Part shown: positions 1 to 64,000 of the stretch, piece by piece | How the letters are laid out: every line of letters starts with the position of its first letter | Numbering within the stretch: the first letter of the stretch is position 1 | Assembly (NCBI GenBank): GCA_024397875.1 | Contig: CP073344.1 | Coordinates: 797,001-861,000, forward strand | Length of the DNA stretch: 64,000 nucleotides | DNA from: Amphritea atlantica | GTDB taxonomy: Bacteria; Pseudomonadota; Gammaproteobacteria; Pseudomonadales; Balneatricaceae | Reading direction: 5' to 3' | The notes under the pieces: model-generated | Told to the model about the DNA's origin: nothing | Database searches by the model: none | What the model saw: only the letters and a program-made list of their open reading frames with translations | Program-made: the position numbers and the translations under genes

Positions 1-293
1 ATGCGATAAAAGATAACGCTGATAAAAAGATCAGTATTGAGTGTCGACATCACCAGGACTGGTTAAATATTTATGTAAAGGATAATGGTCCGGGAATCAG
101 CAGCGAGTTGCGTGAGCAGATATTCGAACCCTTTTTCACCACCAAGCGGCGTGGCCAGAGTCTCGGACTGGGTTTATCGATCTCGTATAACATTATTAAT
201 AGCTTTGGAGGCAAATTAAGCGTGGATCTCGAGGCGGAAAAAGGAGCGTCATTTTGTATTCAGCTACCAGAATTTCGGGGAAGCAAGGCATGA
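1..293 (+). CDS. dctB: Sensor histidine kinase, C-terminal end (DctB-like), partial
   Basis: The reading frame is open from base 3 to the TGA at 291-293, so the gene begins before the window. The visible ~96 residues are the end of a HATPase_c domain: G1 box DNGPGI, F box FEPFFTTK, and G2 box GLGLGLSIS followed by FGG. This is the usual C-terminus of membrane sensor kinases. The stop codon overlaps the ATG of the next gene, a sigma-54 response regulator that is itself followed by TRAP transporter genes. That arrangement is typical of DctB/DctD pairs sensing C4-dicarboxylates or other carboxylates. The sensor domain is not visible, so the ligand cannot be judged and the DctB name rests on context. 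Confidence 0.85.
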   Translation, partial: AIKDNADKKISIECRHHQDWLNIYVKDNGPGISSELREQIFEPFFTTKRRGQSLGLGLSISYNIINSFGGKLSVDLEAEKGASFCIQLPEFRGSKA

Positions 294-1645
294 GCTCATC
301 GACCTGTGATGGCCAGGTCATCGTTATAGATGATGAGGAGATTGTCCGCGAATCGATGATTCAGACTCTGCAGCTGGAAGGCTATGAAGCGGTGGGGTTT
401 GAAAATCCTTTAACGGCGATTGCTGAGTGCTCTATGGGCTGGCAGGGCGTGGTTATCTGCGATGTGCGAATGGATCGCATGGATGGTCTTGAGGTGCTGC
501 AGAAAATACTCGAGATCGATGCAGAAATTCCGGTGATTATGTTCAGTGGTCATTCCGATATTTCGATCGCAGTTCAGGCTATACGGCTGGGTGCCTACGA
601 TTTTCTGGAAAAGAATGATGACCCTCAACACCATCTGAATACCGTTCAACGGGCCTGGAAAAAACGCCAGTTGGTTTTGGAAAATCGCTGTTTACGTCAG
701 ACGGTTGAGGGACAACATGAAATTCATAATCGTCTGGTTGGACAGACTCCAGGGATCGTGCGGCTCAGGGAAACGGTGCTGCAGTTGGCGCAGATTGATG
801 TTGATCTGATCATCAATGGCGCAACCGGTACCGGTAAGGAGGTTGTTGCGAGGTGTCTGCATGACTTTAGCCCCCGGGCGAAAAAACCGTTCGTGGCGCT
901 TAACTGTGGTGCCCTGACGGAGTCCCTGATTGAAAGTGAGCTGTTTGGCCATGAGGCGGGTGCTTTTACCGGGGCCAACAGTAAGCGCATTGGCAAGATA
1001 GAGTATGCCAGTGGCGGCACGCTGTTTCTGGATGAGATAGAGAGCATGCCGGCCTCTTTGCAGGTGAGGTTGCTCAGGGTGTTGCAGGAGCGGGTGTTGC
1101 AACGGCTGGGTGGCAACGCTGACATCAGCATCGATATCCGGGTAGTGGCGGCGTCAAAAGTTGATCTGCGTGAAGCGTCTGACGCAGGTTCATTTCGGGA
1201 AGACCTGTATTATCGGCTGAATGTTGCCAGTATTGATATCCCCTGTCTGGATCAGCGGAAGGAGGATATTCCGGTTTTGTTCAGTCATTTTGCCGATCTG
1301 GCAAATCAGCGTTTTGGTCGTGAAAGTCGTGCGGTGCCTGAAACGCTGTTAAGAGAGCTTTGCGCTCAATCCTGGCCAGGAAATGTGCGGGAGTTGCGTA
1401 ATGTCGCTGAGCGATGGGTGCTGGGACTGCCTTTAGACACGAGTCTTGCAGTCGCGCCTGCAGACCCCAATAGCAATCTGGATGATCTGGTTTCCAGTTA
1501 TGAGCGGGGGGTGATTATTGCCGCATTAAAGGCAAACAAAGGCGTGGCGGAACTGACCGCTGAAAAGCTGGGTATTCCCCGTAAAAAGCTCTATCTGCGG
1601 ATGAAGAAGTACGGCATTGAGCGAAGTGACTTTACGCAGGAGTGA
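290..1645 (+). CDS. dctD: Sigma-54-dependent response regulator, DctD-like
   Basis: 451 residues with the three-part NtrC-family layout. An N-terminal receiver domain spans about residues 9-125, with the acidic pair D14/D15 and phosphoacceptor D58 in VICDVRM. A central AAA+ sigma-54 activation domain has Walker A GATGTGKE, the sigma-54 contact loop GAFTGA and Walker B GGTLFLDEI. A C-terminal Fis-type helix-turn-helix ends the protein. I start at the ATG at 290, which overlaps the kinase stop (ATGA). The frame stays open upstream to an ATG at 254, but that would lie inside the kinase gene. The protein should bind upstream of the -24/-12 promoter at 1768 and switch on the TRAP genes when phosphorylated. 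Confidence 0.93.
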   Translation: MSSSTCDGQVIVIDDEEIVRESMIQTLQLEGYEAVGFENPLTAIAECSMGWQGVVICDVRMDRMDGLEVLQKILEIDAEIPVIMFSGHSDISIAVQAIRLGAYDFLEKNDDPQHHLNTVQRAWKKRQLVLENRCLRQTVEGQHEIHNRLVGQTPGIVRLRETVLQLAQIDVDLIINGATGTGKEVVARCLHDFSPRAKKPFVALNCGALTESLIESELFGHEAGAFTGANSKRIGKIEYASGGTLFLDEIESMPASLQVRLLRVLQERVLQRLGGNADISIDIRVVAASKVDLREASDAGSFREDLYYRLNVASIDIPCLDQRKEDIPVLFSHFADLANQRFGRESRAVPETLLRELCAQSWPGNVRELRNVAERWVLGLPLDTSLAVAPADPNSNLDDLVSSYERGVIIAALKANKGVAELTAEKLGIPRKKLYLRMKKYGIERSDFTQE

Positions 1646-1690
1646 GTTAAAAGTGACCCATAGAGTTAATTCTGTGTGAGTCAAAGTTAA
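1646..1690 (+). promoter_or_regulatory. Possible activator sites: GTTAA repeats
   Basis: GTTAA occurs at 1646-1650, 1665-1669 and 1686-1690, spaced 19-21 bp (about two helical turns). They lie roughly 80-120 bp upstream of the -24 element, where NtrC-family activators usually bind. Two more copies lie at 1787 and 1797, downstream of the promoter. The function is inferred only from spacing and position. Confidence 0.3.
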
Positions 1691-1767
1691 CCCGTTGACG
1701 GCTTTCTTGTTTTTCGGGCGTTTTGTAACTGTTTGTATTAGAAGGTTTTATTATATTTTCAGGGGTT

Positions 1768-1783
1768 TGGTACGGGCGTTGCT
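1768..1783 (+). promoter_or_regulatory. Sigma-54 (-24/-12) promoter for dctPQM
   Basis: The sequence TGGTACG-GGCG-TTGCT matches the sigma-54 consensus (TGGCACG-N4-TTGCW) at all but one position. The invariant GG is at 1769-1770 and GC at 1781-1782, correctly spaced. Transcription would begin near 1794, leaving a leader of about 60 nt before dctP. The adjacent gene encodes a GAFTGA-type sigma-54 activator, which makes the assignment mutually consistent. Confidence 0.88.
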
Positions 1784-1852
1784 ATAGTTAACAGGAGTTA
1801 ATGAGAGCGAACGCCATTGCGATCACTATAAACCTCTATTAGGAGAATAATA

Positions 1853-2839
1853 ATGAGATTTTCACTCAAACGCGCTGCAATCCTGTTTGCGTCTGTCGTT
1901 ACACTGGGGTCTGCAGCTAATGCTTCGGCAGGGACTCAGTGGCATATGCCCACCCCTTATGGTGATGCTAACCTGCCAACCCAGATCGCTTACGAGTTTG
2001 CTGAAGAGATTAAAAACAACACCGCCGGAGAGTTGGATATTGTGGTGCATTCCGGTGCTTCACTGATTAAGCATCCTGAGATTCCCCGTGCAGTAAAAAC
2101 CGGCCAGGTTCAGCTGGGCGAAGTGTTTATCGGTATCATGGGTAATACCCATCCGGTGTTTAAGCACGATAACATTCCCTTCCTTGCCACAACTTATGAC
2201 AGTGCAGAAAAACTCTGGGAAGCGGCTAAGCCTGAGGTCGAGAAACAGCTTAACAAAGAGGGGATGATGCTTCTCTATACGGTGGCATGGCCCGCTCAGA
2301 GCCTGTATACGAAGGCGCCGGTTAACCGTCTGGCCGATCTTGAGGGACAGAAGATGCGCGCCTACAGCCCTTCTACTTCACGACTGGCGGATCTGATGAA
2401 CACCTCGCCAACGACCGTGCAGGTGCCCGAGATTCCGCAGGCGTTCAGCACCGGTATTATCGATGCGATGATCACTTCGCCCTCCACCGGTGTCAATGGC
2501 CAGGCCTGGGACTACGTCAGCAACTATACCGATGTCCGTGCCTGGATTCCCAAGAACGTGGTGGTTGTGAATAAGCGTTCTTTCAAGCGTCTGGATAAGA
2601 AAACTCAACAGGTTATTCTTGATGCTGCAGCCAGTGCCGAGGCCAAAGGCTGGGCGGGCGTTCGGGGTAAAGCTGCGGAAGATACGATGACGCTGGCGGA
2701 GAACGGTATCGTCGTTTCCGAGCCCTCACCTGAGCTGATGGAGGAACTGAATAAGATCGGTGCCACCATGGTCGATGAGTGGAAAGCCGAAGCCCCTGAA
2801 GTCGAGACTATTCTGTCCACTTACTATAGTAATCTTTAA
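1853..2839 (+). CDS. dctP: TRAP transporter substrate-binding protein (DctP family)
   Basis: 328 residues, the usual DctP size, with a Sec signal peptide over the first ~26 residues (basic start, hydrophobic stretch, cleavage near ANASAG). The mature protein carries the family pattern, including the conserved region around KMRAYSPSTSRLADLMN, where an arginine normally binds the ligand carboxylate. It acts in the periplasm, delivering an organic acid to the DctQM membrane unit encoded next. The start follows a good ribosome site (AGGAG) with about 7 nt spacing. It is the first gene after the sigma-54 promoter. The substrate cannot be read from sequence; a C4-dicarboxylate or related carboxylate is the default guess. 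Confidence 0.93.
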   Translation: MRFSLKRAAILFASVVTLGSAANASAGTQWHMPTPYGDANLPTQIAYEFAEEIKNNTAGELDIVVHSGASLIKHPEIPRAVKTGQVQLGEVFIGIMGNTHPVFKHDNIPFLATTYDSAEKLWEAAKPEVEKQLNKEGMMLLYTVAWPAQSLYTKAPVNRLADLEGQKMRAYSPSTSRLADLMNTSPTTVQVPEIPQAFSTGIIDAMITSPSTGVNGQAWDYVSNYTDVRAWIPKNVVVVNKRSFKRLDKKTQQVILDAAASAEAKGWAGVRGKAAEDTMTLAENGIVVSEPSPELMEELNKIGATMVDEWKAEAPEVETILSTYYSNL

Positions 2840-2891
2840 GCCTAACAGGTCCCGCTACTCTGGCGGGGCCTTCAGACAAGGGGGGACCACC

Positions 2892-3410
2892 ATGCGTTCT
2901 CTACTCAATAAGTTGTATCTGGCATCCGGCTACCTCTCGGGGTTCTGTATCGTCCTGATTACGCTGATTATCGTGGCGCAAATTGTGGGTCGGATATTTG
3001 GATTTATTGTGCCTTCAGCGGAAGATTTTTCCGGTTATTCACTGGCTGCCGCAACGTTTTTCGGACTGGCTTATACCTTTCGGGAAGGCGGACATATACG
3101 GGTGACGCTGGTGATTCAGCAGTGGGGCAAAGGCGCACGCTATTTGCAGGAGTTGCTGGTGCTTATTCTGGCTCTGTTACTGGTGAGTTTTATGTCGTTC
3201 TACTCGATCCATATGGTGTGGGAGTCATACATTTTTGAAGAGGTCTCTTCGGGCTATGTGTCTATACCGATCTGGATGCCTCAGGTGCCAGTCGCTATGG
3301 GTATTGTGATGTTGAACATCGCCATTCTGGATGATCTTATCGTTCTGTTAAGACGCAGGAGCCCCTCATACAAGACCCATGAAGGTGAGCTTCATCTGGA
3401 GGAAATCTGA
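2892..3410 (+). CDS. dctQ: TRAP transporter small membrane subunit (DctQ family)
   Basis: 172 residues with four predicted membrane helices (about residues 12-35, 47-65, 88-108 and 130-150), as in DctQ proteins. The ATG at 2892 fits the family length and follows GGGGGACCACC. An upstream in-frame ATG at 2760 lies inside dctP and would add 44 residues unlike DctQ. The small subunit stabilises and scaffolds the large DctM subunit. Its TGA (3408-3410) shares one base with the ATG of dctM, indicating translational coupling. Confidence 0.92.
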   Translation: MRSLLNKLYLASGYLSGFCIVLITLIIVAQIVGRIFGFIVPSAEDFSGYSLAAATFFGLAYTFREGGHIRVTLVIQQWGKGARYLQELLVLILALLLVSFMSFYSIHMVWESYIFEEVSSGYVSIPIWMPQVPVAMGIVMLNIAILDDLIVLLRRRSPSYKTHEGELHLEEI

Positions 3411-4714
3411 TGGATATCACGATTATAGGTGTTTCGTTAGCCGTGTTTATGCTGCTGGCGCTGGCGCTGGGCTTCTGGGTGTCTCTGACACTGTTTGGCG
3501 TCGGGGTGCTGGGGTTGTTTCTGTCCGGTAATGATCAGATCGGTTTACTGTTTGCGACCTCAACCTGGGGTGCCAGTACTTCCTGGTCGCTGACCGCGCT
3601 GCCGCTGTTTATCTGGATGGGGGAGATACTGTTTCGAACCCGGCTTTCGGAAGACCTTTTTAAAGGTTTGTCGCCCTGGCTGAGCGGGCTGCCGGGCAAG
3701 CTGCTGCATGTTAATGTGCTCAGCTGTGGTATTTTTGCGGCGGTATCGGGGTCTTCTGCGGCCACTGCGGCGACCATAGGCCGGATGACGCTGCCGGAGC
3801 TCAAGGCACAGGGTTATAGCGACCGGATGGCCGTTGGCACACTGGCCGGATCGGGCACGCTGGGGTTGTTGATTCCGCCTTCGATTATTCTGATCGTCTA
3901 CGGTGTTGCGGCGGAGGTCTCCATTGGCCGTCTGTTTATCGCCGGTGCTTTACCCGGGTTGCTGCTGGTGGTCCTGTTTATGGGATATACCATGATCTGG
4001 GCGTTACTGAACAAAGATGAGTTACCCCAACACGATAAACAGCACATCTCGTTTGCAGCAAAGATAAAAGCGCTGCGATTATTGCTGCCAATTATGGGCC
4101 TGATCGGTTTTGTGCTGGGTTCTATCTACGGTGGTTTTACCACGCCGACGGAAGCGGCTGCATTGGGTGTTGTCGGTGCGCTGTTTCTGGCTGCGGTAAC
4201 CGGCTCTCTGAACAAAAACAGTTTTGGTGAGAGCCTAACAGGCGCCGTTAAAAGTTCCTGCATGATCGGCCTGATTCTGGCGGGAGCCCACTTTCTGACC
4301 CTGGCCATGGGCTTTCTGGGGATTCCCCGGGCGCTGGCTGAGTGGATCGCACAGATGTCTCTCTCTCCAGGCATATTGCTGATCTGTCTGACGGTGCTGT
4401 TTGTTGCGCTGGGCTGCTTCCTGGATGGTATTTCCGTGGTGGTGCTGACGGTTGCGGTGGTATTGCCGATGGTGCAGCAGGCGGGTATCGATCTGCTGTG
4501 GTTTGGTATCTATATCGTGCTGGTGGTGGAGATGTCGCAGATCACCCCTCCGGTCGGGTTCAACCTGTTTGTGATCCAGGCGTTAACCGGCAAAAATATT
4601 CTCTATGTGGCGCGTGCTGCACTGCCGTTTTTTCTGTTGATCATGTTCGCGGTGGTGTTGATCTATCTGTTCCCTGAGATTGTGACCTATCTGCCAAGAT
4701 CCATGAGTCAGTGA
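3410..4714 (+). CDS. dctM: TRAP transporter large permease (DctM family)
   Basis: 434 residues, almost entirely hydrophobic with about 12 membrane segments, the normal size for DctM. Family features include the AAVSGSSAATAATIGRM region and the GLLIPPSIILIVYG segment, with a second repeat near the C-terminus at ITPPVGFNLFV. It is the transmembrane channel of the Na+-driven TRAP system. A strong ribosome site (GGAGG) precedes the ATG. It is the last gene of the dctPQM unit and is followed after about 40 bp by a long hairpin. Confidence 0.95.
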   Translation: MDITIIGVSLAVFMLLALALGFWVSLTLFGVGVLGLFLSGNDQIGLLFATSTWGASTSWSLTALPLFIWMGEILFRTRLSEDLFKGLSPWLSGLPGKLLHVNVLSCGIFAAVSGSSAATAATIGRMTLPELKAQGYSDRMAVGTLAGSGTLGLLIPPSIILIVYGVAAEVSIGRLFIAGALPGLLLVVLFMGYTMIWALLNKDELPQHDKQHISFAAKIKALRLLLPIMGLIGFVLGSIYGGFTTPTEAAALGVVGALFLAAVTGSLNKNSFGESLTGAVKSSCMIGLILAGAHFLTLAMGFLGIPRALAEWIAQMSLSPGILLICLTVLFVALGCFLDGISVVVLTVAVVLPMVQQAGIDLLWFGIYIVLVVEMSQITPPVGFNLFVIQALTGKNILYVARAALPFFLLIMFAVVLIYLFPEIVTYLPRSMSQ

Positions 4715-5025
4715 TGCAAGAGGGGTGCTCCGTTTGTGGGAACTTTACCGACGACTGCTTACCTGTGGCGCGGCAAACCACAGGGAGCAGTCGGCTGATT
4801 TTCGACGACGGGGTCGGTATCGGTTAACCGCAACGAACTCGCCATCGGGACCCTGAACTCCCTGAGCTTTAATACCGTTTAGCAAGGTTTGGCATACAAG
4901 GAGGTGTTATTGGCATGAAAGAGGGTCCGAGCCCTGTCTTGCTTAAACTATTCTATTTTTGTCTTCTGGACAGATGCCTGTCTGAGCCCATGTAAAAACT
5001 ACAAAGGTTAAAAAATAAAACAACC
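4715..5025. other. Intergenic region between dctM and the glutamate dehydrogenase
   Basis: 311 bp without a convincing gene. It holds the hairpin at 4752-4793. The region before the dehydrogenase becomes AT-rich (around 4945-4965 and 5000-5020) and should carry its promoter, but I cannot pick one -35/-10 pair with confidence. Confidence 0.5.
4752..4793 (+). terminator. Long hairpin after dctM, probable transcript end
   Basis: Two stacked perfect stems: CGACTGCT (4752-4759) pairs with AGCAGTCG (4786-4793), and CCTGTGG (4762-4768) pairs with CCACAGG (4778-4784), closing a 9-nt loop. Only a weak T-rich stretch (GATTTTC) follows. It could act as a terminator or as a 3' stabilising structure for the dctPQM mRNA. 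Confidence 0.6.
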
Positions 5026-8000
5026 ATGCCTGATCGTTTATCTGATAAATCAGTGTTACTCACGCCTCTGAATGACTTAGTTATCGAAAGACTCCCGGCA
5101 GAGATGGCCAGTACCGTGGTCAACTTCTCACGTTATTATTACCAGACATCGACCGCCGACGGGCTGGGAGAGCGCTCGCTGGAAAACCTCTATGGTGCGA
5201 CGATGTCATGCTGGCAGTTTCTGCAGAAGTTTAGCGGCAGCGAGCCAAAAGTCAGGGTCTATAACCCGGACCTGGAGAAGTTTGGCTGGCGCTCACACCA
5301 TACGGTGATCGAGATTGTTCAGAGCGATATGCCGTTTCTGGTGGACTCGGTCCGTATGGAGCTGAATCGCCGGAATCTGGTGATTCACACCATTCATAAT
5401 GCGATCCTCTATGTTGAGCGCGATAAGGGCCAGTTGGTTGATTTTGTTGAGCCGGATCATAAAGCTGCTCAGGCTGAATCGGTGATCTATCTGGAAGTCG
5501 ACCGCACCAGCGATCCGACAGAGTTGAAAGCGATTCTGAACTCGCTGCAGTCGGTGTTAGAGAATGTGCGTATTGCGGTGGCCGATTTCGCCCCGATGCA
5601 GGCGCAGGCACAGGCGTTGCTTGATGAGCTGGCGCAACAGCCGACACAGTCAGATGATGCTGAGGCAGAGGCGTTCCTGAGCTGGATGCTGGATAACCGC
5701 TTTACCTTTCTCGGTTACGATGAGCTGACTATCAGTGATGACCGGGTACAGCGGGTTGAGGGCAGCGAGCTGGGGACACTGAAACTGCATAAAAATGCGG
5801 GGCAGGGTAGCTTCAGTCAGCTGCAAGACCTGCGTCAAGATGAGCGGGATTTTCTGTTAGAGCCAACCCGGCTGATGTTTGTCAAAGATTACCATTACTC
5901 GCTGGTACACCGGCCGGCGTATATGGATTGTGTAGTGATCAAACGCTTTGATGATCAGGGCAATGTGGTGGGTCAGTGCCGTTTTCATGGTTTGTATACT
6001 TCGTCGGTGTATTCTGAGCAGATGCTGGCGATACCGGGGGTGCGCAGTAAAGCTGAAGCGGTACTGCAGCGTGTCGGTTTTGACCGTCGCAGCCACAACG
6101 GTAAAGAGTTGCTGCAGATTATAAATGATCTGCCCCGGGATGAGCTGTTTCTCTCCAGTGAACAGGAGTTGCTGGACAGTGCGATGGGGATTTTCAGTCT
6201 GCATGATCGGCGTAAAGTCCGCTTACTGTTCCGCAAAGACCGCTGTAACCAGTTTATAACCTTCCTCTATTATGTGCCGCGGGATATTTTTTCCACCGCG
6301 TTGCGGGTTCAGGTTCAGGATCTGTTAGTCAGGGCCTGTAATGCCAGCGAAGCGGAGTTTACCACCACCTTCAGCGAGTCCGTTCTGGCCCGGGTTCAGT
6401 TTGTGCTGCGTATCGACCCGGATAACGCCGACACGCTGGACCTGTCGCAGCTGGAAGCTGAAGTGGTTCACGTATCACGCGACTGGCGGGATGAACTGCA
6501 TTCTGCGCTGACCGATCTGTGCGGTGAAGAGCAGGGTAACCGGTTGCACCATAGCTATGGTCACGCCTTTACCAGTGCCTACCGTGAGCATTTCCCTGCG
6601 CTGAGTGGGGTGTACGATATTCAGCGTATTGAAGCGCTGAACGAAGCGAATCCGGTGACCATGAGTTTCTACCGGGTGTTGGAGCAGAGTCAGAACGTCC
6701 TGCGTTTCAAACTGTTTAATGCGGGCGAGCCGCTGGTCTTGTCCGATGTGATTCCGGTGCTCGAGAACCTGGGCATGCGGGTGATTGGCGAGCACCCCTA
6801 TGCGGTGAATCGCAGTGACGGGCAGCAGTTCTGGATGCACGATTTTACCCTGATCAGTCAGGGCACTGAGCCGGTCGTACTGGAAGAGGTTAAAGATGTC
6901 TTCCATGATGCGTTTGCCAATATCTGGGGTGGCCGTGCAGAAAATGACGAGTTTAACCATCTGGTTATCGGCGCCAACCTGAGCTGGCGTGAAGTGGCCA
7001 TGCTGCGTGCCTATGCCCGTTATAACAAGCAGATCCGTTTTGGTTTTTCACAATCCTATATTGCCGGAACGCTGGCCCGGCATATTCATGTCACCAAACT
7101 GCTGGTGGCTCTGTTCCGGGCGCGTTTTGAACCGGCACGCCGTGGGAGTCAGAAGGCTGCGGCACTGGCTGAGCGTATCAGCAACAGTATTGTCGATGCC
7201 CTCGAGAAAGTGGACAACCTCAATGAAGATCAGATTCTGCGACGCTTTCTCGAGCTGATCAAAGCGACCTTACGTACCAGCTATTTCCAGCGCGATGCTG
7301 CCGGCGAGCTGAAAGACTATTTTGCTTTCAAGCTGAATCCCCGGGCGATTGCCGCTATTCCACAGCCCCGTCCGATGTTTGAAGTGTTTGTCTATTCGGC
7401 ACGGGTGGAAGGGGTGCATCTGCGCGGCGGCAAGGTTGCCCGTGGCGGACTGCGCTGGTCAGACCGGCTGGAGGATTACCGCACCGAAGTGCTGGGGCTG
7501 GTGAAAGCGCAGCAGGTGAAAAACTCGGTGATCGTGCCAGTGGGCGCCAAAGGCGGCTTTGTGGCTAAGAAATTACCCACCACCGGCGGCCGTGAAGCGT
7601 TTCAGGCGGAAGGGATCGCCAGCTATCAGATCTTTATCTCAGCGCTGCTGGATATTACCGACAATCTGGTCGGCGGGGAGGTCGTGCCGCCTGTGGATGT
7701 GGTGCGTCACGACGAAGACGACCCCTATTTTGTGGTCGCCGCCGATAAAGGCACCGCAACATTCTCTGATATTGCCAATGCGATTGCCGAGGAGCGGGGC
7801 TTCTGGCTGGGAGATGCGTTCGCCTCCGGCGGTTCTCAGGGGTATGACCATAAAGGCATGGGAATCACTGCACGGGGCGCCTGGGAGTCGGTCAAACTGC
7901 ACTTCCGTGAACTGGGTAAAGATATCCAGTCGGAAGATTTCAGCGTAATTGCGATCGGCGATATGGCGGGCGATGTGTTTGGTAACGGCATGCTGCTGTC

Positions 8001-9867
8001 TGAACATATACAGCTGTGTGCGGCATTCAACCACCTGCATATCTTCATCGATCCTGAGCCCGATGCGGCCAGCAGTTTTGTTGAGCGTAAGCGGTTGTTT
8101 GAACTGCCTCGTTCCAGCTGGGAGGACTATAACCGGGAACTGATCTCTGCCGGTGGTGGTATTTTCTCCCGCGCCGCCAAGTGGCTGGATATCAGCCCGC
8201 AGATGCAGGCCCGCTTTGATATTAAAGAGACCCGGCTGTCACCCAATGAGTTGCTGACGGCGCTGCTGAAAGCGCCGGTCGACCTGATCTGGAACGGCGG
8301 TATCGGTACCTATGTGAAAGCCTCTCAAGAGAGCCATGCCGAGGTGGGGGACAAGGCCAACGACAGCCTGCGTATCAATGGTAATCAGCTGCGTTGCCGG
8401 GTGCTGGGCGAGGGCGGAAATCTCGGTTTCACTCAACTGGGGCGGATAGAGTTCTGTGCCAACGGCGGTAAATCCAATACCGACTTTATCGATAATGCCG
8501 GTGGCGTCGATTGTTCCGACCATGAGGTAAACATCAAGATTCTGCTCAATGAGGTAGTGGCTAACGGAGATATGACCGTTAAGCAGCGTAACGCCCTGTT
8601 GCGGGAGATGACCGATGAAGTCTCAGATCTGGTATTGCAAAACAACTATGAACAGGCGCAGGCGATCAGTATTGCCCACAGTCATGCTCGCCGGGCAATG
8701 GATGAATATATCCGCCTGATCCACCGTCTGGAGGCCTCCGGTAAGCTGGACCGGGAGCTGGAATTTATTCCGAACGATGAGCTGCTTCAGGAACGTAAAC
8801 AGGCGCAGCAGGGGCTGACCCGGCCGGAACTGTCGGTGCTGATCTCCTATGTGAAGGCTGAGCTGAAAGAAGCTCTCAGTGAATCCTGGATCACCGATGA
8901 TGCTTACCTGAGTCATGAGGCGGTTTCCGCGTTTCCGCAGCGCCTGGTGAACGAGTTTGCCGATGAGATTTCGCAGCATCGCTTGCGCTCCGAGATCATC
9001 GCGACTCAGATCGCCAACGGCATGATCAACAGCATGGGGATCACCTTTGCAGACCGGCTCTGCCAGATCAGCGGTTCCGCTTCTGGTGATGTCGCGGCGG
9101 CCTTTGTGATTGCCCGGGATGTCTTCAGCATTGATCAGTTGTGGCGGCAGATTGAATCACTGGATAACCAGGTTGATTCCGCGCTTCAGCAACAGATGAT
9201 GGCTGATGTGATCCGTCTGATACGCCGTGCTACCCAGTGGTTTCTGCGTCACCGGCGGCCTCTGGACGTTGCCGGAACCGTGCAGCAGTTCCGCAATGGC
9301 GTCGAGACGCTCAGTGGACAACTGTCACAATTACTCAACGGTGAACCGCTGAACCTGTGGCAGCACAAACATGATCAACTGACAACGGCAGGTGTACCGG
9401 ACGAACTGGCGTCAATCGTTGCCGGTGCTGACAGTCTGTATGCGTTGCTCAGCATTATTCAGTCAGCGGAACTGACCGGCAGATCGCTACAGCAGGTGGC
9501 TCAGATCCATTTTGGTCTGGGAGAGCGTTTGCAGTTGCAGTGGTTTGATCAGCAGGTGAAAGAGCTGGCGGCAAGCAATCACTGGGAGTCGATGGCCCGG
9601 GATGGTTTTCGTGAAGATCTGACCAGTCATCAGCAGGCGATTACCGTCAGTGTTCTGAGCAACGGTAGCGCAGACCTCCCGGAGGACACAGGTTCTGAAG
9701 CCGGGCGTGACGGTGGTGAGCAGGTCGAACACTGGCTGGAAAAAAACAGTCGGTTGTTAGAGCGCTGGCAGTCTGTGCTGCATGAGGTACGTGGCAGTGC
9801 GCATCAGGACTTCGCTATCATTACCGTGGCGATCCGTGAACTCATGGAACTGGCGCAGGCGCAGTAA
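5026..9867 (+). CDS. gdhB: NAD-specific glutamate dehydrogenase, large type (~180 kDa)
   Basis: 1,613 residues, the characteristic length of the large bacterial NAD-GDH family, which converts glutamate to 2-oxoglutarate and ammonium in catabolism. An N-terminal ACT-like regulatory region of about 700 residues precedes the catalytic core. The core shows VARGGLRWSDR and a lysine-rich GAKGGFVAKK segment, with the nucleotide-binding part around AIGDMAGDVFGNGML and GEGGNLGFTQ. The protein is cytoplasmic. The ribosome site is weak (AAAGG well upstream), so the start could be off by a few codons, although the N-terminus resembles the family. It fits next to amino-acid and organic-acid uptake genes. 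Confidence 0.95.
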   Translation: MPDRLSDKSVLLTPLNDLVIERLPAEMASTVVNFSRYYYQTSTADGLGERSLENLYGATMSCWQFLQKFSGSEPKVRVYNPDLEKFGWRSHHTVIEIVQSDMPFLVDSVRMELNRRNLVIHTIHNAILYVERDKGQLVDFVEPDHKAAQAESVIYLEVDRTSDPTELKAILNSLQSVLENVRIAVADFAPMQAQAQALLDELAQQPTQSDDAEAEAFLSWMLDNRFTFLGYDELTISDDRVQRVEGSELGTLKLHKNAGQGSFSQLQDLRQDERDFLLEPTRLMFVKDYHYSLVHRPAYMDCVVIKRFDDQGNVVGQCRFHGLYTSSVYSEQMLAIPGVRSKAEAVLQRVGFDRRSHNGKELLQIINDLPRDELFLSSEQELLDSAMGIFSLHDRRKVRLLFRKDRCNQFITFLYYVPRDIFSTALRVQVQDLLVRACNASEAEFTTTFSESVLARVQFVLRIDPDNADTLDLSQLEAEVVHVSRDWRDELHSALTDLCGEEQGNRLHHSYGHAFTSAYREHFPALSGVYDIQRIEALNEANPVTMSFYRVLEQSQNVLRFKLFNAGEPLVLSDVIPVLENLGMRVIGEHPYAVNRSDGQQFWMHDFTLISQGTEPVVLEEVKDVFHDAFANIWGGRAENDEFNHLVIGANLSWREVAMLRAYARYNKQIRFGFSQSYIAGTLARHIHVTKLLVALFRARFEPARRGSQKAAALAERISNSIVDALEKVDNLNEDQILRRFLELIKATLRTSYFQRDAAGELKDYFAFKLNPRAIAAIPQPRPMFEVFVYSARVEGVHLRGGKVARGGLRWSDRLEDYRTEVLGLVKAQQVKNSVIVPVGAKGGFVAKKLPTTGGREAFQAEGIASYQIFISALLDITDNLVGGEVVPPVDVVRHDEDDPYFVVAADKGTATFSDIANAIAEERGFWLGDAFASGGSQGYDHKGMGITARGAWESVKLHFRELGKDIQSEDFSVIAIGDMAGDVFGNGMLLSEHIQLCAAFNHLHIFIDPEPDAASSFVERKRLFELPRSSWEDYNRELISAGGGIFSRAAKWLDISPQMQARFDIKETRLSPNELLTALLKAPVDLIWNGGIGTYVKASQESHAEVGDKANDSLRINGNQLRCRVLGEGGNLGFTQLGRIEFCANGGKSNTDFIDNAGGVDCSDHEVNIKILLNEVVANGDMTVKQRNALLREMTDEVSDLVLQNNYEQAQAISIAHSHARRAMDEYIRLIHRLEASGKLDRELEFIPNDELLQERKQAQQGLTRPELSVLISYVKAELKEALSESWITDDAYLSHEAVSAFPQRLVNEFADEISQHRLRSEIIATQIANGMINSMGITFADRLCQISGSASGDVAAAFVIARDVFSIDQLWRQIESLDNQVDSALQQQMMADVIRLIRRATQWFLRHRRPLDVAGTVQQFRNGVETLSGQLSQLLNGEPLNLWQHKHDQLTTAGVPDELASIVAGADSLYALLSIIQSAELTGRSLQQVAQIHFGLGERLQLQWFDQQVKELAASNHWESMARDGFREDLTSHQQAITVSVLSNGSADLPEDTGSEAGRDGGEQVEHWLEKNSRLLERWQSVLHEVRGSAHQDFAIITVAIRELMELAQAQ

Positions 9868-9966
9868 CGATTAACCGGAAGGGGCAGGGGGCGTATGTGA
9901 GTCCCCTGCAACTTCGGTAAAACGGGCCTGGAGACAGGCGGAAAGAGATTAACAACGTACAGAATT

Positions 9967-10194
9967 ATGAAAACACTAAACTCATTTCCTGGGGTAAAGG
10001 TGGTGCAATGCGCACTGAATATTAAACAGATGGCCGCAGACAGCTGGTGGGTTTACCGCCATGAGTTCTGCGGTAATGGCACACTTAAACCGGTCTCCCG
10101 GGTGGTTTTCTTCGGTCGCAGTCGCGATGACGTAGAACGGTGGATCGAAACCCAGCGTCAGGAATCAACGGTCTATATGTTGTCTGACAATTAA
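9967..10194 (+). CDS. Small conserved-looking protein of unknown function
   Basis: 75 residues, soluble, with a tryptophan- and tyrosine-rich middle (DSWWVYRHEF) and a central VVFFGRSRDDVERWI segment. I do not recognise a family. It starts at an ATG 100 bp after the dehydrogenase stop, with a GGAAAGAG ribosome-site candidate upstream, and is followed by a terminator at 10324. It may be co-transcribed with the dehydrogenase. Codon use resembles its neighbours, which favours a real gene. Confidence 0.6.
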   Translation: MKTLNSFPGVKVVQCALNIKQMAADSWWVYRHEFCGNGTLKPVSRVVFFGRSRDDVERWIETQRQESTVYMLSDN

Positions 10195-10323
10195 ATAACC
10201 TTTGGTGTGAACGGGGCTGATTAGCATCAAGGTCAGTCCCGCCCCACCCGAAACAAGCACCAGGAGGGCCGGGTCTTTATTTTAAGGCCTAGCCTTCCGC
10301 CTTTTTAGCGCGGCAGTTATTCC

Positions 10324-10359
10324 AAAAAAAGCCTATGCAGAGATGGTTTGGCTTTTTTT
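10324..10359 (+). terminator. Rho-independent terminator
   Basis: AAAAAAAGCC at 10324-10333 pairs with GGCTTTTTTT at 10350-10359 across a 16-nt loop. The right arm ends in seven T, and the left arm gives a T-run on the other strand, so it may work both ways. It closes the glutamate dehydrogenase region. Confidence 0.75.
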
Positions 10360-10566
10360 CGTTAACAGACAACGGTCATCAGGTGACAGACTCACATGAT
10401 AAAGGAGCATGAAGAGACTGTGTTTTTTGATATCAGCTTTTGCTTGCGCGCTTTGTCGGTAAAATATCTTGACGCTTGCGCGTTATCATCGGATAGTTGA
10501 CCACAGTTCTCAGCAAATCAAGGTGTTATACCGATCTATCACGGGATAGTACGCAGAGTGATTTGG

Positions 10567-10709
10567 GGATAACGCGCATGCGCGTTTACACGGAGCCAAA
10601 TGAAAGGGAATTTTTCAAAAATGTATTTTATTCAATTAGTTAATCGTTTTTTACACGTATTTCATTTCCGTGCATATGCGCACGCGCACAACAACTAAGC
10701 CTGTTAGGC
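10567..10709 (+). repeat. Long imperfect palindrome, attC-like
   Basis: The segment opens with GGATAAC (10567-10573) and closes with GTTAGGC (10703-10709), the layout of attC R'' and R' boxes. In between, the arm GCGCATGCGCGTTTACACGG (from 10575) is matched, imperfectly and inverted, by CCGTGCATATGCGCACGCGC (ending near 10688). The AATGAAA/TTTCATT arms extend the pairing. At 143 bp it is at the long end for attC, and the two terminal boxes are not exact complements. Nevertheless the lipoprotein gene follows GTTAGGC as a cassette gene would. Confidence 0.4.
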
Positions 10710-10756
10710 GGCAATATTAAACAATGGATGTCTTTGAGAAGTTGAAGGGAATAGAA

Positions 10757-11545
10757 ATGGTTAAACTTGTAATTCGTACGTTGCATTGTGTACTTACGTG
10801 CTTATTAGTATTTTCACTTGCTGGGTGCGCAGGTAATCCACCAGTTGATCCAGCGAAGCTGTCAGCACCGCAGCATTTGACATGTGTTTATCTCGATGAG
10901 TCACTCTCTTTTTCGGGAAAATACGGCATATTAAAATATACGTGGACCACTAGATTGGAGCGTGGAGCATATTGGTCAGAAAAAGTTGATGAGAAAGGGA
11001 CATTCTATCGGGCACCGACAGGTGGTATCTGGATTGGGAATAAAGAAAGAGGAGCATATACAAAAGGCGGTACAGCGGATGGAGGTTTCTACGTGCCTCA
11101 TGATAAAAATGAGCCTGTAAAAACATATTCTTACTTGAGTTCAGTTGCTGTACCTCCAGTGGTTCCCCCCCAAAATTATGATTGTTCCAATACTGTATTT
11201 ACACGGAATCCTGAAACTTCAAAAATTAGTGTGGTTACTCTTGCAGGAGCTGGGGCCGTTGGTGGAGCCTTAAATGGCCTCGTTACTCAGGGAATAGCAG
11301 GACGAGGAGTAAGTTATGGACAAGCTGCAGGAGCTGGCCTTGCTGGCGGTGCGATTGGTGGGCTAATCGTCGGAGCCATCATTAATTCTGACGTAGGTAA
11401 AATTATTGATGGCCAAGAAATTACGGATCAAGCATTTGCAAGTAAGCTGAAAGAACTTGAGCGAAATAAGGTGCTGTTAAAGGAAGTAAGGTGGTCTTCG
11501 CTTACTGAGGACGCTCAGCCAGTTGGTGCAACGGCTATGGATTAG
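10757..11545 (+). CDS. Lipoprotein with glycine-zipper segment, unknown function
   Basis: 262 residues from the ATG at 10757, which follows GAAGGGA. An in-frame ATG at 10724 would put 11 charged residues before the signal sequence. The N-terminus is a lipoprotein signal with lipobox LAGC, so the mature protein should be membrane-anchored. A glycine/alanine-rich stretch at about residues 165-210 (GAGAVGGALNG through AGLAGGAIGGLIVGAI) looks like a glycine zipper or membrane-inserting hairpin. No catalytic motif is recognised. It starts shortly after a GTTAGGC core site, as an integron cassette gene would, but the matching attC at its 3' end is missing. A REP-like hairpin lies there instead. AT content is higher than in the core genes, suggesting transfer. 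Confidence 0.75.
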   Translation: MVKLVIRTLHCVLTCLLVFSLAGCAGNPPVDPAKLSAPQHLTCVYLDESLSFSGKYGILKYTWTTRLERGAYWSEKVDEKGTFYRAPTGGIWIGNKERGAYTKGGTADGGFYVPHDKNEPVKTYSYLSSVAVPPVVPPQNYDCSNTVFTRNPETSKISVVTLAGAGAVGGALNGLVTQGIAGRGVSYGQAAGAGLAGGAIGGLIVGAIINSDVGKIIDGQEITDQAFASKLKELERNKVLLKEVRWSSLTEDAQPVGATAMD

Positions 11546-11560
11546 ATTGTTGCCACCCAA

Positions 11561-11590
11561 GAAATTAAAGGGGTTAAAGCCCTTTAACTT
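11561..11590 (+). repeat. REP-like hairpin, copy 1
   Basis: GAAATTAAAGGG (from 11561) leads into a perfect hairpin, GTTAAAG (11573-11579) / CTTTAAC (11582-11588). A second copy at 13466 shares the flank, and its stem has changed on both sides while keeping pairing. It resembles the AAAGGGGTCAGAGCCCTTT-type repeats I associate with REP-associated tyrosine transposases, from memory only. Confidence 0.5.
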
Positions 11591-11661
11591 TCATGCCCAT
11601 GCTGTTGGCTTTATATGTTACACACCCACTGACGGTAAGCCCCAATTACGGAGAATAAGGA

Positions 11662-12249
11662 ATGATGCACAGAATTCAATGTAAATGCGGGGCGCTGCAA
11701 GGCCATATTCAGGGGGCGGGAACCTGCAGTCGGGTTGTCTGTTACTGTGCTGATTGCAGAGGCTTTACGAAGTTTTTGGGCTGCTCCGATGATGTGCTGG
11801 ACGCTCAGGGCGGAACGGAGATTGTGCAGCTGGCTCAGCCCCGGGTGGTCTTTTCGCAGGGTCAGGAGCATCTTGCTGCGGTCCGGCTGAGTGAGAAAGG
11901 GCTGTTGCGCTGGTATGCAGACTGTTGCAAAACCCCGATTGGAAACACTCTGGCTAATCCAAAGGTTGCTTTTATTGGGCTTATTCGTGCATCCCTCGAT
12001 CCTTCTATGATTGAGAAGGACTTCGGTAGCAACGTCGCGGTAGTGCATGTTGATTCAGCCATTGGCGAACCAAAGCCCGTGCAGAAAGGGCTCTTCGGTA
12101 CCATCATGCGATTCATCTGGCTGGTTTTATCGATGCGTATTAGCGGTCAGTATCGACGTTCTCAACTATTTAATGAGTCGGGTGACCCTGTCGTGACGCC
12201 GACGGTACTGACTGCCGAAGAACGTAAGGTTATAAAAGCTGATATTTAA
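11662..12249 (+). CDS. DUF6151-family protein (GFA-like zinc-binding fold)
   Basis: 195 residues. The first half matches what I know of DUF6151: CKCGALQG near the start, then VCYCADCRGFTKFLG and WYADCCKTPIGN. This spread of cysteine pairs suggests a single structural zinc site similar to glutathione-dependent formaldehyde-activating (GFA) proteins. No reaction is established for the family. A possible membrane-associated helix (about residues 155-165, FIWLVL) sits near the C-terminus. Two consecutive ATGs begin the gene, and GGAGAATAAGG lies just upstream, so the start may be 11662 or 11665. It lies among cassette-like genes, but I see no clear attC pair flanking it. Confidence 0.72.
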   Translation: MMHRIQCKCGALQGHIQGAGTCSRVVCYCADCRGFTKFLGCSDDVLDAQGGTEIVQLAQPRVVFSQGQEHLAAVRLSEKGLLRWYADCCKTPIGNTLANPKVAFIGLIRASLDPSMIEKDFGSNVAVVHVDSAIGEPKPVQKGLFGTIMRFIWLVLSMRISGQYRRSQLFNESGDPVVTPTVLTAEERKVIKADI

Positions 12250-12536
12250 AGAGATTATAGTTCTTTAACAAATCGTCTCGATTAAGGGGCTTTTTACGCA
12301 TTAACAGTGAGGAGCTTAATGAACCCTTTGAATTAATGACAAGTAGAAATTATGATTCGGACATGTTACTGGCAGGGATGCAGCCTCTACAGGCACTATA
12401 ATTCTGTAGAAAATCTATTCTTCCCGTTGTTATCCTGCTGATTATTTAAATAATAGTGATTTTTGGTCATCGTGCTTTCAAAGGTTATAGTGCCAAAGGG
12501 CACTATAACCAGCTGTTATATGAGATGGGGAATTCA
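12250..12536. other. Gene-poor spacer with perfect palindrome
   Basis: About 290 bp with no convincing gene. It contains the perfect inverted repeat at 12483-12510 and a second GGCACTATAA (the right-arm sequence) near 12395. The cassette core GTTATAT at 12515 follows directly. Confidence 0.5.
12483..12510 (+). repeat. Perfect 12-bp inverted repeat
   Basis: GGTTATAGTGCC (12483-12494) and GGCACTATAACC (12499-12510) are perfect reverse complements around the loop AAAG. No T-run follows, so it is not an obvious terminator. It sits 5 bp before the GTTATAT boundary of the next cassette and could be part of a compact attC-like site or a regulatory hairpin. Confidence 0.65.
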
Positions 12537-12830
12537 GTGTACGTAGTATCGTTATCTTACAAGGTCGACTTATCCGAAGTAGATAAGTACATAGAGGAAC
12601 ATGTTGCGTTTCTAGAAAAACATTACGAAAAAGGAAACTTTATCGCCTCAGGCCGCAAAGTACCACGAACGGGTGGCGTGATACTTGCTCATGCAGAAAG
12701 CAAAGAGTCACTAATGACTATCTTGCAGGAAGATCCATTTTTTGAAGCGGATTTAGCCAACTATGAAATTATTGAGTTTGTTCCAACCAAGGTGGCTCAA
12801 GGCTTTGAATCACTCAAAAATTTCATATAA
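12537..12830 (+). CDS. YCII-related protein, cassette-borne
   Basis: 97 residues from GTG at 12537, placed because GGGGA lies 5 nt upstream and because YCII proteins begin with a strand like VYVVSLSYKVDL. An ATG at 12525 would add four residues. The fold is a small alpha/beta (ferredoxin-like) domain. The EEHVAFLEKHYEKGNFIASGR stretch holds the family histidine, and RTGGVILAHAES follows. Members are often called YCII or dimeric alpha-beta barrel proteins, and few have known reactions. The gene is bounded by GTTATAT (12515) and its exact reverse complement ATATAAC (12825), which overlaps the stop codon. It is therefore a complete integron cassette. Confidence 0.82.
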   Translation: MYVVSLSYKVDLSEVDKYIEEHVAFLEKHYEKGNFIASGRKVPRTGGVILAHAESKESLMTILQEDPFFEADLANYEIIEFVPTKVAQGFESLKNFI

Positions 12831-12878
12831 CAAGGCAATTTTATGCGGACGCTCCGCTTCGTTGCGCGCCGGTTATTT
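12825..12878 (+). other. attC recombination site (array 1)
   Basis: 54 bp from ATATAAC (12825-12831) to GTTATTT (12872-12878), with an inverted-repeat core of the CGGACGCTCCGCTTCGTTGCG type common in short attC sites. The opening heptamer is the exact complement of the GTTATAT that starts the cassette 300 bp upstream. This is the rule for a cassette whose circular form carries one attC. Confidence 0.8.
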
Positions 12879-12896
12879 GCAGCGGTATTTATCCAT

Positions 12897-13406
12897 ATGA
12901 AAAGAATTATCACATTTTTGATGCTTGCTTCATGGTTGACCTCAAGTGCCGTTTGGGCAGCTTGTGATGAGAACATTACCGAAAGCTCACCTTCCTCACG
13001 CTTCGTTCTTAACGGCGGTGAAGCATATGACCAACAAACGAAACTGACGTGGAACCGTTGCAGTGTGGGTACCACCTGGACGAATGATACTGGTTGCATA
13101 GGGAAAGTGAAGCTATTGGGATTAGATAAAGCAAAACAATTAGCACAGGAACTCGGTGGCGGTTGGCGTGTTCCATCGATTGAAGAACTCTATAGTATTG
13201 TTGAACAGAAATGCTTCAATCCAACGATTAACTCCAGAGTGTTCCCAACAGTGACAAATTTTGGAGAAGGTGCGCCTTATTGGAGTGATACCAACGTTGA
13301 GGAAATACCATCACTAATTTACTTCATTGATTTTATCGATGGAGCAATAGATGGTCACTCCAAAGGGTTTCCACTGGCAGTACGTTTGGTGCGTAGTGAA
13401 CCATAG
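12897..13406 (+). CDS. Exported DUF1566-domain protein, cassette-borne
   Basis: 169 residues from the ATG at 12897, giving a clean Sec signal peptide (MKRIITFLMLASWL, cleavage near VWA-AC). The mature part carries the DUF1566 pattern: LTWNRCSVGTTW, then GGGWRVPSIEELYSIVE, then ending in PLAVRLVRS. This resembles a C-type-lectin-like fold of exported or surface proteins. Several cysteines probably form disulphides. Function is unknown, with a periplasmic or secreted binding role guessed from the fold. It starts 19 bp after the GTTATTT end of attC 12825-12878, as cassette genes do. Its own attC is truncated: an AACAAACC...GGACGG left half is visible near 13424-13455, then a REP-like hairpin. 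Confidence 0.8.
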   Translation: MKRIITFLMLASWLTSSAVWAACDENITESSPSSRFVLNGGEAYDQQTKLTWNRCSVGTTWTNDTGCIGKVKLLGLDKAKQLAQELGGGWRVPSIEELYSIVEQKCFNPTINSRVFPTVTNFGEGAPYWSDTNVEEIPSLIYFIDFIDGAIDGHSKGFPLAVRLVRSEP

Positions 13407-13465
13407 TCTTTTGCTTATGAAAACTGACAGCCAACAAACCAATCAACCGGACGGAAGATACGTCT

Positions 13466-13494
13466 GAAATTAAAGGGGTCAAAGCTCTTTGACC
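13466..13494 (+). repeat. REP-like hairpin, copy 2
   Basis: GAAATTAAAGG at 13466 leads into GGTCAAAG (13477-13484) / CTTTGACC (13487-13494), a perfect stem with a 2-nt loop. Compared with copy 1 at 11561, the stem has T-to-C on one side and A-to-G on the other. This compensatory change suggests selection for structure. It lies where the right half of an attC would be expected. Confidence 0.55.
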
Positions 13495-13559
13495 AAGGAT
13501 TTATATACGCGCTCTTATTCCTTGGTTTTCTAATATCCGGTTTCATCTATGCTGCTACA

Positions 13560-13607
13560 ATTTAACACAGCATTGTGGCTGACAAGTCGCTGAATGCGTC
13601 GTTATGC
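13560..13607 (+). other. attC-like site before the GNAT gene
   Basis: 48 bp opening with ATTTAAC (13560-13566) and closing with GTTATGC (13601-13607). Inner arms ACAGCATT and AATGCGTC pair imperfectly. GTTATGC is the exact complement of GCATAAC found just after the GNAT stop (14207-14213), so the boundary of that cassette is well supported even though this site is short. Confidence 0.6.
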
Positions 13608-13627
13608 ATTGTAAGTGGATGAGAGAG

Positions 13628-14203
13628 ATGGAAATTAAAAACGCTACAAAAGAGAATGCTTCTGATCTGGCCCATCTTATTAATCTGGCGGGCGAGGGTA
13701 TTCCAAAATACCTCTGGAGCTCAATGGCTGAAGAGGGCCAGGACCCAATGGATTATGGCGAAATGCGTGCTTCACGGGAGGAAGGCGGGTTTAGCTACAG
13801 AAACGCACGAGTGTGTGTGGAAGATGCTCAGGTCCAGGGTATGATCATCTCTTATAAACAGCCCGACATCTATTCTACGGACGATATTGACGACTACCCG
13901 GACATCGTTAAGCCATTAATTCTTCTTGAATCGAAAGCACCCGGTAGCTGGTACATTAATGCAATAGCGACCTTTGAGCGATATCAGGGGTTGGGCATCG
14001 CACGGATGTTACTCAAAGAAGCTGAAGAAAGAGCCGTATCTGAAGGGGTCTCTGAACTGAGTCTCATCGTGGCATCCGAAAACACGCGGGCAAAAGGCTT
14101 ATATGAATATCTCGGGTATGAGTCTGTATCATCATTGCCTGTCGTGACGTACCCCGGTTGTTTACACGGCGGTGAATGGTTACTGATGACCAGGAAACTG
14201 TGA
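13628..14203 (+). CDS. GNAT-family N-acetyltransferase, cassette-borne
   Basis: 191 residues with the GNAT fold. The acetyl-CoA binding motif appears as GLGIARMLLKEAEERA, followed by LSLIVASENTRAKGLYEYLGY near the C-terminus, both diagnostic. The acceptor is unknown, though proteins of this class modify small amines, antibiotics or proteins. I prefer the ATG at 13628 (MEIKNATKEN), which begins the first beta strand. ATGs at 13604 and 13619 are in frame and would add 8 or 3 residues. The gene is enclosed by GTTATGC (13601) and GCATAAC (14207), so it is a complete cassette apart from its truncated attC. Confidence 0.85.
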   Translation: MEIKNATKENASDLAHLINLAGEGIPKYLWSSMAEEGQDPMDYGEMRASREEGGFSYRNARVCVEDAQVQGMIISYKQPDIYSTDDIDDYPDIVKPLILLESKAPGSWYINAIATFERYQGLGIARMLLKEAEERAVSEGVSELSLIVASENTRAKGLYEYLGYESVSSLPVVTYPGCLHGGEWLLMTRKL

Positions 14204-14206
14204 AAG

Positions 14207-14235
14207 GCATAACCTGGATGAGCCGCCCCGGAGTC
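14207..14235 (+). other. Truncated attC (left half) after the GNAT gene
   Basis: GCATAAC at 14207-14213, the exact complement of the cassette's opening GTTATGC, is followed by GC-rich sequence (GAGCCGCCCCGG). No matching right half follows. AATAAAGGGGT near 14246, similar to the flank of the two REP-like hairpins, comes next instead. Confidence 0.5.
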
Positions 14236-14366
14236 AATAGACAATGAATAAAGGGGTAGGTATTTCTTCCCTGAAAACGTGTTTGCGCAATCTTTTTTCT
14301 CGGTGCCCTTTGCGTTATCTGTCTGTGTCCGCGGTGGTAAAACGGCTCTTCACGCATCAACCTTCA

Positions 14367-14397
14367 GCAAAACGGACAGAGTGATTATCCGTTTTGC
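14367..14397 (-). terminator. Hairpin after the minus-strand response regulator
   Basis: GCAAAACGGA (14367-14376) pairs perfectly with TCCGTTTTGC (14388-14397). It sits 10 bp beyond the stop of the minus-strand gene ending at 14407. There is no clear T-run, so efficiency is uncertain. Confidence 0.55.
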
Positions 14398-14406
14398 CGG
14401 CTCGCG

Positions 14407-15456
14407 TTATAACAGCGGAATCTGGCAGTGAATGGCACCGCTTTCATCCATCTCGGCTAACTCCCCCTGCAGTTGCTGGCAGAGGAGTTGCAGGTGATTA
14501 CGCAACTGCTGAGCCCAGGGCGATGATGAGAACACCGGCTGGCCATCGGTCAGGGTCACACTGAGACGAAGCTGGCCCGGTTGTGTAGAGGGTTCAATGC
14601 TCAGTTTCAGGTCCGCGCCGTTGGCCTGCAGCAAGGCCAGTTCAGTTGCACTGATCAGTATCTGCCTGATCCGCACCGGGTCGGTGTTGATCTGGGCTGG
14701 CAGTGCATCATCTACCCGGTAATCCAGTAGCCAGCCTTCACGACGGCTCTGGGGAAGAAAGGTGTAGAGGATCTCGTCCATCAGGGGAATCAGTCTGACC
14801 GGTGCGGATTTCGCCGTCTGGTCAGCCAGGTGCAGAATGCCGATGCTATTCTGCAATCGCTGATGTTGGGCGTGCAGGCTGGTGGCAAGATCTTGCGCCA
14901 CCGGGTTCAGGTCCATCTGTTGCAGTCTTTGACTCTGTTTAAGGATCGGCTGGATCTGTTGATTTAACTGCTGTGTGACCGCTTTCAGTAGCTGGTTATC
15001 AGGGCTTGCTGTCAGACTGGGAGTGGTGGCCTGCAAGCGGGCATTTTTTATGTCACGAAACGAGCGCAGCGCAACCACTACCGAGGTTAACAGACGGGAA
15101 GCGGACAGTTCTGCCTTGCTCAGGTAATCGTTGATATCGTAATTAACAATCACCTGGGATTCGGGGGCGTAACCCGGATGGCCGGTGCGCAGAATGACCC
15201 GGATATCCCGGTTGTTGAGTTGGTTACGGATATATTCGACCAGTTGCAACCCTTCGTCATCGTTTTCCATGACCACGTCCAGCAGTGCCAGCGCGATATC
15301 CGGGTGCTCGGAGAGTAGCTTTCTGGCCTCGGCACCACTCATGGCGCTGATCAGTTCGATTGGCCGCTGTTCAAATTCATAACCGCGAAAAATCATCCGG
15401 GTTATTCCGTGAATACCTTCTTCGTCGTCGACGACCAGCACTTTCCATGGGTTCAT
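14407..15456 (-). CDS. Response regulator with degenerate histidine-kinase-like C-terminus
   Basis: 349 residues. Residues 5-135 form a receiver domain: acidic pair D10/D11, phosphoacceptor D60 in LALLDVVME, switch threonine in VILRTGHPG, and lysine in DYLSKAEL. A glutamine-rich helical stretch (about 165-215) follows. The segment INTDPVRIRQILISATELALL then resembles the N-box region of HATPase domains. The usual dimerisation histidine, a clear N-box asparagine pair and the DxGxG and GxG boxes are not apparent, so ATP binding is doubtful. It may be a hybrid regulator whose kinase half decayed into a scaffold. It lies 150 bp downstream of the AraC-type regulator on the same strand and may share a pathway. 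Confidence 0.8.
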   Translation of the reverse strand: MNPWKVLVVDDEEGIHGITRMIFRGYEFEQRPIELISAMSGAEARKLLSEHPDIALALLDVVMENDDEGLQLVEYIRNQLNNRDIRVILRTGHPGYAPESQVIVNYDINDYLSKAELSASRLLTSVVVALRSFRDIKNARLQATTPSLTASPDNQLLKAVTQQLNQQIQPILKQSQRLQQMDLNPVAQDLATSLHAQHQRLQNSIGILHLADQTAKSAPVRLIPLMDEILYTFLPQSRREGWLLDYRVDDALPAQINTDPVRIRQILISATELALLQANGADLKLSIEPSTQPGQLRLSVTLTDGQPVFSSSPWAQQLRNHLQLLCQQLQGELAEMDESGAIHCQIPLL

Positions 15457-15606
15457 AAACTGCTACACATCGGTGTTTTTTCAGAGCTGCTATTTTGCCA
15501 GTAAAGGTTGCCCGAGTACCAGAAAAAGCGGGCGGGGTGTGATAATTTCATAACTAAAGTGTGTCCGTCGTTTATTTCTTTTTGTTATCAGGGCCGCGAT
15601 AATCGA

Positions 15607-18600
15607 TTAACTCAGTACTTGGTCAAACTGCAGGGCTTTTGCGCTGGCCCCCCACTGGGTATAAAGATCTTGGCTTTTATGCAGGCAAAAGCGCGCCAGA
15701 CAAAGCTGTTGCTGCGATTGTAAAAAATCGCCATAGCGTTCATAACAGAGCGCCGGGTGATGACTGAAACCGTGCTGTTCTGCACTGACAATGGCCTGTT
15801 CATACAGCGGTGCGGCAGGCTGGTTAAGCAGACGGGCTTTTTCAGCCTGCAGCAGCAGAAGCTGTGTTTTAAAATTTTCCGGACAGTGCTTTGCCCAGAG
15901 TTCGAAGCGGGACTCAATCTGATCAACTTCCAGACGGCGGCGATGCACCAGCAACTGTTGCGGCTGTGCCAGAATGAGTCGCATCATGGCAGTACAAAAC
16001 AGGGCTTCCGTGACACAAAAATACCCGGCCAGCTCATTTTCCAGCGCTGCTTCCCAGCTATATAACTCAGGCCAGAGGTGTTGTTGGTTGAGCAGAAAGG
16101 CCGCCATGATCGAGCTGATAGCCTGCCAGCCATGCTGATATTCAACCCGCTCTGGCAGGGGCTTTTCGCCACGCAGCTGTTCCATCAGTAGCAGGGATGA
16201 TTGCTGCAGGCGGGCTGCCTGATGGGATTGCTGCCGATCAAGCATCTCCTGGTGATGCTGACGACACAGCGACAGTTGCTCATCCAGCGCAGTTGTCGTT
16301 AACAGCGACAGTTGGTGTTGCAGCAGACGGCTCTCGCTCTGTATTAGCCACTGGCCATGCTTTTCAGACAGCGATGCGACGTGTTGGATCTGTTCTCTGG
16401 CGCTGTGCAGGGGGGTGAACCAGTGCTGCACCTGACTGCACTGCAACAGTGCCGCGTTAGTGGCGATATCCGGTTGCTGATCGGTGTCACGCTGCGACGC
16501 ATCTGTATCCTGCGACAGTAGCCCGCCAAACTGGTTTGCCAGTTGCATTCCCTGAACTGAGAATATCTGTGCCAGCGGATAGTCGCCACAGAACCAACTG
16601 GCGACCCAGGCATAACTGACAAACGCAAAGGGGGTCAGGTGGGTGCGGCCCTGTTGCAGGCTGAGCTTTGTCATCTGTCCGATGGCGCAGGCGGCCAGCA
16701 GAGGCTTACTCTGTTGACGTGCGATCAGGCTGATTTTTTCCAACAGTTGTAACCGAAGCAACGCTTCAGGTGACGTTAGTGGTGCTAGCTGAGGTATCTG
16801 TTGTTCATCTGTCAGTGTGCTGATCTCTGCGTGCAGTGCTAACAAGAGTAACAGCTGTTGGTTGTCCGTTTCGGGCAGTGCTGAATCAATCAGTAATGCC
16901 AGATGTTCCAGCAGGTGGTTTAACGCCAGCGCCTGCTGGTTTCGGTGCAAACATATTTCGGCGGTAATCAGCGCCGCGTTAATGCTGTCCAGTGGCGCGA
17001 TGTTGCCCGTGGGCAGTTGCTGCAGACACTGGTCGGCGGAGTCAACCTCTCCTGCTAACAGGTGTAATTTAGCCCGCTGCAGCAGCAGTTTATTCTTTTG
17101 GGTAACCTGGTTAGGTTTCAACAGCCGGTAGGCGTTAGACAGGTAGCGACTGGCACTGCCAAAGCATTGTGCTCGCTGAGCGAGTCCGGCGGCGTGAATG
17201 TTGAGTTGCCGTAGCCGTTTGTGCTGCTGCGTGTCGCTGTGCTGAAATGCCCGGTTCAGGTGTAACAGCACCGGGGTGATCTGATCCAGTGTATATGTTG
17301 CCGGCAGACGCTTTAGCATCACCGTGCCGCAATGCTGATGCAGTGAGCATTTTTCGGTTTCACTGAGCCGCTGGTAAATGGCGCTACGGATCTCTGTATG
17401 ACAAAAACAGCAAAGGGTCTGCTGACCGGCAGCCTCTTGTTCTGCCATATGGGATAAGCTTTCAGCGGTATGATGTGCTGCGCGGATCTTAGCACTGTGA
17501 CCGATATCGATCAGTCCAAGTTGCTCGGCGGGCCAGAGGTGTATTGCCAGGCGCGCGACCGGGTTGTTGGTGATCTCGCCCAGTTCTGTCAGGTTGAACT
17601 GTTCACCCAGTAGAACCGCCCACTCCAACAGTTCAAGGGTAAAGTTGTTGAGTTTGTCGATACGCTTTTCAATTTCATTGATCCGCCGGCGGCTGCTACT
17701 CTCCTGCAGCCAGCTGCTATGGCTGTCCGGGTGGCGGGCGCCAGATGAGGCGTCAATAAATGCGACGGGCTTAATCTGTTGCCGGTATTGGCTGGGGGCG
17801 ACGCCCATCCAGCGTTTAAATGCTTTTTGAAATGCCGACTGGTTAGAAAAGCCTAACTGGAAAGCTATTTCACCAAAACTTAACTGGCCGCGCTGAATCA
17901 GTTGCAGACAGACATCCCGGCGGGTCTGGTCATAAATATCCTGAAAGTTAGTCCCCAGGTGACCCAGTTTACGTTGCAGAGTCCTGAGGCTGAGTCCGAC
18001 CGATTCCGCAATCTGTTCCCGGCGGATACAGCCTTTACCCTCTGCCAGCTGACGCCTGATCAGGTTGCGGGTTTGCGCCGTCAGGGCGCTCTGTTGAGCT
18101 GATTTACTTAACAGCGAGTCGGCAAATTCCCGGTGCAGTTGATGCATCTCCGGATTGGCATCGAGACAGCCTAGCGACAGGTAATCACTGGCCAGTAACA
18201 GCTGGTTTCTGGGGGCCTCAAACTGCACCTCAGCAGCAAAGAATTGTTGGTAGGGGAGCAGGTTTTCCGGCTTCGAAAACGTCAGATGGACCATACGTAC
18301 AGGTATCTGATGGCCGGTTAACCAGCGGGGCCAGTTGATCAGGCAGGCGAGGAGGTATTCAACGGAGTGCAGCTCAGGCTCGTTCAGTTCAAACGTGAGC
18401 AGGGTTCCCTCAGCGGTCTGCTCCATCTGAATCATCGCCCCTTCAAGCAGCAGGGGCAGATAATCGATAAGTGCCTGATAGGCTTTACCCAGCGTTGCTG
18501 CGGTAGACATCAGAAAACCGATAGACCCGAGCATTCGGGGTTGGGTGGCTTCGCCGAGGTTCAGTGCAACGCGGGGGTTGTCAGTGGCGTGTGCCAGGGT

Positions 18601-18768
18601 CTGTAGTATCTGGCCATACGCGGCAGTCGGAAAGCGCGCCCCGGGTATAGAGAATTCTTCCTGGGTCAGTGAGGCGCTCTGCAGAATCTCAGTCTGATCC
18701 AGTCTGTAGTGCTGGGCCAGTTGTAATACCGGTTCCAGTAGTTTGGTTGATGCAGTGGTTACCGTCAT
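15607..18768 (-). CDS. AraC-type regulator fused to a long TPR-like (signal ATPase-derived) region
   Basis: 1,053 residues. Residues ~15-200 match the arabinose-binding-like N-terminal domain of OruR/ArgR-type AraC regulators. Residues ~230-335 form a complete AraC helix-turn-helix (SLRTLQRKLG, then GEIAFQLGFSNQSAFQKAFKRW). Such proteins normally stop near 340. Here about 700 residues follow, helical, leucine/glutamine-rich and without a P-loop. The part around LLEWAVLLGEQFNLTEL and FCHTEIRSAIYQRLSE followed by HLNRAF resembles the segment behind the AAA domain in large PknK/MalT-like signalling ATPases, and TPR-like helices follow. I infer a fusion that kept the receptor part and replaced kinase and ATPase with a DNA-binding head. 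Confidence 0.85.
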   Translation of the reverse strand: MTVTTASTKLLEPVLQLAQHYRLDQTEILQSASLTQEEFSIPGARFPTAAYGQILQTLAHATDNPRVALNLGEATQPRMLGSIGFLMSTAATLGKAYQALIDYLPLLLEGAMIQMEQTAEGTLLTFELNEPELHSVEYLLACLINWPRWLTGHQIPVRMVHLTFSKPENLLPYQQFFAAEVQFEAPRNQLLLASDYLSLGCLDANPEMHQLHREFADSLLSKSAQQSALTAQTRNLIRRQLAEGKGCIRREQIAESVGLSLRTLQRKLGHLGTNFQDIYDQTRRDVCLQLIQRGQLSFGEIAFQLGFSNQSAFQKAFKRWMGVAPSQYRQQIKPVAFIDASSGARHPDSHSSWLQESSSRRRINEIEKRIDKLNNFTLELLEWAVLLGEQFNLTELGEITNNPVARLAIHLWPAEQLGLIDIGHSAKIRAAHHTAESLSHMAEQEAAGQQTLCCFCHTEIRSAIYQRLSETEKCSLHQHCGTVMLKRLPATYTLDQITPVLLHLNRAFQHSDTQQHKRLRQLNIHAAGLAQRAQCFGSASRYLSNAYRLLKPNQVTQKNKLLLQRAKLHLLAGEVDSADQCLQQLPTGNIAPLDSINAALITAEICLHRNQQALALNHLLEHLALLIDSALPETDNQQLLLLLALHAEISTLTDEQQIPQLAPLTSPEALLRLQLLEKISLIARQQSKPLLAACAIGQMTKLSLQQGRTHLTPFAFVSYAWVASWFCGDYPLAQIFSVQGMQLANQFGGLLSQDTDASQRDTDQQPDIATNAALLQCSQVQHWFTPLHSAREQIQHVASLSEKHGQWLIQSESRLLQHQLSLLTTTALDEQLSLCRQHHQEMLDRQQSHQAARLQQSSLLLMEQLRGEKPLPERVEYQHGWQAISSIMAAFLLNQQHLWPELYSWEAALENELAGYFCVTEALFCTAMMRLILAQPQQLLVHRRRLEVDQIESRFELWAKHCPENFKTQLLLLQAEKARLLNQPAAPLYEQAIVSAEQHGFSHHPALCYERYGDFLQSQQQLCLARFCLHKSQDLYTQWGASAKALQFDQVLS

Positions 18769-18922
18769 GAAAACAATATTGGCATGGAAGGATGTGGCTG
18801 ATTTTTTTTATTAAATGCGAGAATAACATACAGTTGTTCAGCTGTATGTCTTTTCGTGCCGTTTTTTGAGCGAAGTAGAGAAGTGTGCTGATGAAGCCGG
18901 CAGTAGGCTGCGCTAAGAGGGG

Positions 18923-19687
18923 TTAGTGGTAGCGATTGATGATCTCATTCAGTTTGCCGGTTTCGCGCAGTTTACGAATAGCGTCATTGATCAGTTCGAT
19001 ATCGGTTGGATTAACGGTTGCCTGACTGAATATCATGTGGATCTCATCATCGCTGGCATTCCAGTCCAGAGTTGTTATTTCTTCTTCAATTCCGAGTTCT
19101 TTGACTAACACTTTACCGTTATAGAGATCGGTTAATACAACGTCGGTACGCTGTACTTCAAGCATTTTGATTAATTGCTTGTACTGATTAAGCTGGTGTA
19201 CAAAAAAGCGATCCTTTATCTGATTCCAGGTGCTGCCGTAGTAGGCTCCGCGTAACGCCATAATACGTGGATGCAAGTCGGCCAGTTGTTCAAAGTTTTG
19301 TGCCGCATTCCACTTTTCATACTCATTGCTGCGTACAAAAATAGCCATGATCTCCCTTCGGTAAGGTTCTGAGAAATAGGCCCATTCTGATCGTTCTGCT
19401 GTTTTTGAGGCACCGAGCGCCAAGTCCAGATCACCGGACTTAATATAGCGCATCGTCCGTTCCCAGGGGACTTTTGTAAGCTCATAGCTGCAGCCGGCGG
19501 TCTGCATAATTGCTTCAAGAAGTTCGATATCCATCCCGGTGACTTTGCCATTTTCCCATCTCTGGTAAGGCTTCCAGTTCAGCCAGCCCACCAGGAAGTT
19601 GGTTTGACAGGCTGCGGTTGCCGTGTTGCTTAAGAGCAGCAACAGAAGTGCCAGCGCTGAAATCTTAATATGGGTTGTTATCGACAT
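18923..19687 (-). CDS. Periplasmic solute-binding protein, family 3 (orphan)
   Basis: 254 residues with a Sec signal peptide (ALALLLLLLSNTATAA). The mature part has the SBP_bac_3 pattern: WKPYQRWENGKVTGMDIELLEAIMQTAG near the start, then LALGASKTAERSEWAYFSEPYRRE and a C-terminal LNEIINRYH helix. Such proteins bind amino acids or similar polar ligands. There is no permease or ATPase nearby, so it may serve another transporter, act as a sensor partner, or be the divergent 'transporter substrate-binding domain' type common in marine Gammaproteobacteria. It lies between the AraC-TPR gene and the alanine symporter on the same strand, with a terminator at 19847 separating it from the symporter. Confidence 0.85.
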   Translation of the reverse strand: MSITTHIKISALALLLLLLSNTATAACQTNFLVGWLNWKPYQRWENGKVTGMDIELLEAIMQTAGCSYELTKVPWERTMRYIKSGDLDLALGASKTAERSEWAYFSEPYRREIMAIFVRSNEYEKWNAAQNFEQLADLHPRIMALRGAYYGSTWNQIKDRFFVHQLNQYKQLIKMLEVQRTDVVLTDLYNGKVLVKELGIEEEITTLDWNASDDEIHMIFSQATVNPTDIELINDAIRKLRETGKLNEIINRYH

Positions 19688-19846
19688 TGAGTTTTTATCA
19701 CACTATTAACGGCTCAGGGTTAAGGGCTGTTCTGAATAATCTTTGGCCTACCAGAAAACTATTTTAACCTAGTCTGGTGGTTTTTGAATCTTTGCGGTTC
19801 CGATGTGAGTTTCGATAGAGGATTGCCGTAGTCCGGGTATAAAAAA

Positions 19847-19874
19847 GCCCGCCGTGTTACCAGGGCGGGCTTTT
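19847..19874 (-). terminator. Bidirectional terminator after the alanine symporter
   Basis: GCCCGCC (19847-19853) pairs with GGCGGGC (19864-19870), flanked by AAAAAA on the left and TTTT on the right. It gives a T-run on both strands. It ends the minus-strand symporter transcript 40 bp beyond its stop. Confidence 0.85.
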
Positions 19875-19912
19875 CTGATCAGCTTAGCTGAATCTGATGA
19901 GTTAGAACGGTA

Positions 19913-21454
19913 TTAAACCAGTTCAGTTTCTTTTTCAGTTTCAGTTTCAGTTTCTTTCTTCGGTGCCGCAGTACGTTTGTTGTAACGTTTTTCCCAGAAA
20001 GTGGCATTTTTGATGCCCAGTTTCAGCGGGTTAAAGGTATAGTTTTCAACGCCTGCCTTGTGCTGTGCTTCATAATCTCTGAGCGCTTTCAGAGCCGGTT
20101 TAGACATAAAGAAGATGATCAGAATACCGGCAATGTTCAGCCATGCCATCAGGCCAACACCGATATCACCCAGCCCCCATGCCAGGTTGGCAGTTTTAAC
20201 CGCACCGTAGAAGGTAGCCGCCATCAATACCAGCTTAAGAGCACCGATCATGCCCGGGATTTTGATTGTACGCTGGATATAGGCGATGTTGGTTTCGGCG
20301 ATGTAGTAATACGCCAGAATCGTGGTAAAGGAGAAAAAGAACAGTGCAAAGGCGACAAATGGGTTGCCAAGGCCAGGCAGCACTTTTTCAATCGCCTGTT
20401 GAGTAAACAGCGGGCCGTTCGCCGCAATATCGGCTCCCAGATTCTGCACCAGGAATGTATCGCCAACCCCATGTACATTATATGCACCGGTAATCAGGAT
20501 CATAAACGCGGTAGCTGAACAGACGAACAGCGTATCGATGTATACCGAGAATGCCTGTACCAGACCCTGCTGAGCAGGGTGCTCAACAGATGCCGCTGCT
20601 GCCGCATGCGGACCTGTTCCCTGACCTGCTTCGTTGGAGTAAACCCCCCGTTTTACACCCCAGCCGATCGCTGCACCCATGCCGGCCATCGGAGTAAAGG
20701 CATCTTCGAAAATCATACCGATAACGCTGGGCAGCATATCGATGTTGAGCAGTACGATAACGCCGGCGATGATGATGTAAGCCAGGGCCATGAAAGGCAC
20801 AACGATCTGGGTGAAGCTGGCGATACGTTTTACACCGCCAAAGATAATGAAGCCCAGAGTCAGGACCACAACAGTACCGGTGAGAATCTTAGCGAAGCTC
20901 AGCGTGCCCATGGTGGTTTCAATCATCGCGCCGGAACCGAATGTGGCTTCAACGGCGTTACCGATACTGTTTGCCTGAACGCCTGGCAGACAGATGCCGC
21001 ACGCCAGAATGGTGGCGATAGCAAAGATCCAGGCAAACCATTTTTGCCCCATTGCTTTCTCAAAGTAGAAGGCCGGGCCACCGCGGTATTGCCCCTCATG
21101 CTCCTCTTTGTAGATCTGTGCCAGGGTGGATTCAGTGTATGCAGTGGCGGCACCGAGGAAGGCGACGACCCACATCCAGAAAACGGCCCCTGGACCACCA
21201 AAACCGATCGCGGCGGCAACGCCTGCAATATTACCGGTACCTACGCGTCCGGACAGTGAAACTGCCAGCGCCTGGAAGGATGAGATCCCTTTTTCAGAGG
21301 CTCTGCCCGAGAAAAGCAGAATCCACATTTCACGGAACATTCGTACTTGTACAAAGCGGGTCAGAATTGAGTAGAAAAGACCTGCCCCAAGGCAGAGATA
21401 GATCAGAGCGGGGCTCCAGATAATGCCGTTTGTAAAATCGACAAATTCTTGCAT
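19913..21454 (-). CDS. Sodium:alanine symporter family protein (AGCS)
   Basis: 513 residues with about ten membrane helices. AGCS landmarks include FQALAVSLSGRVGTGNIAGVAAAIGFGGPGAVFWMW, GGPAFYFEKAMGQKWFAW and YSNEAGQGTGPHAAAAA, which line the substrate and sodium path. It imports alanine or glycine with Na+ across the inner membrane. The C-terminal tail is a short run of alternating Glu/Thr (ETETETEKETE) encoded by a CAGTTT-like hexamer repeat near 19920-19955, which could vary in length. Its 5' end and several hundred bases upstream recur near 43.1-43.6 kb as a truncated copy. Confidence 0.95.
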   Translation of the reverse strand: MQEFVDFTNGIIWSPALIYLCLGAGLFYSILTRFVQVRMFREMWILLFSGRASEKGISSFQALAVSLSGRVGTGNIAGVAAAIGFGGPGAVFWMWVVAFLGAATAYTESTLAQIYKEEHEGQYRGGPAFYFEKAMGQKWFAWIFAIATILACGICLPGVQANSIGNAVEATFGSGAMIETTMGTLSFAKILTGTVVVLTLGFIIFGGVKRIASFTQIVVPFMALAYIIIAGVIVLLNIDMLPSVIGMIFEDAFTPMAGMGAAIGWGVKRGVYSNEAGQGTGPHAAAAASVEHPAQQGLVQAFSVYIDTLFVCSATAFMILITGAYNVHGVGDTFLVQNLGADIAANGPLFTQQAIEKVLPGLGNPFVAFALFFFSFTTILAYYYIAETNIAYIQRTIKIPGMIGALKLVLMAATFYGAVKTANLAWGLGDIGVGLMAWLNIAGILIIFFMSKPALKALRDYEAQHKAGVENYTFNPLKLGIKNATFWEKRYNKRTAAPKKETETETEKETELV

Positions 21455-22053
21455 GTGTAAGTGTCTCCGGAAAGCAACGTGCTGAGCACGAAAGTTAGAA
21501 TTATTGTTTTGCTACAGATATCCATCTCACGAAGGTGGATGCTTACTGTCGTTGGGTTGTCAGATCACCATTCCCAGAACTCCATTTTCAGAGCTCCATT
21601 TCAAGAACCCGGGAATTATTAAATGGTTGCTGCTAACAGCCCTGTTACTGGTTGCCACGTCAGATAACGGTTGATGAAATGCTATCCGGGCATTTCGCAG
21701 TCGTGACGGATTAACCAGAAAATCAGCTCAGAAGATAAGACTATGACGCAACCCGGTTGCCCCTCTGTGTCGCCTGATGAATAATCTGGCGGCAGAGGTT
21801 TAAAGTGGGCTGTGTTTTCATTTATCAACAGTGGGGGGGACTTTAGAGTGAATGCCTCATTCGGGGAATATCCTTCCGTGCCTTGTTTGCCTCCTTCTGT
21901 GCCAGTAGGGCTGGTCGGATCGCTTGTGATCGCCGCTAGCGCTCATTTCAACGCTGCTATGGGTAGATATATCATCTGATGGCTTAACTTTTTTCTGCTT
22001 TAAGCCTATTGTTATACACAGTTATATTTATCTGATTTACAAGGAATACTCCT
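21455..22053. other. Upstream region of the alanine symporter, duplicated near 43.3-43.6 kb
   Basis: About 600 bp with no gene. It should hold the promoter of the minus-strand symporter and, at its right end, that of the PhnA-like gene. Large parts align with 43260-43600: GTGTCTCCGGAAAGCA beside both start codons, AATTATTGT then TTGCTA, and much further out GAGTGAATG and CGTGCCTTGTTT. The two stretches clearly derive from one ancestral sequence. Confidence 0.7.
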
Positions 22054-22458
22054 ATGTCAAAAGGCCATGCGAAACATCAGGAAAGACATCATGGTTTGTC
22101 ACAGTTTGGCAAGGATCTGGTGCGCCGTTGCGGTTCTAAATGCGAGCTGTGTGAAGACCATGGGGTTAAGTTGGTGGTCTATGAAGTGCCGCCCATTGAG
22201 GCCGAGCCTGATTACGATCACTGTATTATGATCTGTGAGACCTGTGAGGGGCAGCTGGATCGGCCAAAAACGATCGATGCTACCTACTGGCGCTTTCTGG
22301 CCAACTCAATGTGGAGCTCTGTGACACCGGTTAAGGTGATCTCGGTGGCGATGCTGCAACATTTGGCGAAGCAGGAAGCCTGGGCCGGAGAGTTGCTGGA
22401 ACAGGTGTACATGGATGAGGAGGAGCGAGCATGGTCAGAAGAGGTTGAACTTTTTTAA
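22054..22458 (+). CDS. PhnA-like zinc-ribbon protein
   Basis: 134 residues. An early LVRRCGSKCELCEDHGVKL and a later HCIMICETCEGQ supply two CxxC pairs for one zinc. This matches PhnA-type proteins found widely in marine Gammaproteobacteria. Despite the old 'alkylphosphonate uptake' label, no role in phosphonate use is established for this group. The C-terminus is acidic (MDEEERAWSEEVELF). It is a monocistronic cytoplasmic protein, with an AAGGA ribosome site upstream of the ATG. No phosphonate genes are nearby. Confidence 0.85.
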   Translation: MSKGHAKHQERHHGLSQFGKDLVRRCGSKCELCEDHGVKLVVYEVPPIEAEPDYDHCIMICETCEGQLDRPKTIDATYWRFLANSMWSSVTPVKVISVAMLQHLAKQEAWAGELLEQVYMDEEERAWSEEVELF

Positions 22459-22578
22459 CCTCGGTGCGATATAGAGGCCGATTCATATTCAAACGTTTGT
22501 ATTATGATTTTTTTTCATTTGAGATAAGCCACAGGCAGGCGATAACAGGTTAGGTGAATACTAAAACCGGGGCCTGTG

Positions 22579-23427
22579 ATGTTTAACTTTTTCAGCTTAT
22601 CTCCTTTTGTGTTTCCTCCCGGACTCAGCCAGCAGACCGGGCATCCGGGTCATAGTCTGCCGGACAGTGCTGCCCCGGATCGTTCTGCAACCGATGACTC
22701 CGGTCAGAGCCGTTCGACTTCTGCCGCACCGGCCCTCCAGTCTTACTCGTCATCTGAACGCTTTAGCCTGAACGATAGCTTTACGATCAGTGTGACAACG
22801 AAGGAGGGTGATCAGGTTGAGATCACCTTTCGCAGCGAGACCCGCTATCAATCGGATTTTGCCCAGCGTAGTGGCAATGGGCCGGAAAAGCAGCATTACC
22901 GTATCGACAAGGATCAAAGCAGCGAGTTTGGCTTTGGCGTTACAGGCGATCTGGATATTGAAGAGATCGATGCGATCGTGACGCTTGTGCAGGACCTATC
23001 CTCAATGGCGAGTAATTTCTTCAATGGCAATCTGCAGGCAGCGATGCAGCAGGCCGGAGATCTCGCGCTTGATTCAGCGCAGCTGGCAGAGGCGGATATC
23101 TCCATGAAGCAGTCGGTAGAGTATCGTGCTATTGAAACGTATCGAGAGATCCGGTCGATGGCGGAAGACGCTTCCGCCGTTTCGCCGCGTAGTATTGAAC
23201 CGTTCTGGGAGCAATTGCAGCATCAGATCAGTCGCACTGATCAGCGGCTGAGTAATGCAGCCGGTTTTACCCTGGATCTGTTTGATAATCTGGTGCAGCA
23301 TGATGTGCGCTTTACCGCCGCCAGCGAAACTCAACAGCACTCAATTGAGGATAACCTGGAACGGCTGAGAGCGCTGGTGTCAGGCATGCAGTATGAGCAG
23401 GGCAATGAGTCAGATGATGACCATTAA
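22579..23427 (+). CDS. Uncharacterised protein, DUF5610-like helical domain
   Basis: 282 residues. After a Pro/Ser/Thr-rich low-complexity N-terminus (about 1-60) comes a strand-rich piece (SFTISVTTKEGDQVEITFRS). A helical half follows: GFGVTGDLDIEEIDAIVTLVQDLSSMASNFFNGNLQAAMQQAGDL. The pattern of a 'gf.v.GdLd..E..ai..l' motif followed by 'FF.G....A...a' is familiar from uncharacterised marine proteobacterial proteins grouped with DUF5610, but I am not certain of the family. There is no signal peptide, only an odd hydrophobic start. GTG (22576) immediately precedes the ATG, and either could be used. Confidence 0.7.
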   Translation: MFNFFSLSPFVFPPGLSQQTGHPGHSLPDSAAPDRSATDDSGQSRSTSAAPALQSYSSSERFSLNDSFTISVTTKEGDQVEITFRSETRYQSDFAQRSGNGPEKQHYRIDKDQSSEFGFGVTGDLDIEEIDAIVTLVQDLSSMASNFFNGNLQAAMQQAGDLALDSAQLAEADISMKQSVEYRAIETYREIRSMAEDASAVSPRSIEPFWEQLQHQISRTDQRLSNAAGFTLDLFDNLVQHDVRFTAASETQQHSIEDNLERLRALVSGMQYEQGNESDDDH

Positions 23428-23620
23428 GGGGCTCGCGAGTCACGTCGGGGGCTGAACGATGTTGCAGATATAACCTTCGTCAATGCTGATTCGATTGACG
23501 CAACGGTGTAACTTTTACTTCTGCCGGCAACCGGCCATCGTTACATGCCGTTTTTTGGCCGTAATTCTGCTTCAGCCTGTTAGAATACGCTCTCTGTTTT
23601 TCACCGGATTAACTTCGCCC

Positions 23621-26149
23621 ATGAGCACTCTTCCCGTATCGGACGTCCTGGATCAGCTTCGTGCTGCATTGAGTCAATATGACGATGTGGTGCTTGAGGC
23701 CCCGCCTGGCGCGGGTAAAACCACTCTGGTGCCGCTTGAACTGCTGTCGCATCCTGAACTGAGTGGACAAAAGATCCTGATGCTTGAGCCACGGCGTCTG
23801 GCTGCCCGGATGGCTGCCACGTGGATGGCAGAGCAGTTGGGAGAGCCAGTCGGCAAAACGGTGGGTTACCGGGTGCGGATGGACTCAAAAGTCAGTGCGG
23901 ATACCCGCATCGAAGTGGTAACCGAAGGTATTCTGACCCGCATGTTGCAGGATGATCCCAGTCTTGAAGCGTATGGCCTGGTGATTTTCGATGAGTTTCA
24001 TGAGCGAAGTCTGGACGCCGATTTTGGTCTGGCGCTGGCACTGCAGGGGCGCGAGCTGTTCCGTGAGGATCAGCCGCTGAAGTTGCTGCTGATGTCAGCC
24101 ACCCTGGATAAGCGGGTGATAGAGCAGTTGCTGCCTCAGGCCCCGCTGGTCAGCAGTAAAGGACGGATGTTTCCGGTTGATATCCGTTATCTGGGAGCGC
24201 CGGGGCGTGATCAGCGCCTGGATCAGCAGGTTGCACGGGCGGTACAACAGGCACTGGAAGATGAAACCGGAAGCCTGCTGGTATTTCTGCCCGGACAGAA
24301 AGAGATTCGCGGTGTAATGAATGCCCTGCGCGGACAGGTGTCCGATAGCGTTATGCTGGCACCCCTTTACGGGGATCTGAGTATTCAGGCTCAGCAGCAG
24401 GCGATAGCGCCGGCGCCAGCGGGACAGCGCAAGGTGGTGCTGGCCACGAATATTGCTGAAACCAGTTTGACCATTGAAGGGATCCGGGTGGTGATCGATG
24501 CAGGGCTGAGTCGTGAAGCCCGGCTTGATCCGGCCAGTGGCATGACCCGGTTACATACCTGCAGAGTGTCGCGAGCCGCCAGTATCCAGCGAGCGGGCCG
24601 GGCAGGACGGATGGAGCCGGGCTGCTGTTACCGGCTCTGGTCGGAGAGCCAGCAGGAACAGCTGGCGGCTCATACGACGCCGGAAATTCTTGCTACCGAT
24701 CTGACCTCGCTGGCGCTGCAGATGGCGCGCTGGGGAGTGGAAGACCCTGCCGAGCTTCGCTGGCTTAATCAGCCACCGGAAGCGGCATTGAATCAGGGGC
24801 GGGATCTGTTGCTGCGACTGGGAGCATTGCAGACCACCGCGACGGGTCTGCAACTGACCGATGCGGGCGCGAAGATGGCGCAGTTACCATTGCACCCAAG
24901 GCTTGCTCACCTGTTACTGGTGGGCTGGCAGTGCGGTTGTGGCAAGCTGGCCTGCGATATTGCCGCACTGCTGAGTGAACGGGATCCACTCAGCGGTGAT
25001 GCTGATTTTGAGCGTCGTCTCAGCTGGCTTAAAGGGGACATCGTCTGCGCTGCCAGCCAGAAAGGGATTCTGCAGCGTATTCGTCAGCTCAGTCAGCAGT
25101 TTTACCGGCTGTGCAACCGCCATCTGGGTGAGCTTAGTCAGTGTGCTGTGGCTCTGTCAGAATCAGCCCTGAGTGCGATGCTGATCGCGCAGGCCTATCC
25201 GGACCGGATCGCCTCACAACGCCGGGAGGGGGGCGGCGATTATCAGCTCAGTGGTGGCCGGGCGGTGCGGCTGGCCGAGACTGATCCGCTGGCAAAACAG
25301 CGCTGGCTGGCGGTGGCGAATTGCGGCGGTATGCAGGGACAGAGCGCCGACCGGGTGTTTCTGGCGATGGCATTGCCGGAAACGCTATTTGCGAGTGAAC
25401 TGTCAGGACTGGTGCAGCAGCATAAAGTGGTGGACTGGGATCGCCGGCAGGAACGTATGTGCTGTGAGCTGCAGCGCCGGATTGGGGTGTTGGTGTTGAG
25501 TCGTCAGGAGCTGGAGGAGATTCCTCTGGCAGAGAAAAACCTGGCGCTGATACAGATGATTCGCAAGCAGGGGTTACAGATTCTTCCCTGGAACAAGGAG
25601 ATTCAGCGCTGGCGTCAGAGGGTCATGTTTCTCCATCAAACACAGCCGGATAAGGCGGGCTGGCCGGATCTGTCTGATCAGGCGCTGCTGGACACGCTGG
25701 AGACCTGGTTACAGCCCTGGCTTGATCCGGTAAATCATATCAACCATTTTGCCCGCCTTGATCTGGCGGGAATACTGCAGGGGTTGTTGCCATGGCCACT
25801 GCCGAATGAGTTAGAGAAGCTTGCGCCGACCCGCCTGAAGCTGCCTTCAGGGCACAGCGCAGCGATTGATTACAGTGAGTTTCCGCCGGTGCTTGCGGTG
25901 AAGCTTCAGGAGATGCTGGGGTCAACGGATACCCCGGTTATCGGTTATGGCGTAGCGGTGAAAATACACCTGCTCTCGCCGGCCCGCAGGCCTCTGGCGG
26001 TAACGCAGGATCTGGCCAGCTTCTGGGCCAACAGCTATCGCGAGGTTCAGAAGGATATGAAGGGGCGTTATCCAAAACATCAGTGGCCGGATAACCCGCA
26101 GGAGGCCTTGCCCTCCGACGGGATTAAACGTAAGAAGCGTAATGAGTAA
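23621..26149 (+). CDS. hrpB: ATP-dependent RNA helicase HrpB (DEAH/RHA family)
   Basis: 842 residues, typical of HrpB. The helicase core shows Walker A APPGAGKTT (about 27-35), motif II IFDEFHER, motif III LMSATLD, motif V ATNIAETSLTI and motif VI QRAGRAGR. The HA2-like and HrpB_C domains follow, with the conserved ending PKHQWPDNP. It is cytoplasmic and probably unwinds RNA, though its biological role remains poorly defined. The ATG at 23621 starts the family-typical sequence; the longer open frame to 23483 would add 46 residues of non-conserved sequence. A short stretch matching its last ~20 codons recurs at 30426. Confidence 0.96.
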   Translation: MSTLPVSDVLDQLRAALSQYDDVVLEAPPGAGKTTLVPLELLSHPELSGQKILMLEPRRLAARMAATWMAEQLGEPVGKTVGYRVRMDSKVSADTRIEVVTEGILTRMLQDDPSLEAYGLVIFDEFHERSLDADFGLALALQGRELFREDQPLKLLLMSATLDKRVIEQLLPQAPLVSSKGRMFPVDIRYLGAPGRDQRLDQQVARAVQQALEDETGSLLVFLPGQKEIRGVMNALRGQVSDSVMLAPLYGDLSIQAQQQAIAPAPAGQRKVVLATNIAETSLTIEGIRVVIDAGLSREARLDPASGMTRLHTCRVSRAASIQRAGRAGRMEPGCCYRLWSESQQEQLAAHTTPEILATDLTSLALQMARWGVEDPAELRWLNQPPEAALNQGRDLLLRLGALQTTATGLQLTDAGAKMAQLPLHPRLAHLLLVGWQCGCGKLACDIAALLSERDPLSGDADFERRLSWLKGDIVCAASQKGILQRIRQLSQQFYRLCNRHLGELSQCAVALSESALSAMLIAQAYPDRIASQRREGGGDYQLSGGRAVRLAETDPLAKQRWLAVANCGGMQGQSADRVFLAMALPETLFASELSGLVQQHKVVDWDRRQERMCCELQRRIGVLVLSRQELEEIPLAEKNLALIQMIRKQGLQILPWNKEIQRWRQRVMFLHQTQPDKAGWPDLSDQALLDTLETWLQPWLDPVNHINHFARLDLAGILQGLLPWPLPNELEKLAPTRLKLPSGHSAAIDYSEFPPVLAVKLQEMLGSTDTPVIGYGVAVKIHLLSPARRPLAVTQDLASFWANSYREVQKDMKGRYPKHQWPDNPQEALPSDGIKRKKRNE

Positions 26150-26159
26150 AGCCGTGGGG

Positions 26160-27314
26160 TCAGCCTTTAGGGAACTCCTTAATGTAGACATCTGTTTTGG
26201 TATAGGGAATCTCAATACCTGCAACAGCAAACTGCTTGTATATATCAAGCAACAGCTCATGTCGGATTCTGCCCCGGTCTTCAGGCTTTTGTATCCAGCC
26301 CAACAATTCAAAATCCAGACCTGAAGCACCGAAGGCCCGCAAACGCACACGCGGCTCAGGTTCTTCACAAAACCCCTCATGTTCGTTGCCGATTGATTGT
26401 AATATCTCACAGACTTTATCGGCGTCGGATCCGTAGGCGACGCTGACTGCTATCGCTATCCGGATATTAGAGTTAGTCCCACCGCTTTCATTGACTATCT
26501 TAGCGTTGGCGATGACCGCATTGGGTAAAGTGATCTCAATATCATCACGACTCATCAAGCGTGTGCTGCGCAATCCAATGTGTGTAACCCGGCCCCGTTC
26601 GCCGCTATCGAGATTGACATAGTCGCCAACTTTATAGGGCGCATCGACAAGAATGAAGAACCCAGAGAATAGGTTGGCCAGTGTATCCTTGGCGGCGAAA
26701 CCAACGGCGATGCCGACTATACCGGCTGAGGCCAGCCAGCCGAGTGGATTAATACCCCAGATTATCAGCAGGCAATAACTGCCTAATAAAATCACAATCA
26801 ACCGGACCGATAAATTGAGAATCGGGACCGTCTGAGGCTCGATAACCGGGATCCTGTCGTGACTGTTGCCCAGTGATTCCAGGATAGTCGTGCTTAGATG
26901 AAACGCTGCCCGCATCCAGCTGGCGACGATGACCGAGACCGATACATTCACCAGAATATCGGTCATTACACCCATATTCGCGATCTGTGCAGCGAGCGTA
27001 AAACCGAGAAACAGGATGGTGGTAAATAATGGTTTGCGCAGGTGGCGGATAATTTTATCTTCGGCAAAGCTCAGTGATGAAACATTGAAATTTTGCAGAC
27101 TGCGGATGAGTATTGCACGGAAGAAGAAGGACACAAGGAACGAGGCTAATACAATCAGCAGTGCGCCGATCAGCGGATATTGTTCAATAGCCGCCCAGTA
27201 AGGTTGAAGGGCATCGGGCAGCAGATCTTTTAAGTCTGGAATTCTGTCAATAATCAGTTCCTGAGGCGGCGACTGACTGCTTGAATCTGAGTTCTGAATG
27301 TCCGCTGCAGCCAT
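26160..27314 (-). CDS. Small-conductance mechanosensitive channel (MscS family)
   Basis: 384 residues. There are about five hydrophobic segments, the last being the pore-lining helix and beta domain: GWLASAGIVGIAVGFAAKDTLANLFSGFFILVDAPYKVGDYV. This Gly/Ala-patterned helix followed by NLFSG is diagnostic for MscS. A cytoplasmic cage domain completes the protein. It opens on membrane tension during hypo-osmotic shock, releasing solutes. It is convergent with hrpB (10 bp apart) and divergent from a second MscS gene at 27669, with a tandem repeat between. Confidence 0.94.
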   Translation of the reverse strand: MAAADIQNSDSSSQSPPQELIIDRIPDLKDLLPDALQPYWAAIEQYPLIGALLIVLASFLVSFFFRAILIRSLQNFNVSSLSFAEDKIIRHLRKPLFTTILFLGFTLAAQIANMGVMTDILVNVSVSVIVASWMRAAFHLSTTILESLGNSHDRIPVIEPQTVPILNLSVRLIVILLGSYCLLIIWGINPLGWLASAGIVGIAVGFAAKDTLANLFSGFFILVDAPYKVGDYVNLDSGERGRVTHIGLRSTRLMSRDDIEITLPNAVIANAKIVNESGGTNSNIRIAIAVSVAYGSDADKVCEILQSIGNEHEGFCEEPEPRVRLRAFGASGLDFELLGWIQKPEDRGRIRHELLLDIYKQFAVAGIEIPYTKTDVYIKEFPKG

Positions 27315-27668
27315 TTACAATTCTCCAATGACAAATCCCAATCGCTCTTCCTGGTCAGAACAGTATTAACTGTAGCATCTGTATCCCGGAACCTGCCACT
27401 CAACACCGTGCTATAGATTAAGGGATTTTTCCCGCTCACCGGTGTTGGTGGAATATGTCATGTGTACTAAAAAAATGCTTAGCTGTATACCAACAAAATA
27501 AGTATAGTCCGACATAACTTAGCTTCTGAGTTATCGGGTTTCTGAGTTATTGGGTTTCTGTGTCATGGAGTTTCTGCGTAATTGAGATATCCTGATTATA
27601 CGGATGACTCAAAGTGCAACGATAAGGTGCTTGAAAACTGAATACTCAATTACCGTTCAGAAGGTATT
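27315..27668. other. Divergent intergenic region between two MscS genes
   Basis: 354 bp separating two divergent channel genes, so promoters for both strands must lie here. The outstanding feature is a four-unit 16-bp tandem repeat at 27524-27587, about 80 bp before the plus-strand start. A ribosome site (AGAAGG) precedes the ATG at 27669. Confidence 0.6.
27524..27587 (+). repeat. Four 16-bp tandem direct repeats
   Basis: Units TTCTGAGTTATCGGGT, TTCTGAGTTATTGGGT, TTCTGTGTCATGGAGT and TTCTGCGTAATTGAGA follow one another without gaps. The first two differ at one base, and the others are more diverged. The position between divergent promoters suggests an array of regulator sites or a slipped-strand expansion affecting promoter spacing. 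Confidence 0.85.
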
Positions 27669-29009
27669 ATGAATATTGAATCTATTTCAAAAATACTTGA
27701 TGAAGTAACTGTACGCAGTATCGCCGCGTTTACTGATATAGAAACCTATAGCCAGATCGGTATTATTATCGCGATATACTTCGTGGCATACGTTTTTGCG
27801 GGACGCATTCGCGGATTTGTTGGGCTGCTGAATAAACCACCAGAGTCACTGCAGGACTCGCCCATTTCAAGACTGATATACCGCAGCGGTAAATTACTCT
27901 TTCCGATTTTTGCCATTACCTTACTGAAAATCTCTCTGGAGTTCAGTCAGTCCGTGCTGGAACATGGCTGGGTCATGCAGACCGCCCTGACCATCGCCAT
28001 TTTGTTGTTTTTCAACTCGTTTATTAATCTGCTGATTACCAATACGATTGCTGCTAAAGCGTTTCGCTGGATTGGTATGCCGATTGTGTTCTTTTATGCT
28101 ATCGGTGTGCTTGATGATATTACCAGCGTGCTTGAATCGGTATCGATTGAGCTGGGTGGTATCAAGCTGTCGGCCTACGGCATTTTACGCACCCTGATCT
28201 TTGGCTCGCTGCTATTCTGGCTGGGACGCATTTCGAGCTCAACAGGGCAGGCTATTATTCGCCAGCAGCAATCATTTGATTTCAAGACCCGGGAAATTTT
28301 TGCCAAGCTGTTTGAGATCCTGATATTTTTTGCGATCTTGTTATTGTTGCTGCAGCTAATGGGGATAAACCTCACCGCGCTGGCTGTTTTCGGTGGTGCT
28401 GTGGGTGTGGGGCTTGGCTTTGGACTACAAGCCATTGCGTCAAACTTTGTATCGGGCGTTATTATTCTTATCGACCGGTCCGTATCGATTGGCGATTATA
28501 TCGAGCTGGACGATGGCCGAACCGGCTTTGTGACTGAGCTGAATATGCGTTCGACCACATTAGAAACCTACGATGGTAAAGATATCGTGGTGCCTAATGA
28601 AAAGTTTATCACCAACTGCTTCACCAACTGGTCGCACAAGAATACCAAACAGCGATATCGCGTTGACTTTTCAGTGGCCTATAGCACCAATGTCAGAAGC
28701 ATGGTCGAGCTGATTAAAGACGCCGTCGCGAGCCATCCGCAGGTGTTGAGTGGCGAAGCATATCCGATAGAAGAAAGGCCCGATTGTGAAATCGATAGCT
28801 TCGGTGATTCCGGCATCAATATGTTTGTTGAGTTCTGGATGGAAGGCGTCGATGATGGCAAAAACCGGGTCGGCGGCGATCTGCTATTGATTATTCTCGA
28901 AACGCTACAGAACAATGGTATTGAGATTCCCTTTCCTCAACGCGATGTGCGTATTATTGATCCGGGAAGTGCAGCGGCAAAGCAAGCTGAAGCGCAGAAA
29001 CCTGAATAG
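27669..29009 (+). CDS. Mechanosensitive ion channel protein, MscS family (second copy)
   Basis: 446 residues with about six N-terminal membrane segments. The MscS pore helix and beta domain appear as ALAVFGGAVGVGLGFGLQAIASNFVSGVIILIDRSVSIGDYIEL, then STTLETYDGKDIVVPNEKFI and a C-terminal cage domain. It differs from the neighbouring copy (different pore, NFVSG instead of NLFSG), so it is a separate MscS subfamily and not a recent duplicate. It probably gives a graded response to osmotic downshift. The tail is rich in Ala/Gln (AAAKQAEAQKPE). Confidence 0.94.
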   Translation: MNIESISKILDEVTVRSIAAFTDIETYSQIGIIIAIYFVAYVFAGRIRGFVGLLNKPPESLQDSPISRLIYRSGKLLFPIFAITLLKISLEFSQSVLEHGWVMQTALTIAILLFFNSFINLLITNTIAAKAFRWIGMPIVFFYAIGVLDDITSVLESVSIELGGIKLSAYGILRTLIFGSLLFWLGRISSSTGQAIIRQQQSFDFKTREIFAKLFEILIFFAILLLLLQLMGINLTALAVFGGAVGVGLGFGLQAIASNFVSGVIILIDRSVSIGDYIELDDGRTGFVTELNMRSTTLETYDGKDIVVPNEKFITNCFTNWSHKNTKQRYRVDFSVAYSTNVRSMVELIKDAVASHPQVLSGEAYPIEERPDCEIDSFGDSGINMFVEFWMEGVDDGKNRVGGDLLLIILETLQNNGIEIPFPQRDVRIIDPGSAAAKQAEAQKPE

Positions 29010-29054
29010 CCCCTGCGCCAATTCACAAGCTATGAATCTAGAACCCGGTATTGA

Positions 29055-30284
29055 TTATTGATCGTCAGCGTCTTCTGAATCATCTGATAACGCCTCTGTG
29101 GGTATCTCCGGGGGCAGGTCGGCAATGCTAGGCCGGCGTCTTCGACGTGTTTTTTCCGGGATCATACCCCGCATGGATTCCAGTTTACCGAAACAGAGCA
29201 GCTTATCGTTGGCTTCCAGCACGCGGGATTCTTTCGGGTTGGGGATAACTTTGGCGTCACGGTAAAGCGTCAGCACATTGATATCCTGGTCGCGAAGCTG
29301 TGTCTCGGCAATCGTCATTCCCTCAAATTTAGAGCCTTCAGGAAGGTAGATCTCACTTACACCATAGCCTTTACTAACCGTCAGGCGTTGCCTTACATCA
29401 ATTTCAGGGAAGTCTACCTGTGCGGCAATATACTCGATGACGGCCCCCGCAATATCTAATCCGGTGCAGGTTTCTATCCCCTCCAGACCCGGTGACGAGT
29501 TAACTTCCATGATTTGCGGACCAGTTTTCCCCTCCAGCATATCGACACCGGCCACTTGTAATCCCAGTATCTGAGCAGCACGGACCGCTGTTTCTGCATA
29601 TTCAGGGCTGAGTTCAACGGCTTCAGCGACACCGCCCCGGTGAACATTACTGCGAAACTCCTGCCCCTGGGCTACCCGGCGCATGGCGGCAACCACCCGG
29701 TCTCCTACAACAAACGCGCGTATATCCCTGCCCTTACTTTCAGCGACGAATTTCTGAATCAGTACATTTTGCTTTTGGCTCTGCAGCAGCTCAATAATAG
29801 ATTCAGCGGCTTTTATGGATTCTGCCAGTAACACACCTATGCCCTGAGTCCCTTCAATCAGCTTGATAATGACCGGTGCGCCGCCCACGCGTGCAATTGC
29901 AGGGAGGACATCTTTTTTGTCCCTGACAAAGGTTGTACGGGGGATACCAATATGATGACGGCTTAATATCTGTAAGCTGCGTAACTTATCCCTTGAGTTG
30001 GCAATACCATGGGCAGTATTGGCACAAAATACGTCCATTTCCTGGAATTGCCTGACCACCGCGGTGCCATAATAGGTGATTGATGCGCCAATACGGGGTA
30101 GGGCGGCATCATAAGTGCTCAATTCCTTTTGTCGATAGAATAGACTGGGCACACCTTTCTGAAGGTCGATGGCAAACTTAAGGGTGTTCAGTACCTTGAC
30201 GTTATGTCCCCGCTGAAGCGCTGCTTCTTTGAGCCTCATGGTGCTGTAGGACGTCGGACCGCAGGATAGAATAGCGAGTTTCAT
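29055..30284 (-). CDS. rimK: RimK-type ATP-grasp ligase fused to RCK_C domain
   Basis: 409 residues. The first ~290 match RimK, which adds glutamate to the C-terminus of ribosomal protein S6 or makes related poly-glutamate. Landmarks are LPRIGASITYYGTAVVRQFE-like text, an ATP-grasp fold with GTQGIGV and IQKFV, and the metal site IMEVNSSPGLEGIE. Residues ~305-385 form an RCK_C (TrkA-C) domain (YLPEGSKFEGMTIAE, then LYRDAKVIPNPKESRVLEANDKLLCFG), normally a ligand-binding module of K+ channels. E. coli RimK (300 residues) lacks it. The tail is basic then very acidic. The start at 30284 follows GGAGG; an upstream ATG at 30338 has no support. Confidence 0.92.
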   Translation of the reverse strand: MKLAILSCGPTSYSTMRLKEAALQRGHNVKVLNTLKFAIDLQKGVPSLFYRQKELSTYDAALPRIGASITYYGTAVVRQFQEMDVFCANTAHGIANSRDKLRSLQILSRHHIGIPRTTFVRDKKDVLPAIARVGGAPVIIKLIEGTQGIGVLLAESIKAAESIIELLQSQKQNVLIQKFVAESKGRDIRAFVVGDRVVAAMRRVAQGQEFRSNVHRGGVAEAVELSPEYAETAVRAAQILGLQVAGVDMLEGKTGPQIMEVNSSPGLEGIETCTGLDIAGAVIEYIAAQVDFPEIDVRQRLTVSKGYGVSEIYLPEGSKFEGMTIAETQLRDQDINVLTLYRDAKVIPNPKESRVLEANDKLLCFGKLESMRGMIPEKTRRRRRPSIADLPPEIPTEALSDDSEDADDQ

Positions 30285-30425
30285 TGCGAAAACCTCCGTG
30301 GTTTTACCCTGATTCAGTAGCGTGTTTTGATCTGACATTGATGAGAGTCGGAAATATAAGTATAGCTACTGAGTAACGATTGGCTGCTGTCTGAGGTACT
30401 GCTGCCGTAAGCCTGAGTTGATCCG

Positions 30426-30488
30426 TGGCCGGATACCCCGCAGGCGGCCTTGCCTGCCGGCGGGATCAAGCGAAAAAACTGCAAATAA
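30426..30488 (+). pseudogene. Fragment matching the 3' end of hrpB
   Basis: Read in frame, this gives WPDTPQAALPAGGIKRK... and a stop, closely matching the HrpB C-terminus WPDNPQEALPSDGIKRK encoded just before 26149. The DNA is also similar (GTGGCCGGATA, then CCCGCAGG and GGCCTTGCC). Upstream of 30426 the similarity stops and the frame is broken. It is a relic of a duplication or rearrangement. Confidence 0.75.
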
Positions 30489-30544
30489 GCCTGATATGCT
30501 ATAAAAAACTTTCAAGTTCGAAACGGCAATTCTGTACTATGATG

Positions 30545-30660
30545 AAATTACTCTGCTAAGGCAGAGAATATAGAGTCCCAATAAGTTGGGATGAACAAGA
30601 TACAGAAGAAAGTACTTCGCATGCCACATGTAGCCCCGCTAGCGCGGGGCTTTCTTTTTT
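30545..30660 (+). ncRNA. Candidate small regulatory RNA with own terminator
   Basis: No ORF, but several perfect hairpins in a row: CTCTGC-TAAG-GCAGAG (30551-30566), TCCCAA-TAAG-TTGGGA (30576-30591), then GAAG/CTTC, ending in a strong terminator GCCCCGC/GCGGGGC (30633-30650) plus a T-rich run to 30660. A plausible promoter lies upstream, with TTCAAG about 18 bp before TACTAT (30535-30540). Both first hairpins have the same TAAG loop. I cannot assign a known sRNA family. Confidence 0.5.
30633..30660 (+). terminator. Rho-independent terminator of the sRNA candidate
   Basis: GCCCCGC (30633-30639) and GCGGGGC (30644-30650) form a perfect 7-bp GC stem with a 4-nt loop, followed by TTTCTTTTTT. It is one of the strongest terminators in the window and ends no protein gene. 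Confidence 0.9.
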
Positions 30661-30851
30661 AATCAGTTGTTCAATCGTCTGATTCAGTCCCGTTTAAAGC
30701 CTCAGTTTTTTACTTTTTTACCCGTCCGTGGATGTCCAGTTGTGTGGCTGTGTTGCTCTGGCTATCAAGCCATACTATTGTTATCCGATAGACTTGTTTG
30801 AGCCCGGTTCAGAACTGTTTTCCGGATCGACTCACCGGCTGGAGATCCGAT

Positions 30852-31544
30852 ATGCGTAGTCAGACTTTTGCTTTTGATGTGTATGGCACACTGGTAGACC
30901 CCCTTGAAATGAGTCAGCATCTGCAGATGATGGTGGGGGATAAAGCCGATTCATTGTCGAAGCTGTGGCGGGAAAAACAGGTTGAGTATGCATTCCGGCG
31001 TGGCCTGATGGGCCGTTACGAGCCATTTAACGTATGTACTCAGCAGGCACTGGCATATGCCCTTAAAGTAACCGACCTTGTACTGACCGCTGAGCAACAA
31101 GCGTTTCTGATGGCTCAATACCAGCAACTGGAAGCCTACGCTGATGTTATCCCCGCAATTCAGTCACTGCGTGCCCAGGGACATTGCTGCGTGGCTTTCT
31201 CAAACGGCCCGGCCGATAAAGTGAAAGCGTTGTTGGGAAATGCCGCAGTGCTTGAGTTACTGGATGATGTTATCAGTGTTGATGAAATTCAGCGTTATAA
31301 ACCCGATCCGGCGGTCTACCTGCACCTGTTAAAACGCTGCGGAAGTCAGTCTGGCAATACCTGGCTGATCTCCAGTAATAGTTGGGATGTCATCGGTGCA
31401 AAGCATGCGGGTCTGAATGCTGCGTGGATTCAGCGCAGCCCGGCTGCTGTGTTTGATTTCTGGGATGTTCAGCCGGATAAAAGCGTCACTTCACTGCAGT
31501 CTCTGGCAGAAGAGTTCAGTATAAATAACATTATTGAGTCATAA
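30852..31544 (+). CDS. Haloacid dehalogenase, type II (HAD family)
   Basis: 230 residues. Motif I FAFDVYGTLVD holds the nucleophile aspartate D9, motif II is VAFSNGPADK, the motif III lysine lies in RYKPDPAVYLHLL, and the motif IV region is LISSNSWDVIGAKHAGLNAAW. The DVYGTL and SSNSWDV signatures point to the L-2-haloacid dehalogenase branch, which hydrolyses 2-haloacids to 2-hydroxyacids. Related phosphatases share the fold, so the true substrate is uncertain. The ATG at 30852 follows GGAG and starts the family sequence; a longer frame to 30798 is unlikely. Confidence 0.9.
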   Translation: MRSQTFAFDVYGTLVDPLEMSQHLQMMVGDKADSLSKLWREKQVEYAFRRGLMGRYEPFNVCTQQALAYALKVTDLVLTAEQQAFLMAQYQQLEAYADVIPAIQSLRAQGHCCVAFSNGPADKVKALLGNAAVLELLDDVISVDEIQRYKPDPAVYLHLLKRCGSQSGNTWLISSNSWDVIGAKHAGLNAAWIQRSPAAVFDFWDVQPDKSVTSLQSLAEEFSINNIIES

Positions 31545-31552
31545 ACTGGTTG

Positions 31553-31670
31553 TTTTTTGTGCGATGCGGAAAAAAAGGACCCGGCGGGCGCCGGGTCTAA
31601 GTAAGCCAAAATTAGTGGCTCAAAAAGCAAAGTGCCATTTAAATATAGCGAATTTTTTGTGCGATGCAAC
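31553..31670 (-). promoter_or_regulatory. Repeated TTTTTTGTGCGATGC motif and possible minus-strand promoter
   Basis: TTTTTTGTGCGATGC occurs near 31555 and again near 31654. On the minus strand the right-hand copy reads TTGCATCGCACAAAAAA, followed by TATATT at a spacing of 16, which fits a sigma-70 promoter. Its transcript would be only ~70-80 nt before the terminator at 31578-31597, so a very short RNA is possible. Confidence 0.3.
31578..31597 (-). terminator. Minus-strand terminator
   Basis: GACCCGGC (31578-31585) pairs with GCCGGGTC (31590-31597). The A-run at 31570-31576 gives a T-tract on the minus strand, so it ends leftward transcripts. It lies 240 bp beyond the pirin stop, with a possible promoter between. 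Confidence 0.8.
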
Positions 31671-31838
31671 ATAAAGTTGGTAAAGTTTTTATGACACCCC
31701 CCTGTTTTGGGCACTCTGAGGCGGGTTTGTTTGGAACGTTTTGTTATAAAGGGGTGTTTTTTAAACACTGTAATCTATTAATCTGACAGTCTGAGCAGAC
31801 TTTTTCAGAGTTTATTACACGGTAACAGGCAGGCGGAT

Positions 31839-32546
31839 TCAGGGGAGGGTGAAATAAAACCCTTCCGCTCTGCTGATACCCCGCAGTGAGATCAGCGGCT
31901 CATCTTCAAACAGCATTGCGTCTCCCGCTTGTAGCAGGCTTCCATTGACCTCCAGCTCCCCTCTGAAGAGGAACAGAAAGCCATGAGCGGCAGTCGGCAG
32001 ACCGTAACTGGTGTGCTGCAGTCGGAACTGATACATCTCGACATCCTGATCAATTTGCAGCGAATCATCCCGGCCATCGGGTGAGACAATCAGTTGTACA
32101 CCCTCCCGACTGAGGAGTTGGCGTGACTGATAGCGTGGCTGGCTGCCGGTCTTCCCGGGTATGATCCAGAACTGCAGCATTCTCAGATTGTTTTCCAGGG
32201 AGGCATTCTGTTCGGTGAACTCCGTGCCTGTTCCGGTGCTGAGTAGTTGCAAACTGCGGCCTTGCAGTAGTTTTCGGCTTCCCAGTGAATCCGTATGCAG
32301 ATTTTTACCGTCCAGAATAACGGAGATGATCTCCATATCCTGGTGTTTGCTGGGATCAATGGCCGCACCCGGGTGCAACAGATCTTCATTCGCGACCCGC
32401 AGTTCTGAAATGCCCATCCACTCTGGGTCGAAATAACTGCCGAAAGAGAAGGCATGGCGGGATTCCAGCCAGCCGAAATGGGCATATCCCCGGTCTGAAG
32501 CACGTTTTATTCTTATCATGGAGGTTCGCAAGTCGAAACTGTTCAT
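31839..32546 (-). CDS. Pirin family protein (YhhW-like)
   Basis: 235 residues. It is a bicupin with the pirin pattern: GWLESRHAFSFGSYFDPEWMG, DLLHPGAAIDPSKHQDMEIISVILDG (metal-binding histidines and glutamate), then STGTGTEFTEQNAS. Pirins bind Fe(II) or Ni, and several act as quercetin dioxygenases or redox sensors. Two starts are possible: ATG at 32546 with AGGG upstream, or ATG at 32519 (MIRIKRASDRG), which matches where most family members begin. It overlaps the start region of the plus-strand permease only in non-coding bases. A second pirin lies at 35074. Confidence 0.9.
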   Translation of the reverse strand: MNSFDLRTSMIRIKRASDRGYAHFGWLESRHAFSFGSYFDPEWMGISELRVANEDLLHPGAAIDPSKHQDMEIISVILDGKNLHTDSLGSRKLLQGRSLQLLSTGTGTEFTEQNASLENNLRMLQFWIIPGKTGSQPRYQSRQLLSREGVQLIVSPDGRDDSLQIDQDVEMYQFRLQHTSYGLPTAAHGFLFLFRGELEVNGSLLQAGDAMLFEDEPLISLRGISRAEGFYFTLP

Positions 32547-32643
32547 TACTGTTTTACCCTGTCAGCGACAGGCTGTAAATACGGCGATCAGTTTTACCTG
32601 TTGGTTTATCAGGGTAAGATATTGTTTTTCTGGAGGGAATTCA

Positions 32644-33393
32644 GTGGATCTTATCCTGTCGTTCAGTTGGGCATTCTGGCTGTTAGCCGGCATTGGCGTG
32701 TTGTTTACCGGCATATCGAAGTCAGGCTTTGCCGGTGGTGTCGGCGTGATCAGCGTACCACTGATGTCGCTCTATATTGGTCCGGTTCAGGCGGCGGCTA
32801 TTATGTTGCCGTTGTTGATTCTGATGGATTTCTTCAGCGTCCGGGCCTGGTGGCGCAGTAAACGAACCGACCTGTTAAAGATTATGGTGCCGGGGGCGGT
32901 GCTGGGTATCTTTATCGGCTATCTGCTGTTTGGCTATCTGGATGATGATATCTTGCGCCTTTTGCTGGGGATTCTGTCGGTTGGATTTGCGTTCTGGGGG
33001 CTGCTGAATGGTTCAAAGTTAGGCCGGGGCGGTTCGCCGGTGGTGGGGTATATCTCCAGTACCCTGGCGGGGTTCACCAGTTTTATCGCCCATGCGGGCG
33101 GACCGCCGATGAATTTCTATCTGATCCCCATGAAACTGCCCCGGGCGGAGTTTCTCGGCACGGCGGTGGTCTTTCTGGCGATTGTAAATCTGGTCAAACT
33201 GGTCGCTTATGGCGCCCTGGGACAGATCAATACCGACAATCTGCTGGTGGGGCTGGTGCTGGCGCCGGTGGCCTGGATCGGCATCCGCTTAGGGTTGGTT
33301 ATTCATAATAAACTGGATGATCAGCTGTTCTACCGGATTATCCTGATTATGCTGCTGATCGTCGGCGTTAAGCTGATTTTCGATGCCATCTGA
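32644..33393 (+). CDS. TauE/SafE family membrane permease
   Basis: 249 residues with about eight membrane helices in two related halves. Family motifs are FTGISKSGFAGGVGVISVPLMS near the start and LAGFTSFIAHAGGPPMNFYLIPMKL in the second half. Members export or import sulfite, sulfoacetate and other small organosulfur anions, and the substrate here is unknown. The start is GTG at 32644 because GGAGGG lies 6 nt upstream and the family sequence begins there. The open frame to 32518 runs into the divergent pirin gene. Confidence 0.92.
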   Translation: MDLILSFSWAFWLLAGIGVLFTGISKSGFAGGVGVISVPLMSLYIGPVQAAAIMLPLLILMDFFSVRAWWRSKRTDLLKIMVPGAVLGIFIGYLLFGYLDDDILRLLLGILSVGFAFWGLLNGSKLGRGGSPVVGYISSTLAGFTSFIAHAGGPPMNFYLIPMKLPRAEFLGTAVVFLAIVNLVKLVAYGALGQINTDNLLVGLVLAPVAWIGIRLGLVIHNKLDDQLFYRIILIMLLIVGVKLIFDAI

Positions 33394-33487
33394 GCGCTTT
33401 CTTTAAGACCACTCCAAAGGCATTTTTAGCTCTTTTTATAAAATGGCTGCTAGGCTTTACTCATCGTTAGACTCTCAGGAGTGAGTC

Positions 33488-35044
33488 ATGTCTGCAAAAC
33501 CTTTGGTGGCGGATAATAAACCCGCTAAAGTCGAGCTGATTGAGGGGCAGGAGTATCATTTCTGTGCCTGCGGCCGTTCTTCTAAGCAACCCTTCTGCGA
33601 TGGTTCGCATGAAGGCACCGGGCTGACGCCCAAAGCATTCAGGGCCGAGAGCAGTGGCGAGGCGTGGCTCTGCGTCTGTAAACATACCGGCAGCCCTCCT
33701 TACTGCGACGGCACTCATAAGCAGTTTGATGCCGCCGCTGTGGGGCGCGAGGGACCGGGGCCTGTTGCTTCTGCTGGCGCATCAGCTAATAAGGCACCCG
33801 TGGCGGTGAATACCGCAGCGGAGTCCACCGTAGAATTTATTCACCAACTGGCCCGCGAGGGGATCAAAGGGATGGGTTCCCACGGTCCTATGACGGCGAT
33901 GGGGGTGCCCCGGAATTTGTTGCCCGCCTGGGATGATATCCAGATCATGGCGGCTCAACTGGCCCGGAAGCCGCTGCTGGACGATGTGACGGTGGAAACC
34001 TCTCTGGTGATTGGCCCTGAAGCGAAAAAACCGCTGCAACTCGATATCCCGTTGTTGGTCTCCGATATGAGCTTCGGGGCGCTGTCTGAAGAGGCAAAAA
34101 CCGCACTGGCAAAAGGAGCCGAACTGGCGGGTACCGGTATCTGTTCCGGAGAGGGCGGTATGTTGCCGGAGGAACAGCAGGCCAACTCCCGCTACTTCTA
34201 TGAGCTGGCCAGTGCGAAGTTTGGTTATCGGGAAGCGCTGCTGGAGCAGGTTCAGGCATTCCATTTTAAAGGAGGGCAGGGGGCTAAAACCGGTACCGGG
34301 GGACATCTGCCAGGCAGTAAAAATGTGGGTAAGATTTCACAGGTGCGGGGCATTCCTGAGGGCGAGGATGCGGTGTCACCGGCTACCTTTACCGACCTTC
34401 ACAGCGTGGCCGATTTCAGCTACTTCGCTGACCGGGTCCGGGAGCTCAGTGGCGGAATCCCGATAGGTTTTAAGCTCAGTGCCAACCATATAGAGCGGGA
34501 TATTGAGTTTGCACTGAAAGCCGGGGCGGATTATATCATCCTCGATGGCCGCGGCGGCGGTACCGGTGCTGCGCCACAGATGTTCAGGGATCATATCAGC
34601 GTGCCCACCATCCCGGCGCTGGCCCGGGCGCGTCGTTGTCTTAACACCAACGGTGCTACCGGTCGGGTGACACTGATTATTACCGGAGGGCTGCGGGTGC
34701 CCACGGATTTTGTTAAAGCCCTGGCGCTGGGGGCCGACGGTATCGCGCTGGCGAACAGTGCGATGCAGTCAATTGGCTGTGTTGCTGCGCGGATCTGTAA
34801 CACCAATAACTGCCCGGCGGGCATCGCCACCCAGAAGGCTGACCTGCGGCAGCGCTTGAATGTGGAAACGTCAGCCGTTCAGCTGGCGAACTTTCTCACC
34901 GGCTCGGTGCATCTGATGCAGGTAATGGCCCGTGCCTGTGGCCATAATCATCTGAAACAATTCGATATGGGGGATCTGGCGACCTGGAATCGCGAGTTAG
35001 CCTATCTCTCGGGGATCACCTATTCAGGTGTTGTCCCCCTCTGA
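33488..35044 (+). CDS. CDGSH iron-sulfur domains fused to glutamate-synthase-like FMN domain
   Basis: 518 residues. Two CDGSH-type [2Fe-2S] sites are explicit: C26-x-C28...C37-DGS-H41 and C62-x-C64...C73-DGT-H77. From about residue 110 on comes the glutamate synthase central/FMN domain: VSDMSFGALSEEAKTALAKGAELAGTGICSGEGG, GGQGAKTGTGGHLPG and LDGRGGGTGAAP, then the cysteine cluster CVAARICNTNNCPAGIATQK, which in GltB binds a [3Fe-4S] cluster. It lacks the glutaminase domain, so it is not a true glutamate synthase. It is probably an FMN oxidoreductase fed by CDGSH clusters. A monocistronic gene with a GGAG ribosome site. Confidence 0.92.
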   Translation: MSAKPLVADNKPAKVELIEGQEYHFCACGRSSKQPFCDGSHEGTGLTPKAFRAESSGEAWLCVCKHTGSPPYCDGTHKQFDAAAVGREGPGPVASAGASANKAPVAVNTAAESTVEFIHQLAREGIKGMGSHGPMTAMGVPRNLLPAWDDIQIMAAQLARKPLLDDVTVETSLVIGPEAKKPLQLDIPLLVSDMSFGALSEEAKTALAKGAELAGTGICSGEGGMLPEEQQANSRYFYELASAKFGYREALLEQVQAFHFKGGQGAKTGTGGHLPGSKNVGKISQVRGIPEGEDAVSPATFTDLHSVADFSYFADRVRELSGGIPIGFKLSANHIERDIEFALKAGADYIILDGRGGGTGAAPQMFRDHISVPTIPALARARRCLNTNGATGRVTLIITGGLRVPTDFVKALALGADGIALANSAMQSIGCVAARICNTNNCPAGIATQKADLRQRLNVETSAVQLANFLTGSVHLMQVMARACGHNHLKQFDMGDLATWNRELAYLSGITYSGVVPL

Positions 35045-35073
35045 ATGAGGGGGGAGGCTATTTGGCTGCGATG

Positions 35074-35901
35074 TTAATCGGTCAGAGTACCCTGCTGATA
35101 ATCGCGGATCGCCTGATTGATCTCAGCCTGGGTGTTCATTACAAAGGGACCGTAATGAGCCACCGGTTCCTTCAGGGGCTCGCCACTCAGCAGCAGGCTT
35201 CCGGCACCGTTGGCTGATGCGATCTGCAAAGCGCCCGGCTCGGTAATTTTGGCCATCTGCCGGGTCGTCAGCGTTTTGCCATTCAGGGTGACTTCCCCTT
35301 CGTAAACATAGAGCAGCAGTGTCCGGCCTGCCGGGTTTGCAATACGGATATTGGCATCGGCTTTGAGACAGAGGTCTGCCACTGCTGCATGACCGGGTAG
35401 TTGCTGCAGAGGGCCGTTGAATTGCTGGTCGTCCAGGGTGATTTCGCCGCCGATCACTTTAACTTCGGCGCTGTTCAGCGGGTGCCAGGGCAACTGATCA
35501 CGGCCGATATCTTTCCAGTCCGCGTTTTTCATCTTCTGACTGGCGGGCAGGTTGAGCCATAGCTGAAAACCGTGCATCAGGCCATCTTTCTGCAAAGGCA
35601 TTTCGGAGTGAATAATGCCCCGTCCGGCGGACATCCATTGCGCTTCACCGCTCTGTACTCCGCCTTTATTACCCATGTGGTCCTGATGCTCAAATCCACC
35701 ATGGCGGATATAGGTCAGAGTTTCGATGCCCCGGTGAGGGTGCGCAGGAAAGCCGGAGCCATAATCATTGGGGTCATCTGAGAGTATTTCATCCAGCATC
35801 AGAAAAGGGTCGAGGCCGTTATCGCGAAAGCCATGAACCCGCTGTATTTTCACGCCGGCACCATCGGATGATGGGTGGCTTTGAATGATTTGAATCGTCA
35901 T
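35074..35901 (-). CDS. Pirin family protein (quercetinase-like)
   Basis: 275 residues with both cupin halves. The first contains FLMLDEILSDDPNDYGSGFPAHPHRGIETLTYIRHGGFEHQDHMGN, where the spaced histidines and glutamate form the metal site. WMSAGRGIIHSEMP follows, and a second cupin runs to the C-terminus. This is the full-length pirin class (YhaK/quercetinase and human pirin-like). The ATG at 35901 is chosen for its GGAGA site 6 nt upstream. It diverges from a LysR gene at 36034, the usual sign that the regulator controls it, with DoxX and quinone-reductase genes beyond. Confidence 0.93.
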   Translation of the reverse strand: MTIQIIQSHPSSDGAGVKIQRVHGFRDNGLDPFLMLDEILSDDPNDYGSGFPAHPHRGIETLTYIRHGGFEHQDHMGNKGGVQSGEAQWMSAGRGIIHSEMPLQKDGLMHGFQLWLNLPASQKMKNADWKDIGRDQLPWHPLNSAEVKVIGGEITLDDQQFNGPLQQLPGHAAVADLCLKADANIRIANPAGRTLLLYVYEGEVTLNGKTLTTRQMAKITEPGALQIASANGAGSLLLSGEPLKEPVAHYGPFVMNTQAEINQAIRDYQQGTLTD

Positions 35902-36033
35902 AACGCGTCTCCTTTGGCTGAATCGATCTAAGCCGTTTCTGATTTGACATGGCCACATAATAGTCCTTTATTTGGGAATGAAAATCGGTATAAATAGAGC
36001 TATATATTCTATTTTTTAGAAAGGAATTGCAGA

Positions 36034-36960
36034 GTGAAGGTAACACTTGAGCAGTGGCGCATGCTAAAAGCGGTTGTTGAGCACGGTGGTTTTGCCCATG
36101 CCGCCGGCGTTGTACATAAGAGTCAGTCGAGTATCCATCATGCGATTCAGAAAATGGAGCTGATGCTGGATGTTAAGTTGCTGGAGGTCAAAGGTCGCAA
36201 AGCGCACCTGACGGATGCCGGGCGGTTATTATTGCAAAGGGCAGAGCATCTGCTGGAATCCGCCGCTAATATCGATTCGCTGGCCGTCAGCCTGAATGCT
36301 GGCGTGGAACCTGAAATTTCGATAGCGGTGGACCAGACGTTTCCTCCGGAGTATATCGGCACGGTGCTGGAACAGTTTTCCAATGAATATCCAAATACCC
36401 GCATCCAACTCTATGAGACCGTGCTTTCCGGTGCTGCCGAAGCACTTAACAAAGGGCAGGTGGATCTGGCCATTGCCGGTTCGGGGGTGTCTCACTTTAT
36501 GGCAGAGCCGTTGTTTACCGTCGACTTTATTGCGGTGGCCTCGCCTGATCATCCGTTGTTTAGATCCTATAATGATACTCAGCCACTGCAGATTGATGAT
36601 CTGGTGAATTACCGTCAGCTGGTCACCCGTGATTCTGCACTGGAAAAGAAAACCGACTCGGGCTGGCTGAAAGCGGATGAACGCTGGACGGTGAGTAATA
36701 TCTCCACATCAATAGAGATGATCTGTCGGGGGATGGGGTTTGCCTGGATACCGGTCACCCGTATCAGCCGGCAGCTGAGTCAGGGCGACTTGCTCCCGGT
36801 TCCGCTGCAGATGGGGGGACGCCGGAACATGACGTTGCAACTTTACTATGCCCGGCACGATCAGGTTGGCCCCGGGATTAAGCGGCTTGCCGAGTTACTA
36901 CACCACTGTTGCGAGAATGATGTTTCTAATTATTCGAATATAAAGTACGAAATTAAGTAA
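36034..36960 (+). CDS. LysR family transcriptional regulator
   Basis: 308 residues starting at GTG with an AAGGA site. Residues 1-60 form the winged helix-turn-helix (LEQWRMLKAVVEHGGFAHAAGVVHKSQSSIHHAIQKMEL), and residues ~90-295 are the effector-binding domain. The region from 35902 to 36033 between it and the divergent pirin gene is the likely binding site, where AT-rich ATATATTCTATTTT occurs. Similar TTTTTTA(T) runs appear near 36962, after its own stop and before doxX. It probably senses an electrophile or quinone-like inducer, inferred from neighbours only. Confidence 0.92.
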   Translation: MKVTLEQWRMLKAVVEHGGFAHAAGVVHKSQSSIHHAIQKMELMLDVKLLEVKGRKAHLTDAGRLLLQRAEHLLESAANIDSLAVSLNAGVEPEISIAVDQTFPPEYIGTVLEQFSNEYPNTRIQLYETVLSGAAEALNKGQVDLAIAGSGVSHFMAEPLFTVDFIAVASPDHPLFRSYNDTQPLQIDDLVNYRQLVTRDSALEKKTDSGWLKADERWTVSNISTSIEMICRGMGFAWIPVTRISRQLSQGDLLPVPLQMGGRRNMTLQLYYARHDQVGPGIKRLAELLHHCCENDVSNYSNIKYEIK

Positions 36961-37028
36961 TTTTTATTTAAAAAATAGAAAGCTAATATGGAGGCATAAC
37001 TCAAGCAACACAACACGAGGAATTAACA

Positions 37029-37418
37029 ATGAACTTTTCAGCATCCGCTTCACTACTCGCCCGTCTGGGTCTGGCCGCTATTTTTATTATGGCGGGCCTG
37101 TCTAAAATCAGTGGTTATGAAGGCACTGTCGGCTATATGGAGAGTATGGGGGTTCCGGGAGCGCTGTTACCCGCCGTGATTGCCGTTGAGGTACTGGGTG
37201 GCATGGCTATTGTTATCGGATTGTTTACCCGGCTTGCGGCTCTGGGGCTGGCGGTATTCAGCATAGCTTCAGCACTGATATTCCACTTCAACCTGGCAGA
37301 TCAGACTCAGTTTGTTATGTTCTGGAAAAATATAGCGATCGCCGGCGGTTTCCTGCTACTGGTGGCTAATGGCCCGGGTGCATACAGTGTCGATGCATGG
37401 CGTAAAAAAGATAAATAA
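37029..37418 (+). CDS. DoxX family membrane protein
   Basis: 129 residues with four membrane helices: LARLGLAAIFIMAGLSKISGY, GALLPAVIAVEVLGGMAIVIGLF, LGLAVFSIASALIFHF, and WKNIAIAGGFLLLVANGPGAYSVD. These are all hallmarks of DoxX/DoxD-like proteins, some of which associate with quinone pools or thiosulfate oxidation and with antioxidant systems. It lies 70 bp after LysR and 138 bp before a glutathionyl-hydroquinone reductase in the same direction. A GAGGAATTAAC site precedes the ATG. Confidence 0.92.
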   Translation: MNFSASASLLARLGLAAIFIMAGLSKISGYEGTVGYMESMGVPGALLPAVIAVEVLGGMAIVIGLFTRLAALGLAVFSIASALIFHFNLADQTQFVMFWKNIAIAGGFLLLVANGPGAYSVDAWRKKDK

Positions 37419-37555
37419 CTGTAATCCAGCTACTTACTATTGGCATCAGAATAACAAGCCTGGCTCGAATAGGTACGTTTTACCGAGCCAGCTGCACAAA
37501 CTTTATGTGTGAAGAACACCACAGATAACCTGACAGACAGAATAAGGGTAAAAAG

Positions 37556-38533
37556 ATGGGACTGCTGATCGAAGGTAAATGGCAAGATCGCTGGTATGAG
37601 ACTAAAAATTCCAAAGGGGAGTTTGTCCGTGAACAGGCGGGGTTTCGCAACTGGGTAACCGCCGATGGCAGCCCCGGCCCTTCCGGTGAGGGTGGCTTTA
37701 AAGCAGAGGCTGGCCGTTATCATCTGTATGTGTCGCTGGCCTGCCCCTGGGCACACCGCACGTTGATCTTTCGCAAGCTCAAAGGGCTGGAAGATCTGAT
37801 CACGGTGTCAGTGGTTAGCCCGCATATGCTGGAGCAGGGCTGGAGCTTCGATATGCACACAGGCGCCAGCGGCGATCACTTATACGATTCAAAGTTTATG
37901 CATCAGATCTATACCCGGGCGCAGCAGGATTATACCGGTCGGGTGACGGTGCCTGTTCTGTGGGACAAACAGCAGCAGACCATTGTCAGTAATGAATCGT
38001 CAGAGATTATCCGCATGTTTAATTCAGCATTTAACCAACTGACGGGCAATGATTGCGATCTGTGGCCTGAAGTGCTTCGGGATGAGATCGAAGAGCTGAA
38101 TAGCTGGATCTACCATACCGTTAATAATGGTGTCTATCGTTCGGGTTTTGCCACCACTCAGGAAGCCTATGAGCATAACGTTAAAGACCTGTTTGCCAGC
38201 CTCGACCGGATTGAAGGTATTCTGTCTCAGAACCGCTACCTTGCGGGGAGCGCACTGACAGAAGCAGACTGGCGTCTGTTTACCACCCTGGTCCGCTTTG
38301 ATGCGGTGTATCACGGTCACTTTAAATGTAACCTGAAACAGCTGCGTCAATATCCGAATATTAGCGGTTATGTGCGTGAACTGTATCAGATTGAAGGCGT
38401 GGCTGAGACGGTCAATATGGAGCATATCAAGCAGCACTATTATTACAGTCACCACATGATCAACCCAACCCGGGTGGTGCCGCTGGGGCCTGAGCTTGAT
38501 TTTGACGCACCCCATGGGCGTGATGGAATGTGA
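37556..38533 (+). CDS. Glutathionyl-hydroquinone reductase (GST Xi/omega-like)
   Basis: 325 residues. The N-terminal thioredoxin-like domain has the catalytic Cys63 in SLACPWAHR, the signature of glutathionyl-hydroquinone reductases (YqjG/PcpF class). WSFDMHTGASGDHLYDSKFMHQIY and the C-terminal helical domain with RFDAVYHGHFKCNLKQL and IKQHYYYSHHMINPTRVVP are also family-specific. It removes glutathione from glutathionyl-quinols. With DoxX, pirin and LysR next to it, it fits a quinone/electrophile protection role. ATG at 37556 with AAGGGTAAAAAG upstream. Confidence 0.94.
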   Translation: MGLLIEGKWQDRWYETKNSKGEFVREQAGFRNWVTADGSPGPSGEGGFKAEAGRYHLYVSLACPWAHRTLIFRKLKGLEDLITVSVVSPHMLEQGWSFDMHTGASGDHLYDSKFMHQIYTRAQQDYTGRVTVPVLWDKQQQTIVSNESSEIIRMFNSAFNQLTGNDCDLWPEVLRDEIEELNSWIYHTVNNGVYRSGFATTQEAYEHNVKDLFASLDRIEGILSQNRYLAGSALTEADWRLFTTLVRFDAVYHGHFKCNLKQLRQYPNISGYVRELYQIEGVAETVNMEHIKQHYYYSHHMINPTRVVPLGPELDFDAPHGRDGM

Positions 38534-38589
38534 CGGTTGTCAGATAGATGTACTGCCAGTTAGTCATGAAAACCACTCAGCCCTAAGTA

Positions 38590-38617
38590 AAAAACCGCCC
38601 AATCAGGCGGTTTTTTT
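38590..38617 (+). terminator. Bidirectional terminator
   Basis: AAAAACCGCC (38590-38599) pairs with GGCGGTTTTT (38606-38615), and T-runs appear on both strands. It separates the plus-strand quinone reductase gene from the minus-strand aap operon and can serve both. Confidence 0.9.
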
Positions 38618-38676
38618 CATGCTTTATCTAGCTTCTAACCACTAGCAAGCGGCGAAGCCGCGTCTGGCGACAGACC

Positions 38677-39435
38677 TTAATGCTGAAGAATCTGACTCAG
38701 GAACAACTGAGTCCGTTCATGCTGGGGATTGTTAAAGAACTCATGGGGTTCGTTCTCTTCAACTATCTGTCCGCCATCCATGAAGATGACCCGGTCGGCC
38801 ACGGTCTTGGCAAAGCCCATCTCATGGGTTACGCAGAGCATGGTCATCCCTTCGTTGGCCAGTTCGATCATGACATCGAGCACCTCTTTAATCATCTCGG
38901 GGTCGAGTGCGGAGGTCGGCTCATCGAACAGCATCACATCCGGGTTCATACACAGCGAGCGGGCAATCGCTACCCGTTGCTGCTGTCCACCGGATAGCTG
39001 ACCCGGATATTTCAGCGCCTGGTCCGGGATTTTAACCCGCTCCAGCAGCTCCATCGCGAGGGCTTCGGCCTCTTTACGGGGCATTTTTTTCACCCAGATC
39101 GGCGCCAGCACACAGTTTTCCAGCACTGTCAGGTGCGGGAACAGGTTGAAGTGCTGGAACACCATGCCCACTTCCTTGCGGATCGCTTCGATATTCTTAA
39201 TATCTTCATTCAGGGGAATATCATTAACGATGATATCGCCCTTCTGGTGTTCCTCGAGCCGGTTAATACACCGGATCATGGTCGATTTACCGGAACCGGA
39301 GGGGCCACAGATAACGATCTTTTCGCCCTGTTTGACCTCCAGATTAATATTCTTCAGCACATGAAACTCGCCATACCATTTATTCAGGTCGCGCAGTTCC
39401 ACCATAAAATTATCAGTCGCGTGTGTATCACTCAT
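38677..39435 (-). CDS. aapP: Amino-acid ABC transporter ATP-binding protein (AapP-like)
   Basis: 252 residues. Walker [10 protein letters not shown], signature [15 protein letters not shown], Walker [15 protein letters not shown] and H-loop VTHEM are intact. It is the cytoplasmic ATPase of a polar amino-acid importer (HisP/GlnQ/AapP subfamily). It is the last gene of the minus-strand unit aapJ-aapQ-aapM-aapP, 18 bp after aapM. Length and motifs are normal. Confidence 0.96.
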
Positions 39436-39453
39436 CTCAAAATCTCTCTGTTA

Positions 39454-40554
39454 TCAGGCGCGGTTGCCGTGGCCGGTATGTAGTTTCTTCTCCAGATGCT
39501 GCGAATAGCGCGACATACTGAAACAGAACACCCAGAACAACAGGGCAATAAACAAATAACTCTCAGTGGAATAGCCGATCCAGTCGGGATCCTGGTTGGC
39601 GGCCTGACCAATCGCCAGGACATCAAACAAACCGATAATCAGTACCAGACTGGTATCCTTAAACAGGGCGATAAAGGTGTTTACGATACCTGGAATCATC
39701 AGCTTCAGTGCCTGCGGCATAATGATCAGAATCATCTTCTGCCAGTAACCCAGCCCCAGTGCATCGGCCGCTTCATACTGTCCCTTAGGAATCGCCTGTA
39801 ATCCGCCCCGGATAACCTCAGCCATATAGGCTGACTGGAACAGGGTGATACCGATCAGCGCTCTGAGCAGCTTGTCAAAGCTCATCCCTTCGGGGAAGAA
39901 CAGCGGTAACATGACTGACGCCATGAACAACACCGTAATCAGCGGTACGCCCCGCCAGATCTCGATAAAGGTCACACAGACCGATTTCACAATGGGCATA
40001 TCGGACTGCCGCCCCAGCGCCAGCACAATACCCAATGGCAGCGACGCCACAATACCGACCACCGCCAGCACCAGTGTCAGCGTTAAACCGCCCCACAGGT
40101 GGGTCTCAACCTGAGGCAGGCCGAACAGATCACCATACAACAGGAAGTAGGCAATGACGGGATAGACCACCAGCAGCAGTGTGGCGACTAGCCCCTTCTT
40201 CGGTGTCTGCGGTAACACCAGCCAGATAATGGAGCCGATCAGGATGATAAAGGCTAACTGCGGCCGCCAGTGTTCCGCCTCCGGATAGAAGCCATAGAGA
40301 AACTGGTCCAGCCGGTTGGCGATAAACACCCAGCAGGCGCCACCGCTGGTGCAGGCGTCACGACTGGTGCCGATCCAGTCCGAATCAATAAAGATCCATT
40401 GAATCGTCGGTACCAGAAAGCTGATCAGAAAATAGCCGACAACAATCGTGGCCACCGAGTTATACGGCCCGTCAAACAGGTTTTTACGCAGCCAGCCAAC
40501 CACTCCGATCATACTGGATGGCGGGGGCAGCGTGGGTTGAATTTCATATTTCAT
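39454..40554 (-). CDS. aapM: Amino-acid ABC transporter permease (AapM-like)
   Basis: 366 residues, longer than HisM-type permeases because of the extra N-terminal segment (including IGTSRDACTSGGACWVFIANRLDQFLYGFYP) known from AapM. About eight membrane helices are predicted. The EAA loop is visible as EAADALGLGYWQKMILIIMPQALKLMIPGIVN. It forms the inner-membrane channel with AapQ. It lies 11 bp after aapQ. Confidence 0.94.
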   Translation of the reverse strand: MKYEIQPTLPPPSSMIGVVGWLRKNLFDGPYNSVATIVVGYFLISFLVPTIQWIFIDSDWIGTSRDACTSGGACWVFIANRLDQFLYGFYPEAEHWRPQLAFIILIGSIIWLVLPQTPKKGLVATLLLVVYPVIAYFLLYGDLFGLPQVETHLWGGLTLTLVLAVVGIVASLPLGIVLALGRQSDMPIVKSVCVTFIEIWRGVPLITVLFMASVMLPLFFPEGMSFDKLLRALIGITLFQSAYMAEVIRGGLQAIPKGQYEAADALGLGYWQKMILIIMPQALKLMIPGIVNTFIALFKDTSLVLIIGLFDVLAIGQAANQDPDWIGYSTESYLFIALLFWVFCFSMSRYSQHLEKKLHTGHGNRA

Positions 40555-40565
40555 AGCATCCCCTC

Positions 40566-41795
40566 CTAGCGTTCCGTTAACTGAATTCTGGCGTTATACC
40601 AGTTCATAAAGAATGAGGTGAGCAGACTCAGCGTCAGGTAGACCGCCATGGTCATCGCGATGACCTCGATCGCCTGTCCCGTCTGGTTAAGCGTGGTGCC
40701 GGCAAAGACGTTCACCAGATCCGGATAACCGATAGCCGTCGCCAGCGAGGAGTTCTTGGTCAGGTTAAGATACTGACTGGTCAGCGGCGGTATGACGACC
40801 CGCATCGCCTGGGGGACAACAATCAGTCGCAGGGTTTTGGCTTTTGACATACCCAGCGCCGTGGCCGCTTCCGTCTGTCCATGGGACACCGCCAGAATAC
40901 CGGCACGCACGGTTTCCGCAATAAACGACGCGGTATAGATACTCAGCGCCAGCCAGAGCGCGATCAGTTCCGGTATAACGGTAATACCGCCTTTGAAGTT
41001 AAATCCTTTCAACTCGGGATGATCCAGCCCCAGAGGCAAGCCACTAAACAGGAACAGCAGCAGCGGGACACCGACAATCAAGCCGATGCTGGTGAGAAAG
41101 ACCGGAAATTGCTGCCCGGTCAGCTCCTGACGCTTGCGTGACCAGCGGGCGATAAACCAACTGGCAACGATGGCCGCAAAGAAACCAATAGTCACCAGCC
41201 CGAAGCCGTCTTCAGGCACCGGGGCAGGCATAATAAGACCCCGGTTGTTAATAAAAGATCCGAAAAACTCGAGACTCTGCCGCGGGGTTGGCAGGGTACG
41301 CAGCACCGCGTAATACCAGAAGAAGATCTGTAGCAGCAGTGGGATATTACGAAAAATTTCGATATACAGTGCAGAAAATTTAGCGATCAGCCAGTTATCG
41401 GATAACCGCGCTACACCCAGAATAAAGCCCAGAATGGTGGCGGCAAAAATACCCATCACCGCAATCAGGATGGTATTCAGCAGGCCGACAATAAACGTCA
41501 TGCCATAGCTGGACGCCTCGGTGTAATCGATCAGGCTCATGGCAATACCAAAGCCCGCTTCCCTCGATAGAAAGTCGAAACCGGTGGTCATGCCACGTTG
41601 TTCAAGGTTGGTCAGGGTATTCTGTATAATGGTGTAGAAAACGAAGCCCAGTGCGGCCAGCAGCAGCACCTGAAACAGTAACGACCGCTTTTTCGGGTCG
41701 TTCCAGAACTTTGGTTTGTTCACCGGAGGGGCTTTTGACTGCGGCGTACTGCCGCCATCAGGCTTGACACCTGACTGCAAAATGTCTGAGGACAT
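40566..41795 (-). CDS. aapQ: Amino-acid ABC transporter permease (AapQ-like)
   Basis: 409 residues, the typical long AapQ form with about eight helices and a large loop. The EAA motif reads EAATALGMSKAKTLRLIVVPQAMRVVIPPLTSQYLN, where it contacts the ATPase. It is the first permease after the binding protein, following the hairpin at 41867-41892. Confidence 0.94.
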   Translation of the reverse strand: MSSDILQSGVKPDGGSTPQSKAPPVNKPKFWNDPKKRSLLFQVLLLAALGFVFYTIIQNTLTNLEQRGMTTGFDFLSREAGFGIAMSLIDYTEASSYGMTFIVGLLNTILIAVMGIFAATILGFILGVARLSDNWLIAKFSALYIEIFRNIPLLLQIFFWYYAVLRTLPTPRQSLEFFGSFINNRGLIMPAPVPEDGFGLVTIGFFAAIVASWFIARWSRKRQELTGQQFPVFLTSIGLIVGVPLLLFLFSGLPLGLDHPELKGFNFKGGITVIPELIALWLALSIYTASFIAETVRAGILAVSHGQTEAATALGMSKAKTLRLIVVPQAMRVVIPPLTSQYLNLTKNSSLATAIGYPDLVNVFAGTTLNQTGQAIEVIAMTMAVYLTLSLLTSFFMNWYNARIQLTER

Positions 41796-41866
41796 TGTTA
41801 AGTTAACTCCAGAAATCGGTACACAGATCCTTCTGTCCTGTGAGTAAGGCTAAGGACAGAAACAAA

Positions 41867-41892
41867 AACGGCTAGCCTTTCGGCCAGCCGTT
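41867..41892 (-). terminator. Partial terminator between aapJ and aapQ
   Basis: On the minus strand AACGGCTGGCC pairs with GGCTAGCCGTT with one mismatch, followed by TTTTTG. It stands 10 bp after the aapJ stop. Such structures let most transcripts end after the binding-protein gene, so AapJ is made in excess over the membrane proteins. Confidence 0.75.
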
Positions 41893-41902
41893 GATCAGCG
41901 GT

Positions 41903-42916
41903 TTAACGCATAGGTGGAGCGTACTGCAGACCACCCTGATTCCATAAAGCGTTCAAGCCACGATCCAGTCCCAGTGGCGAGTCTTTACCCACGTTGCGCT
42001 CATAAGCTTCACCGTAGTTACCCACCTGCTTAACGATCTGGTATGCCCAGTCATCCGCCAGATCCAGGCCTTTACCTTTAGGCCCGTCCAGACCCAGCAG
42101 ACGCTTCACGTTAGGATCAGAGCTTTCCGCTTTCATCTTATCGACGTTAGCCGACGTCAGACCCAGTTCTTCGGCGTTGAGCATCGCATTGAAAGACCAC
42201 TTAACGATATTAAACCAGGTATCATCGCCCTGACGGACAACGGGGCCCAGCGGCTCCTTAGAGATAACCTCTGGCAATGCGCCGACAGCAGATGGATCCT
42301 GCATCCGGGTGCGCAGGCCCGCCGCCTGGGACAGGTCGGTTGTAAATGAGTCACAACGGCCGGAATCAAATGCCTGAGCCGCCTGATCATTGGTGTCGAA
42401 TACGACCGGAGTATAGGAGATACCGTGGGTTCGGAAGTAATCCGCCATATTCAGCTCAGTGGTTGTACCGGACTGCACACAGACGGTCGCACCATCCAGA
42501 TCCTTAACACTCGTCAGGCCCAGCTCTTTCTTCACCAGAAAGCCCTGACCATCGTAGTAATTCACACCGGCAAAGTTGATACCCAGCTGTGTATCACGGG
42601 TTTGTGTCCAGGTGGTCACACGGGACAGCACATCAACTTCCCCAGACACCAACGCCGTAAAACGTTCTTTAGCATTCAGTGGAATAAATTTAACTTTAGT
42701 CGCATCGCCCAACACTGCAGCAGCTACAGACCGGCACACGTCGACGTCCAGACCTTTCCAGTTACCTTTATCATCAGGCACCGAAAAACCGGGGACACCA
42801 CTCGTTACACCACACTGAAGTGCGTCACGTTCCTTCACAGTTTCCAAAGTACCAGCCATAGCTGTACCGGTCATTGCAACCATCAGGACGGCAGCGGAAA
42901 TTAGGGTTTTCTTCAT
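41903..42916 (-). CDS. aapJ: Amino-acid ABC transporter periplasmic binding protein (AapJ-like)
   Basis: 337 residues with a Sec signal peptide (cleavage near TAMA-GT). Hallmarks of the AapJ/general L-amino-acid group are RDALQCGVTSGVPGFSVPDDKGNWKGLDVDVCRSVAAAVLGD, then VKFIPLNAKERFTALVSGEVDVLSRVTTWT and an ALWNQGGLQYAPPMR end. It binds a broad range of L-amino acids in the periplasm. A strong AGAGGAAG site precedes the ATG. It is the first gene of aapJQMP. Confidence 0.96.
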   Translation of the reverse strand: MKKTLISAAVLMVAMTGTAMAGTLETVKERDALQCGVTSGVPGFSVPDDKGNWKGLDVDVCRSVAAAVLGDATKVKFIPLNAKERFTALVSGEVDVLSRVTTWTQTRDTQLGINFAGVNYYDGQGFLVKKELGLTSVKDLDGATVCVQSGTTTELNMADYFRTHGISYTPVVFDTNDQAAQAFDSGRCDSFTTDLSQAAGLRTRMQDPSAVGALPEVISKEPLGPVVRQGDDTWFNIVKWSFNAMLNAEELGLTSANVDKMKAESSDPNVKRLLGLDGPKGKGLDLADDWAYQIVKQVGNYGEAYERNVGKDSPLGLDRGLNALWNQGGLQYAPPMR

Positions 42917-43070
42917 TGGGTACTTCCTCTTCTTTTTATAATGAATTAATGAAAAATCAGAGCAAAGCCGTGTTTAACAGCCGTGCTATACGCTTAAACT
43001 TCGTAAAGAGTATTCCACTTCTTTATTCTTTTAATCCTTAGTTGGGTCTGTGCTGTTGAGTCGGAGCGTT

Positions 43071-43259
43071 TCAGATTCTTGCAGGTGCAAATTCAGGTTC
43101 AGCTTGTGATCCTGAAAACAGAGGTACGCATATGTCGCGGAACATTTGTAGCTGCACAAAACGGATCAGGATTGAGGAGAAAAGACCGGCCCCCAGGCGG
43201 AGATAGGTCATAGCAGGGCTCGAGATAATGCCGTTGGTAAAATCGACAAATGCTTGCAT
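43071..43259 (-). pseudogene. Truncated alanine symporter (AGCS) N-terminus
   Basis: The 62-codon frame begins with FVDFTNGIISSPAMTYLRLGAG, nearly the same as the intact symporter's FVDFTNGIIWSPALIYLCLGAG, and stays similar through FVQLQMFRDI. It then diverges (SGSQAEPEF) and stops. The bases beyond its ATG also match the intact gene's leader. It is a dead duplicate of the first ~50 codons plus upstream DNA, in the same orientation. Confidence 0.85.
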
Positions 43260-43689
43260 GTGTCAGTGTCTCCGGAAAGCAGCGTGCTGGGCACGAGATT
43301 TATAATTATTGTCTTGCTATATATCCACCTCATTGAGGTGGGTGCTCATGCCGCAGGGGCACTGCCGTTGCGTCTGTCTGTGAGAAAAGCCTGTCCATAA
43401 AGTCTGGTGATAAACAGCAGTTCTGACAGCCGCGACGTTTCACTGATCTGCTCGCCTATACACGATCGATGAGTTTCCCTGTTGGGTCATCGATCGGGGC
43501 GGGGTAATCAGATGAAGCTAAAACTCTAGAGTGAATGTCGCGACGTGGCGACATCCTATCGTGCCTTGTTTAACTCTTTCCGTGCCAATTGTTGGCTAAT
43601 GTTTATTTAAAGACTTCTGATTCAGCGCATTTTTCCGGCTTTCATGTGGGGGTTGTGTTGCTCTTCTTAAGGCGTTGCTAATCATCCCG

Positions 43690-43709
43690 CTTTTAGCTGG
43701 AGCTAAAAG
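43690..43709 (+). repeat. Perfect 9-bp hairpin
   Basis: CTTTTAGCT (43690-43698) and AGCTAAAAG (43701-43709) are perfect complements around GG. There is no adjacent T-run. It lies between the symporter relic and the ABC permease, about 150 bp beyond the permease stop. Confidence 0.6.
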
Positions 43710-43857
43710 TAGACGTTAAGCCATCATCCTTGAACAGCCTGCGTGAATAAAAAAACAGCGGCACTATCAATAGCTCACATAGCGTTGATGAATAGCCTGC
43801 CGGGAGGTTTGAGCATTTCAGGATAGCGGGGGAGGAAACTCTGTAAACAGAAAGAGT

Positions 43858-45003
43858 TCAATCGAGTCGCTTCTTGAAGCGTAGAGAGGCGACGGCTAAG
43901 CCGCCCAGCGTAAACAACGCCAGCCAGTACATATCTGCGGCCAGATTCACCACATCCACATCTTTCAGAACCACACCGCGAATCAGCCGCATAAAGTGGG
44001 TTGCCGGCAGCGCCTCGGCGATATATTGCGCCGCCAGCGGCATCCCCTCATAGGGGAACATAAAACCGGATAGCAGGATTGAGGGCAGCAGCACAAAGAT
44101 TGTCATCTGCATCGATTGCAGCTGACTTTTGGCGATGGTGGAGATAATCAGCCCCAGAGTCAGGCTGGCGGTAATAAACAGCAGTGTCGCGCCTGCCAGC
44201 TGCAGCAGATTACCGTTGATCGGCACATTAAACAGCTGATGACCCAAACCGAGAATAATGGCCACCTGAATCGCACCGATAAAAATATAGGGCACGATCT
44301 TACCGATCATCAACTCAATGGGTCGCACCGGTGTGGTGATCAGCATCTCCATATTGCCCCGTTCCCGTTCCCGCACAATGGCTGCCGAGGTGAACATGAT
44401 CATGGTCATGGTGAGAATAATCGCCGCCAGTCCCGGGACGATATTGACCACGGTACGTTGTTCCGGGTTATACAGCATGGTGACTTCAAAGGTCGGGGGC
44501 TTGCGGTTAGCGGGCTTATCCAGCAGCTCCACCAGGGGCATGCCGCGCAACCCCTTGATCGCACCGGCGACAATCGTATCCGAGCCATCGACCAGCCACT
44601 GCGCCACCGGGCGGCTGGTTTCTGCATCGGTGGCGGCAGGGGAGCCCGGCCCCACGCTGGGATTGCGCACCAATCGCTGGCTGACATCCCTGGGTATGAT
44701 CAGAACGGCCCTGACCTCGGCGCTGGCGATCGCGGCTTCAGCCTCGGGCATGCTGGTGAAATGTCGGGTGAAGGTAACCACCTGAGTGGCACCGAGGGTC
44801 TGAATCAGCACCCGGCTTAAACCGCTGTTGCTGTAATCGACCACCCCCACCGGCAGGTGACGCACATTGGTATTGATGGCAAAACCGAACAGCAGTAGTT
44901 GAATCAGCGGGATCATGACGATCATACCGAACGTCATTTTGTCCCGTTTCAATTGCAGCAACTCTTTTCCTGCAATCGCCCGCACCCGAATCAATGGGTT
45001 CAT
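43858..45003 (-). CDS. ABC-2 type efflux permease
   Basis: 381 residues. One N-terminal helix is followed by a large periplasmic part and five C-terminal membrane segments, the ABC-2 pattern. Conserved text includes IVREREGN-like IVRERERGNMEMLITTPVRPIELMIGKIVPY and FPYEGMPLAAQYIAEALPATHFMRLIRG. This is the YhhJ/YbhS-type class exporting drugs or lipophilic compounds. Its start overlaps the ATPase stop by 4 bp. It is the last of three coupled genes and the only permease, so it probably works as a homodimer. Confidence 0.92.
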   Translation of the reverse strand: MNPLIRVRAIAGKELLQLKRDKMTFGMIVMIPLIQLLLFGFAINTNVRHLPVGVVDYSNSGLSRVLIQTLGATQVVTFTRHFTSMPEAEAAIASAEVRAVLIIPRDVSQRLVRNPSVGPGSPAATDAETSRPVAQWLVDGSDTIVAGAIKGLRGMPLVELLDKPANRKPPTFEVTMLYNPEQRTVVNIVPGLAAIILTMTMIMFTSAAIVRERERGNMEMLITTPVRPIELMIGKIVPYIFIGAIQVAIILGLGHQLFNVPINGNLLQLAGATLLFITASLTLGLIISTIAKSQLQSMQMTIFVLLPSILLSGFMFPYEGMPLAAQYIAEALPATHFMRLIRGVVLKDVDVVNLAADMYWLALFTLGGLAVASLRFKKRLD

Positions 45004-45944
45004 GATGCTTCCCTCCCTGAACCGGTGCAGCTGACAAACACATCCTCCAGGCTGGGACGCACCTGCGATAGCAGATCTTCTGGTTTAACCGAAGGCTGCC
45101 GGGCGAGAAAACTGACGGGATCGGCGACGCTATCCCTGACCAGCACTCGTAAACGCGCCCCCAACTGGGCCGCGGAGATCACTTCAGGCAGCCTGATCAG
45201 TGATTGTTTCAATGGCCGCAGATCCGCGGAACTGATCTCGACCACCCTGGAACCCATTTCCTGCATCAGCTGATCGGGACTGCCATCGGCCCGTTTGATA
45301 CCGTTTTCCAGAATCGCCAGTTTATGGCAGCGCTCCGCTTCATCCATGTAGTGGGTGGATACCAGAATACTGGTGCCCTGATCACTCAGGTCAAACAGCT
45401 GTTCCCAGAACTCTCTGCGGTTCTCAGGATCGACCGCCGAGGTGGGTTCATCGAGAAACAGCAGCTCCGGTTTATGCAGGGTTGCGGCGGCCAGGCTGAG
45501 TCGTTGGCGCTGGCCGCCGCTCATGCTGCCGGCAAATTCTCTGGCTTTTGCCTGCAGGCCATAAATACTCAGCAGCTCGTCAATACGCTGTTTCTGTGTT
45601 CGGGCCGTCAGGCCATAGATGCTGGCGATAAACCGGAGATTCTCCAATATGGTCAGATCATCATAGAGAGAGAATTTCTGCGTCATGTAGCCTATATGCA
45701 GGCGCAGTTTTTCGGCATCATCGGGGAGACTGAATCCCAGTACCTGAGCCCGGCCCGCGCTGGGTTGCAACAGCCCGGTGAGCATGCGGATGGTGGTGGT
45801 TTTACCACAGCCGTTGGGGCCGAGAAAGCCATAGATGCGGCCTTTCTCCACCTCCAGATCAAGTTCCTGCACCGCCAGGGTGTCACCAAAGCGACGACTG
45901 AGTTGCTCTGCCTGAATAACATAGCTGGCGGGTGCGCGGGTCAT
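45000..45944 (-). CDS. ABC transporter ATP-binding protein (efflux)
   Basis: 314 residues. Walker A GPNGCGKTT, signature SGGQRQRLSLAAAT, Walker B LLFLDEPTSAVDPE and H-loop STHYMDEAERCH are present, with a ~90-residue C-terminal extension. This is the CcmA/YbhF half-size class. It powers the ABC-2 permease. It overlaps both neighbouring genes by 4 bp, indicating tight translational coupling. Confidence 0.94.
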   Translation of the reverse strand: MTRAPASYVIQAEQLSRRFGDTLAVQELDLEVEKGRIYGFLGPNGCGKTTTIRMLTGLLQPSAGRAQVLGFSLPDDAEKLRLHIGYMTQKFSLYDDLTILENLRFIASIYGLTARTQKQRIDELLSIYGLQAKAREFAGSMSGGQRQRLSLAAATLHKPELLFLDEPTSAVDPENRREFWEQLFDLSDQGTSILVSTHYMDEAERCHKLAILENGIKRADGSPDQLMQEMGSRVVEISSADLRPLKQSLIRLPEVISAAQLGARLRVLVRDSVADPVSFLARQPSVKPEDLLSQVRPSLEDVFVSCTGSGREAS

Positions 45945-46879
45945 GGCAGTTCGACCTGCGCCGGGACTCCGTTGGGCAGTTGGGCTTCACTCTCCGGTAG
46001 CATTACCTCGGCGAGGTACATCAGCCGGGCGCGTTCTTCCTGATTCAGCGCATAGTAGGGGGTAAAGGCCGGTTCGGTGGCTATCCAGCTCAGATGGCCG
46101 GTGATCGGCTGATCAAGACCATCCACATGCACCACAAGCGGGTCACCGACCCTGAGCTTAATCCGATAGGGTTCCGGTACATAAATCCGCGCATGGGGCG
46201 CTTTACCCGCCAGCACAATCGCCAGGGGGCTGCCGATCGTGACCCGTTCACCCAGATTCCAGGGCAGGTTATCGAGAATGCCGTCGCGGGTGGCGGTGAT
46301 GGTGAGATCCGCAAGACGTTTGCTCTGGATAGCCAGCATCGCTTTTGCCGCATTCAAAGCCGCTTCGGCAGCCCGCAGATCCTCTTCACGGGTACCGTTT
46401 GTGAGTAGTAATAAGGCTTCCTGAGCGTTCTGTAAAACGGCCTGGTCAGCATCCCGTATTGCCCGTGCCCGGTCCAGCTCAGACTGACTCACCAGTTTCT
46501 GTTTTATCAGATTCAGAATGCGGATATGGTTGGCGCGGCTTTCAACCAGTGACGCCCGCGCGCCTGCCACCCTGGCCGCCGCTGCAGCCACTTCCTCCTC
46601 ACGCGCGCCATTTCTGAGTTTTTCCAGATTCGCTTGTGCCAGGGCAACTTCAGCGCTGGCTTTATCCACTTCCGACTGTTGCAGGGTTGAATCGAGCTTC
46701 ACCAGCAGCGTGCCTTTGGTCACCTGGGAACCGGGAGAAACTGGCAGCTCAACCACCACTTCGCTGGCCGTAGCGGTATGGGCTATCCGGTCTCTCTCCA
46801 GTGTACCCAGCGCAAGGTGATCAGAAGAATCACTGCAGGCTGCGAGAAACGGCAATAACAGATAAATAAGATAGCGCAT
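45941..46879 (-). CDS. HlyD-family membrane fusion lipoprotein
   Basis: 312 residues from the ATG at 46879, giving a lipoprotein signal with lipobox LAAC. An upstream ATG at 46909 adds 10 residues with no benefit. A biotinyl-lipoyl-like half motif (ELPVSPGSQVTKGTLLVKLD) precedes a long coiled-coil hairpin (about 65-175). The second half-motif and beta-barrel (GERVTIGSPLAIVLAGKAPHARIYVPEPYRIKLRVGDPL) follow. It bridges the efflux permease toward an outer-membrane channel, which is not encoded here. First gene of the efflux unit. Confidence 0.92.
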   Translation of the reverse strand: MRYLIYLLLPFLAACSDSSDHLALGTLERDRIAHTATASEVVVELPVSPGSQVTKGTLLVKLDSTLQQSEVDKASAEVALAQANLEKLRNGAREEEVAAAAARVAGARASLVESRANHIRILNLIKQKLVSQSELDRARAIRDADQAVLQNAQEALLLLTNGTREEDLRAAEAALNAAKAMLAIQSKRLADLTITATRDGILDNLPWNLGERVTIGSPLAIVLAGKAPHARIYVPEPYRIKLRVGDPLVVHVDGLDQPITGHLSWIATEPAFTPYYALNQEERARLMYLAEVMLPESEAQLPNGVPAQVELP

Positions 46880-47408
46880 GGTGTTGGCCTTCTGTGGCTT
46901 ACAAAGCACGGGCGAAAAAGAAAAAGCATTCGTAACTCGTTAATATTAGAACGATAAACCTAAACAGGCCGAACTGCCAGAGTCTTGGACGTTATGCAAA
47001 GCCCGTCTGTTATGCGAACACGACTCTCCCCAGGCAGAGAGGGGATAAGACTGTTATGGCCATTCAACGGGTTCAGTTTCAGGCACATCGGCGTTGCTTC
47101 AGGCGCAAGGTATCAGTTCGAAAGAGGTTGTAGGCGGTGTAATCCCGCAGTTGATAAGCTGGTATGGTTTGTCACTGGAATAACTCATAAAAGTGAGGCA
47201 TTATCAGACAGATAGGAAATATGGCAGGTGACAAAGCGTGCCATACAAAAACAGCAAACCGTGCTTGCGTGTTTTCAGGGGATGAAAAACGACGTGCTTC
47301 AGAATTATTCTTTCAGTTCAAATAGATACAACCTCCCCCGTCAAAGTCTAGCGGTGTCAAAACGCGCACGCACACAATTAAAATGTTAGCTTCTCTTGAG
47401 GCAGGTTC
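46880..47408. other. Gene-free boundary before the second cassette array
   Basis: About 530 bp without a convincing gene. GTTATGC core-like heptamers occur at 46991-46997 and 47009-47015, and GTTAGCT at 47385-47391 opens the first proven cassette. GC-rich GTGTCAAAACGCGCACG precedes it. I found no attI site or integrase promoter. Confidence 0.5.
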
Positions 47409-48221
47409 ATGATTCTATACAAGTACATGTCCTTCGGTGCCGCTCGAAAGGTGATTGAAACCCTGTCACTAGGGTTTTCATGTCTTGAAGATTTGAACGA
47501 CCCTTTTGAATGCACAGCCTTTGGTTTTAAAGATAGCGATGAGTCTATAAGCGCGAAAACCGCCACGGGTGCTTGTAGAAACCGTTTCTCGAGGAAATAC
47601 GGTGTTTTATCCTTGACTCGTCAGCCGTTAAACGCGCTTATGTGGTCGCATTATGGAGACTCTCATCAAGGAGTAGTTCTTGGATTCGATTGTGATTTGG
47701 CCGGCTTTTCAGACCCGCAAAGCAATGTGATTCCAAGCCAGTACGGAGAGATGATCTACTCAGCTACGAAGCCGCACAACGATCTCCCCATGATTGGCGA
47801 ACATGAGCTACTGAATATTGGTGGTAGCCTCCGCTTTGACTCGAGTGCCTTCAACCTAATGAAGAGAGCTTTTCTGTATAAGTCTCTCGAGTGGGCATAC
47901 GAAGAAGAAGTCCGTGTTGTAAAGAATATAGAGGATATCCCCTTCGGTTATCACACAGGCGGCGGTCGCTATTGTGAATGGAATAAGGTGATTGTCTCTG
48001 GTCGACCTCTATACTGCTTTGATGTGCCAGAGAACTCACTTAAGGAAATCTACTTGGGGCGGCATTTATATAGAAATGTTACCAAAGACGGCTCTGTTAC
48101 TGATGAAAATTTGAAAGGTGTGCTTCAGTCCTGGGGGAGAAAAGATATCAAGATGATGCAATGTGAACCCGATATTCACTCATGGAACCTCATTGCAAAA
48201 CCATCTATCAACAAAAGCTAA
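47409..48221 (+). CDS. DUF2971 family protein, integron cassette 1
   Basis: 270 residues. DUF2971 landmarks are LYKYMSFGAARKVIET at the start, then LEDLNDPFECTA, VLSLTRQPLNALMWSHYGDSHQGVVLGFD and a C-terminal ReYLG-like IYLGRHL. Members are cytoplasmic and occur often in mobile islands and beside defence genes, but no reaction is established. The gene sits in a complete cassette: it begins 18 bp after GTTAGCT (47385), and its stop lies inside the exact complement AGCTAAC (48216-48222). Base composition is lower in GC than the flanking efflux genes. Confidence 0.9.
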   Translation: MILYKYMSFGAARKVIETLSLGFSCLEDLNDPFECTAFGFKDSDESISAKTATGACRNRFSRKYGVLSLTRQPLNALMWSHYGDSHQGVVLGFDCDLAGFSDPQSNVIPSQYGEMIYSATKPHNDLPMIGEHELLNIGGSLRFDSSAFNLMKRAFLYKSLEWAYEEEVRVVKNIEDIPFGYHTGGGRYCEWNKVIVSGRPLYCFDVPENSLKEIYLGRHLYRNVTKDGSVTDENLKGVLQSWGRKDIKMMQCEPDIHSWNLIAKPSINKS

Positions 48222-48287
48222 CCAATGGCTGTTGGCGGACGCGCCTACGCTGGCGCTCCGGCACGCCGCAAAGCCAGCGCGTTATGC
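48216..48287 (+). other. attC site 1 (array 2)
   Basis: 72 bp from AGCTAAC (48216-48222) to GTTATGC (48281-48287). Inside, arms GCTGGCG and its partner CGCCGCAAAGCCAGCGCG form an imperfect hairpin typical of attC. AGCTAAC is the exact complement of GTTAGCT at the start of the same cassette. Confidence 0.92.
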
Positions 48288-48336
48288 AAAAAAGAGATAT
48301 ATCGTCATTTAATTAAATACGGAGTATTTGCAATAA

Positions 48337-49992
48337 ATGTTTAAAAAATTAAGAGAAAATGCGGAAAAACTGGCCAATTCCGCAAAAGAATCTACGAACA
48401 ATGTTGCAGGTCAGGTTGGTGATATTGTTCCAGATAAAGTGATCGACTTGAAGGACAAAATAAAACAAACTACTTCCGAAGTATCAGAAAAAGCAGAGGG
48501 TCATATACCAGAGAAAGTTTCGGGTCGTTACAGTGAACTTAAAAATACTCTTGAAGATACAATTGCTGATTTATCTGATAAAGCTGGCGACTACTTGGAT
48601 TCCAATCTGGAAGAAATTGAAAGCTATTGTTCATGGTGCTTTGAGAAGCATGGCTGTACTCCCAAAGAAAAAAATAATTTCTCCCGCAATATTTATACAT
48701 GTAATGGCTGTGGGAAAGAAATTGTAAAATGCCGTGCTTGTAATAACAAAGCAAAATTTGCTGGTGAAGAAAATGTCGCTAGTGATGACGTTGGTATTTG
48801 GTCAGGAAATTTTTGTGCTGTACACGAAGGCGTGATTGCCAAATTTGAAACTTTAAATTGGAAGCTCACAAGTATCGGCGAATTTAGGGATATTGTAGAA
48901 AGAGAAGAAAAAAATTATAAGAAAATAGGAACAACAGCAGCTTTCACCATTGGTGGCGCGGCTGTTATTGCTCCTTTAGCTCTTGCCGCAGCCCCTGCTG
49001 TAGGTGGGGCTATTGGTACATCCTTGCTAGGTTATAGCGGTGCAGCAGCAACAAATGCTGGTCTGGCTACATTAGGCGGAGGTGCTCTTGCTGCTGGGGG
49101 GGCAGGCATGGCTGGAGGCGTAGCAGTTGTTACAGCAGCGGGATCTGCGCTAGGAGGAAGATATGGAGCAGTTATTTCGAATGGCTATTATGGTGATATT
49201 GATGGCTTTGAAATAATAAAGATCAAACCAGGCAAAGGCCCTTCTGTAATTTGTATCGATGGTTTCTTGACCGAAAAATCTAAAGAAGCACCCAATAAAT
49301 GGCTGGAAGCTTTATCTGAAAAATATCCCGATAACGAAATATTCTATGTTAAATGGGAGGCCAAAAGGCTTCAAGATATTGCGAGTTCTGTTAGCCTTCT
49401 TGGCGGCAAAGAAATAGCTAAAAAAGGGCTTTTAGGTTTGGCTAAATCTGCATCAAAAACTGCAGCCACCAAGTTAGCCCCAGTAGGTGTAGCATTTCAG
49501 GCGCTTGGTCTGGCTACTAACCCGTGGTCTGTAGCAGGAGTAAAGGCTTATCAAACTGGTGCTTTGCTAGCAGATATTATTGCAAGAACTGACAGAGAAT
49601 ATATTTTGGTTGGGCACTCTTTAGGTGCTCGAGTAATATATTCATGCTTAGCCGCTCTAAAAACGAAAGATAAATGCTTTATAAGAGACGCTCACCTTCT
49701 TGGCGGTGCCATTAATAATAACTGTTCATCTATTGATGATGGTTCTAATAGTGTAAATTGGTCAGAAATTCATAACTCCGTTTCTGGAAACATTAATAAC
49801 TATTACAGTAAAAATGATTCTGTTCTAAAGTATTTGTACAAAGTAGGAGAAGGTGTGAAGTTTGATTTTGGTAAACCAATTGGTAGGCATTGTATTGAGA
49901 GCTCGAAAGTTAATAATTTTGATGTTTCCAAATATGTTAGTGGTCACGCTGAATACAAGGAGAAGTTGCGTGATTATTTATTGCAACAATAA
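48337..49992 (+). CDS. DUF726-like alpha/beta hydrolase with zinc ribbon, integron cassette 2
   Basis: 551 residues in four parts. Residues 1-90 are an amphipathic, repeat-like helix region (IVPDKVIDLKDKIKQ / HIPEKVSGRYSELKN), reminiscent of late-embryogenesis or apolipoprotein-like repeats. Residues ~95-150 form a zinc ribbon (CSWCFEKHGC, CNGCGKEIVKCRACN). Residues ~205-270 are a Gly/Ala-rich membrane hairpin. The C-terminal half is an alpha/beta hydrolase of the DUF726 (TMCO4) type, with nucleophile Ser428 in LVGHSLGARV. A hydrolase acting at a membrane is inferred. Very large for a cassette gene. GC is low, and the cassette boundaries are exact (GTTATGC and GCATAAC). Confidence 0.87.
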   Translation: MFKKLRENAEKLANSAKESTNNVAGQVGDIVPDKVIDLKDKIKQTTSEVSEKAEGHIPEKVSGRYSELKNTLEDTIADLSDKAGDYLDSNLEEIESYCSWCFEKHGCTPKEKNNFSRNIYTCNGCGKEIVKCRACNNKAKFAGEENVASDDVGIWSGNFCAVHEGVIAKFETLNWKLTSIGEFRDIVEREEKNYKKIGTTAAFTIGGAAVIAPLALAAAPAVGGAIGTSLLGYSGAAATNAGLATLGGGALAAGGAGMAGGVAVVTAAGSALGGRYGAVISNGYYGDIDGFEIIKIKPGKGPSVICIDGFLTEKSKEAPNKWLEALSEKYPDNEIFYVKWEAKRLQDIASSVSLLGGKEIAKKGLLGLAKSASKTAATKLAPVGVAFQALGLATNPWSVAGVKAYQTGALLADIIARTDREYILVGHSLGARVIYSCLAALKTKDKCFIRDAHLLGGAINNNCSSIDDGSNSVNWSEIHNSVSGNINNYYSKNDSVLKYLYKVGEGVKFDFGKPIGRHCIESSKVNNFDVSKYVSGHAEYKEKLRDYLLQQ

Positions 49993-50009
49993 AGTTACTA
50001 AAACTAAAG

Positions 50010-50097
50010 GCATAACAAGGAAATTTCACGCGGACGGAAAAAAGCACCGTTCGTTCCTCACTATGCTTTTCGCCTCCGGTGAATTGTGACGTTATGT
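50010..50097 (+). other. attC site 2 (array 2)
   Basis: 88 bp from GCATAAC (50010-50016) to GTTATGT (50091-50097). The arms AATTTCACGCGG and CCGGTGAATT pair with extra bases on one side, as attC hairpins do. GCATAAC is the exact complement of the GTTATGC that opens the same cassette (48281). Confidence 0.92.
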
Positions 50098-50112
50098 TCA
50101 AAAGGAGGATTG

Positions 50113-50520
50113 ATGGGCACTTTCTACGAGGAAGAAGCATTGCAGGTCGAACTGCATGCTGCCGAACAATATCCCACCGAAAAAGAAGCTCTGCGCGCTA
50201 TGACTGTCGCAGGTTTTCGAATTATTCAGAATTCTCGGCAACTTGATAAAAGGGCTATGCGCACGGATGTGTTTCGGTTTCTGCTAAGCCCAAGAGCCTT
50301 GAGCTACTGGAAAGAAAAAGGGTTGCTAGAACCTAGGGGCAGAACGGAAGTGGTTCGTCTTACGGATGAGGGGTTGTCTGTATGCTCAGGGAGTTTGCAC
50401 GAAGAGGTCGTAACAAGCACTAGGGAATCAGCAATCACTCAATGGGAAACACTAATGATTTCAGGTGGCGCGCTCACATCGAAATCGAAGGTGTTTTCTC
50501 TACCGCTGTCGAGAACATGA
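50113..50520 (+). CDS. Small protein of unknown function, integron cassette 3
   Basis: 135 residues from the ATG at 50113, which follows AAAGGAGG, one of the best ribosome sites in the window. The frame open to 50086 is not needed. The middle (FRFLLSPRALSYWKEKGLLEPRGRTEVVRLTDEGLSVC) looks like a winged-helix core with a beta hairpin, so DNA binding or a domain such as a transcription-factor-like adaptor is possible. I recognise no family. The stop (TGA) lies inside ACATGAC, one base off the expected ACATAAC. Confidence 0.78.
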   Translation: MGTFYEEEALQVELHAAEQYPTEKEALRAMTVAGFRIIQNSRQLDKRAMRTDVFRFLLSPRALSYWKEKGLLEPRGRTEVVRLTDEGLSVCSGSLHEEVVTSTRESAITQWETLMISGGALTSKSKVFSLPLSRT

Positions 50521-50629
50521 CAATTAGTTCCAGCGGTCCCCAAACCCCGCGCGGCTTTTTGCACATGCCTTCGGCATTGTTGCGCAAACGCCTCGCTACG
50601 TTTGGGCCCACTGAACAAGGGCGTTAGGT
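50515..50629 (+). other. attC site 3 (array 2)
   Basis: 115 bp from ACATGAC (50515-50521) to GTTAGGT (50623-50629). Arms CCCCAAAC and GTTTGGGC pair, with inner TGCCTTCGGCA forming the tip. ACATGAC differs by one base from the exact complement of GTTATGT at 50091. The mismatch coincides with the stop codon of cassette 3. Confidence 0.85.
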
Positions 50630-50647
50630 TTGTAAGTGAGTTCAAGG

Positions 50648-51046
50648 ATGAAAAGGTCGATAAAATATGCTCTCTGGTTTGTTCTGATTTTTGGGGCTGG
50701 AGCTTACACTGGCGGTCAAATAGCAACTGCTTATTACAAACCTCTCAACTTGACTAATTTGATAGGCTATCAAACCCATCAAGCTTCCTCCTATGCTGTT
50801 CTTTTTGGTGGAAATGAGGACGTTAAGGCAAAAGAGTTAATTTTTAGTGATCTGAAATTAAATTTGTTAAAAGCTAACATCCACCAAGAAAAACTTCCTA
50901 GCACTATGAAGGAGCATTTGTGCAGCCAGCTACTGAAGGTTGTGGAGGATAGAGAGTCTATAGAAGCTTTTGCTTTCGGTTTGCCTCAATCAGAAACAGA
51001 GATATCTGAATTAATAACTGATATTGGCAGGTGTGAAACATGGTAA
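50648..51046 (+). CDS. Small membrane-anchored protein, integron cassette 4
   Basis: 132 residues from ATG 50648 (or GTG 50636, which adds 4). A single N-terminal membrane helix (YALWFVLIFGAGAYTGGQIATAYY) is followed by a soluble helical part with LLKANIHQEKLPSTMKEHLCSQLLKVVEDRES. It could be a bitopic inner-membrane protein with a periplasmic or cytoplasmic domain. No family is recognised. The cassette runs from GTTAGGT (50623) to the exact complement ACCTAAC (51047-51053), directly after the stop. Confidence 0.75.
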   Translation: MKRSIKYALWFVLIFGAGAYTGGQIATAYYKPLNLTNLIGYQTHQASSYAVLFGGNEDVKAKELIFSDLKLNLLKANIHQEKLPSTMKEHLCSQLLKVVEDRESIEAFAFGLPQSETEISELITDIGRCETW

Positions 51047-51101
51047 ACCTAACAAGAAAAGCCATCCGACGTATACTGCGCGGCTGCTTTAAGCGTTAAA
51101 T
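51047..51101 (+). other. attC site 4 (array 2)
   Basis: A short 55-bp site from ACCTAAC (51047-51053) to GTTAAAT (51095-51101). The opening heptamer exactly complements the start of cassette 4. Its right end is joined directly to an IS remnant. Confidence 0.85.
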
Positions 51102-51194
51102 GTCCGAGTGCCCCACAATTTGTAGACACTTTCTATCGTTATAATTAACTGAAAGTGGAGGTGCTACATGGCTAAACGGAAGTATCAATCTTAA
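51102..51194 (+). mobile_element. Remnant of an IS3-type insertion sequence (left end)
   Basis: The sequence after the attC (GTGCCCCACAATTTGTAGACA) looks like the terminal inverted repeat of an IS3-family element. 45 bp later a good ribosome site (GGAGG) precedes an ATG at 51168 reading MAKRKYQS and then TAA. This is a typical opening for an IS3 OrfA but broken after eight codons. No right end was found. Confidence 0.5.
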
Positions 51195-51359
51195 TAAGTG
51201 AATGCAGCCTCTATCCAGCCTGGTTAGTAAAGTGTCATACATAATAGAGCTTATTACCGTTTTGTTATCTTAAAAAATACTGACTGTCGATTAAGTTGTC
51301 GAATGTGTATTTGCTTTGTGTACGGGTATAAAGACCCTTTGCTAGCTCAGCGCTTCTTG
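51195..51359. other. Short gene-free stretch after the IS remnant
   Basis: AT-rich sequence with no ORF of note. It separates the second cassette array from the FAD monooxygenase gene. Together with attC4 and the IS remnant it makes a 313-bp gap between genes. Confidence 0.4.
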
Positions 51360-52568
51360 TTACGACGGTTCTGGATTGGGCGCCGAGGAGCTGGGGTCTT
51401 GACGGCTGTGTGTACTGCCACGTTTATAACTTGAATGCCTTGAAGCGATGCCGTCTGCAATCCTTTTTGCGGCGACGGTAGCCGCGTCGAAATAGCCCGT
51501 GAGCGTGGTCTTGTACCCGCAAAACCAGAGGCCAGGATGACTCGGGTCGAATTCGCCAGCGCTACACTTAGGGCGCCCATCTCGATTCAGTACACCCATG
51601 CCAGCGAACCAGCCTTCAAGGCCGGAGCGATAACCCGTGGCGCAAATGATGATTTCGGGTTTGATGATGGAGCCGTCACCTAATTGCACGGCATCGGTGT
51701 TGAATGCCATCGTTTCACTAACAATCTGCATTTGGCCGCGTTTGAGCGCAGCGACAAAGCCGTCGTCCAGTGCCGGTGAAATACCATCAACGTTCAGTCG
51801 CGTGCCGCCGCCATCGGGGTGACTGTGCAGGCCGTAACGCGACAGCTTTCCATAGACTAAGCGCTGAGTCAGTGCCAGTGCAGCATCGAGTACCGGCAAG
51901 GGCAATAAAGTAAAAAGCTTCGCCAGTCGGTGCATCGGGAAGCCAAACAAGCGGGTTGGCATTATCGTCGGGCCGTGCCGCAGTGACACCCAGACCTTAC
52001 CGGTGGGTATTCGTGACAGATGATTGAGTACATCGGTGCCCGAATTGCCGGCGCCGACCACCAGGATGTCACGTTCGGCATAGCGCGCGATGTCCCCCAG
52101 TGCTGCGGCATGCAGGATTTCACCGCTGTATGTATCACGCTCAGGCCAATCAGGTATATAAGGGATTTTCTCGCGGCCAGTGGCGACGACGATATGGTTA
52201 GATTCGAGTGATCCTTTGTTGGTATCAACCCGCCAATGCTCCCCTTGACGCGATATTTGCTGTACCTCGGTCTCGAATTGTATCGGCAGGTTGAGTTGGC
52301 GCGCGAAGGTTTCCAGGTGGCCTACCACTGCGTCGCGCGGGACAAAATCACCGTGTCGTTTATCCATCGGCAAACCCGGTAAACTGGCAAACTTGCGGTA
52401 GATATTCAGTTTGAGCTGTGGATGCCTCGCCCGCCACGGCTCTGCGATTTGCGATGCGGCATCGATGATAGTCGCTTTGATGCCTTTCGCTTTGAGGGCG
52501 TGTGCGGTAGTCAGGCCGGACAAGCCGGCACCGATAATAATGACGTTATGAAAGGTTGGTTGTGACAT
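51360..52568 (-). CDS. FAD/NAD(P)-dependent flavin monooxygenase-like protein
   Basis: 402 residues. N-terminal FAD-binding Rossmann motif IIIGAGLSGLTTAHALKAKG, a middle HIVVATGREKIPYIPDWP, the second dinucleotide motif ILVVGAGNSGTDVLNHL (NAD(P)H) and a late IIICATGYRSGLE are the order expected for FMO-type monooxygenases. Substrate is unknown. The C-terminal tail is Ser/Pro-rich. It runs convergent to the array and in the same direction as the methyltransferase upstream, 180 bp away. Confidence 0.9.
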   Translation of the reverse strand: MSQPTFHNVIIIGAGLSGLTTAHALKAKGIKATIIDAASQIAEPWRARHPQLKLNIYRKFASLPGLPMDKRHGDFVPRDAVVGHLETFARQLNLPIQFETEVQQISRQGEHWRVDTNKGSLESNHIVVATGREKIPYIPDWPERDTYSGEILHAAALGDIARYAERDILVVGAGNSGTDVLNHLSRIPTGKVWVSLRHGPTIMPTRLFGFPMHRLAKLFTLLPLPVLDAALALTQRLVYGKLSRYGLHSHPDGGGTRLNVDGISPALDDGFVAALKRGQMQIVSETMAFNTDAVQLGDGSIIKPEIIICATGYRSGLEGWFAGMGVLNRDGRPKCSAGEFDPSHPGLWFCGYKTTLTGYFDAATVAAKRIADGIASRHSSYKRGSTHSRQDPSSSAPNPEPS

Positions 52569-52747
52569 GGGTCATGTACTCCTTCAATGATTGCTTTAGG
52601 GCGTCGCGGTGTTGTTGGTTGCGCTGTTACTGGTTGCACATCCGCTATACGACGCGCATTCCCTTGGCGAGAAACAGATTCTTTGTGGGGCCAAGATGAT
52701 TGAGTTAGGAAAGACCAGCGCACTTAGTGCTGTGGCCTTGCTGTTCG

Positions 52748-53845
52748 TTACGGCCTTAATACCCAATAGTCATTCTGGATATCGTGGGGTAGCTGGTGCA
52801 CATCGATACGGCTGAAGCCGGCACGCGTAAAGTAATCACGCGCGACCTCACGACCCCACATGGTGCCTAAACCTTCACCACCTTGTGCGAGAGACACACT
52901 CATACAATGCATGATCGAGATGGTGTAAAGCAGTGGGCCCAACGGGTGCTCGCGATCATGATGATGATGGCTGGATGAATGGATGTCCTGTGCCAAATAC
53001 ACACCATTGCGTTTGAGCGTGCGACAAATGCCTTGCAGCAGATTGAGCGGTTTGGCCTGATCATGAATGGCATCAAAAGTGGTCACAAAATCAAAGGCTT
53101 GGGTCTCTGCGGTGCTATTAAAGTCGGACAAGTCTCTAACCTCAAATGACACGTTGTTTAAACTTCGCCGCTCGGCCTGTTCGCACGCCCAGGTAATCGC
53201 GTCTTGTGACAGGTCGTAGCCCTTGAAGTGACTGTTGGGAAAGCGCTCGGCCATTTCCATTAATGCGAGACCGCGACCACAGCCTAAGTCGAGCACGTGA
53301 ATACCAGCCTCCAGACGCTCGGGTATCTCGGGCGCCAATGGCAGTATGCTGTCGAATAGAGCAGGCAACACGGTCTGGCCACTGTCTTCGGCCATCACCT
53401 CATGGAAACGATGAAATTTTTCGTAGGGCACACCTTTGCCATGCTGGAAGCTCTCGAGGACGTCATCCTCAACTTGGCCGAGCAGGGGAATGTACTGGGC
53501 AAATACGGCTAGGTTAGCGTCGCGACCATTAGTAAGCAGCGCGGCGTGTTCAGGTGGTAAGCGGTAAGTCATGCTGTCGGCGTCGTGCTCCACAATGCCT
53601 GATACCGTCAGTCCGCCAAGCCATTCGCGAATATAACGTTCATTGAGTTGGCTAAGGCGGGCCAGCTCGCTAGAGGTGACGGCTACGCCATTAGCCAATT
53701 GATCAAACAAGCCAGCGCGATGGCCGAGTGACACCAGTTGTAACATACCGCTTTCATTTAACGCATGAACAAAACGGTTTTCAAACTCAGCTTGGCGATG
53801 ATTGTCGAGCGCCGAACCTGACGGGCTAAGTGTTGCGATTTCCAT
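52748..53845 (-). CDS. Class I SAM-dependent methyltransferase with N-terminal winged helix
   Basis: 365 residues. The N-terminal ~90 residues (LVSLGHRAGLFDQLANGVAVTSSELARLSQLNERYIREWLGGLTVSG) are a winged-helix dimerisation domain as in O-methyltransferases. The SAM site is HVLDLGCGRGLALMEMAE (about residue 185), with the acidic loop GYDLS. A histidine cluster (SSSHHHHDREHP) follows. It is close to the MT family found with GlxA-type regulators. It diverges from such a regulator at 53967, suggesting control by it. Confidence 0.9.
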   Translation of the reverse strand: MEIATLSPSGSALDNHRQAEFENRFVHALNESGMLQLVSLGHRAGLFDQLANGVAVTSSELARLSQLNERYIREWLGGLTVSGIVEHDADSMTYRLPPEHAALLTNGRDANLAVFAQYIPLLGQVEDDVLESFQHGKGVPYEKFHRFHEVMAEDSGQTVLPALFDSILPLAPEIPERLEAGIHVLDLGCGRGLALMEMAERFPNSHFKGYDLSQDAITWACEQAERRSLNNVSFEVRDLSDFNSTAETQAFDFVTTFDAIHDQAKPLNLLQGICRTLKRNGVYLAQDIHSSSHHHHDREHPLGPLLYTISIMHCMSVSLAQGGEGLGTMWGREVARDYFTRAGFSRIDVHQLPHDIQNDYWVLRP

Positions 53846-53966
53846 TTTTAACTCCTTGAAGTGTTTTGCTAGTGCCGGAACTTTTCAGTCCGGAGTGCTA
53901 GCTAGTATGAAACCCGACGGTCCGTTAAACTAAAGTGTAAAAAGACGAAAAACGGTCATTTCCGCC

Positions 53967-54986
53967 ATGAGCCACTTAAAACCTCGCATCGCATTACTGG
54001 CAATTCCCGAAGTCGCTGCCTCGACACTGTACGGTATGAATGATGTGTTCGCCTCGGCTGGACGCGACTGGGCGGCCTTGGTGGAGGGCAAGAAAGGCGA
54101 GTCGGTACTCGATCCGCGAGTGGTGTCCTTCCGAGGGCCAGGGCCTATGACGCTGACCAATGGCGTTCGAATTGTGCCGGATGAGGACGACGGGGTAGTA
54201 CCGGACGTGGTCTGCGTACCGGAAGTGGCGGTCGCGCCGGGTGCCGTGTTAACCGACTCCCACCGAGATGAAATTGCTTGGTTGCGTCGCTGCTATGAAG
54301 GCGGTGCCATAGTTGCCACGGCCTGTTCTGGCGCCCTGCTGCTCGCCGAGACCGGATTGTTAAACGGCAGTGAAGCGACGACTCACTGGGCCTATTGTGA
54401 CGCCTTGTCATGTTACCCCGGTGTGCAGGTTCACCCGAATCGCGCGCTGGTTGTTGGAGGTGAAGGTGGGCGTCTTATCATGGCCGGCGGCGGCACCTCG
54501 TGGGAGGACCTGGCGCTTTATCTGGTGGCACGCTTGGTTAGTGTTGACGAAGCTATGCACATCGCTAAGCTGTTCCTCATCGATTGGCATGATGTCGGTC
54601 AGTTACCTTATGCAGCCTTAGCGCGCGGCAGTCAGGTTGATGATGCCGGAATCGCTCACTGCCAAAACTGGATTGCCGAGCACTATGAGCGCTCTTCGCC
54701 CGTGGCAACCATGATTCAGCTCAGCGGCATGACCGAACGCACCTTTAACCGGCGTTTCAAACTGGCAACCGGAATGTCGCCTATCGATTATGTGCATACC
54801 TTGCGTATTGAGGAAGCAAAGCAGTTACTTGAAAGCGACGACCAACCCGTTGAAGCCATCGCGCAAGATGTTGGTTATGAAGACGCTGCTTTTTTTGGAC
54901 GGTTATTTCGCCGCAAAGTAGGAATTACACCCCTTCAGTACCGTAAACGTTTTCGGGGTTTGCGGCGGGCGCTTGAGGCAACATAA
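53967..54986 (+). CDS. GlxA-family AraC transcriptional regulator (DJ-1/PfpI plus HTH)
   Basis: 339 residues. Residues ~5-190 form a DJ-1/PfpI-like domain with the catalytic-type nucleophile region VATACSGALLLAETGLL. Residues ~225-335 are an AraC helix-turn-helix (TERTFNRRFKLATGMSPIDYVHTLRIEEAKQLLE then EDAAFFGRLFRRKVG). This is the GlxA/FtrA class, which often regulates amine, quaternary-ammonium or aldehyde metabolism. It is divergent from the methyltransferase, with 121 bp between them for shared control. Confidence 0.93.
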   Translation: MSHLKPRIALLAIPEVAASTLYGMNDVFASAGRDWAALVEGKKGESVLDPRVVSFRGPGPMTLTNGVRIVPDEDDGVVPDVVCVPEVAVAPGAVLTDSHRDEIAWLRRCYEGGAIVATACSGALLLAETGLLNGSEATTHWAYCDALSCYPGVQVHPNRALVVGGEGGRLIMAGGGTSWEDLALYLVARLVSVDEAMHIAKLFLIDWHDVGQLPYAALARGSQVDDAGIAHCQNWIAEHYERSSPVATMIQLSGMTERTFNRRFKLATGMSPIDYVHTLRIEEAKQLLESDDQPVEAIAQDVGYEDAAFFGRLFRRKVGITPLQYRKRFRGLRRALEAT

Positions 54987-55033
54987 TTCATAATCATGAG
55001 CTGGACGAATATTTTAACGATAGGAGTAATTTT

Positions 55034-55534
55034 ATGAGACAGACGGAGGTTCTGACCCGCTACAAGGCTTGGGCAGACGAGTTGATTTTATCAGCGTTGT
55101 CTTCGCTTCCCGATACGGAGCTTACCGCACCGCGCCCAATCGTCTTTGGTAATTTGCTTCGCACGCTCAACCACGCCTATCAAATGGACCACGTCTGGAA
55201 ATGTCACCTGCTAGGCAAACCTCACGGTTTAACCACCCGCAACCCCAAAGAGTGTCCGGAACTGAAGGAGCTGATTGTAGGCCAGCGCAGCATAGATGAG
55301 TGGTATGTTAACTACGCTGATGCAACCGCAGAGAATGAACTGGAGGAGATTGTAGAATTTGAGTTTATTGGCGGAGGAACCGGAAAAATGAATCGCCGGG
55401 ATATCCTTGTGCATGTTGTAAACCATACCACCTACCACCGCGGCCACGTTGCTGGCATTCTCTATCAGCTCAATGTTTCGCCACCAGTCACTGACTTTCC
55501 GGTGTTCTTACGGGACATTTCGGATGGCACTTAA
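55034..55534 (+). CDS. DinB family protein
   Basis: 166 residues. The four-helix DinB/YfiT-like fold is indicated by LLRTLNHAYQMDHVWKCHLLG and the C-terminal VHVVNHTTYHRGHVAGILYQL. These supply three histidines that usually bind a metal. Some members are thiol-dependent S-transferases (bacillithiol, mycothiol or glutathione users) and others are of unknown function. The ATG follows TAGGAG. The stop lies in CTTAACC, after which a GC-rich, attC-resembling stretch leads to the next gene. Confidence 0.9.
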   Translation: MRQTEVLTRYKAWADELILSALSSLPDTELTAPRPIVFGNLLRTLNHAYQMDHVWKCHLLGKPHGLTTRNPKECPELKELIVGQRSIDEWYVNYADATAENELEEIVEFEFIGGGTGKMNRRDILVHVVNHTTYHRGHVAGILYQLNVSPPVTDFPVFLRDISDGT

Positions 55535-55622
55535 CCAATCGCTTAAAGTTGCTCCGGCTCTCTGGGCCTCAACCGGATGCGCTAAAGCGCGTCGTTTAGT
55601 TTGCATTAGCACCCTGAATGGT

Positions 55623-56294
55623 ATGAAGCGTTTTCGGGTGATTTTTGGGTTGTTGCCGTGCGTGGTTTTTGGCGCAGAAAGTGTCTGCCATGGAACAACA
55701 TCTGATGGGCGCCTGGAAAATGGTGTAGAGCTACCCCGGTCAGGCCCGAACTTCGTCACATATAGTAACGTTGCAAGAATCGCTGGGCGAACCTACGTAC
55801 ATTCTGAGGTTAGTGAAATTATAGTGGCTGCCTATGCTGAGCTTGAAAAAGAGCTGCCCAACAAGGTTTATAAGTACGCTGAAACCGGATTTGAGGAAGG
55901 CGGAGAGTTCAAGCCGCACAAGACTCATCGAAATGGTCTTTCAGTCGACTTTATGACGCCGGTTAAGAGCAGGCAGGGGGCGTCTGTACACCTCCCGACA
56001 TATCCCTGGAATAAATTTGGTTATAGTATTGAATTTGATGAAAGGGGTCGATTTGAAGACCTTATGATTGATTACGATGCACTGGCGGCCCATATCGTTG
56101 CATTGGATCGTGCAGCAAAGTCGAGAGATCACAAAATATGGCGTGTAATATTTGATCCTGAATTACAGGCAGGTCTCTTTAATACACGATACGGGGACTA
56201 TATACAGTCCAATATCGCATTATCTAAAAAGCGCTCATGGGTAAGGCACGACGAGCACTATCACGTTGATTTTGTGGTGCCATGTGAAAAGTAG
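55623..56294 (+). CDS. MepA/LAS-type murein endopeptidase-like protein
   Basis: 223 residues with a Sec-type signal sequence (FGLLPCVVFGAES). The metal site of penicillin-insensitive murein endopeptidases is visible: HKTHRNGLSVDF (His102 and Asp109) and RHDEHYHVDF (His212, His214). It probably cuts peptide cross-links in peptidoglycan in the periplasm. At about 200 mature residues it is shorter than MepA. I start at ATG 55623; the open frame continues up to 55449 inside the DinB gene but is not signal-like. An attC-like 80 bp precedes it. Confidence 0.8.
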   Translation: MKRFRVIFGLLPCVVFGAESVCHGTTSDGRLENGVELPRSGPNFVTYSNVARIAGRTYVHSEVSEIIVAAYAELEKELPNKVYKYAETGFEEGGEFKPHKTHRNGLSVDFMTPVKSRQGASVHLPTYPWNKFGYSIEFDERGRFEDLMIDYDALAAHIVALDRAAKSRDHKIWRVIFDPELQAGLFNTRYGDYIQSNIALSKKRSWVRHDEHYHVDFVVPCEK

Positions 56295-56348
56295 GGCAGG
56301 CATGATGCTGGCGTTAGCTTTCCGCGACCATACTGGAATATATGAGTC

Positions 56349-56966
56349 ATGAAAGATTCAAAGACATTTTGGGATAAAGCAGCTGAAAAGTATATTAAGA
56401 GTCCCATTAAAGACGAAGCTGCGTATCAGAAGAAGCTGGCAATTACCCAGGCCTTCCTGAGGCCGGATTACAAGGTGCTGGAGTTCGGCTGCGGCAGTGG
56501 TGCCACCGCAATTTTTCATGCGCCTCATGTGGCACAGGTTGTTGCTACGGATATATCTGACAAGATGATCGAAGCGGCTCAGAGAAAAGCGGTCGAAGCC
56601 GGCGTAAAGAACATTGTTTTTCAGCAGGGAACACTCGACAGTCTACAATTCAAAAATGAAAGTTTTGACGCTGTCTTGGGACTGAATGTGTTACATCTTT
56701 TGGAAGATGTCGATGGCGCGATAGTAAAAGTACATCAACTTCTAAAAAATGAGGGTGTATTTGTGTCAAGCACGTCGCTAATAGCAGAAATCAATTTAGC
56801 TTTTCGGTGGCTGATCTCTGGCATGCAGTTGCTTGGTTTAGCGCCTTATGTCAGCCGCTTTACGAAGCGTCAGCTGATTTCCAAATTATTGAAAGCAGGT
56901 TTTACGATTGAACGGGAATGGCAGGCTAGCCATGAATCGGTCTTCATAGTCGCCAGGAAAGTCTGA
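56349..56966 (+). CDS. Class I SAM-dependent methyltransferase
   Basis: 205 residues. Motif I is VLEFGCGSGATAIFHAPH (SAM binding), with VVATDISDKMIEAAQRKA as the acidic-loop region and FDAVLGLNVLHLLED as motif IV of UbiE/BioC-like methyltransferases. Substrate is unknown. ATG at 56349 follows a weak ribosome site (GGAATAT). Gene 55 bp after the endopeptidase. It may be part of a small accessory set, since AT-rich codon use resembles the cassette genes more than the core. Confidence 0.88.
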   Translation: MKDSKTFWDKAAEKYIKSPIKDEAAYQKKLAITQAFLRPDYKVLEFGCGSGATAIFHAPHVAQVVATDISDKMIEAAQRKAVEAGVKNIVFQQGTLDSLQFKNESFDAVLGLNVLHLLEDVDGAIVKVHQLLKNEGVFVSSTSLIAEINLAFRWLISGMQLLGLAPYVSRFTKRQLISKLLKAGFTIEREWQASHESVFIVARKV

Positions 56967-57313
56967 TCAATAAGTGGGGTTCAGACTAACAACCGGCTGT
57001 TATCGCCTCTTCGGGGTAGGGACTGCTTTTCCGCCGCTTAGCGGCTAAACGTCAGCCCTGGGGCAGAACTGCAAAATAGATGATCTGCCCCCTGCAGCAG
57101 AGAAGGAAACCCGGATATTTGGGGGCAGTGTAATAGTTCATAGAGGCGTTGACTGGCAATGAGCGATTTAAAGAAGGGATCGAGTCATTATCAGGTCGAG
57201 GCGTGATTGTCTTGAAGCGAGGCCCAGTGCCTGAAAATGAAAGCTTCAGTTGTTATTCTGACTCTAAACAGACCCCAATATCGCTGACCTCAAATATCCA
57301 CCACGTGACCTGC
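56967..57313. other. Gene-free stretch with small hairpin
   Basis: About 350 bp. A GCCGC-TTA-GCGGC hairpin sits near 57036-57048 and a GACTAACAACCGG segment near 56990 resembles attC edges, but no complete site can be built. A 65-codon frame at 57149 has no protein-like features. Confidence 0.4.
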
Positions 57314-58219
57314 TTAATCGTGGCCTATATAGGGATTGGCCCTTAGTCGATCAATCGCAAGGTCGATAAACGATCGGATCTTGGCGTTGGCTTGTCGCCC
57401 TTCGAGATGAACAATGCTGACCGGCAGTGGTTTGCTTTCGTAGTCTTCGAGTATGCGCGTCAGGGAACCGTTTTTTAATTCCTCGCCCACCTGATAGGAC
57501 ATAAGCCGGGTGATTCCAAACCCTTGTTTAGCCGCTGTAATTGCCGCTCCATTCTGGGAGCAGTGCAGGCGGGGGGCAACTTTTACGGACTCCTTGCCTG
57601 TGGATGATTCAAATTGCCACGTCGTTGACGGTTCAACGGTTGAGGCCTGAATGATTTCATGCTCTTTGAGCTCGGAAGGGTGGTTGGGTATGCCATGTTT
57701 TTTCAAATAGATGGGTGCAGCGCATACCAGCCGCTGAACGCTTCCGACGGGTGTGGCATAGATACTTGAATCCTTAAGGTGACCAATCCGGATAGCCACG
57801 TCCAAACCCTCATCGAGTATATTACTGATGCGATCGTAGAAAACTGCTCTTACGGTTACCGATGGATTCTGCTGCAAATATTCCGTCAGAATCGGTGCGA
57901 TATGTATCTGACCAAACAATACCGGGGCCGTCACCGATAACACTCCTTTGGGTTCGGCGTAGCTTCCGGAGGCGGTAGCCACAGCCTGTTCGACATCTTC
58001 TAAAATCCGTTTGGCGTCTTCAAAAAAACGGGTACCCGAATCCGTAAGGCGGACATGACGGGTGGTTCTGTTGAACAGCCGCACACCCAGGACCTTCTCA
58101 AGCTGAGCGACAGATCGGGTTACCGCCGGGGCCGACAGATCCAGCTTGCGGCTGGCGGCAACGAAACTCTGACATTCCGCCACCTCGATGAAAACCCGCA
58201 TCGCTTCAAGTTTATCCAT
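57314..58219 (-). CDS. LysR family transcriptional regulator (CrgA-like)
   Basis: 301 residues. HTH: MDKLEAMRVFIEVAECQSFVAASRKLDLSAPAVTRSVAQLEKVLG. The effector domain includes GVLSVTAPVLFGQIHIAPILTEYL, the pattern of the CrgA/YafC subgroup. It diverges from the AhpD-like gene at 58352 with 132 bp between them, the usual arrangement for a LysR regulator and its target. The shared region is AT-rich with several TAATT/ATTA motifs. Confidence 0.93.
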   Translation of the reverse strand: MDKLEAMRVFIEVAECQSFVAASRKLDLSAPAVTRSVAQLEKVLGVRLFNRTTRHVRLTDSGTRFFEDAKRILEDVEQAVATASGSYAEPKGVLSVTAPVLFGQIHIAPILTEYLQQNPSVTVRAVFYDRISNILDEGLDVAIRIGHLKDSSIYATPVGSVQRLVCAAPIYLKKHGIPNHPSELKEHEIIQASTVEPSTTWQFESSTGKESVKVAPRLHCSQNGAAITAAKQGFGITRLMSYQVGEELKNGSLTRILEDYESKPLPVSIVHLEGRQANAKIRSFIDLAIDRLRANPYIGHD

Positions 58220-58351
58220 TCAATACCACACAGATTCATTAGCTACATTATTTCATTAACAGTAATAGATAATTAAATTTCAGTCTAATTATCTTTGTTT
58301 ATGTTAATTGTATGCTGGGCTCTCCAATCCGATAATATTTAGGAGCTAATC

Positions 58352-58900
58352 ATGTCTCGTATACCTACTCCGGCATCTGTTATGGCTGCACCGGAAGCCT
58401 CCAGAGGAGCACTTGAAGCGGTCAATACTCTTCTGGGCAGTGTTCCCAACCTGTTTCGCATTGTTGCCAACAGCCCGCAGACGCTGGAGGGCTACCTCGG
58501 TCTGAATGGTGCACTCGGTAACGGTTCACTGGATGTCCGGACCCGTGAGCGTATTGCCCTTGCTGTTGCCGAGGTCAATGGCTGCAACTACTGCCTCGCT
58601 GCACATCAGTATCTTGGTTCTAATCTGGCCGGGCTGAGCGCCGCTGAAATTGAAGCTAATCGCCGGGGTACCTCCGGTGACGAAAAAGCCGCAATAGCGG
58701 TGAACTTCGCCGTCAACATTGTGAACAACCGCGGCAAGGTATCTGATCGTGACTTCGAGATTGTGCGTGCTGCCGGCTATAGCGACGCAGAGATCGTGGA
58801 GATCGTGGGCCATGTTGCACTGAACACCCTGACTAACTACGTTAACGAAGTGCTGGGTACCGAAATCGACTTTCCGGTTGTCGATGCACTGGCGGCTTGA
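58352..58900 (+). CDS. Carboxymuconolactone decarboxylase/AhpD-like peroxidase-related protein
   Basis: 182 residues. The redox motif C78-NY-C81 plus H85 (EVNGCNYCLAAHQ) is the CxxC of AhpD-like alkylhydroperoxidases. The rest of the helical CMD fold follows. It probably reduces peroxides or a partner protein in the cytoplasm. First gene of a plus-strand group with DUF1348, PNPOx-like and exonuclease-like genes. A GAGC-rich ribosome site (AGGAGCTAATC) precedes the ATG. Confidence 0.92.
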   Translation: MSRIPTPASVMAAPEASRGALEAVNTLLGSVPNLFRIVANSPQTLEGYLGLNGALGNGSLDVRTRERIALAVAEVNGCNYCLAAHQYLGSNLAGLSAAEIEANRRGTSGDEKAAIAVNFAVNIVNNRGKVSDRDFEIVRAAGYSDAEIVEIVGHVALNTLTNYVNEVLGTEIDFPVVDALAA

Positions 58901-58954
58901 GTCAGTGTATGGGTGGCGTTTTCGCCACCCTTTACCCTTATAGGAGGATGCAAT

Positions 58955-59419
58955 ATGTCCAGACCCCCTCTGCCGCCTTTTGACGAAGCAGCGGCCATCG
59001 AAAAAATCCGGCTCGCTGAAGACGGCTGGAACGGCCGCGATCCCCAGAAGGTAGCGCTGGCCTATACCGAGAACTGCCTGTGGCGCAATCGGGCTGAGTT
59101 TGTGGCAGGACGCGAAGCCATAGTGCAGCTGCTGACACGCAAGTGGAGCCGTGAGCTTGACTACCGGCTTATCAAAGAACTGTGGGCATACACGGGGAAT
59201 CGAATTGCCGTTCGTTTTGCCTATGAATTTCATGATGACTCCGGACAGTGGTTTCGTGCCTATGGCAATGAAAACTGGGAGTTCGACGACAACGGCCTGA
59301 TGAGACAACGGATCGCCAGCATCAATGAGCATACGATCAGTGTTGAGGAACGAAAATTTCACTGGCCGCTTGGGCGTCGCCCTGATGATCATCCCGGCCT
59401 GAGCGATCTGGGCCTGTAG
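58955..59419 (+). CDS. DUF1348 (SnoaL/NTF2-like) protein
   Basis: 154 residues. The cone-shaped NTF2 fold is indicated by [44 protein letters not shown]. The late [29 protein letters not shown] end is the diagnostic tail of DUF1348. Function is not known. The ATG at 58955 has GGAGG 8 nt upstream; an in-frame ATG at 58913 is not needed. Same unit as the AhpD-like gene, 54 bp apart. Confidence 0.9.
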
Positions 59420-59448
59420 AGGTGCCCTGGAGAAAGAGGTATGTAAAG

Positions 59449-60066
59449 TTGACCTATACAAGCGATATCGCCTTTACCGAGAGTGTAAAGGCAATTCAGT
59501 CGAGAAAGGGGTCCAGGGATATTTATGCCCGAATGGAAGAAAACGGCGGGTGGCAAAGTGAAATTACCCCCGAGCTGGCGGGCTTTATCGCTGCACAGAG
59601 AAGTTTCTATCTGGCGACCGTTAATGCTGAGGGTCAGCCTTATATCCAGCATCGTGGTGGTCCGCCGGGTTTTCTGAAGGTTATCGACAGGCAAACCCTC
59701 GCTTTTGCAGACTATCAGGGAAACAAGCAGTTTATTACTCAGGGAAATTTAACCGATAACCCCAGGGCGTTTATCTTCTTAATGGATTACGCCAACAGGA
59801 CTCGAGTCAAAATCTGGGGAAGCGCAAAAGTGGTAGAGGATCAGCCAGCGCTTTTGACTGAACTGATGCCCAGCCGGGATCTATACAAGGCACGACCGGA
59901 GCAAGTAGTAATTTTTACCATTGATGCCTGGGATCAGAACTGTCCACAACATATTCCGCAACGGATTGATCGGGAGGATGTTGAAGAACTGTTGCAGCAG
60001 CGTGATCAGCGGATCGCAGAACTGGAAGAGCAAGTGCGTCTTCTGAAAGGTGCGGCAGATGAGTGA
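59449..60066 (+). CDS. Pyridoxamine 5'-phosphate oxidase-like flavoprotein
   Basis: 205 residues if started at TTG 59449, which has AGAGG upstream and the family-like N-terminus LTYTSDIAFTESVKAIQ. A GTG at 59422 would add nine basic residues. The split-barrel fold is seen in FYLATVNAEGQPYIQHRGGPPGFLKVID and GNKQFITQGNLTDNPRAFIFLMDY, which bind FMN. The C-terminal LEEQVRLL part is a short coiled coil. An FMN- or F420-type reductase role is inferred. It overlaps the start of the exonuclease gene. Confidence 0.85.
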   Translation: MTYTSDIAFTESVKAIQSRKGSRDIYARMEENGGWQSEITPELAGFIAAQRSFYLATVNAEGQPYIQHRGGPPGFLKVIDRQTLAFADYQGNKQFITQGNLTDNPRAFIFLMDYANRTRVKIWGSAKVVEDQPALLTELMPSRDLYKARPEQVVIFTIDAWDQNCPQHIPQRIDREDVEELLQQRDQRIAELEEQVRLLKGAADE

Positions 60067-60547
60067 TTTATGGATTTTGGACATCGAAGCCAGTGGACTG
60101 AGTCCCGTTAGTTACCCGATTGAGATTGGCCTGGTTAACGGCGAGCAGGCGTATCAAACACTTATTCTGCCTGAAGAGTCCTGGGTACACTGGAACCTAC
60201 GATCAGAAGCGTTGCACGGGCTTTCGCGTCAGGACCTCTACGACAAGGGCCGGCCGGTCGATGTGGTCGCAAAGGAGCTTAACAACCTATTGGCGTCTAA
60301 AATAGTGTATTCCGATCACGAAGACTGGGACAGCTTCTGGATGAGTCGCCTGTTTGAAGCGGCGGGTATTGAACAAAAATTTTATGTAGTGGATCTCAAT
60401 ACGCTTCTGGTCGGTAACAAAGCGAGCACTTTCGTCGCCTGCTTTGATGAGTTGTCACAAGCTAAAGGGCATCGTGCACATCGCGCTTTGAACGATGCGC
60501 GTATTATTCATCGTGCAGCCACTCTAGCACTGAATAGTGATGAATAA
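60059..60547 (+). CDS. 3'-5' exonuclease-like (DEDDh) protein
   Basis: 162 residues starting at ATG 60059, which overlaps the end of the preceding gene (8 bp). The exonuclease Exo I motif is LDIEASGLSP (D and E), Exo II reads YSDHEDWDSFW, and Exo III reads HRALNDARIIHRA (H then D). These are DEDDh-type features of RNase T/DNA polymerase III epsilon-like proteins. It probably trims RNA or DNA 3' ends. Small and without extra domains. Confidence 0.85.
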   Translation: MSDLWILDIEASGLSPVSYPIEIGLVNGEQAYQTLILPEESWVHWNLRSEALHGLSRQDLYDKGRPVDVVAKELNNLLASKIVYSDHEDWDSFWMSRLFEAAGIEQKFYVVDLNTLLVGNKASTFVACFDELSQAKGHRAHRALNDARIIHRAATLALNSDE

Positions 60548-60848
60548 CGCTCAATAACGTGATAAAGGAAACAGGGGCCGATCTTTTTTTGCTGCATCAC
60601 CAGGAAGGCTATTCAATTGGGATGCTGAATGAGATAGGAGATATTTCGGAATGATTTACTCATCGGCAAGCCGGGTGGGTAGAATATTCAAAATATAACC
60701 CAGTGACAGGGCTTAAACGGAAAAATGACAATCAATATTAAAGATGGTCAGCATGTCTGTGAGTTTGAGTATGAACTGGCATAATATTAGGCTCAAGCAA
60801 GGACGCGCGCCGCTTAGCTTGCCGATATACCTCTGTGAGGAATTTTTT
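60548..60848. other. Spacer before DUF3703 gene with attC-like hairpin
   Basis: 301 bp without a gene. Near 60791-60822, GGCTCAAGCAAGGACG faces an inverted CGCTTAGCTTGCC, which is attC-like in its middle. No GTT- or AAC-type end box is found. A GAGGA ribosome site precedes the next ATG (60849). Confidence 0.4.
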
Positions 60849-61217
60849 ATGCAAAATACGTTTTCACAACGAGTGGCTTATTATGTTGAGGCAGAGCTAG
60901 CCGAGGCTAAGCGGGCTAGGTTAGTGGGTGAGACACAAAAAGAATTTAGCCATTTGGAACGGGCGCATGTGCTAGGGCAGGAATCAACCTATTGGCACGT
61001 TAAAGTTCATGTCTTAATGCTGGTGTGGGCTATGCGTAATCGCTCAGCCCGGGAAGTGTCAGGTCAGATTTTTCGGATTTTTGGTGCTGCGTCTAAAACA
61101 GTATTTGGGCTGGTACCACAAGGCAATACGGGTGGTTCCAACGTCAGCCCATTTAAGAAAATGCCAATTAAGCCTGAGTTAGCTATATTGATTCAAAAAG
61201 CTAAGTCCGGGGTGTAA
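60849..61217 (+). CDS. DUF3703 family protein
   Basis: 122 residues from ATG 60849 (GAGGA upstream). The family pattern is clear: EFSHLERAHVLGQESTYWHVKVHVLMLVWAMRNRSAREVSGQIFRIFGAASKTVFGLVPQGNTGGSNVSPFKKMPI. It is a small helical protein of unknown role, often found near metal-, arsenic- or tellurite-related genes in other bacteria (from memory). No such genes are here. Leave the longer frame starting at 60744 out. Confidence 0.9.
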   Translation: MQNTFSQRVAYYVEAELAEAKRARLVGETQKEFSHLERAHVLGQESTYWHVKVHVLMLVWAMRNRSAREVSGQIFRIFGAASKTVFGLVPQGNTGGSNVSPFKKMPIKPELAILIQKAKSGV

Positions 61218-61316
61218 AAAATTACGCCGCCGGAAAAATTACTCGCTGGAGTTGGTCTTTGCCAAGTGAGTAAAACGCTATGCTGTACTAAACCAGCTTA
61301 CTTCGGAGTCACGGTT

Positions 61317-61757
61317 ATGATCGAAGCGAGAACACTGCGCACTTCCAGAGATTTGCCATATACACCCCAAGAAATATATGGCGCTTTTGCGTCGGCTGAG
61401 CTGTTGGCTTTATGGTGGGGGCCTGAAGGCTTTTCCAACAGCTTCGAAATTTTTGAGTTCACTGAGGGGGGGCGCTGGACGTTCATCATGCACGGCCCTG
61501 ACGGGAGTCACTATCCCAATGAAAGCTGCTTCGAAGAAATTGTGCCAGATAGCAAAATTGTCATCCATCATGATTGCCCTCCAAACTTCAGGCTTACTGT
61601 GCAGCTCACTCCTGTCAGTGACGGTACGCACTTGGTTTGGGAGCAAGTTTTTGAAGATGCCGAAACGGCGCAAGCCGTCAAACAGAGGGTTGGTTCAGCA
61701 AACGAACAGAACATTGATCGTCTGACACAAGTGCTCAGTGAAGTTTCCAATGCATAA
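61317..61757 (+). CDS. SRPBCC (AHSA1-like) domain protein, cassette-like
   Basis: 146 residues. START/SRPBCC fold: RDLPYTPQEIYGAFASAELLALWWGPEGFSNSFEIFEFTEGGRWTFIMHGPDGSHYPNESCFEEIVP, the AHSA1 pattern. It makes a hydrophobic cavity for a small ligand or a protein client. The start is ATG 61317 within GTTATGA (61314); a frame starting at 61266 is unlikely. Its stop lies in GCATAAC (61752), close to a complement of that heptamer, so the gene may be an integron cassette on its own. Confidence 0.88.
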   Translation: MIEARTLRTSRDLPYTPQEIYGAFASAELLALWWGPEGFSNSFEIFEFTEGGRWTFIMHGPDGSHYPNESCFEEIVPDSKIVIHHDCPPNFRLTVQLTPVSDGTHLVWEQVFEDAETAQAVKQRVGSANEQNIDRLTQVLSEVSNA

Positions 61758-61820
61758 CAAGAAGTCCTGATGGAGTCGCTTCGCGAACTCTACGCAACCC
61801 ACTGAGCATGGACGTTATAT
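61752..61820 (+). other. attC-like site after the SRPBCC gene
   Basis: 69 bp from GCATAAC (61752-61758) to GTTATAT (61814-61820). Partial arms GTCC/GGAC and AGTCGC/GCGAACT pair in between. GCATAAC differs by one base from the complement of GTTATGA that begins the gene. Less certain than the array-2 sites. Confidence 0.6.
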
Positions 61821-61827
61821 TTTCTGG

Positions 61828-62511
61828 TTACTGGCTGCCTTCAATCGGAATAAGCTGTGAGATATAGCTATTCCGACGTATTAAAAATTGTATCAAAAGG
61901 TCCGGGTAATCTTCTGAAACAGCCTGCTGAATAGATTTCCGTTGTCTCAATGCGTTACGCCATATCTGACACTTAGGTAAATCAACAAAAGTATTCAAAT
62001 CAGTGAAGCTGTCGAACACGTCAAAATATCGAAAAACTGGCCCATAGGTAGCATCTATCAGGTGAAACTTTTCTCCTGAAAAAAATGGAACACCGCAGAT
62101 CGCCTTTTCAATAAGTTGAAATTTCCGTTTTATGTCAGTATGGCTTGTTTGAAAAGCTGTTCTGTCTTTTGCGTTGTAAAGGCTGGCGATGTTGTTCAGA
62201 ATTCCAGCGCTCATCTCTATCCACGATCGATGATACGCTTTCTCAAAACTATCCGTTGAGTGCAGGGAACCGGATGTCACTTCATCCAGATACTCGCAAA
62301 TGACCGCTGATTCAAAGAGGGTGCGGTTATCATCAACTACTAGAATAGGAACCTTTCCCAGAGGGGATGTTTGCTCACACCACGCCGGTTTTTTGGCAAG
62401 ATCAATATCGCTTCTGGTGTAGCGGATACGCTTCTCTTTCAACGTGATAATTGCACGTTGCACATATGGACACAATGCGTGGCTAATGAGATGAAAACTG
62501 TGTTGTTTCAT
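61828..62511 (-). CDS. Glutathione S-transferase family protein
   Basis: 227 residues. The N-terminal thioredoxin-like domain begins MKQHSFHLISHALCPYVQRAIITLKEK, with Cys14 as in omega-type GSTs. SPLGKVPILVVDD and ESAVICEYLDEV make up the glutathione site, and the C-terminal helical domain follows. It probably acts as a thiol transferase or dehydroascorbate-type reductase. Its start overlaps the DoxX stop by 4 bp, so both are co-translated. It runs convergent to the cassette-like SRPBCC gene. Confidence 0.92.
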   Translation of the reverse strand: MKQHSFHLISHALCPYVQRAIITLKEKRIRYTRSDIDLAKKPAWCEQTSPLGKVPILVVDDNRTLFESAVICEYLDEVTSGSLHSTDSFEKAYHRSWIEMSAGILNNIASLYNAKDRTAFQTSHTDIKRKFQLIEKAICGVPFFSGEKFHLIDATYGPVFRYFDVFDSFTDLNTFVDLPKCQIWRNALRQRKSIQQAVSEDYPDLLIQFLIRRNSYISQLIPIEGSQ

Positions 62512-62948
62512 GAGTGGATTTCCAATCTGTTGCAGGGTGATTTTTTTGATTGAAAATATGCACTGATAGAATATTTCCCGTCACCCACACCAAATTGTGC
62601 CACCGCCATAATGGTAAGCAGTAGAGGGTATTCCCAACCTCCTTCCGTGTTACTGAAAAGCCATCCATTGGTTGAGTGCACCCAGGTAGCGCCAAGTAAA
62701 ATGGGTATTACGAGCGCAGAGAAAAGCCTTGTTTTAAAACCCAGCACAAGAGCCACACCAGCAATGGCTTCCACAAAAAAAACAATATAGGCGAGTATCT
62801 CCGGTAACCCGATTGAGGCAAAAAACTGTGCGGTGCCCGCTAAGGTATATACGATCATTTTTAGATAGAGGCTATGTGCCATAAGTACGATACCAAGCGA
62901 AGCTCTTAAGATAGATGCACCGATAGCGGGATTGAGTATGAGGTTCAT
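62508..62948 (-). CDS. DoxX family membrane protein (second copy)
   Basis: 146 residues with four helices: AIGASILRASLGIVLMAHSLYLK, FFASIGLPEILAYIVFFVEAIAGVALVLGFKTR, LFSALVIPILLGATWVHS, and GWEYPLLLTIMAVAQFGVGDG. DoxX/SURF4-like. It pairs with a GST here as the first DoxX pairs with a quinone reductase at 37.0-38.5 kb. The divergent LysR gene at 63063 is its likely regulator. Confidence 0.92.
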   Translation of the reverse strand: MNLILNPAIGASILRASLGIVLMAHSLYLKMIVYTLAGTAQFFASIGLPEILAYIVFFVEAIAGVALVLGFKTRLFSALVIPILLGATWVHSTNGWLFSNTEGGWEYPLLLTIMAVAQFGVGDGKYSISAYFQSKKSPCNRLEIHS

Positions 62949-63062
62949 TGTGGTTATCTCCCTTTAGGTAAGTGTCTGTGTATTATGCTGTTTGCGGTAA
63001 TAGTGGTAAATTAGCTAAATTCGCAAAGTAATATTGCAAAATTGCAATACATGGGGAGTTGT

Positions 63063-63932
63063 ATGGATTGGAATTCATTGAAGGTCTTTCTGTCTATCGC
63101 CCGTCGGGGAACTTTATCCGGGGCGGCCAATGAACTTGTCGTTAATCACTCAACCATTTTCAGGCGCTTGAATGCCTTTGAGGAAGAAATAGGTGGTCAG
63201 CTGTTTGAACGTATAAATAACCGCTACGAATTGACAACATTGGGACATGAGCTGCTGGAGCTTGCACAAAATATTGAAAACTCTTTTGATGGTATCAGCC
63301 GTCACATTGTTGGCAAAGATTTTCAGCCCAGGGGGATCGTGAAGATCACCGCACCCAACAACATCGCTTATCGTTATTTGCCTCGTTACATTTCTGAATT
63401 TAATATCCTTTATCCTGAGATACATATTGAGTTGTTGGTGAGTAATCAAGAATTCAATATGTCTAACCGTCAAGCTGATATTGCGGTGCGAGCGACACCT
63501 TCACCGCCAGAGCATTTGATTGGAAAAAAAGTAAGCACCCTTCATTGGAGTGTCTATGGCAGCAAGCGTTATGAAGATACATTTGGTTTACCCAGAGATA
63601 CGAGTGAGTTGATAAGTCATTCTTTAATTGGTGCGACAGGAGCCATCTGTCGTCTGCCAGCATTCACCTGGTTAGATAAGCACTTTGCGCATCAAATCAT
63701 CGCTCGTTGTGATGATTTGACCGCGATGTCCTACTTTGTAGAGTCGGGCCAGGGGTTGGCACTTTTACCTGATGATCAACTCCGTCCAGAGATAACAAGA
63801 TTGTTTGGTGTTCAGGAGAATAATCCCAGTAACCTATGGTTGTTAACTCACCCGGATCTACGTAATGTTGAAAGAATAAAACTGGTTATGCAGTATTTAA
63901 CCAAGGCCTTTTCGCAGGAATGGCTTACCTAA
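63063..63932 (+). CDS. LysR family transcriptional regulator
   Basis: 289 residues from ATG 63063 (GGGGAG upstream); an ATG at 63042 adds seven residues. HTH: WNSLKVFLSIARRGTLSGAANELVVNHSTIFRRLNAFEEEIGG. The effector domain starts near GIVKITAPNNIAYRYLPRYISEF and ends with a CrgA-like tail. It diverges from doxX-GST with about 115 bp between starts, where repeated TGCAA/TTGCAA elements (near 63030-63050) could be operators. Confidence 0.92.
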   Translation: MDWNSLKVFLSIARRGTLSGAANELVVNHSTIFRRLNAFEEEIGGQLFERINNRYELTTLGHELLELAQNIENSFDGISRHIVGKDFQPRGIVKITAPNNIAYRYLPRYISEFNILYPEIHIELLVSNQEFNMSNRQADIAVRATPSPPEHLIGKKVSTLHWSVYGSKRYEDTFGLPRDTSELISHSLIGATGAICRLPAFTWLDKHFAHQIIARCDDLTAMSYFVESGQGLALLPDDQLRPEITRLFGVQENNPSNLWLLTHPDLRNVERIKLVMQYLTKAFSQEWLT

Positions 63933-64000
63933 ACCAAGTTGACCATCGGAAGAACTCTAGGGCACTGTTGCCGGACACATTTTCCGTTATGCTACAGACT
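63933..64000. other. Window end, possible IS terminal repeat
   Basis: GGCACTGTTGCCGG begins at 63961 and resembles the 14-bp end of IS6/IS26-type elements (GGCACTGTTGCAAA) in its first 11 bases. The window stops before a transposase could be seen. Confidence 0.25.

Follow-up and report, generated by a model that had tools for sequence, protein, structure and literature searches.

Results

Cassettes and attC sites of array 2

We analysed a stretch of 64,000 nucleotides from Amphritea atlantica (the window) in which four gene cassettes, array 2, follow one another on the + strand. Two of the four resemble candidate anti-phage families in PADLOC: cassette 1 (47385-48222) carries an ORF (47409-48221) encoding a DUF2971 protein of 270 aa that matches the candidate defence family PDC-S31, and cassette 2 (48281-50016) carries an ORF (48337-49992) encoding a DUF726 protein of 551 aa that matches PDC-M09A. 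The ORF of cassette 3 (50091-50521) ends at 50520 and starts either at an ATG at 50113, found by eye, or at a GTG at 50086, and that of cassette 4 (50623-51053) spans 50636-51046, with an ATG at 50648, also found by eye. The family search gave no family above the cut-off for the ORFs of cassettes 3 and 4. Directly behind the last attC, a stretch at 51104-51172 (+ strand) is 91% identical over 70 bp to L227:4740-4671, which lies directly behind an attC (L227:4743-4823) belonging to another array of the same genome.

A first fold-based scan did not tell chance matches apart from attC sites and was replaced by a pairing heuristic and then by a covariance model, R1, trained on 26 attC sites picked by that heuristic, none of them from the window. 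The attC structure was supported on this training alignment, whose members had been picked for pairing. R1 matched all four attC sites of array 2, on the + strand, at 22.8-40.2 bits: attC 1 at 48216-48287 (26.8 bits, E 1.8e-4), attC 2 at 50010-50097 (26.0 bits, E 2.8e-4), attC 3 at 50515-50629 (22.8 bits, E 1.9e-3) and attC 4 at 51047-51101 (40.2 bits, E 6.6e-8). Two more sites of the window scored equally well, at 12825-12890 (28.0 bits) and 61752-61820 (22.9 bits), and the best remaining match reached 12.1 bits (E 0.96). The original prediction had placed four attC sites at exactly these positions and named scores below threshold in a covariance search as the outcome that would refute it; the four sites instead clearly outscored the next best matches. 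A search of Rfam with the whole window and with 8000-53000 gave no attC match and nothing at gathering level; one weak antisense-RNA match was located outside array 2.

The R-boxes at the two ends of cassettes 1, 2 and 4 were complementary at 7/7 positions (GTTAGCT/AGCTAAC, GTTATGC/GCATAAC and GTTAGGT/ACCTAAC, respectively) and those of cassette 3 at 6/7 positions (GTTATGT/ACATGAC), the R'' box of attC 3 being one base off. For random GTT[AG]... and ...[CT]AAC 7-mers of the window, the probability of a 7/7 match was 0.0098 and that of at least 6/7 was 0.093. The complementary cassette ends described earlier were thus found again and, together with the attC matches, bear out that these are true cassettes.

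The attI-like element ahead of cassette 1

A repeated sequence of about 240 bp (47147-47388, + strand), the attI-like element of family beta, is located directly upstream of array 2 and ends with ...CACACAATTAAAATGTTA at the GTTA where cassette 1 starts. It had been missed by the original prediction. In an alignment over 242 bp, the element has 91.3% identity to the sequence that separates intI from the first cassette of an integron in G009, an uncultured Amphritea. Copies occupy the interval from an intact intI to the first cassette in three integrons (nat1, G016:C9 and G009). The position expected of an attI, between intI and the first cassette, is thus found for the beta family in G009:C60, while intI is absent in the window. 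Alignment of the copies showed the boundary ATGTTA in 17 of 22 beta copies examined, with differing sequences behind it, as for an attI that ends at a G|TT crossover and is followed by different cassettes; the other five copies are without ATGTTA at the boundary.

All 54 attC matches in 21 beta loci were located downstream of the element on the same strand, a count in which 18 matches had trained R1 and the loci cover about 3 kb upstream versus about 14 kb downstream. Two of the 21 loci had no attC downstream. In 24 loci of family alpha, covered symmetrically, the attC matches were likewise all downstream on the same strand (18/18, of which 3 trained R1). The left ends of the element copies vary, often extending to the LexA-like box of the intI promoter, and intI remnants adjoin some copies (L098, L221), with none found beside most copies. 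Short pieces of the beta element match other genera. We infer that the element functions as an attI. The window copy may be decayed: its best match to a LexA-like box is poor (6 of 8), and the search for a forward sigma-70-like promoter gave none.

Comparison of the array 2 locus between genomes

The end of the left flank of the locus, beside an HlyD-like gene on the - strand, is common to G009, G016 and G006 (46300-46983), with continuous matches at about 80% identity to G009 and G016 and 86% to G006 that reach window positions 46983, 47104 and 46979, respectively. The right flank (57309-60678) is 86.5% identical to G009 and 85-90%, in two pieces, to G006. At this locus, G009 has the order flank, intI, element, array and flank, with the left flank reaching L095:4264, intI at 4304-5308, the element at 5371-5612 and the right flank from 12104. 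In the window, the element lies between the same two flanks and intI is absent. The interval where G009 has intI corresponds to 46984-47146, of which the first 121 bp are common to G016, and no intI or intI remnant was found at the window locus, this interval included. The absence of an integrase in cis, as first described, therefore holds for array 2 and for the locus.

The A. atlantica genome used for comparison has the left flank and the element at the same locus, likewise without intI. In G006 the locus has both flanks and a C-terminal remnant of intI, and the element is missing. A contig of A. pacifica has the left flank, two attC matches and, from another IntI, an N-terminal remnant (86 aa, 52%). 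A gene order fixed in all relatives, named at the outset as a refuting outcome, was not observed, as the cassettes of array 2 are not fixed among them. Comparison of G011 (L099) with the TGA-bearing integron of the window's genome showed the same polymorphism at a second locus: the left flank of G011 matched up to the intI stop of that integron, and G011 has the beta element and 10 attC matches without intI.

Higher conservation of the element than of its flanks was considered as evidence and dropped. The pattern was present between the window and G009 (91% versus 80% and 86.5%), between the window and G016 (84.4% versus 80%) and between the window's genome and G006 at locus B (93% versus 87% and 91%), failed at locus C of the latter pair (84% versus 87%, the element being less conserved) and was mixed at locus E (88.8% versus 78.5% and 92.9%).

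Array 1

Array 1 is weaker than array 2, with a single attC match (12825-12890, + strand, E 8.7e-5). An attI-like stretch of family delta (10381-10700, + strand) ahead of it is 87.5% identical to L222 (C1, about 957.6 kb), where an attC is located 0.8 kb downstream of the delta stretch; among the copies compared, no intI-linked copy of this family is known. A second attI-like stretch, of family alpha (12322-12508, + strand), lies inside array 1 and matches the intact integron in its attI region at about 72% identity. The claim that two arrays point to repeated cassette entry stands in part only, array 1 having one attC match and two attI-like stretches of families other than that of array 2.

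Integrases and attI-like places in the genome

The profile search of the window's genome, a check proposed at the outset, revealed two integron integrases above the TIGR02249 cut-off of 265 bits, neither of them in array 2: an intact intI at C1:2028104-2029045 (425 bits) and an intI with one in-frame TGA at C1:1514670-1515608 (410 bits). The best solved relative of the intact IntI is IntI4 (2a3v, E 1.5e-86). It is only 50% identical to the IntI of the G009 type, the type linked to the beta element, and no intact intI of that type is present in this genome.

We found 15 attI-like places, belonging to four families, in the genome; two of them adjoin an intI (the intact one and the one with a stop). 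Comparable attI-like sites followed by cassettes of their own are also spread over the chromosomes of related Amphritea. Among the 43 genome-wide attC matches, 36 were located at most 10 kb downstream of an attI-like place on the same strand, where 1.6% were expected, and seven had no attI-like place nearby. When orthologous sites without intI are compared, the arrays differ from species to species, which modestly suggests, at the level of sequence, that an integrase acts in trans; this comparison leaves out locus pairs D and E, in each of which one partner (L097, L108) is without the boundary motif. A 1588-bp stretch that the intact integron shares, at 100% identity, with the intI-less array at C1:1406 kb was considered as a cassette transfer. 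It splits the TAACAAG of an attC in both places and its ORF matches an IS110 transposase (PF02371 and PF01548); being an insertion sequence, it was dropped as evidence for action in trans.

Discussion

We consider array 2 to be, with a probability of roughly 80%, a sedentary integron whose integrase gene was lost while an attI-like site was kept, and which still occupies its ancestral place in the chromosome, because the element and both flanks are present here and a complete integron lies between the same flanks in G009. An integron would have settled at this locus and its intI would have been deleted afterwards; what is left is the attI-like site at the head, followed by four intact cassettes, with the chromosomal flank on either side. 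Elsewhere in the genus, attI-like places may have arisen mostly by the same route. Of the two origins first proposed, a remnant of a lost integron is retained; this locus, with its attI-like head and the complete integron of G009, does not agree with deposition at a new site through the trans action of an integrase. An IntI whose gene lies elsewhere could still act on array 2 by inserting or excising cassettes, so that a role in trans is possible for later cassette exchange. The label CALIN applies to the array in that it has at least two attC sites and no intI in cis; taken to mean bare attC sites, it understates the array, since an attI-like site is present. The arrangement of a complete sedentary chromosomal integron, intI next to attI, is seen in G009 and not at the window locus.

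The presence of an intact IntI elsewhere in the genome, and of attC matches without an attI-like place nearby (7/43), would agree with cassettes inserted in trans at a chance site (attG), the repeat ahead of them being incidental. We judge this quite improbable, as 17/22 beta copies of the repeat stop where the cassette begins and the repeat is the intI-to-cassette stretch of a complete integron at the same locus. That the attI-like stretch itself moved, as an attI-ended cassette or small mobile unit, so that solo attI sites arose by dispersal rather than by intI loss, is unlikely at the window locus, where the flanks and the integron of G009 point to vertical inheritance; the intI remnants beside some copies (L098, L221) and the variable left ends, which often extend as far as the LexA-like box in the intI promoter, also argue against it. 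In its favour are the presence in array 1 of two attI-like stretches that belong to different families and are 1.8 kb apart, the absence of an intI remnant at most copies and the recombination of attI-ended cassettes with IntI1 described in the part of PMC12901181 drawn on here. An ordinary dispersed repeat, such as a MITE or a regulatory stretch, located by chance ahead of cassettes seems very unlikely: attC sites were downstream on the same strand in all counted cases (54/54 and 18/18) and in nat1, G016:C9 and G009 a copy fills the space from an intact intI to the first cassette, even if five of 22 beta copies lack the ATGTTA boundary, two of 21 loci lack a downstream attC and short pieces match other genera.

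A remnant integron of this kind resembles the ilvD integron of Xanthomonas, which has a fixed chromosomal place where intI is often broken or lost and cassettes remain (PMC12444791, as excerpted here). The same excerpts describe one canonical locus and CALINs at seven others in Xanthomonas, with no mention of attI at the CALINs; the Amphritea genome differs in having attI-like sites of several families at 15 places, heading most detected arrays. Array 2 shares with CALINs its attC sites and cassettes without intI in cis and differs from them by the recognisable attI-like site at its head. According to the portion of PMC9024848 cited here, IntegronFinder 2.0 does not search for attI outside class 1, and its CALIN class therefore leaves the question of attI unasked. 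The SALINs and CALINs of Shewanella are similarly scattered cassettes, in genomes with and without intI, and the corresponding portion of PMC9229058 does not describe attI there, unlike the attI-like heads in Amphritea. The attI-ended (delta-attI) cassettes of class 1 and 2 integrons also have attI sequence away from intI and within arrays; as presented in the excerpts of PMC12901181, these are attI pieces of 14-244 nt behind an ORF in mobile integrons, unlike the sequences of about 240 bp ahead of whole chromosomal arrays in Amphritea.

It is possible, although we put this forward only tentatively, that Amphritea has a distributed integron in which one or two integrases at one place serve intI-less attI platforms, each with its own array. 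The 15 attI-like places would then be, with the same reserve, chromosomal addresses for cassette capture and shuffling in trans.

Since tools skip attI outside class 1, an array without an integrase is usually recorded as nothing more than a cluster of attC sites. Here, comparison of species made an attI-like site recognisable at the head of most integrase-less arrays in one genome. If these sites work, cassettes could be captured at places other than that of the integrase gene, and it would become directly testable whether such arrays are defunct relics or active platforms.

attC sites and cassettes of array 2

The attC covariance search proposed as a check of the original prediction was run with model R1 (trained on 26 attC sites from arrays outside the window) and recovered all four predicted sites of array 2 (47385-51101), namely attC 1 (48216-48287), attC 2 (50010-50097), attC 3 (50515-50629) and attC 4 (51047-51101), at 26.8, 26.0, 22.8 and 40.2 bits, respectively, whereas the next match in the window below its six attC sites scored 12.1 bits (E 0.96). 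The complementarity of cassette openings and ends noted in the original prediction was found at 7/7, 7/7, 6/7 and 7/7 bases for cassettes 1 to 4. Cassette 1 encodes a DUF2971 protein (PADLOC candidate defence family PDC-S31, E 4e-23) and cassette 2 a DUF726 protein (PADLOC candidate defence family PDC-M09A, E 8e-11), while cassettes 3 and 4 gave no family above the curated Pfam cut-off and none in NCBIfam or PADLOC at the thresholds used.

The attC of array 1 (12825-12890) scored 28.0 bits; array 1 (10381-12890) has delta and alpha attI-like stretches 1.8 kb apart, plus this one attC. The further attC at 61752-61820 (22.9 bits), behind the gene at 61266-61757, had no matching cassette start upstream on inspection by eye and is perhaps a single decayed cassette. 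Two arrays of this genome carry, immediately after an attC, much the same stretch of about 70 bp (51104-51172 and L227:4671-4740, 91% alike), which is perhaps the end of an IS3-type element.

The array 2 locus in related genomes

A DNA search with the 1085 bases before cassette 1 found further copies of the last ~240 (the beta element, 47147-47388), both elsewhere in this genome and in related genomes. In the uncultured Amphritea G009, the left flank, intI and the element precede the array, and the right flank follows it; in the window, the left flank (to 46983) is followed by the element, the array and, from 57309, the same right flank, and no intI was found between left flank and element, as predicted for array 2. 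The distance from attI to right flank is 9.9 kb in the window versus 6.5 kb in G009, with no nucleotide match between the two contents (blastn, E 1e-6, at least 60 bp). Within this stretch of the window, attC matches were confined to the four cassettes, and the genes at 51.3-57 kb had none with R1. Six genes that follow the last attC and precede the right flank (51360-56966; a flavin monooxygenase, methyltransferases, an AraC-like regulator and others) had no nucleotide-level counterpart in the G009 array.

In A. atlantica G016, the left flank is followed by 121 more bases common to the window and absent from G009, then by the element; one weak attC match (17.1 bits) was found, and the right flank was not reached within 14 kb of sequence. 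These 121 bases suggest that the loss of intI at this locus would predate the split of the window from G016. In the related genome G006, a C-terminal remnant is all that is left of intI between the two flanks, and neither the alpha nor the beta element was found in that stretch.

The original prediction had left open a deposit by an integrase acting in trans or a remnant of a lost integron. The complete integron of G009 between the same flanks favours the latter and speaks against deposit in trans at this locus. Array 2 is a genuine integron array. From these sequence comparisons, we consider it probable (about 80%) that its integrase gene was lost while the attI-like site was retained.

attI-like elements in Amphritea

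Copies of beta have a common right end at GTTA with differing sequence behind. In the 22 copies analysed (the window and genomic stretches L092-L102, L104-L111, L065 and L074; short or contig-edge matches in G002, G003, G012 and some of G004 left out), ATGTTA was present at this boundary in 17, the exceptions being L097, L101, L104, L108 and L109. An intact intI directly precedes one copy, that of G009, which is therefore the attI region of the G009 integron; L098 retains a 22-aa N-terminal intI remnant, and no intI was found beside the remaining 20. A LexA-like box (at least 7/8 fixed letters) lies 59-60 bases before nine copies (L093, L094, L095, L098, L099, L104, L105, L106 and L111), and none was found at this threshold for the window copy. 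intI promoters with LexA boxes are known (PMC8876359).

Short pieces of beta (L093:3170-3463, query ~153-193 and 264-294) matched 17/99 genomes in 7/16 genera of the family, Amphritea included, and are perhaps a conserved attI core. Two places without intI, one in G004 and one in G011, have dissimilar left flanks but carry 796 bp of 98% identity behind their elements (L074:2433-3228 and L100:3998-4792), perhaps a shared cassette.

The alpha element (322 bases, from the intact integron of this genome) had 40 matches in 8/17 Amphritea genomes. Among 24 alpha loci, intact intI was present at two (this genome and G016), an N-terminal remnant at one and none at 21, and CTGTTR stood at the expected end in 17. 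attC matches occurred at 14/24 loci, and 18/18 (three of them R1 training sites) were downstream on the same strand with flanks of equal length. For 21 beta loci the figure was 54/54, with 18 training sites and unequal flanks.

This genome has 15 attI-like places: eight alpha (one of only 124 bp; two with no attC behind), four beta, the integron whose intI has one in-frame TGA, and two delta. Delta is the least certain family because it was compared only with retrieved stretches and no intI-linked copy is known. Of the genome's 43 attC matches (E up to 1; 150/946 candidates scored), 36 were within 10 kb downstream of an attI-like place on the same strand (expected 1.6%), and the corresponding figure was 21/28 when the two intI-bearing integrons were left out. 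In G117 and G123, which belong to other families and carry intact integrons, the attI region was single-copy except for one 46-bp piece.

Integrases and cassette turnover

The intI search suggested with the original prediction found an intact IntI elsewhere in the genome, with 96% identity to a G016 IntI and ~50% to that of G009; its closest solved structure is IntI4 (2a3v). TIGR02249 was above cut-off in 7/17 Amphritea genomes. Six genomes with no match had 6-20 attC matches each at E up to 0.1 (G010 18, G011 20, G006 16, G007 19, G014 8 and G012 6); several are drafts, and intI could be missed in each.

Loci B and C are orthologous places that differ in content and have no intI in either species. 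At locus B (this genome and G006), element and both flanks are common, 5.2 kb versus 5.0 kb lie between, the sole match between contents is 75 bp of insertion sequence, each side has three weak attC matches (18.6-25.8 bits), and the GTT motif is lost in G006. At locus C (this genome and G016), 6.1 kb versus 3.0 kb show no match, with three attC matches here and one in G016. Both loci are compatible with cassette exchange that may have followed intI loss; separate losses of intI after exchange would look the same.

A 1588-bp IS110-family insertion (L093:4500-6087; L017, minus strand), which resembles IS1111-attC elements, is identical in two arrays and interrupts an attC at one and the same position in both. 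The stretch had looked like a cassette moved within the genome, a reading rejected because it is an insertion sequence.

Published sources report that IntegronFinder 2.0 does not detect attI outside class 1 (PMC9024848), that Xanthomonas strains have often lost intI from a fixed locus and have CALINs at seven others (PMC12444791), and that attI-ended cassettes occur in mobile integrons (PMC12901181). Among the papers listed in literature searches, which covered few subscription papers, none described one genome's scattered attI sites in its title or abstract opening. Array 2 is one of many intI-less arrays headed by attI-like elements in Amphritea, and these arrays are made of known parts in an unusual arrangement.
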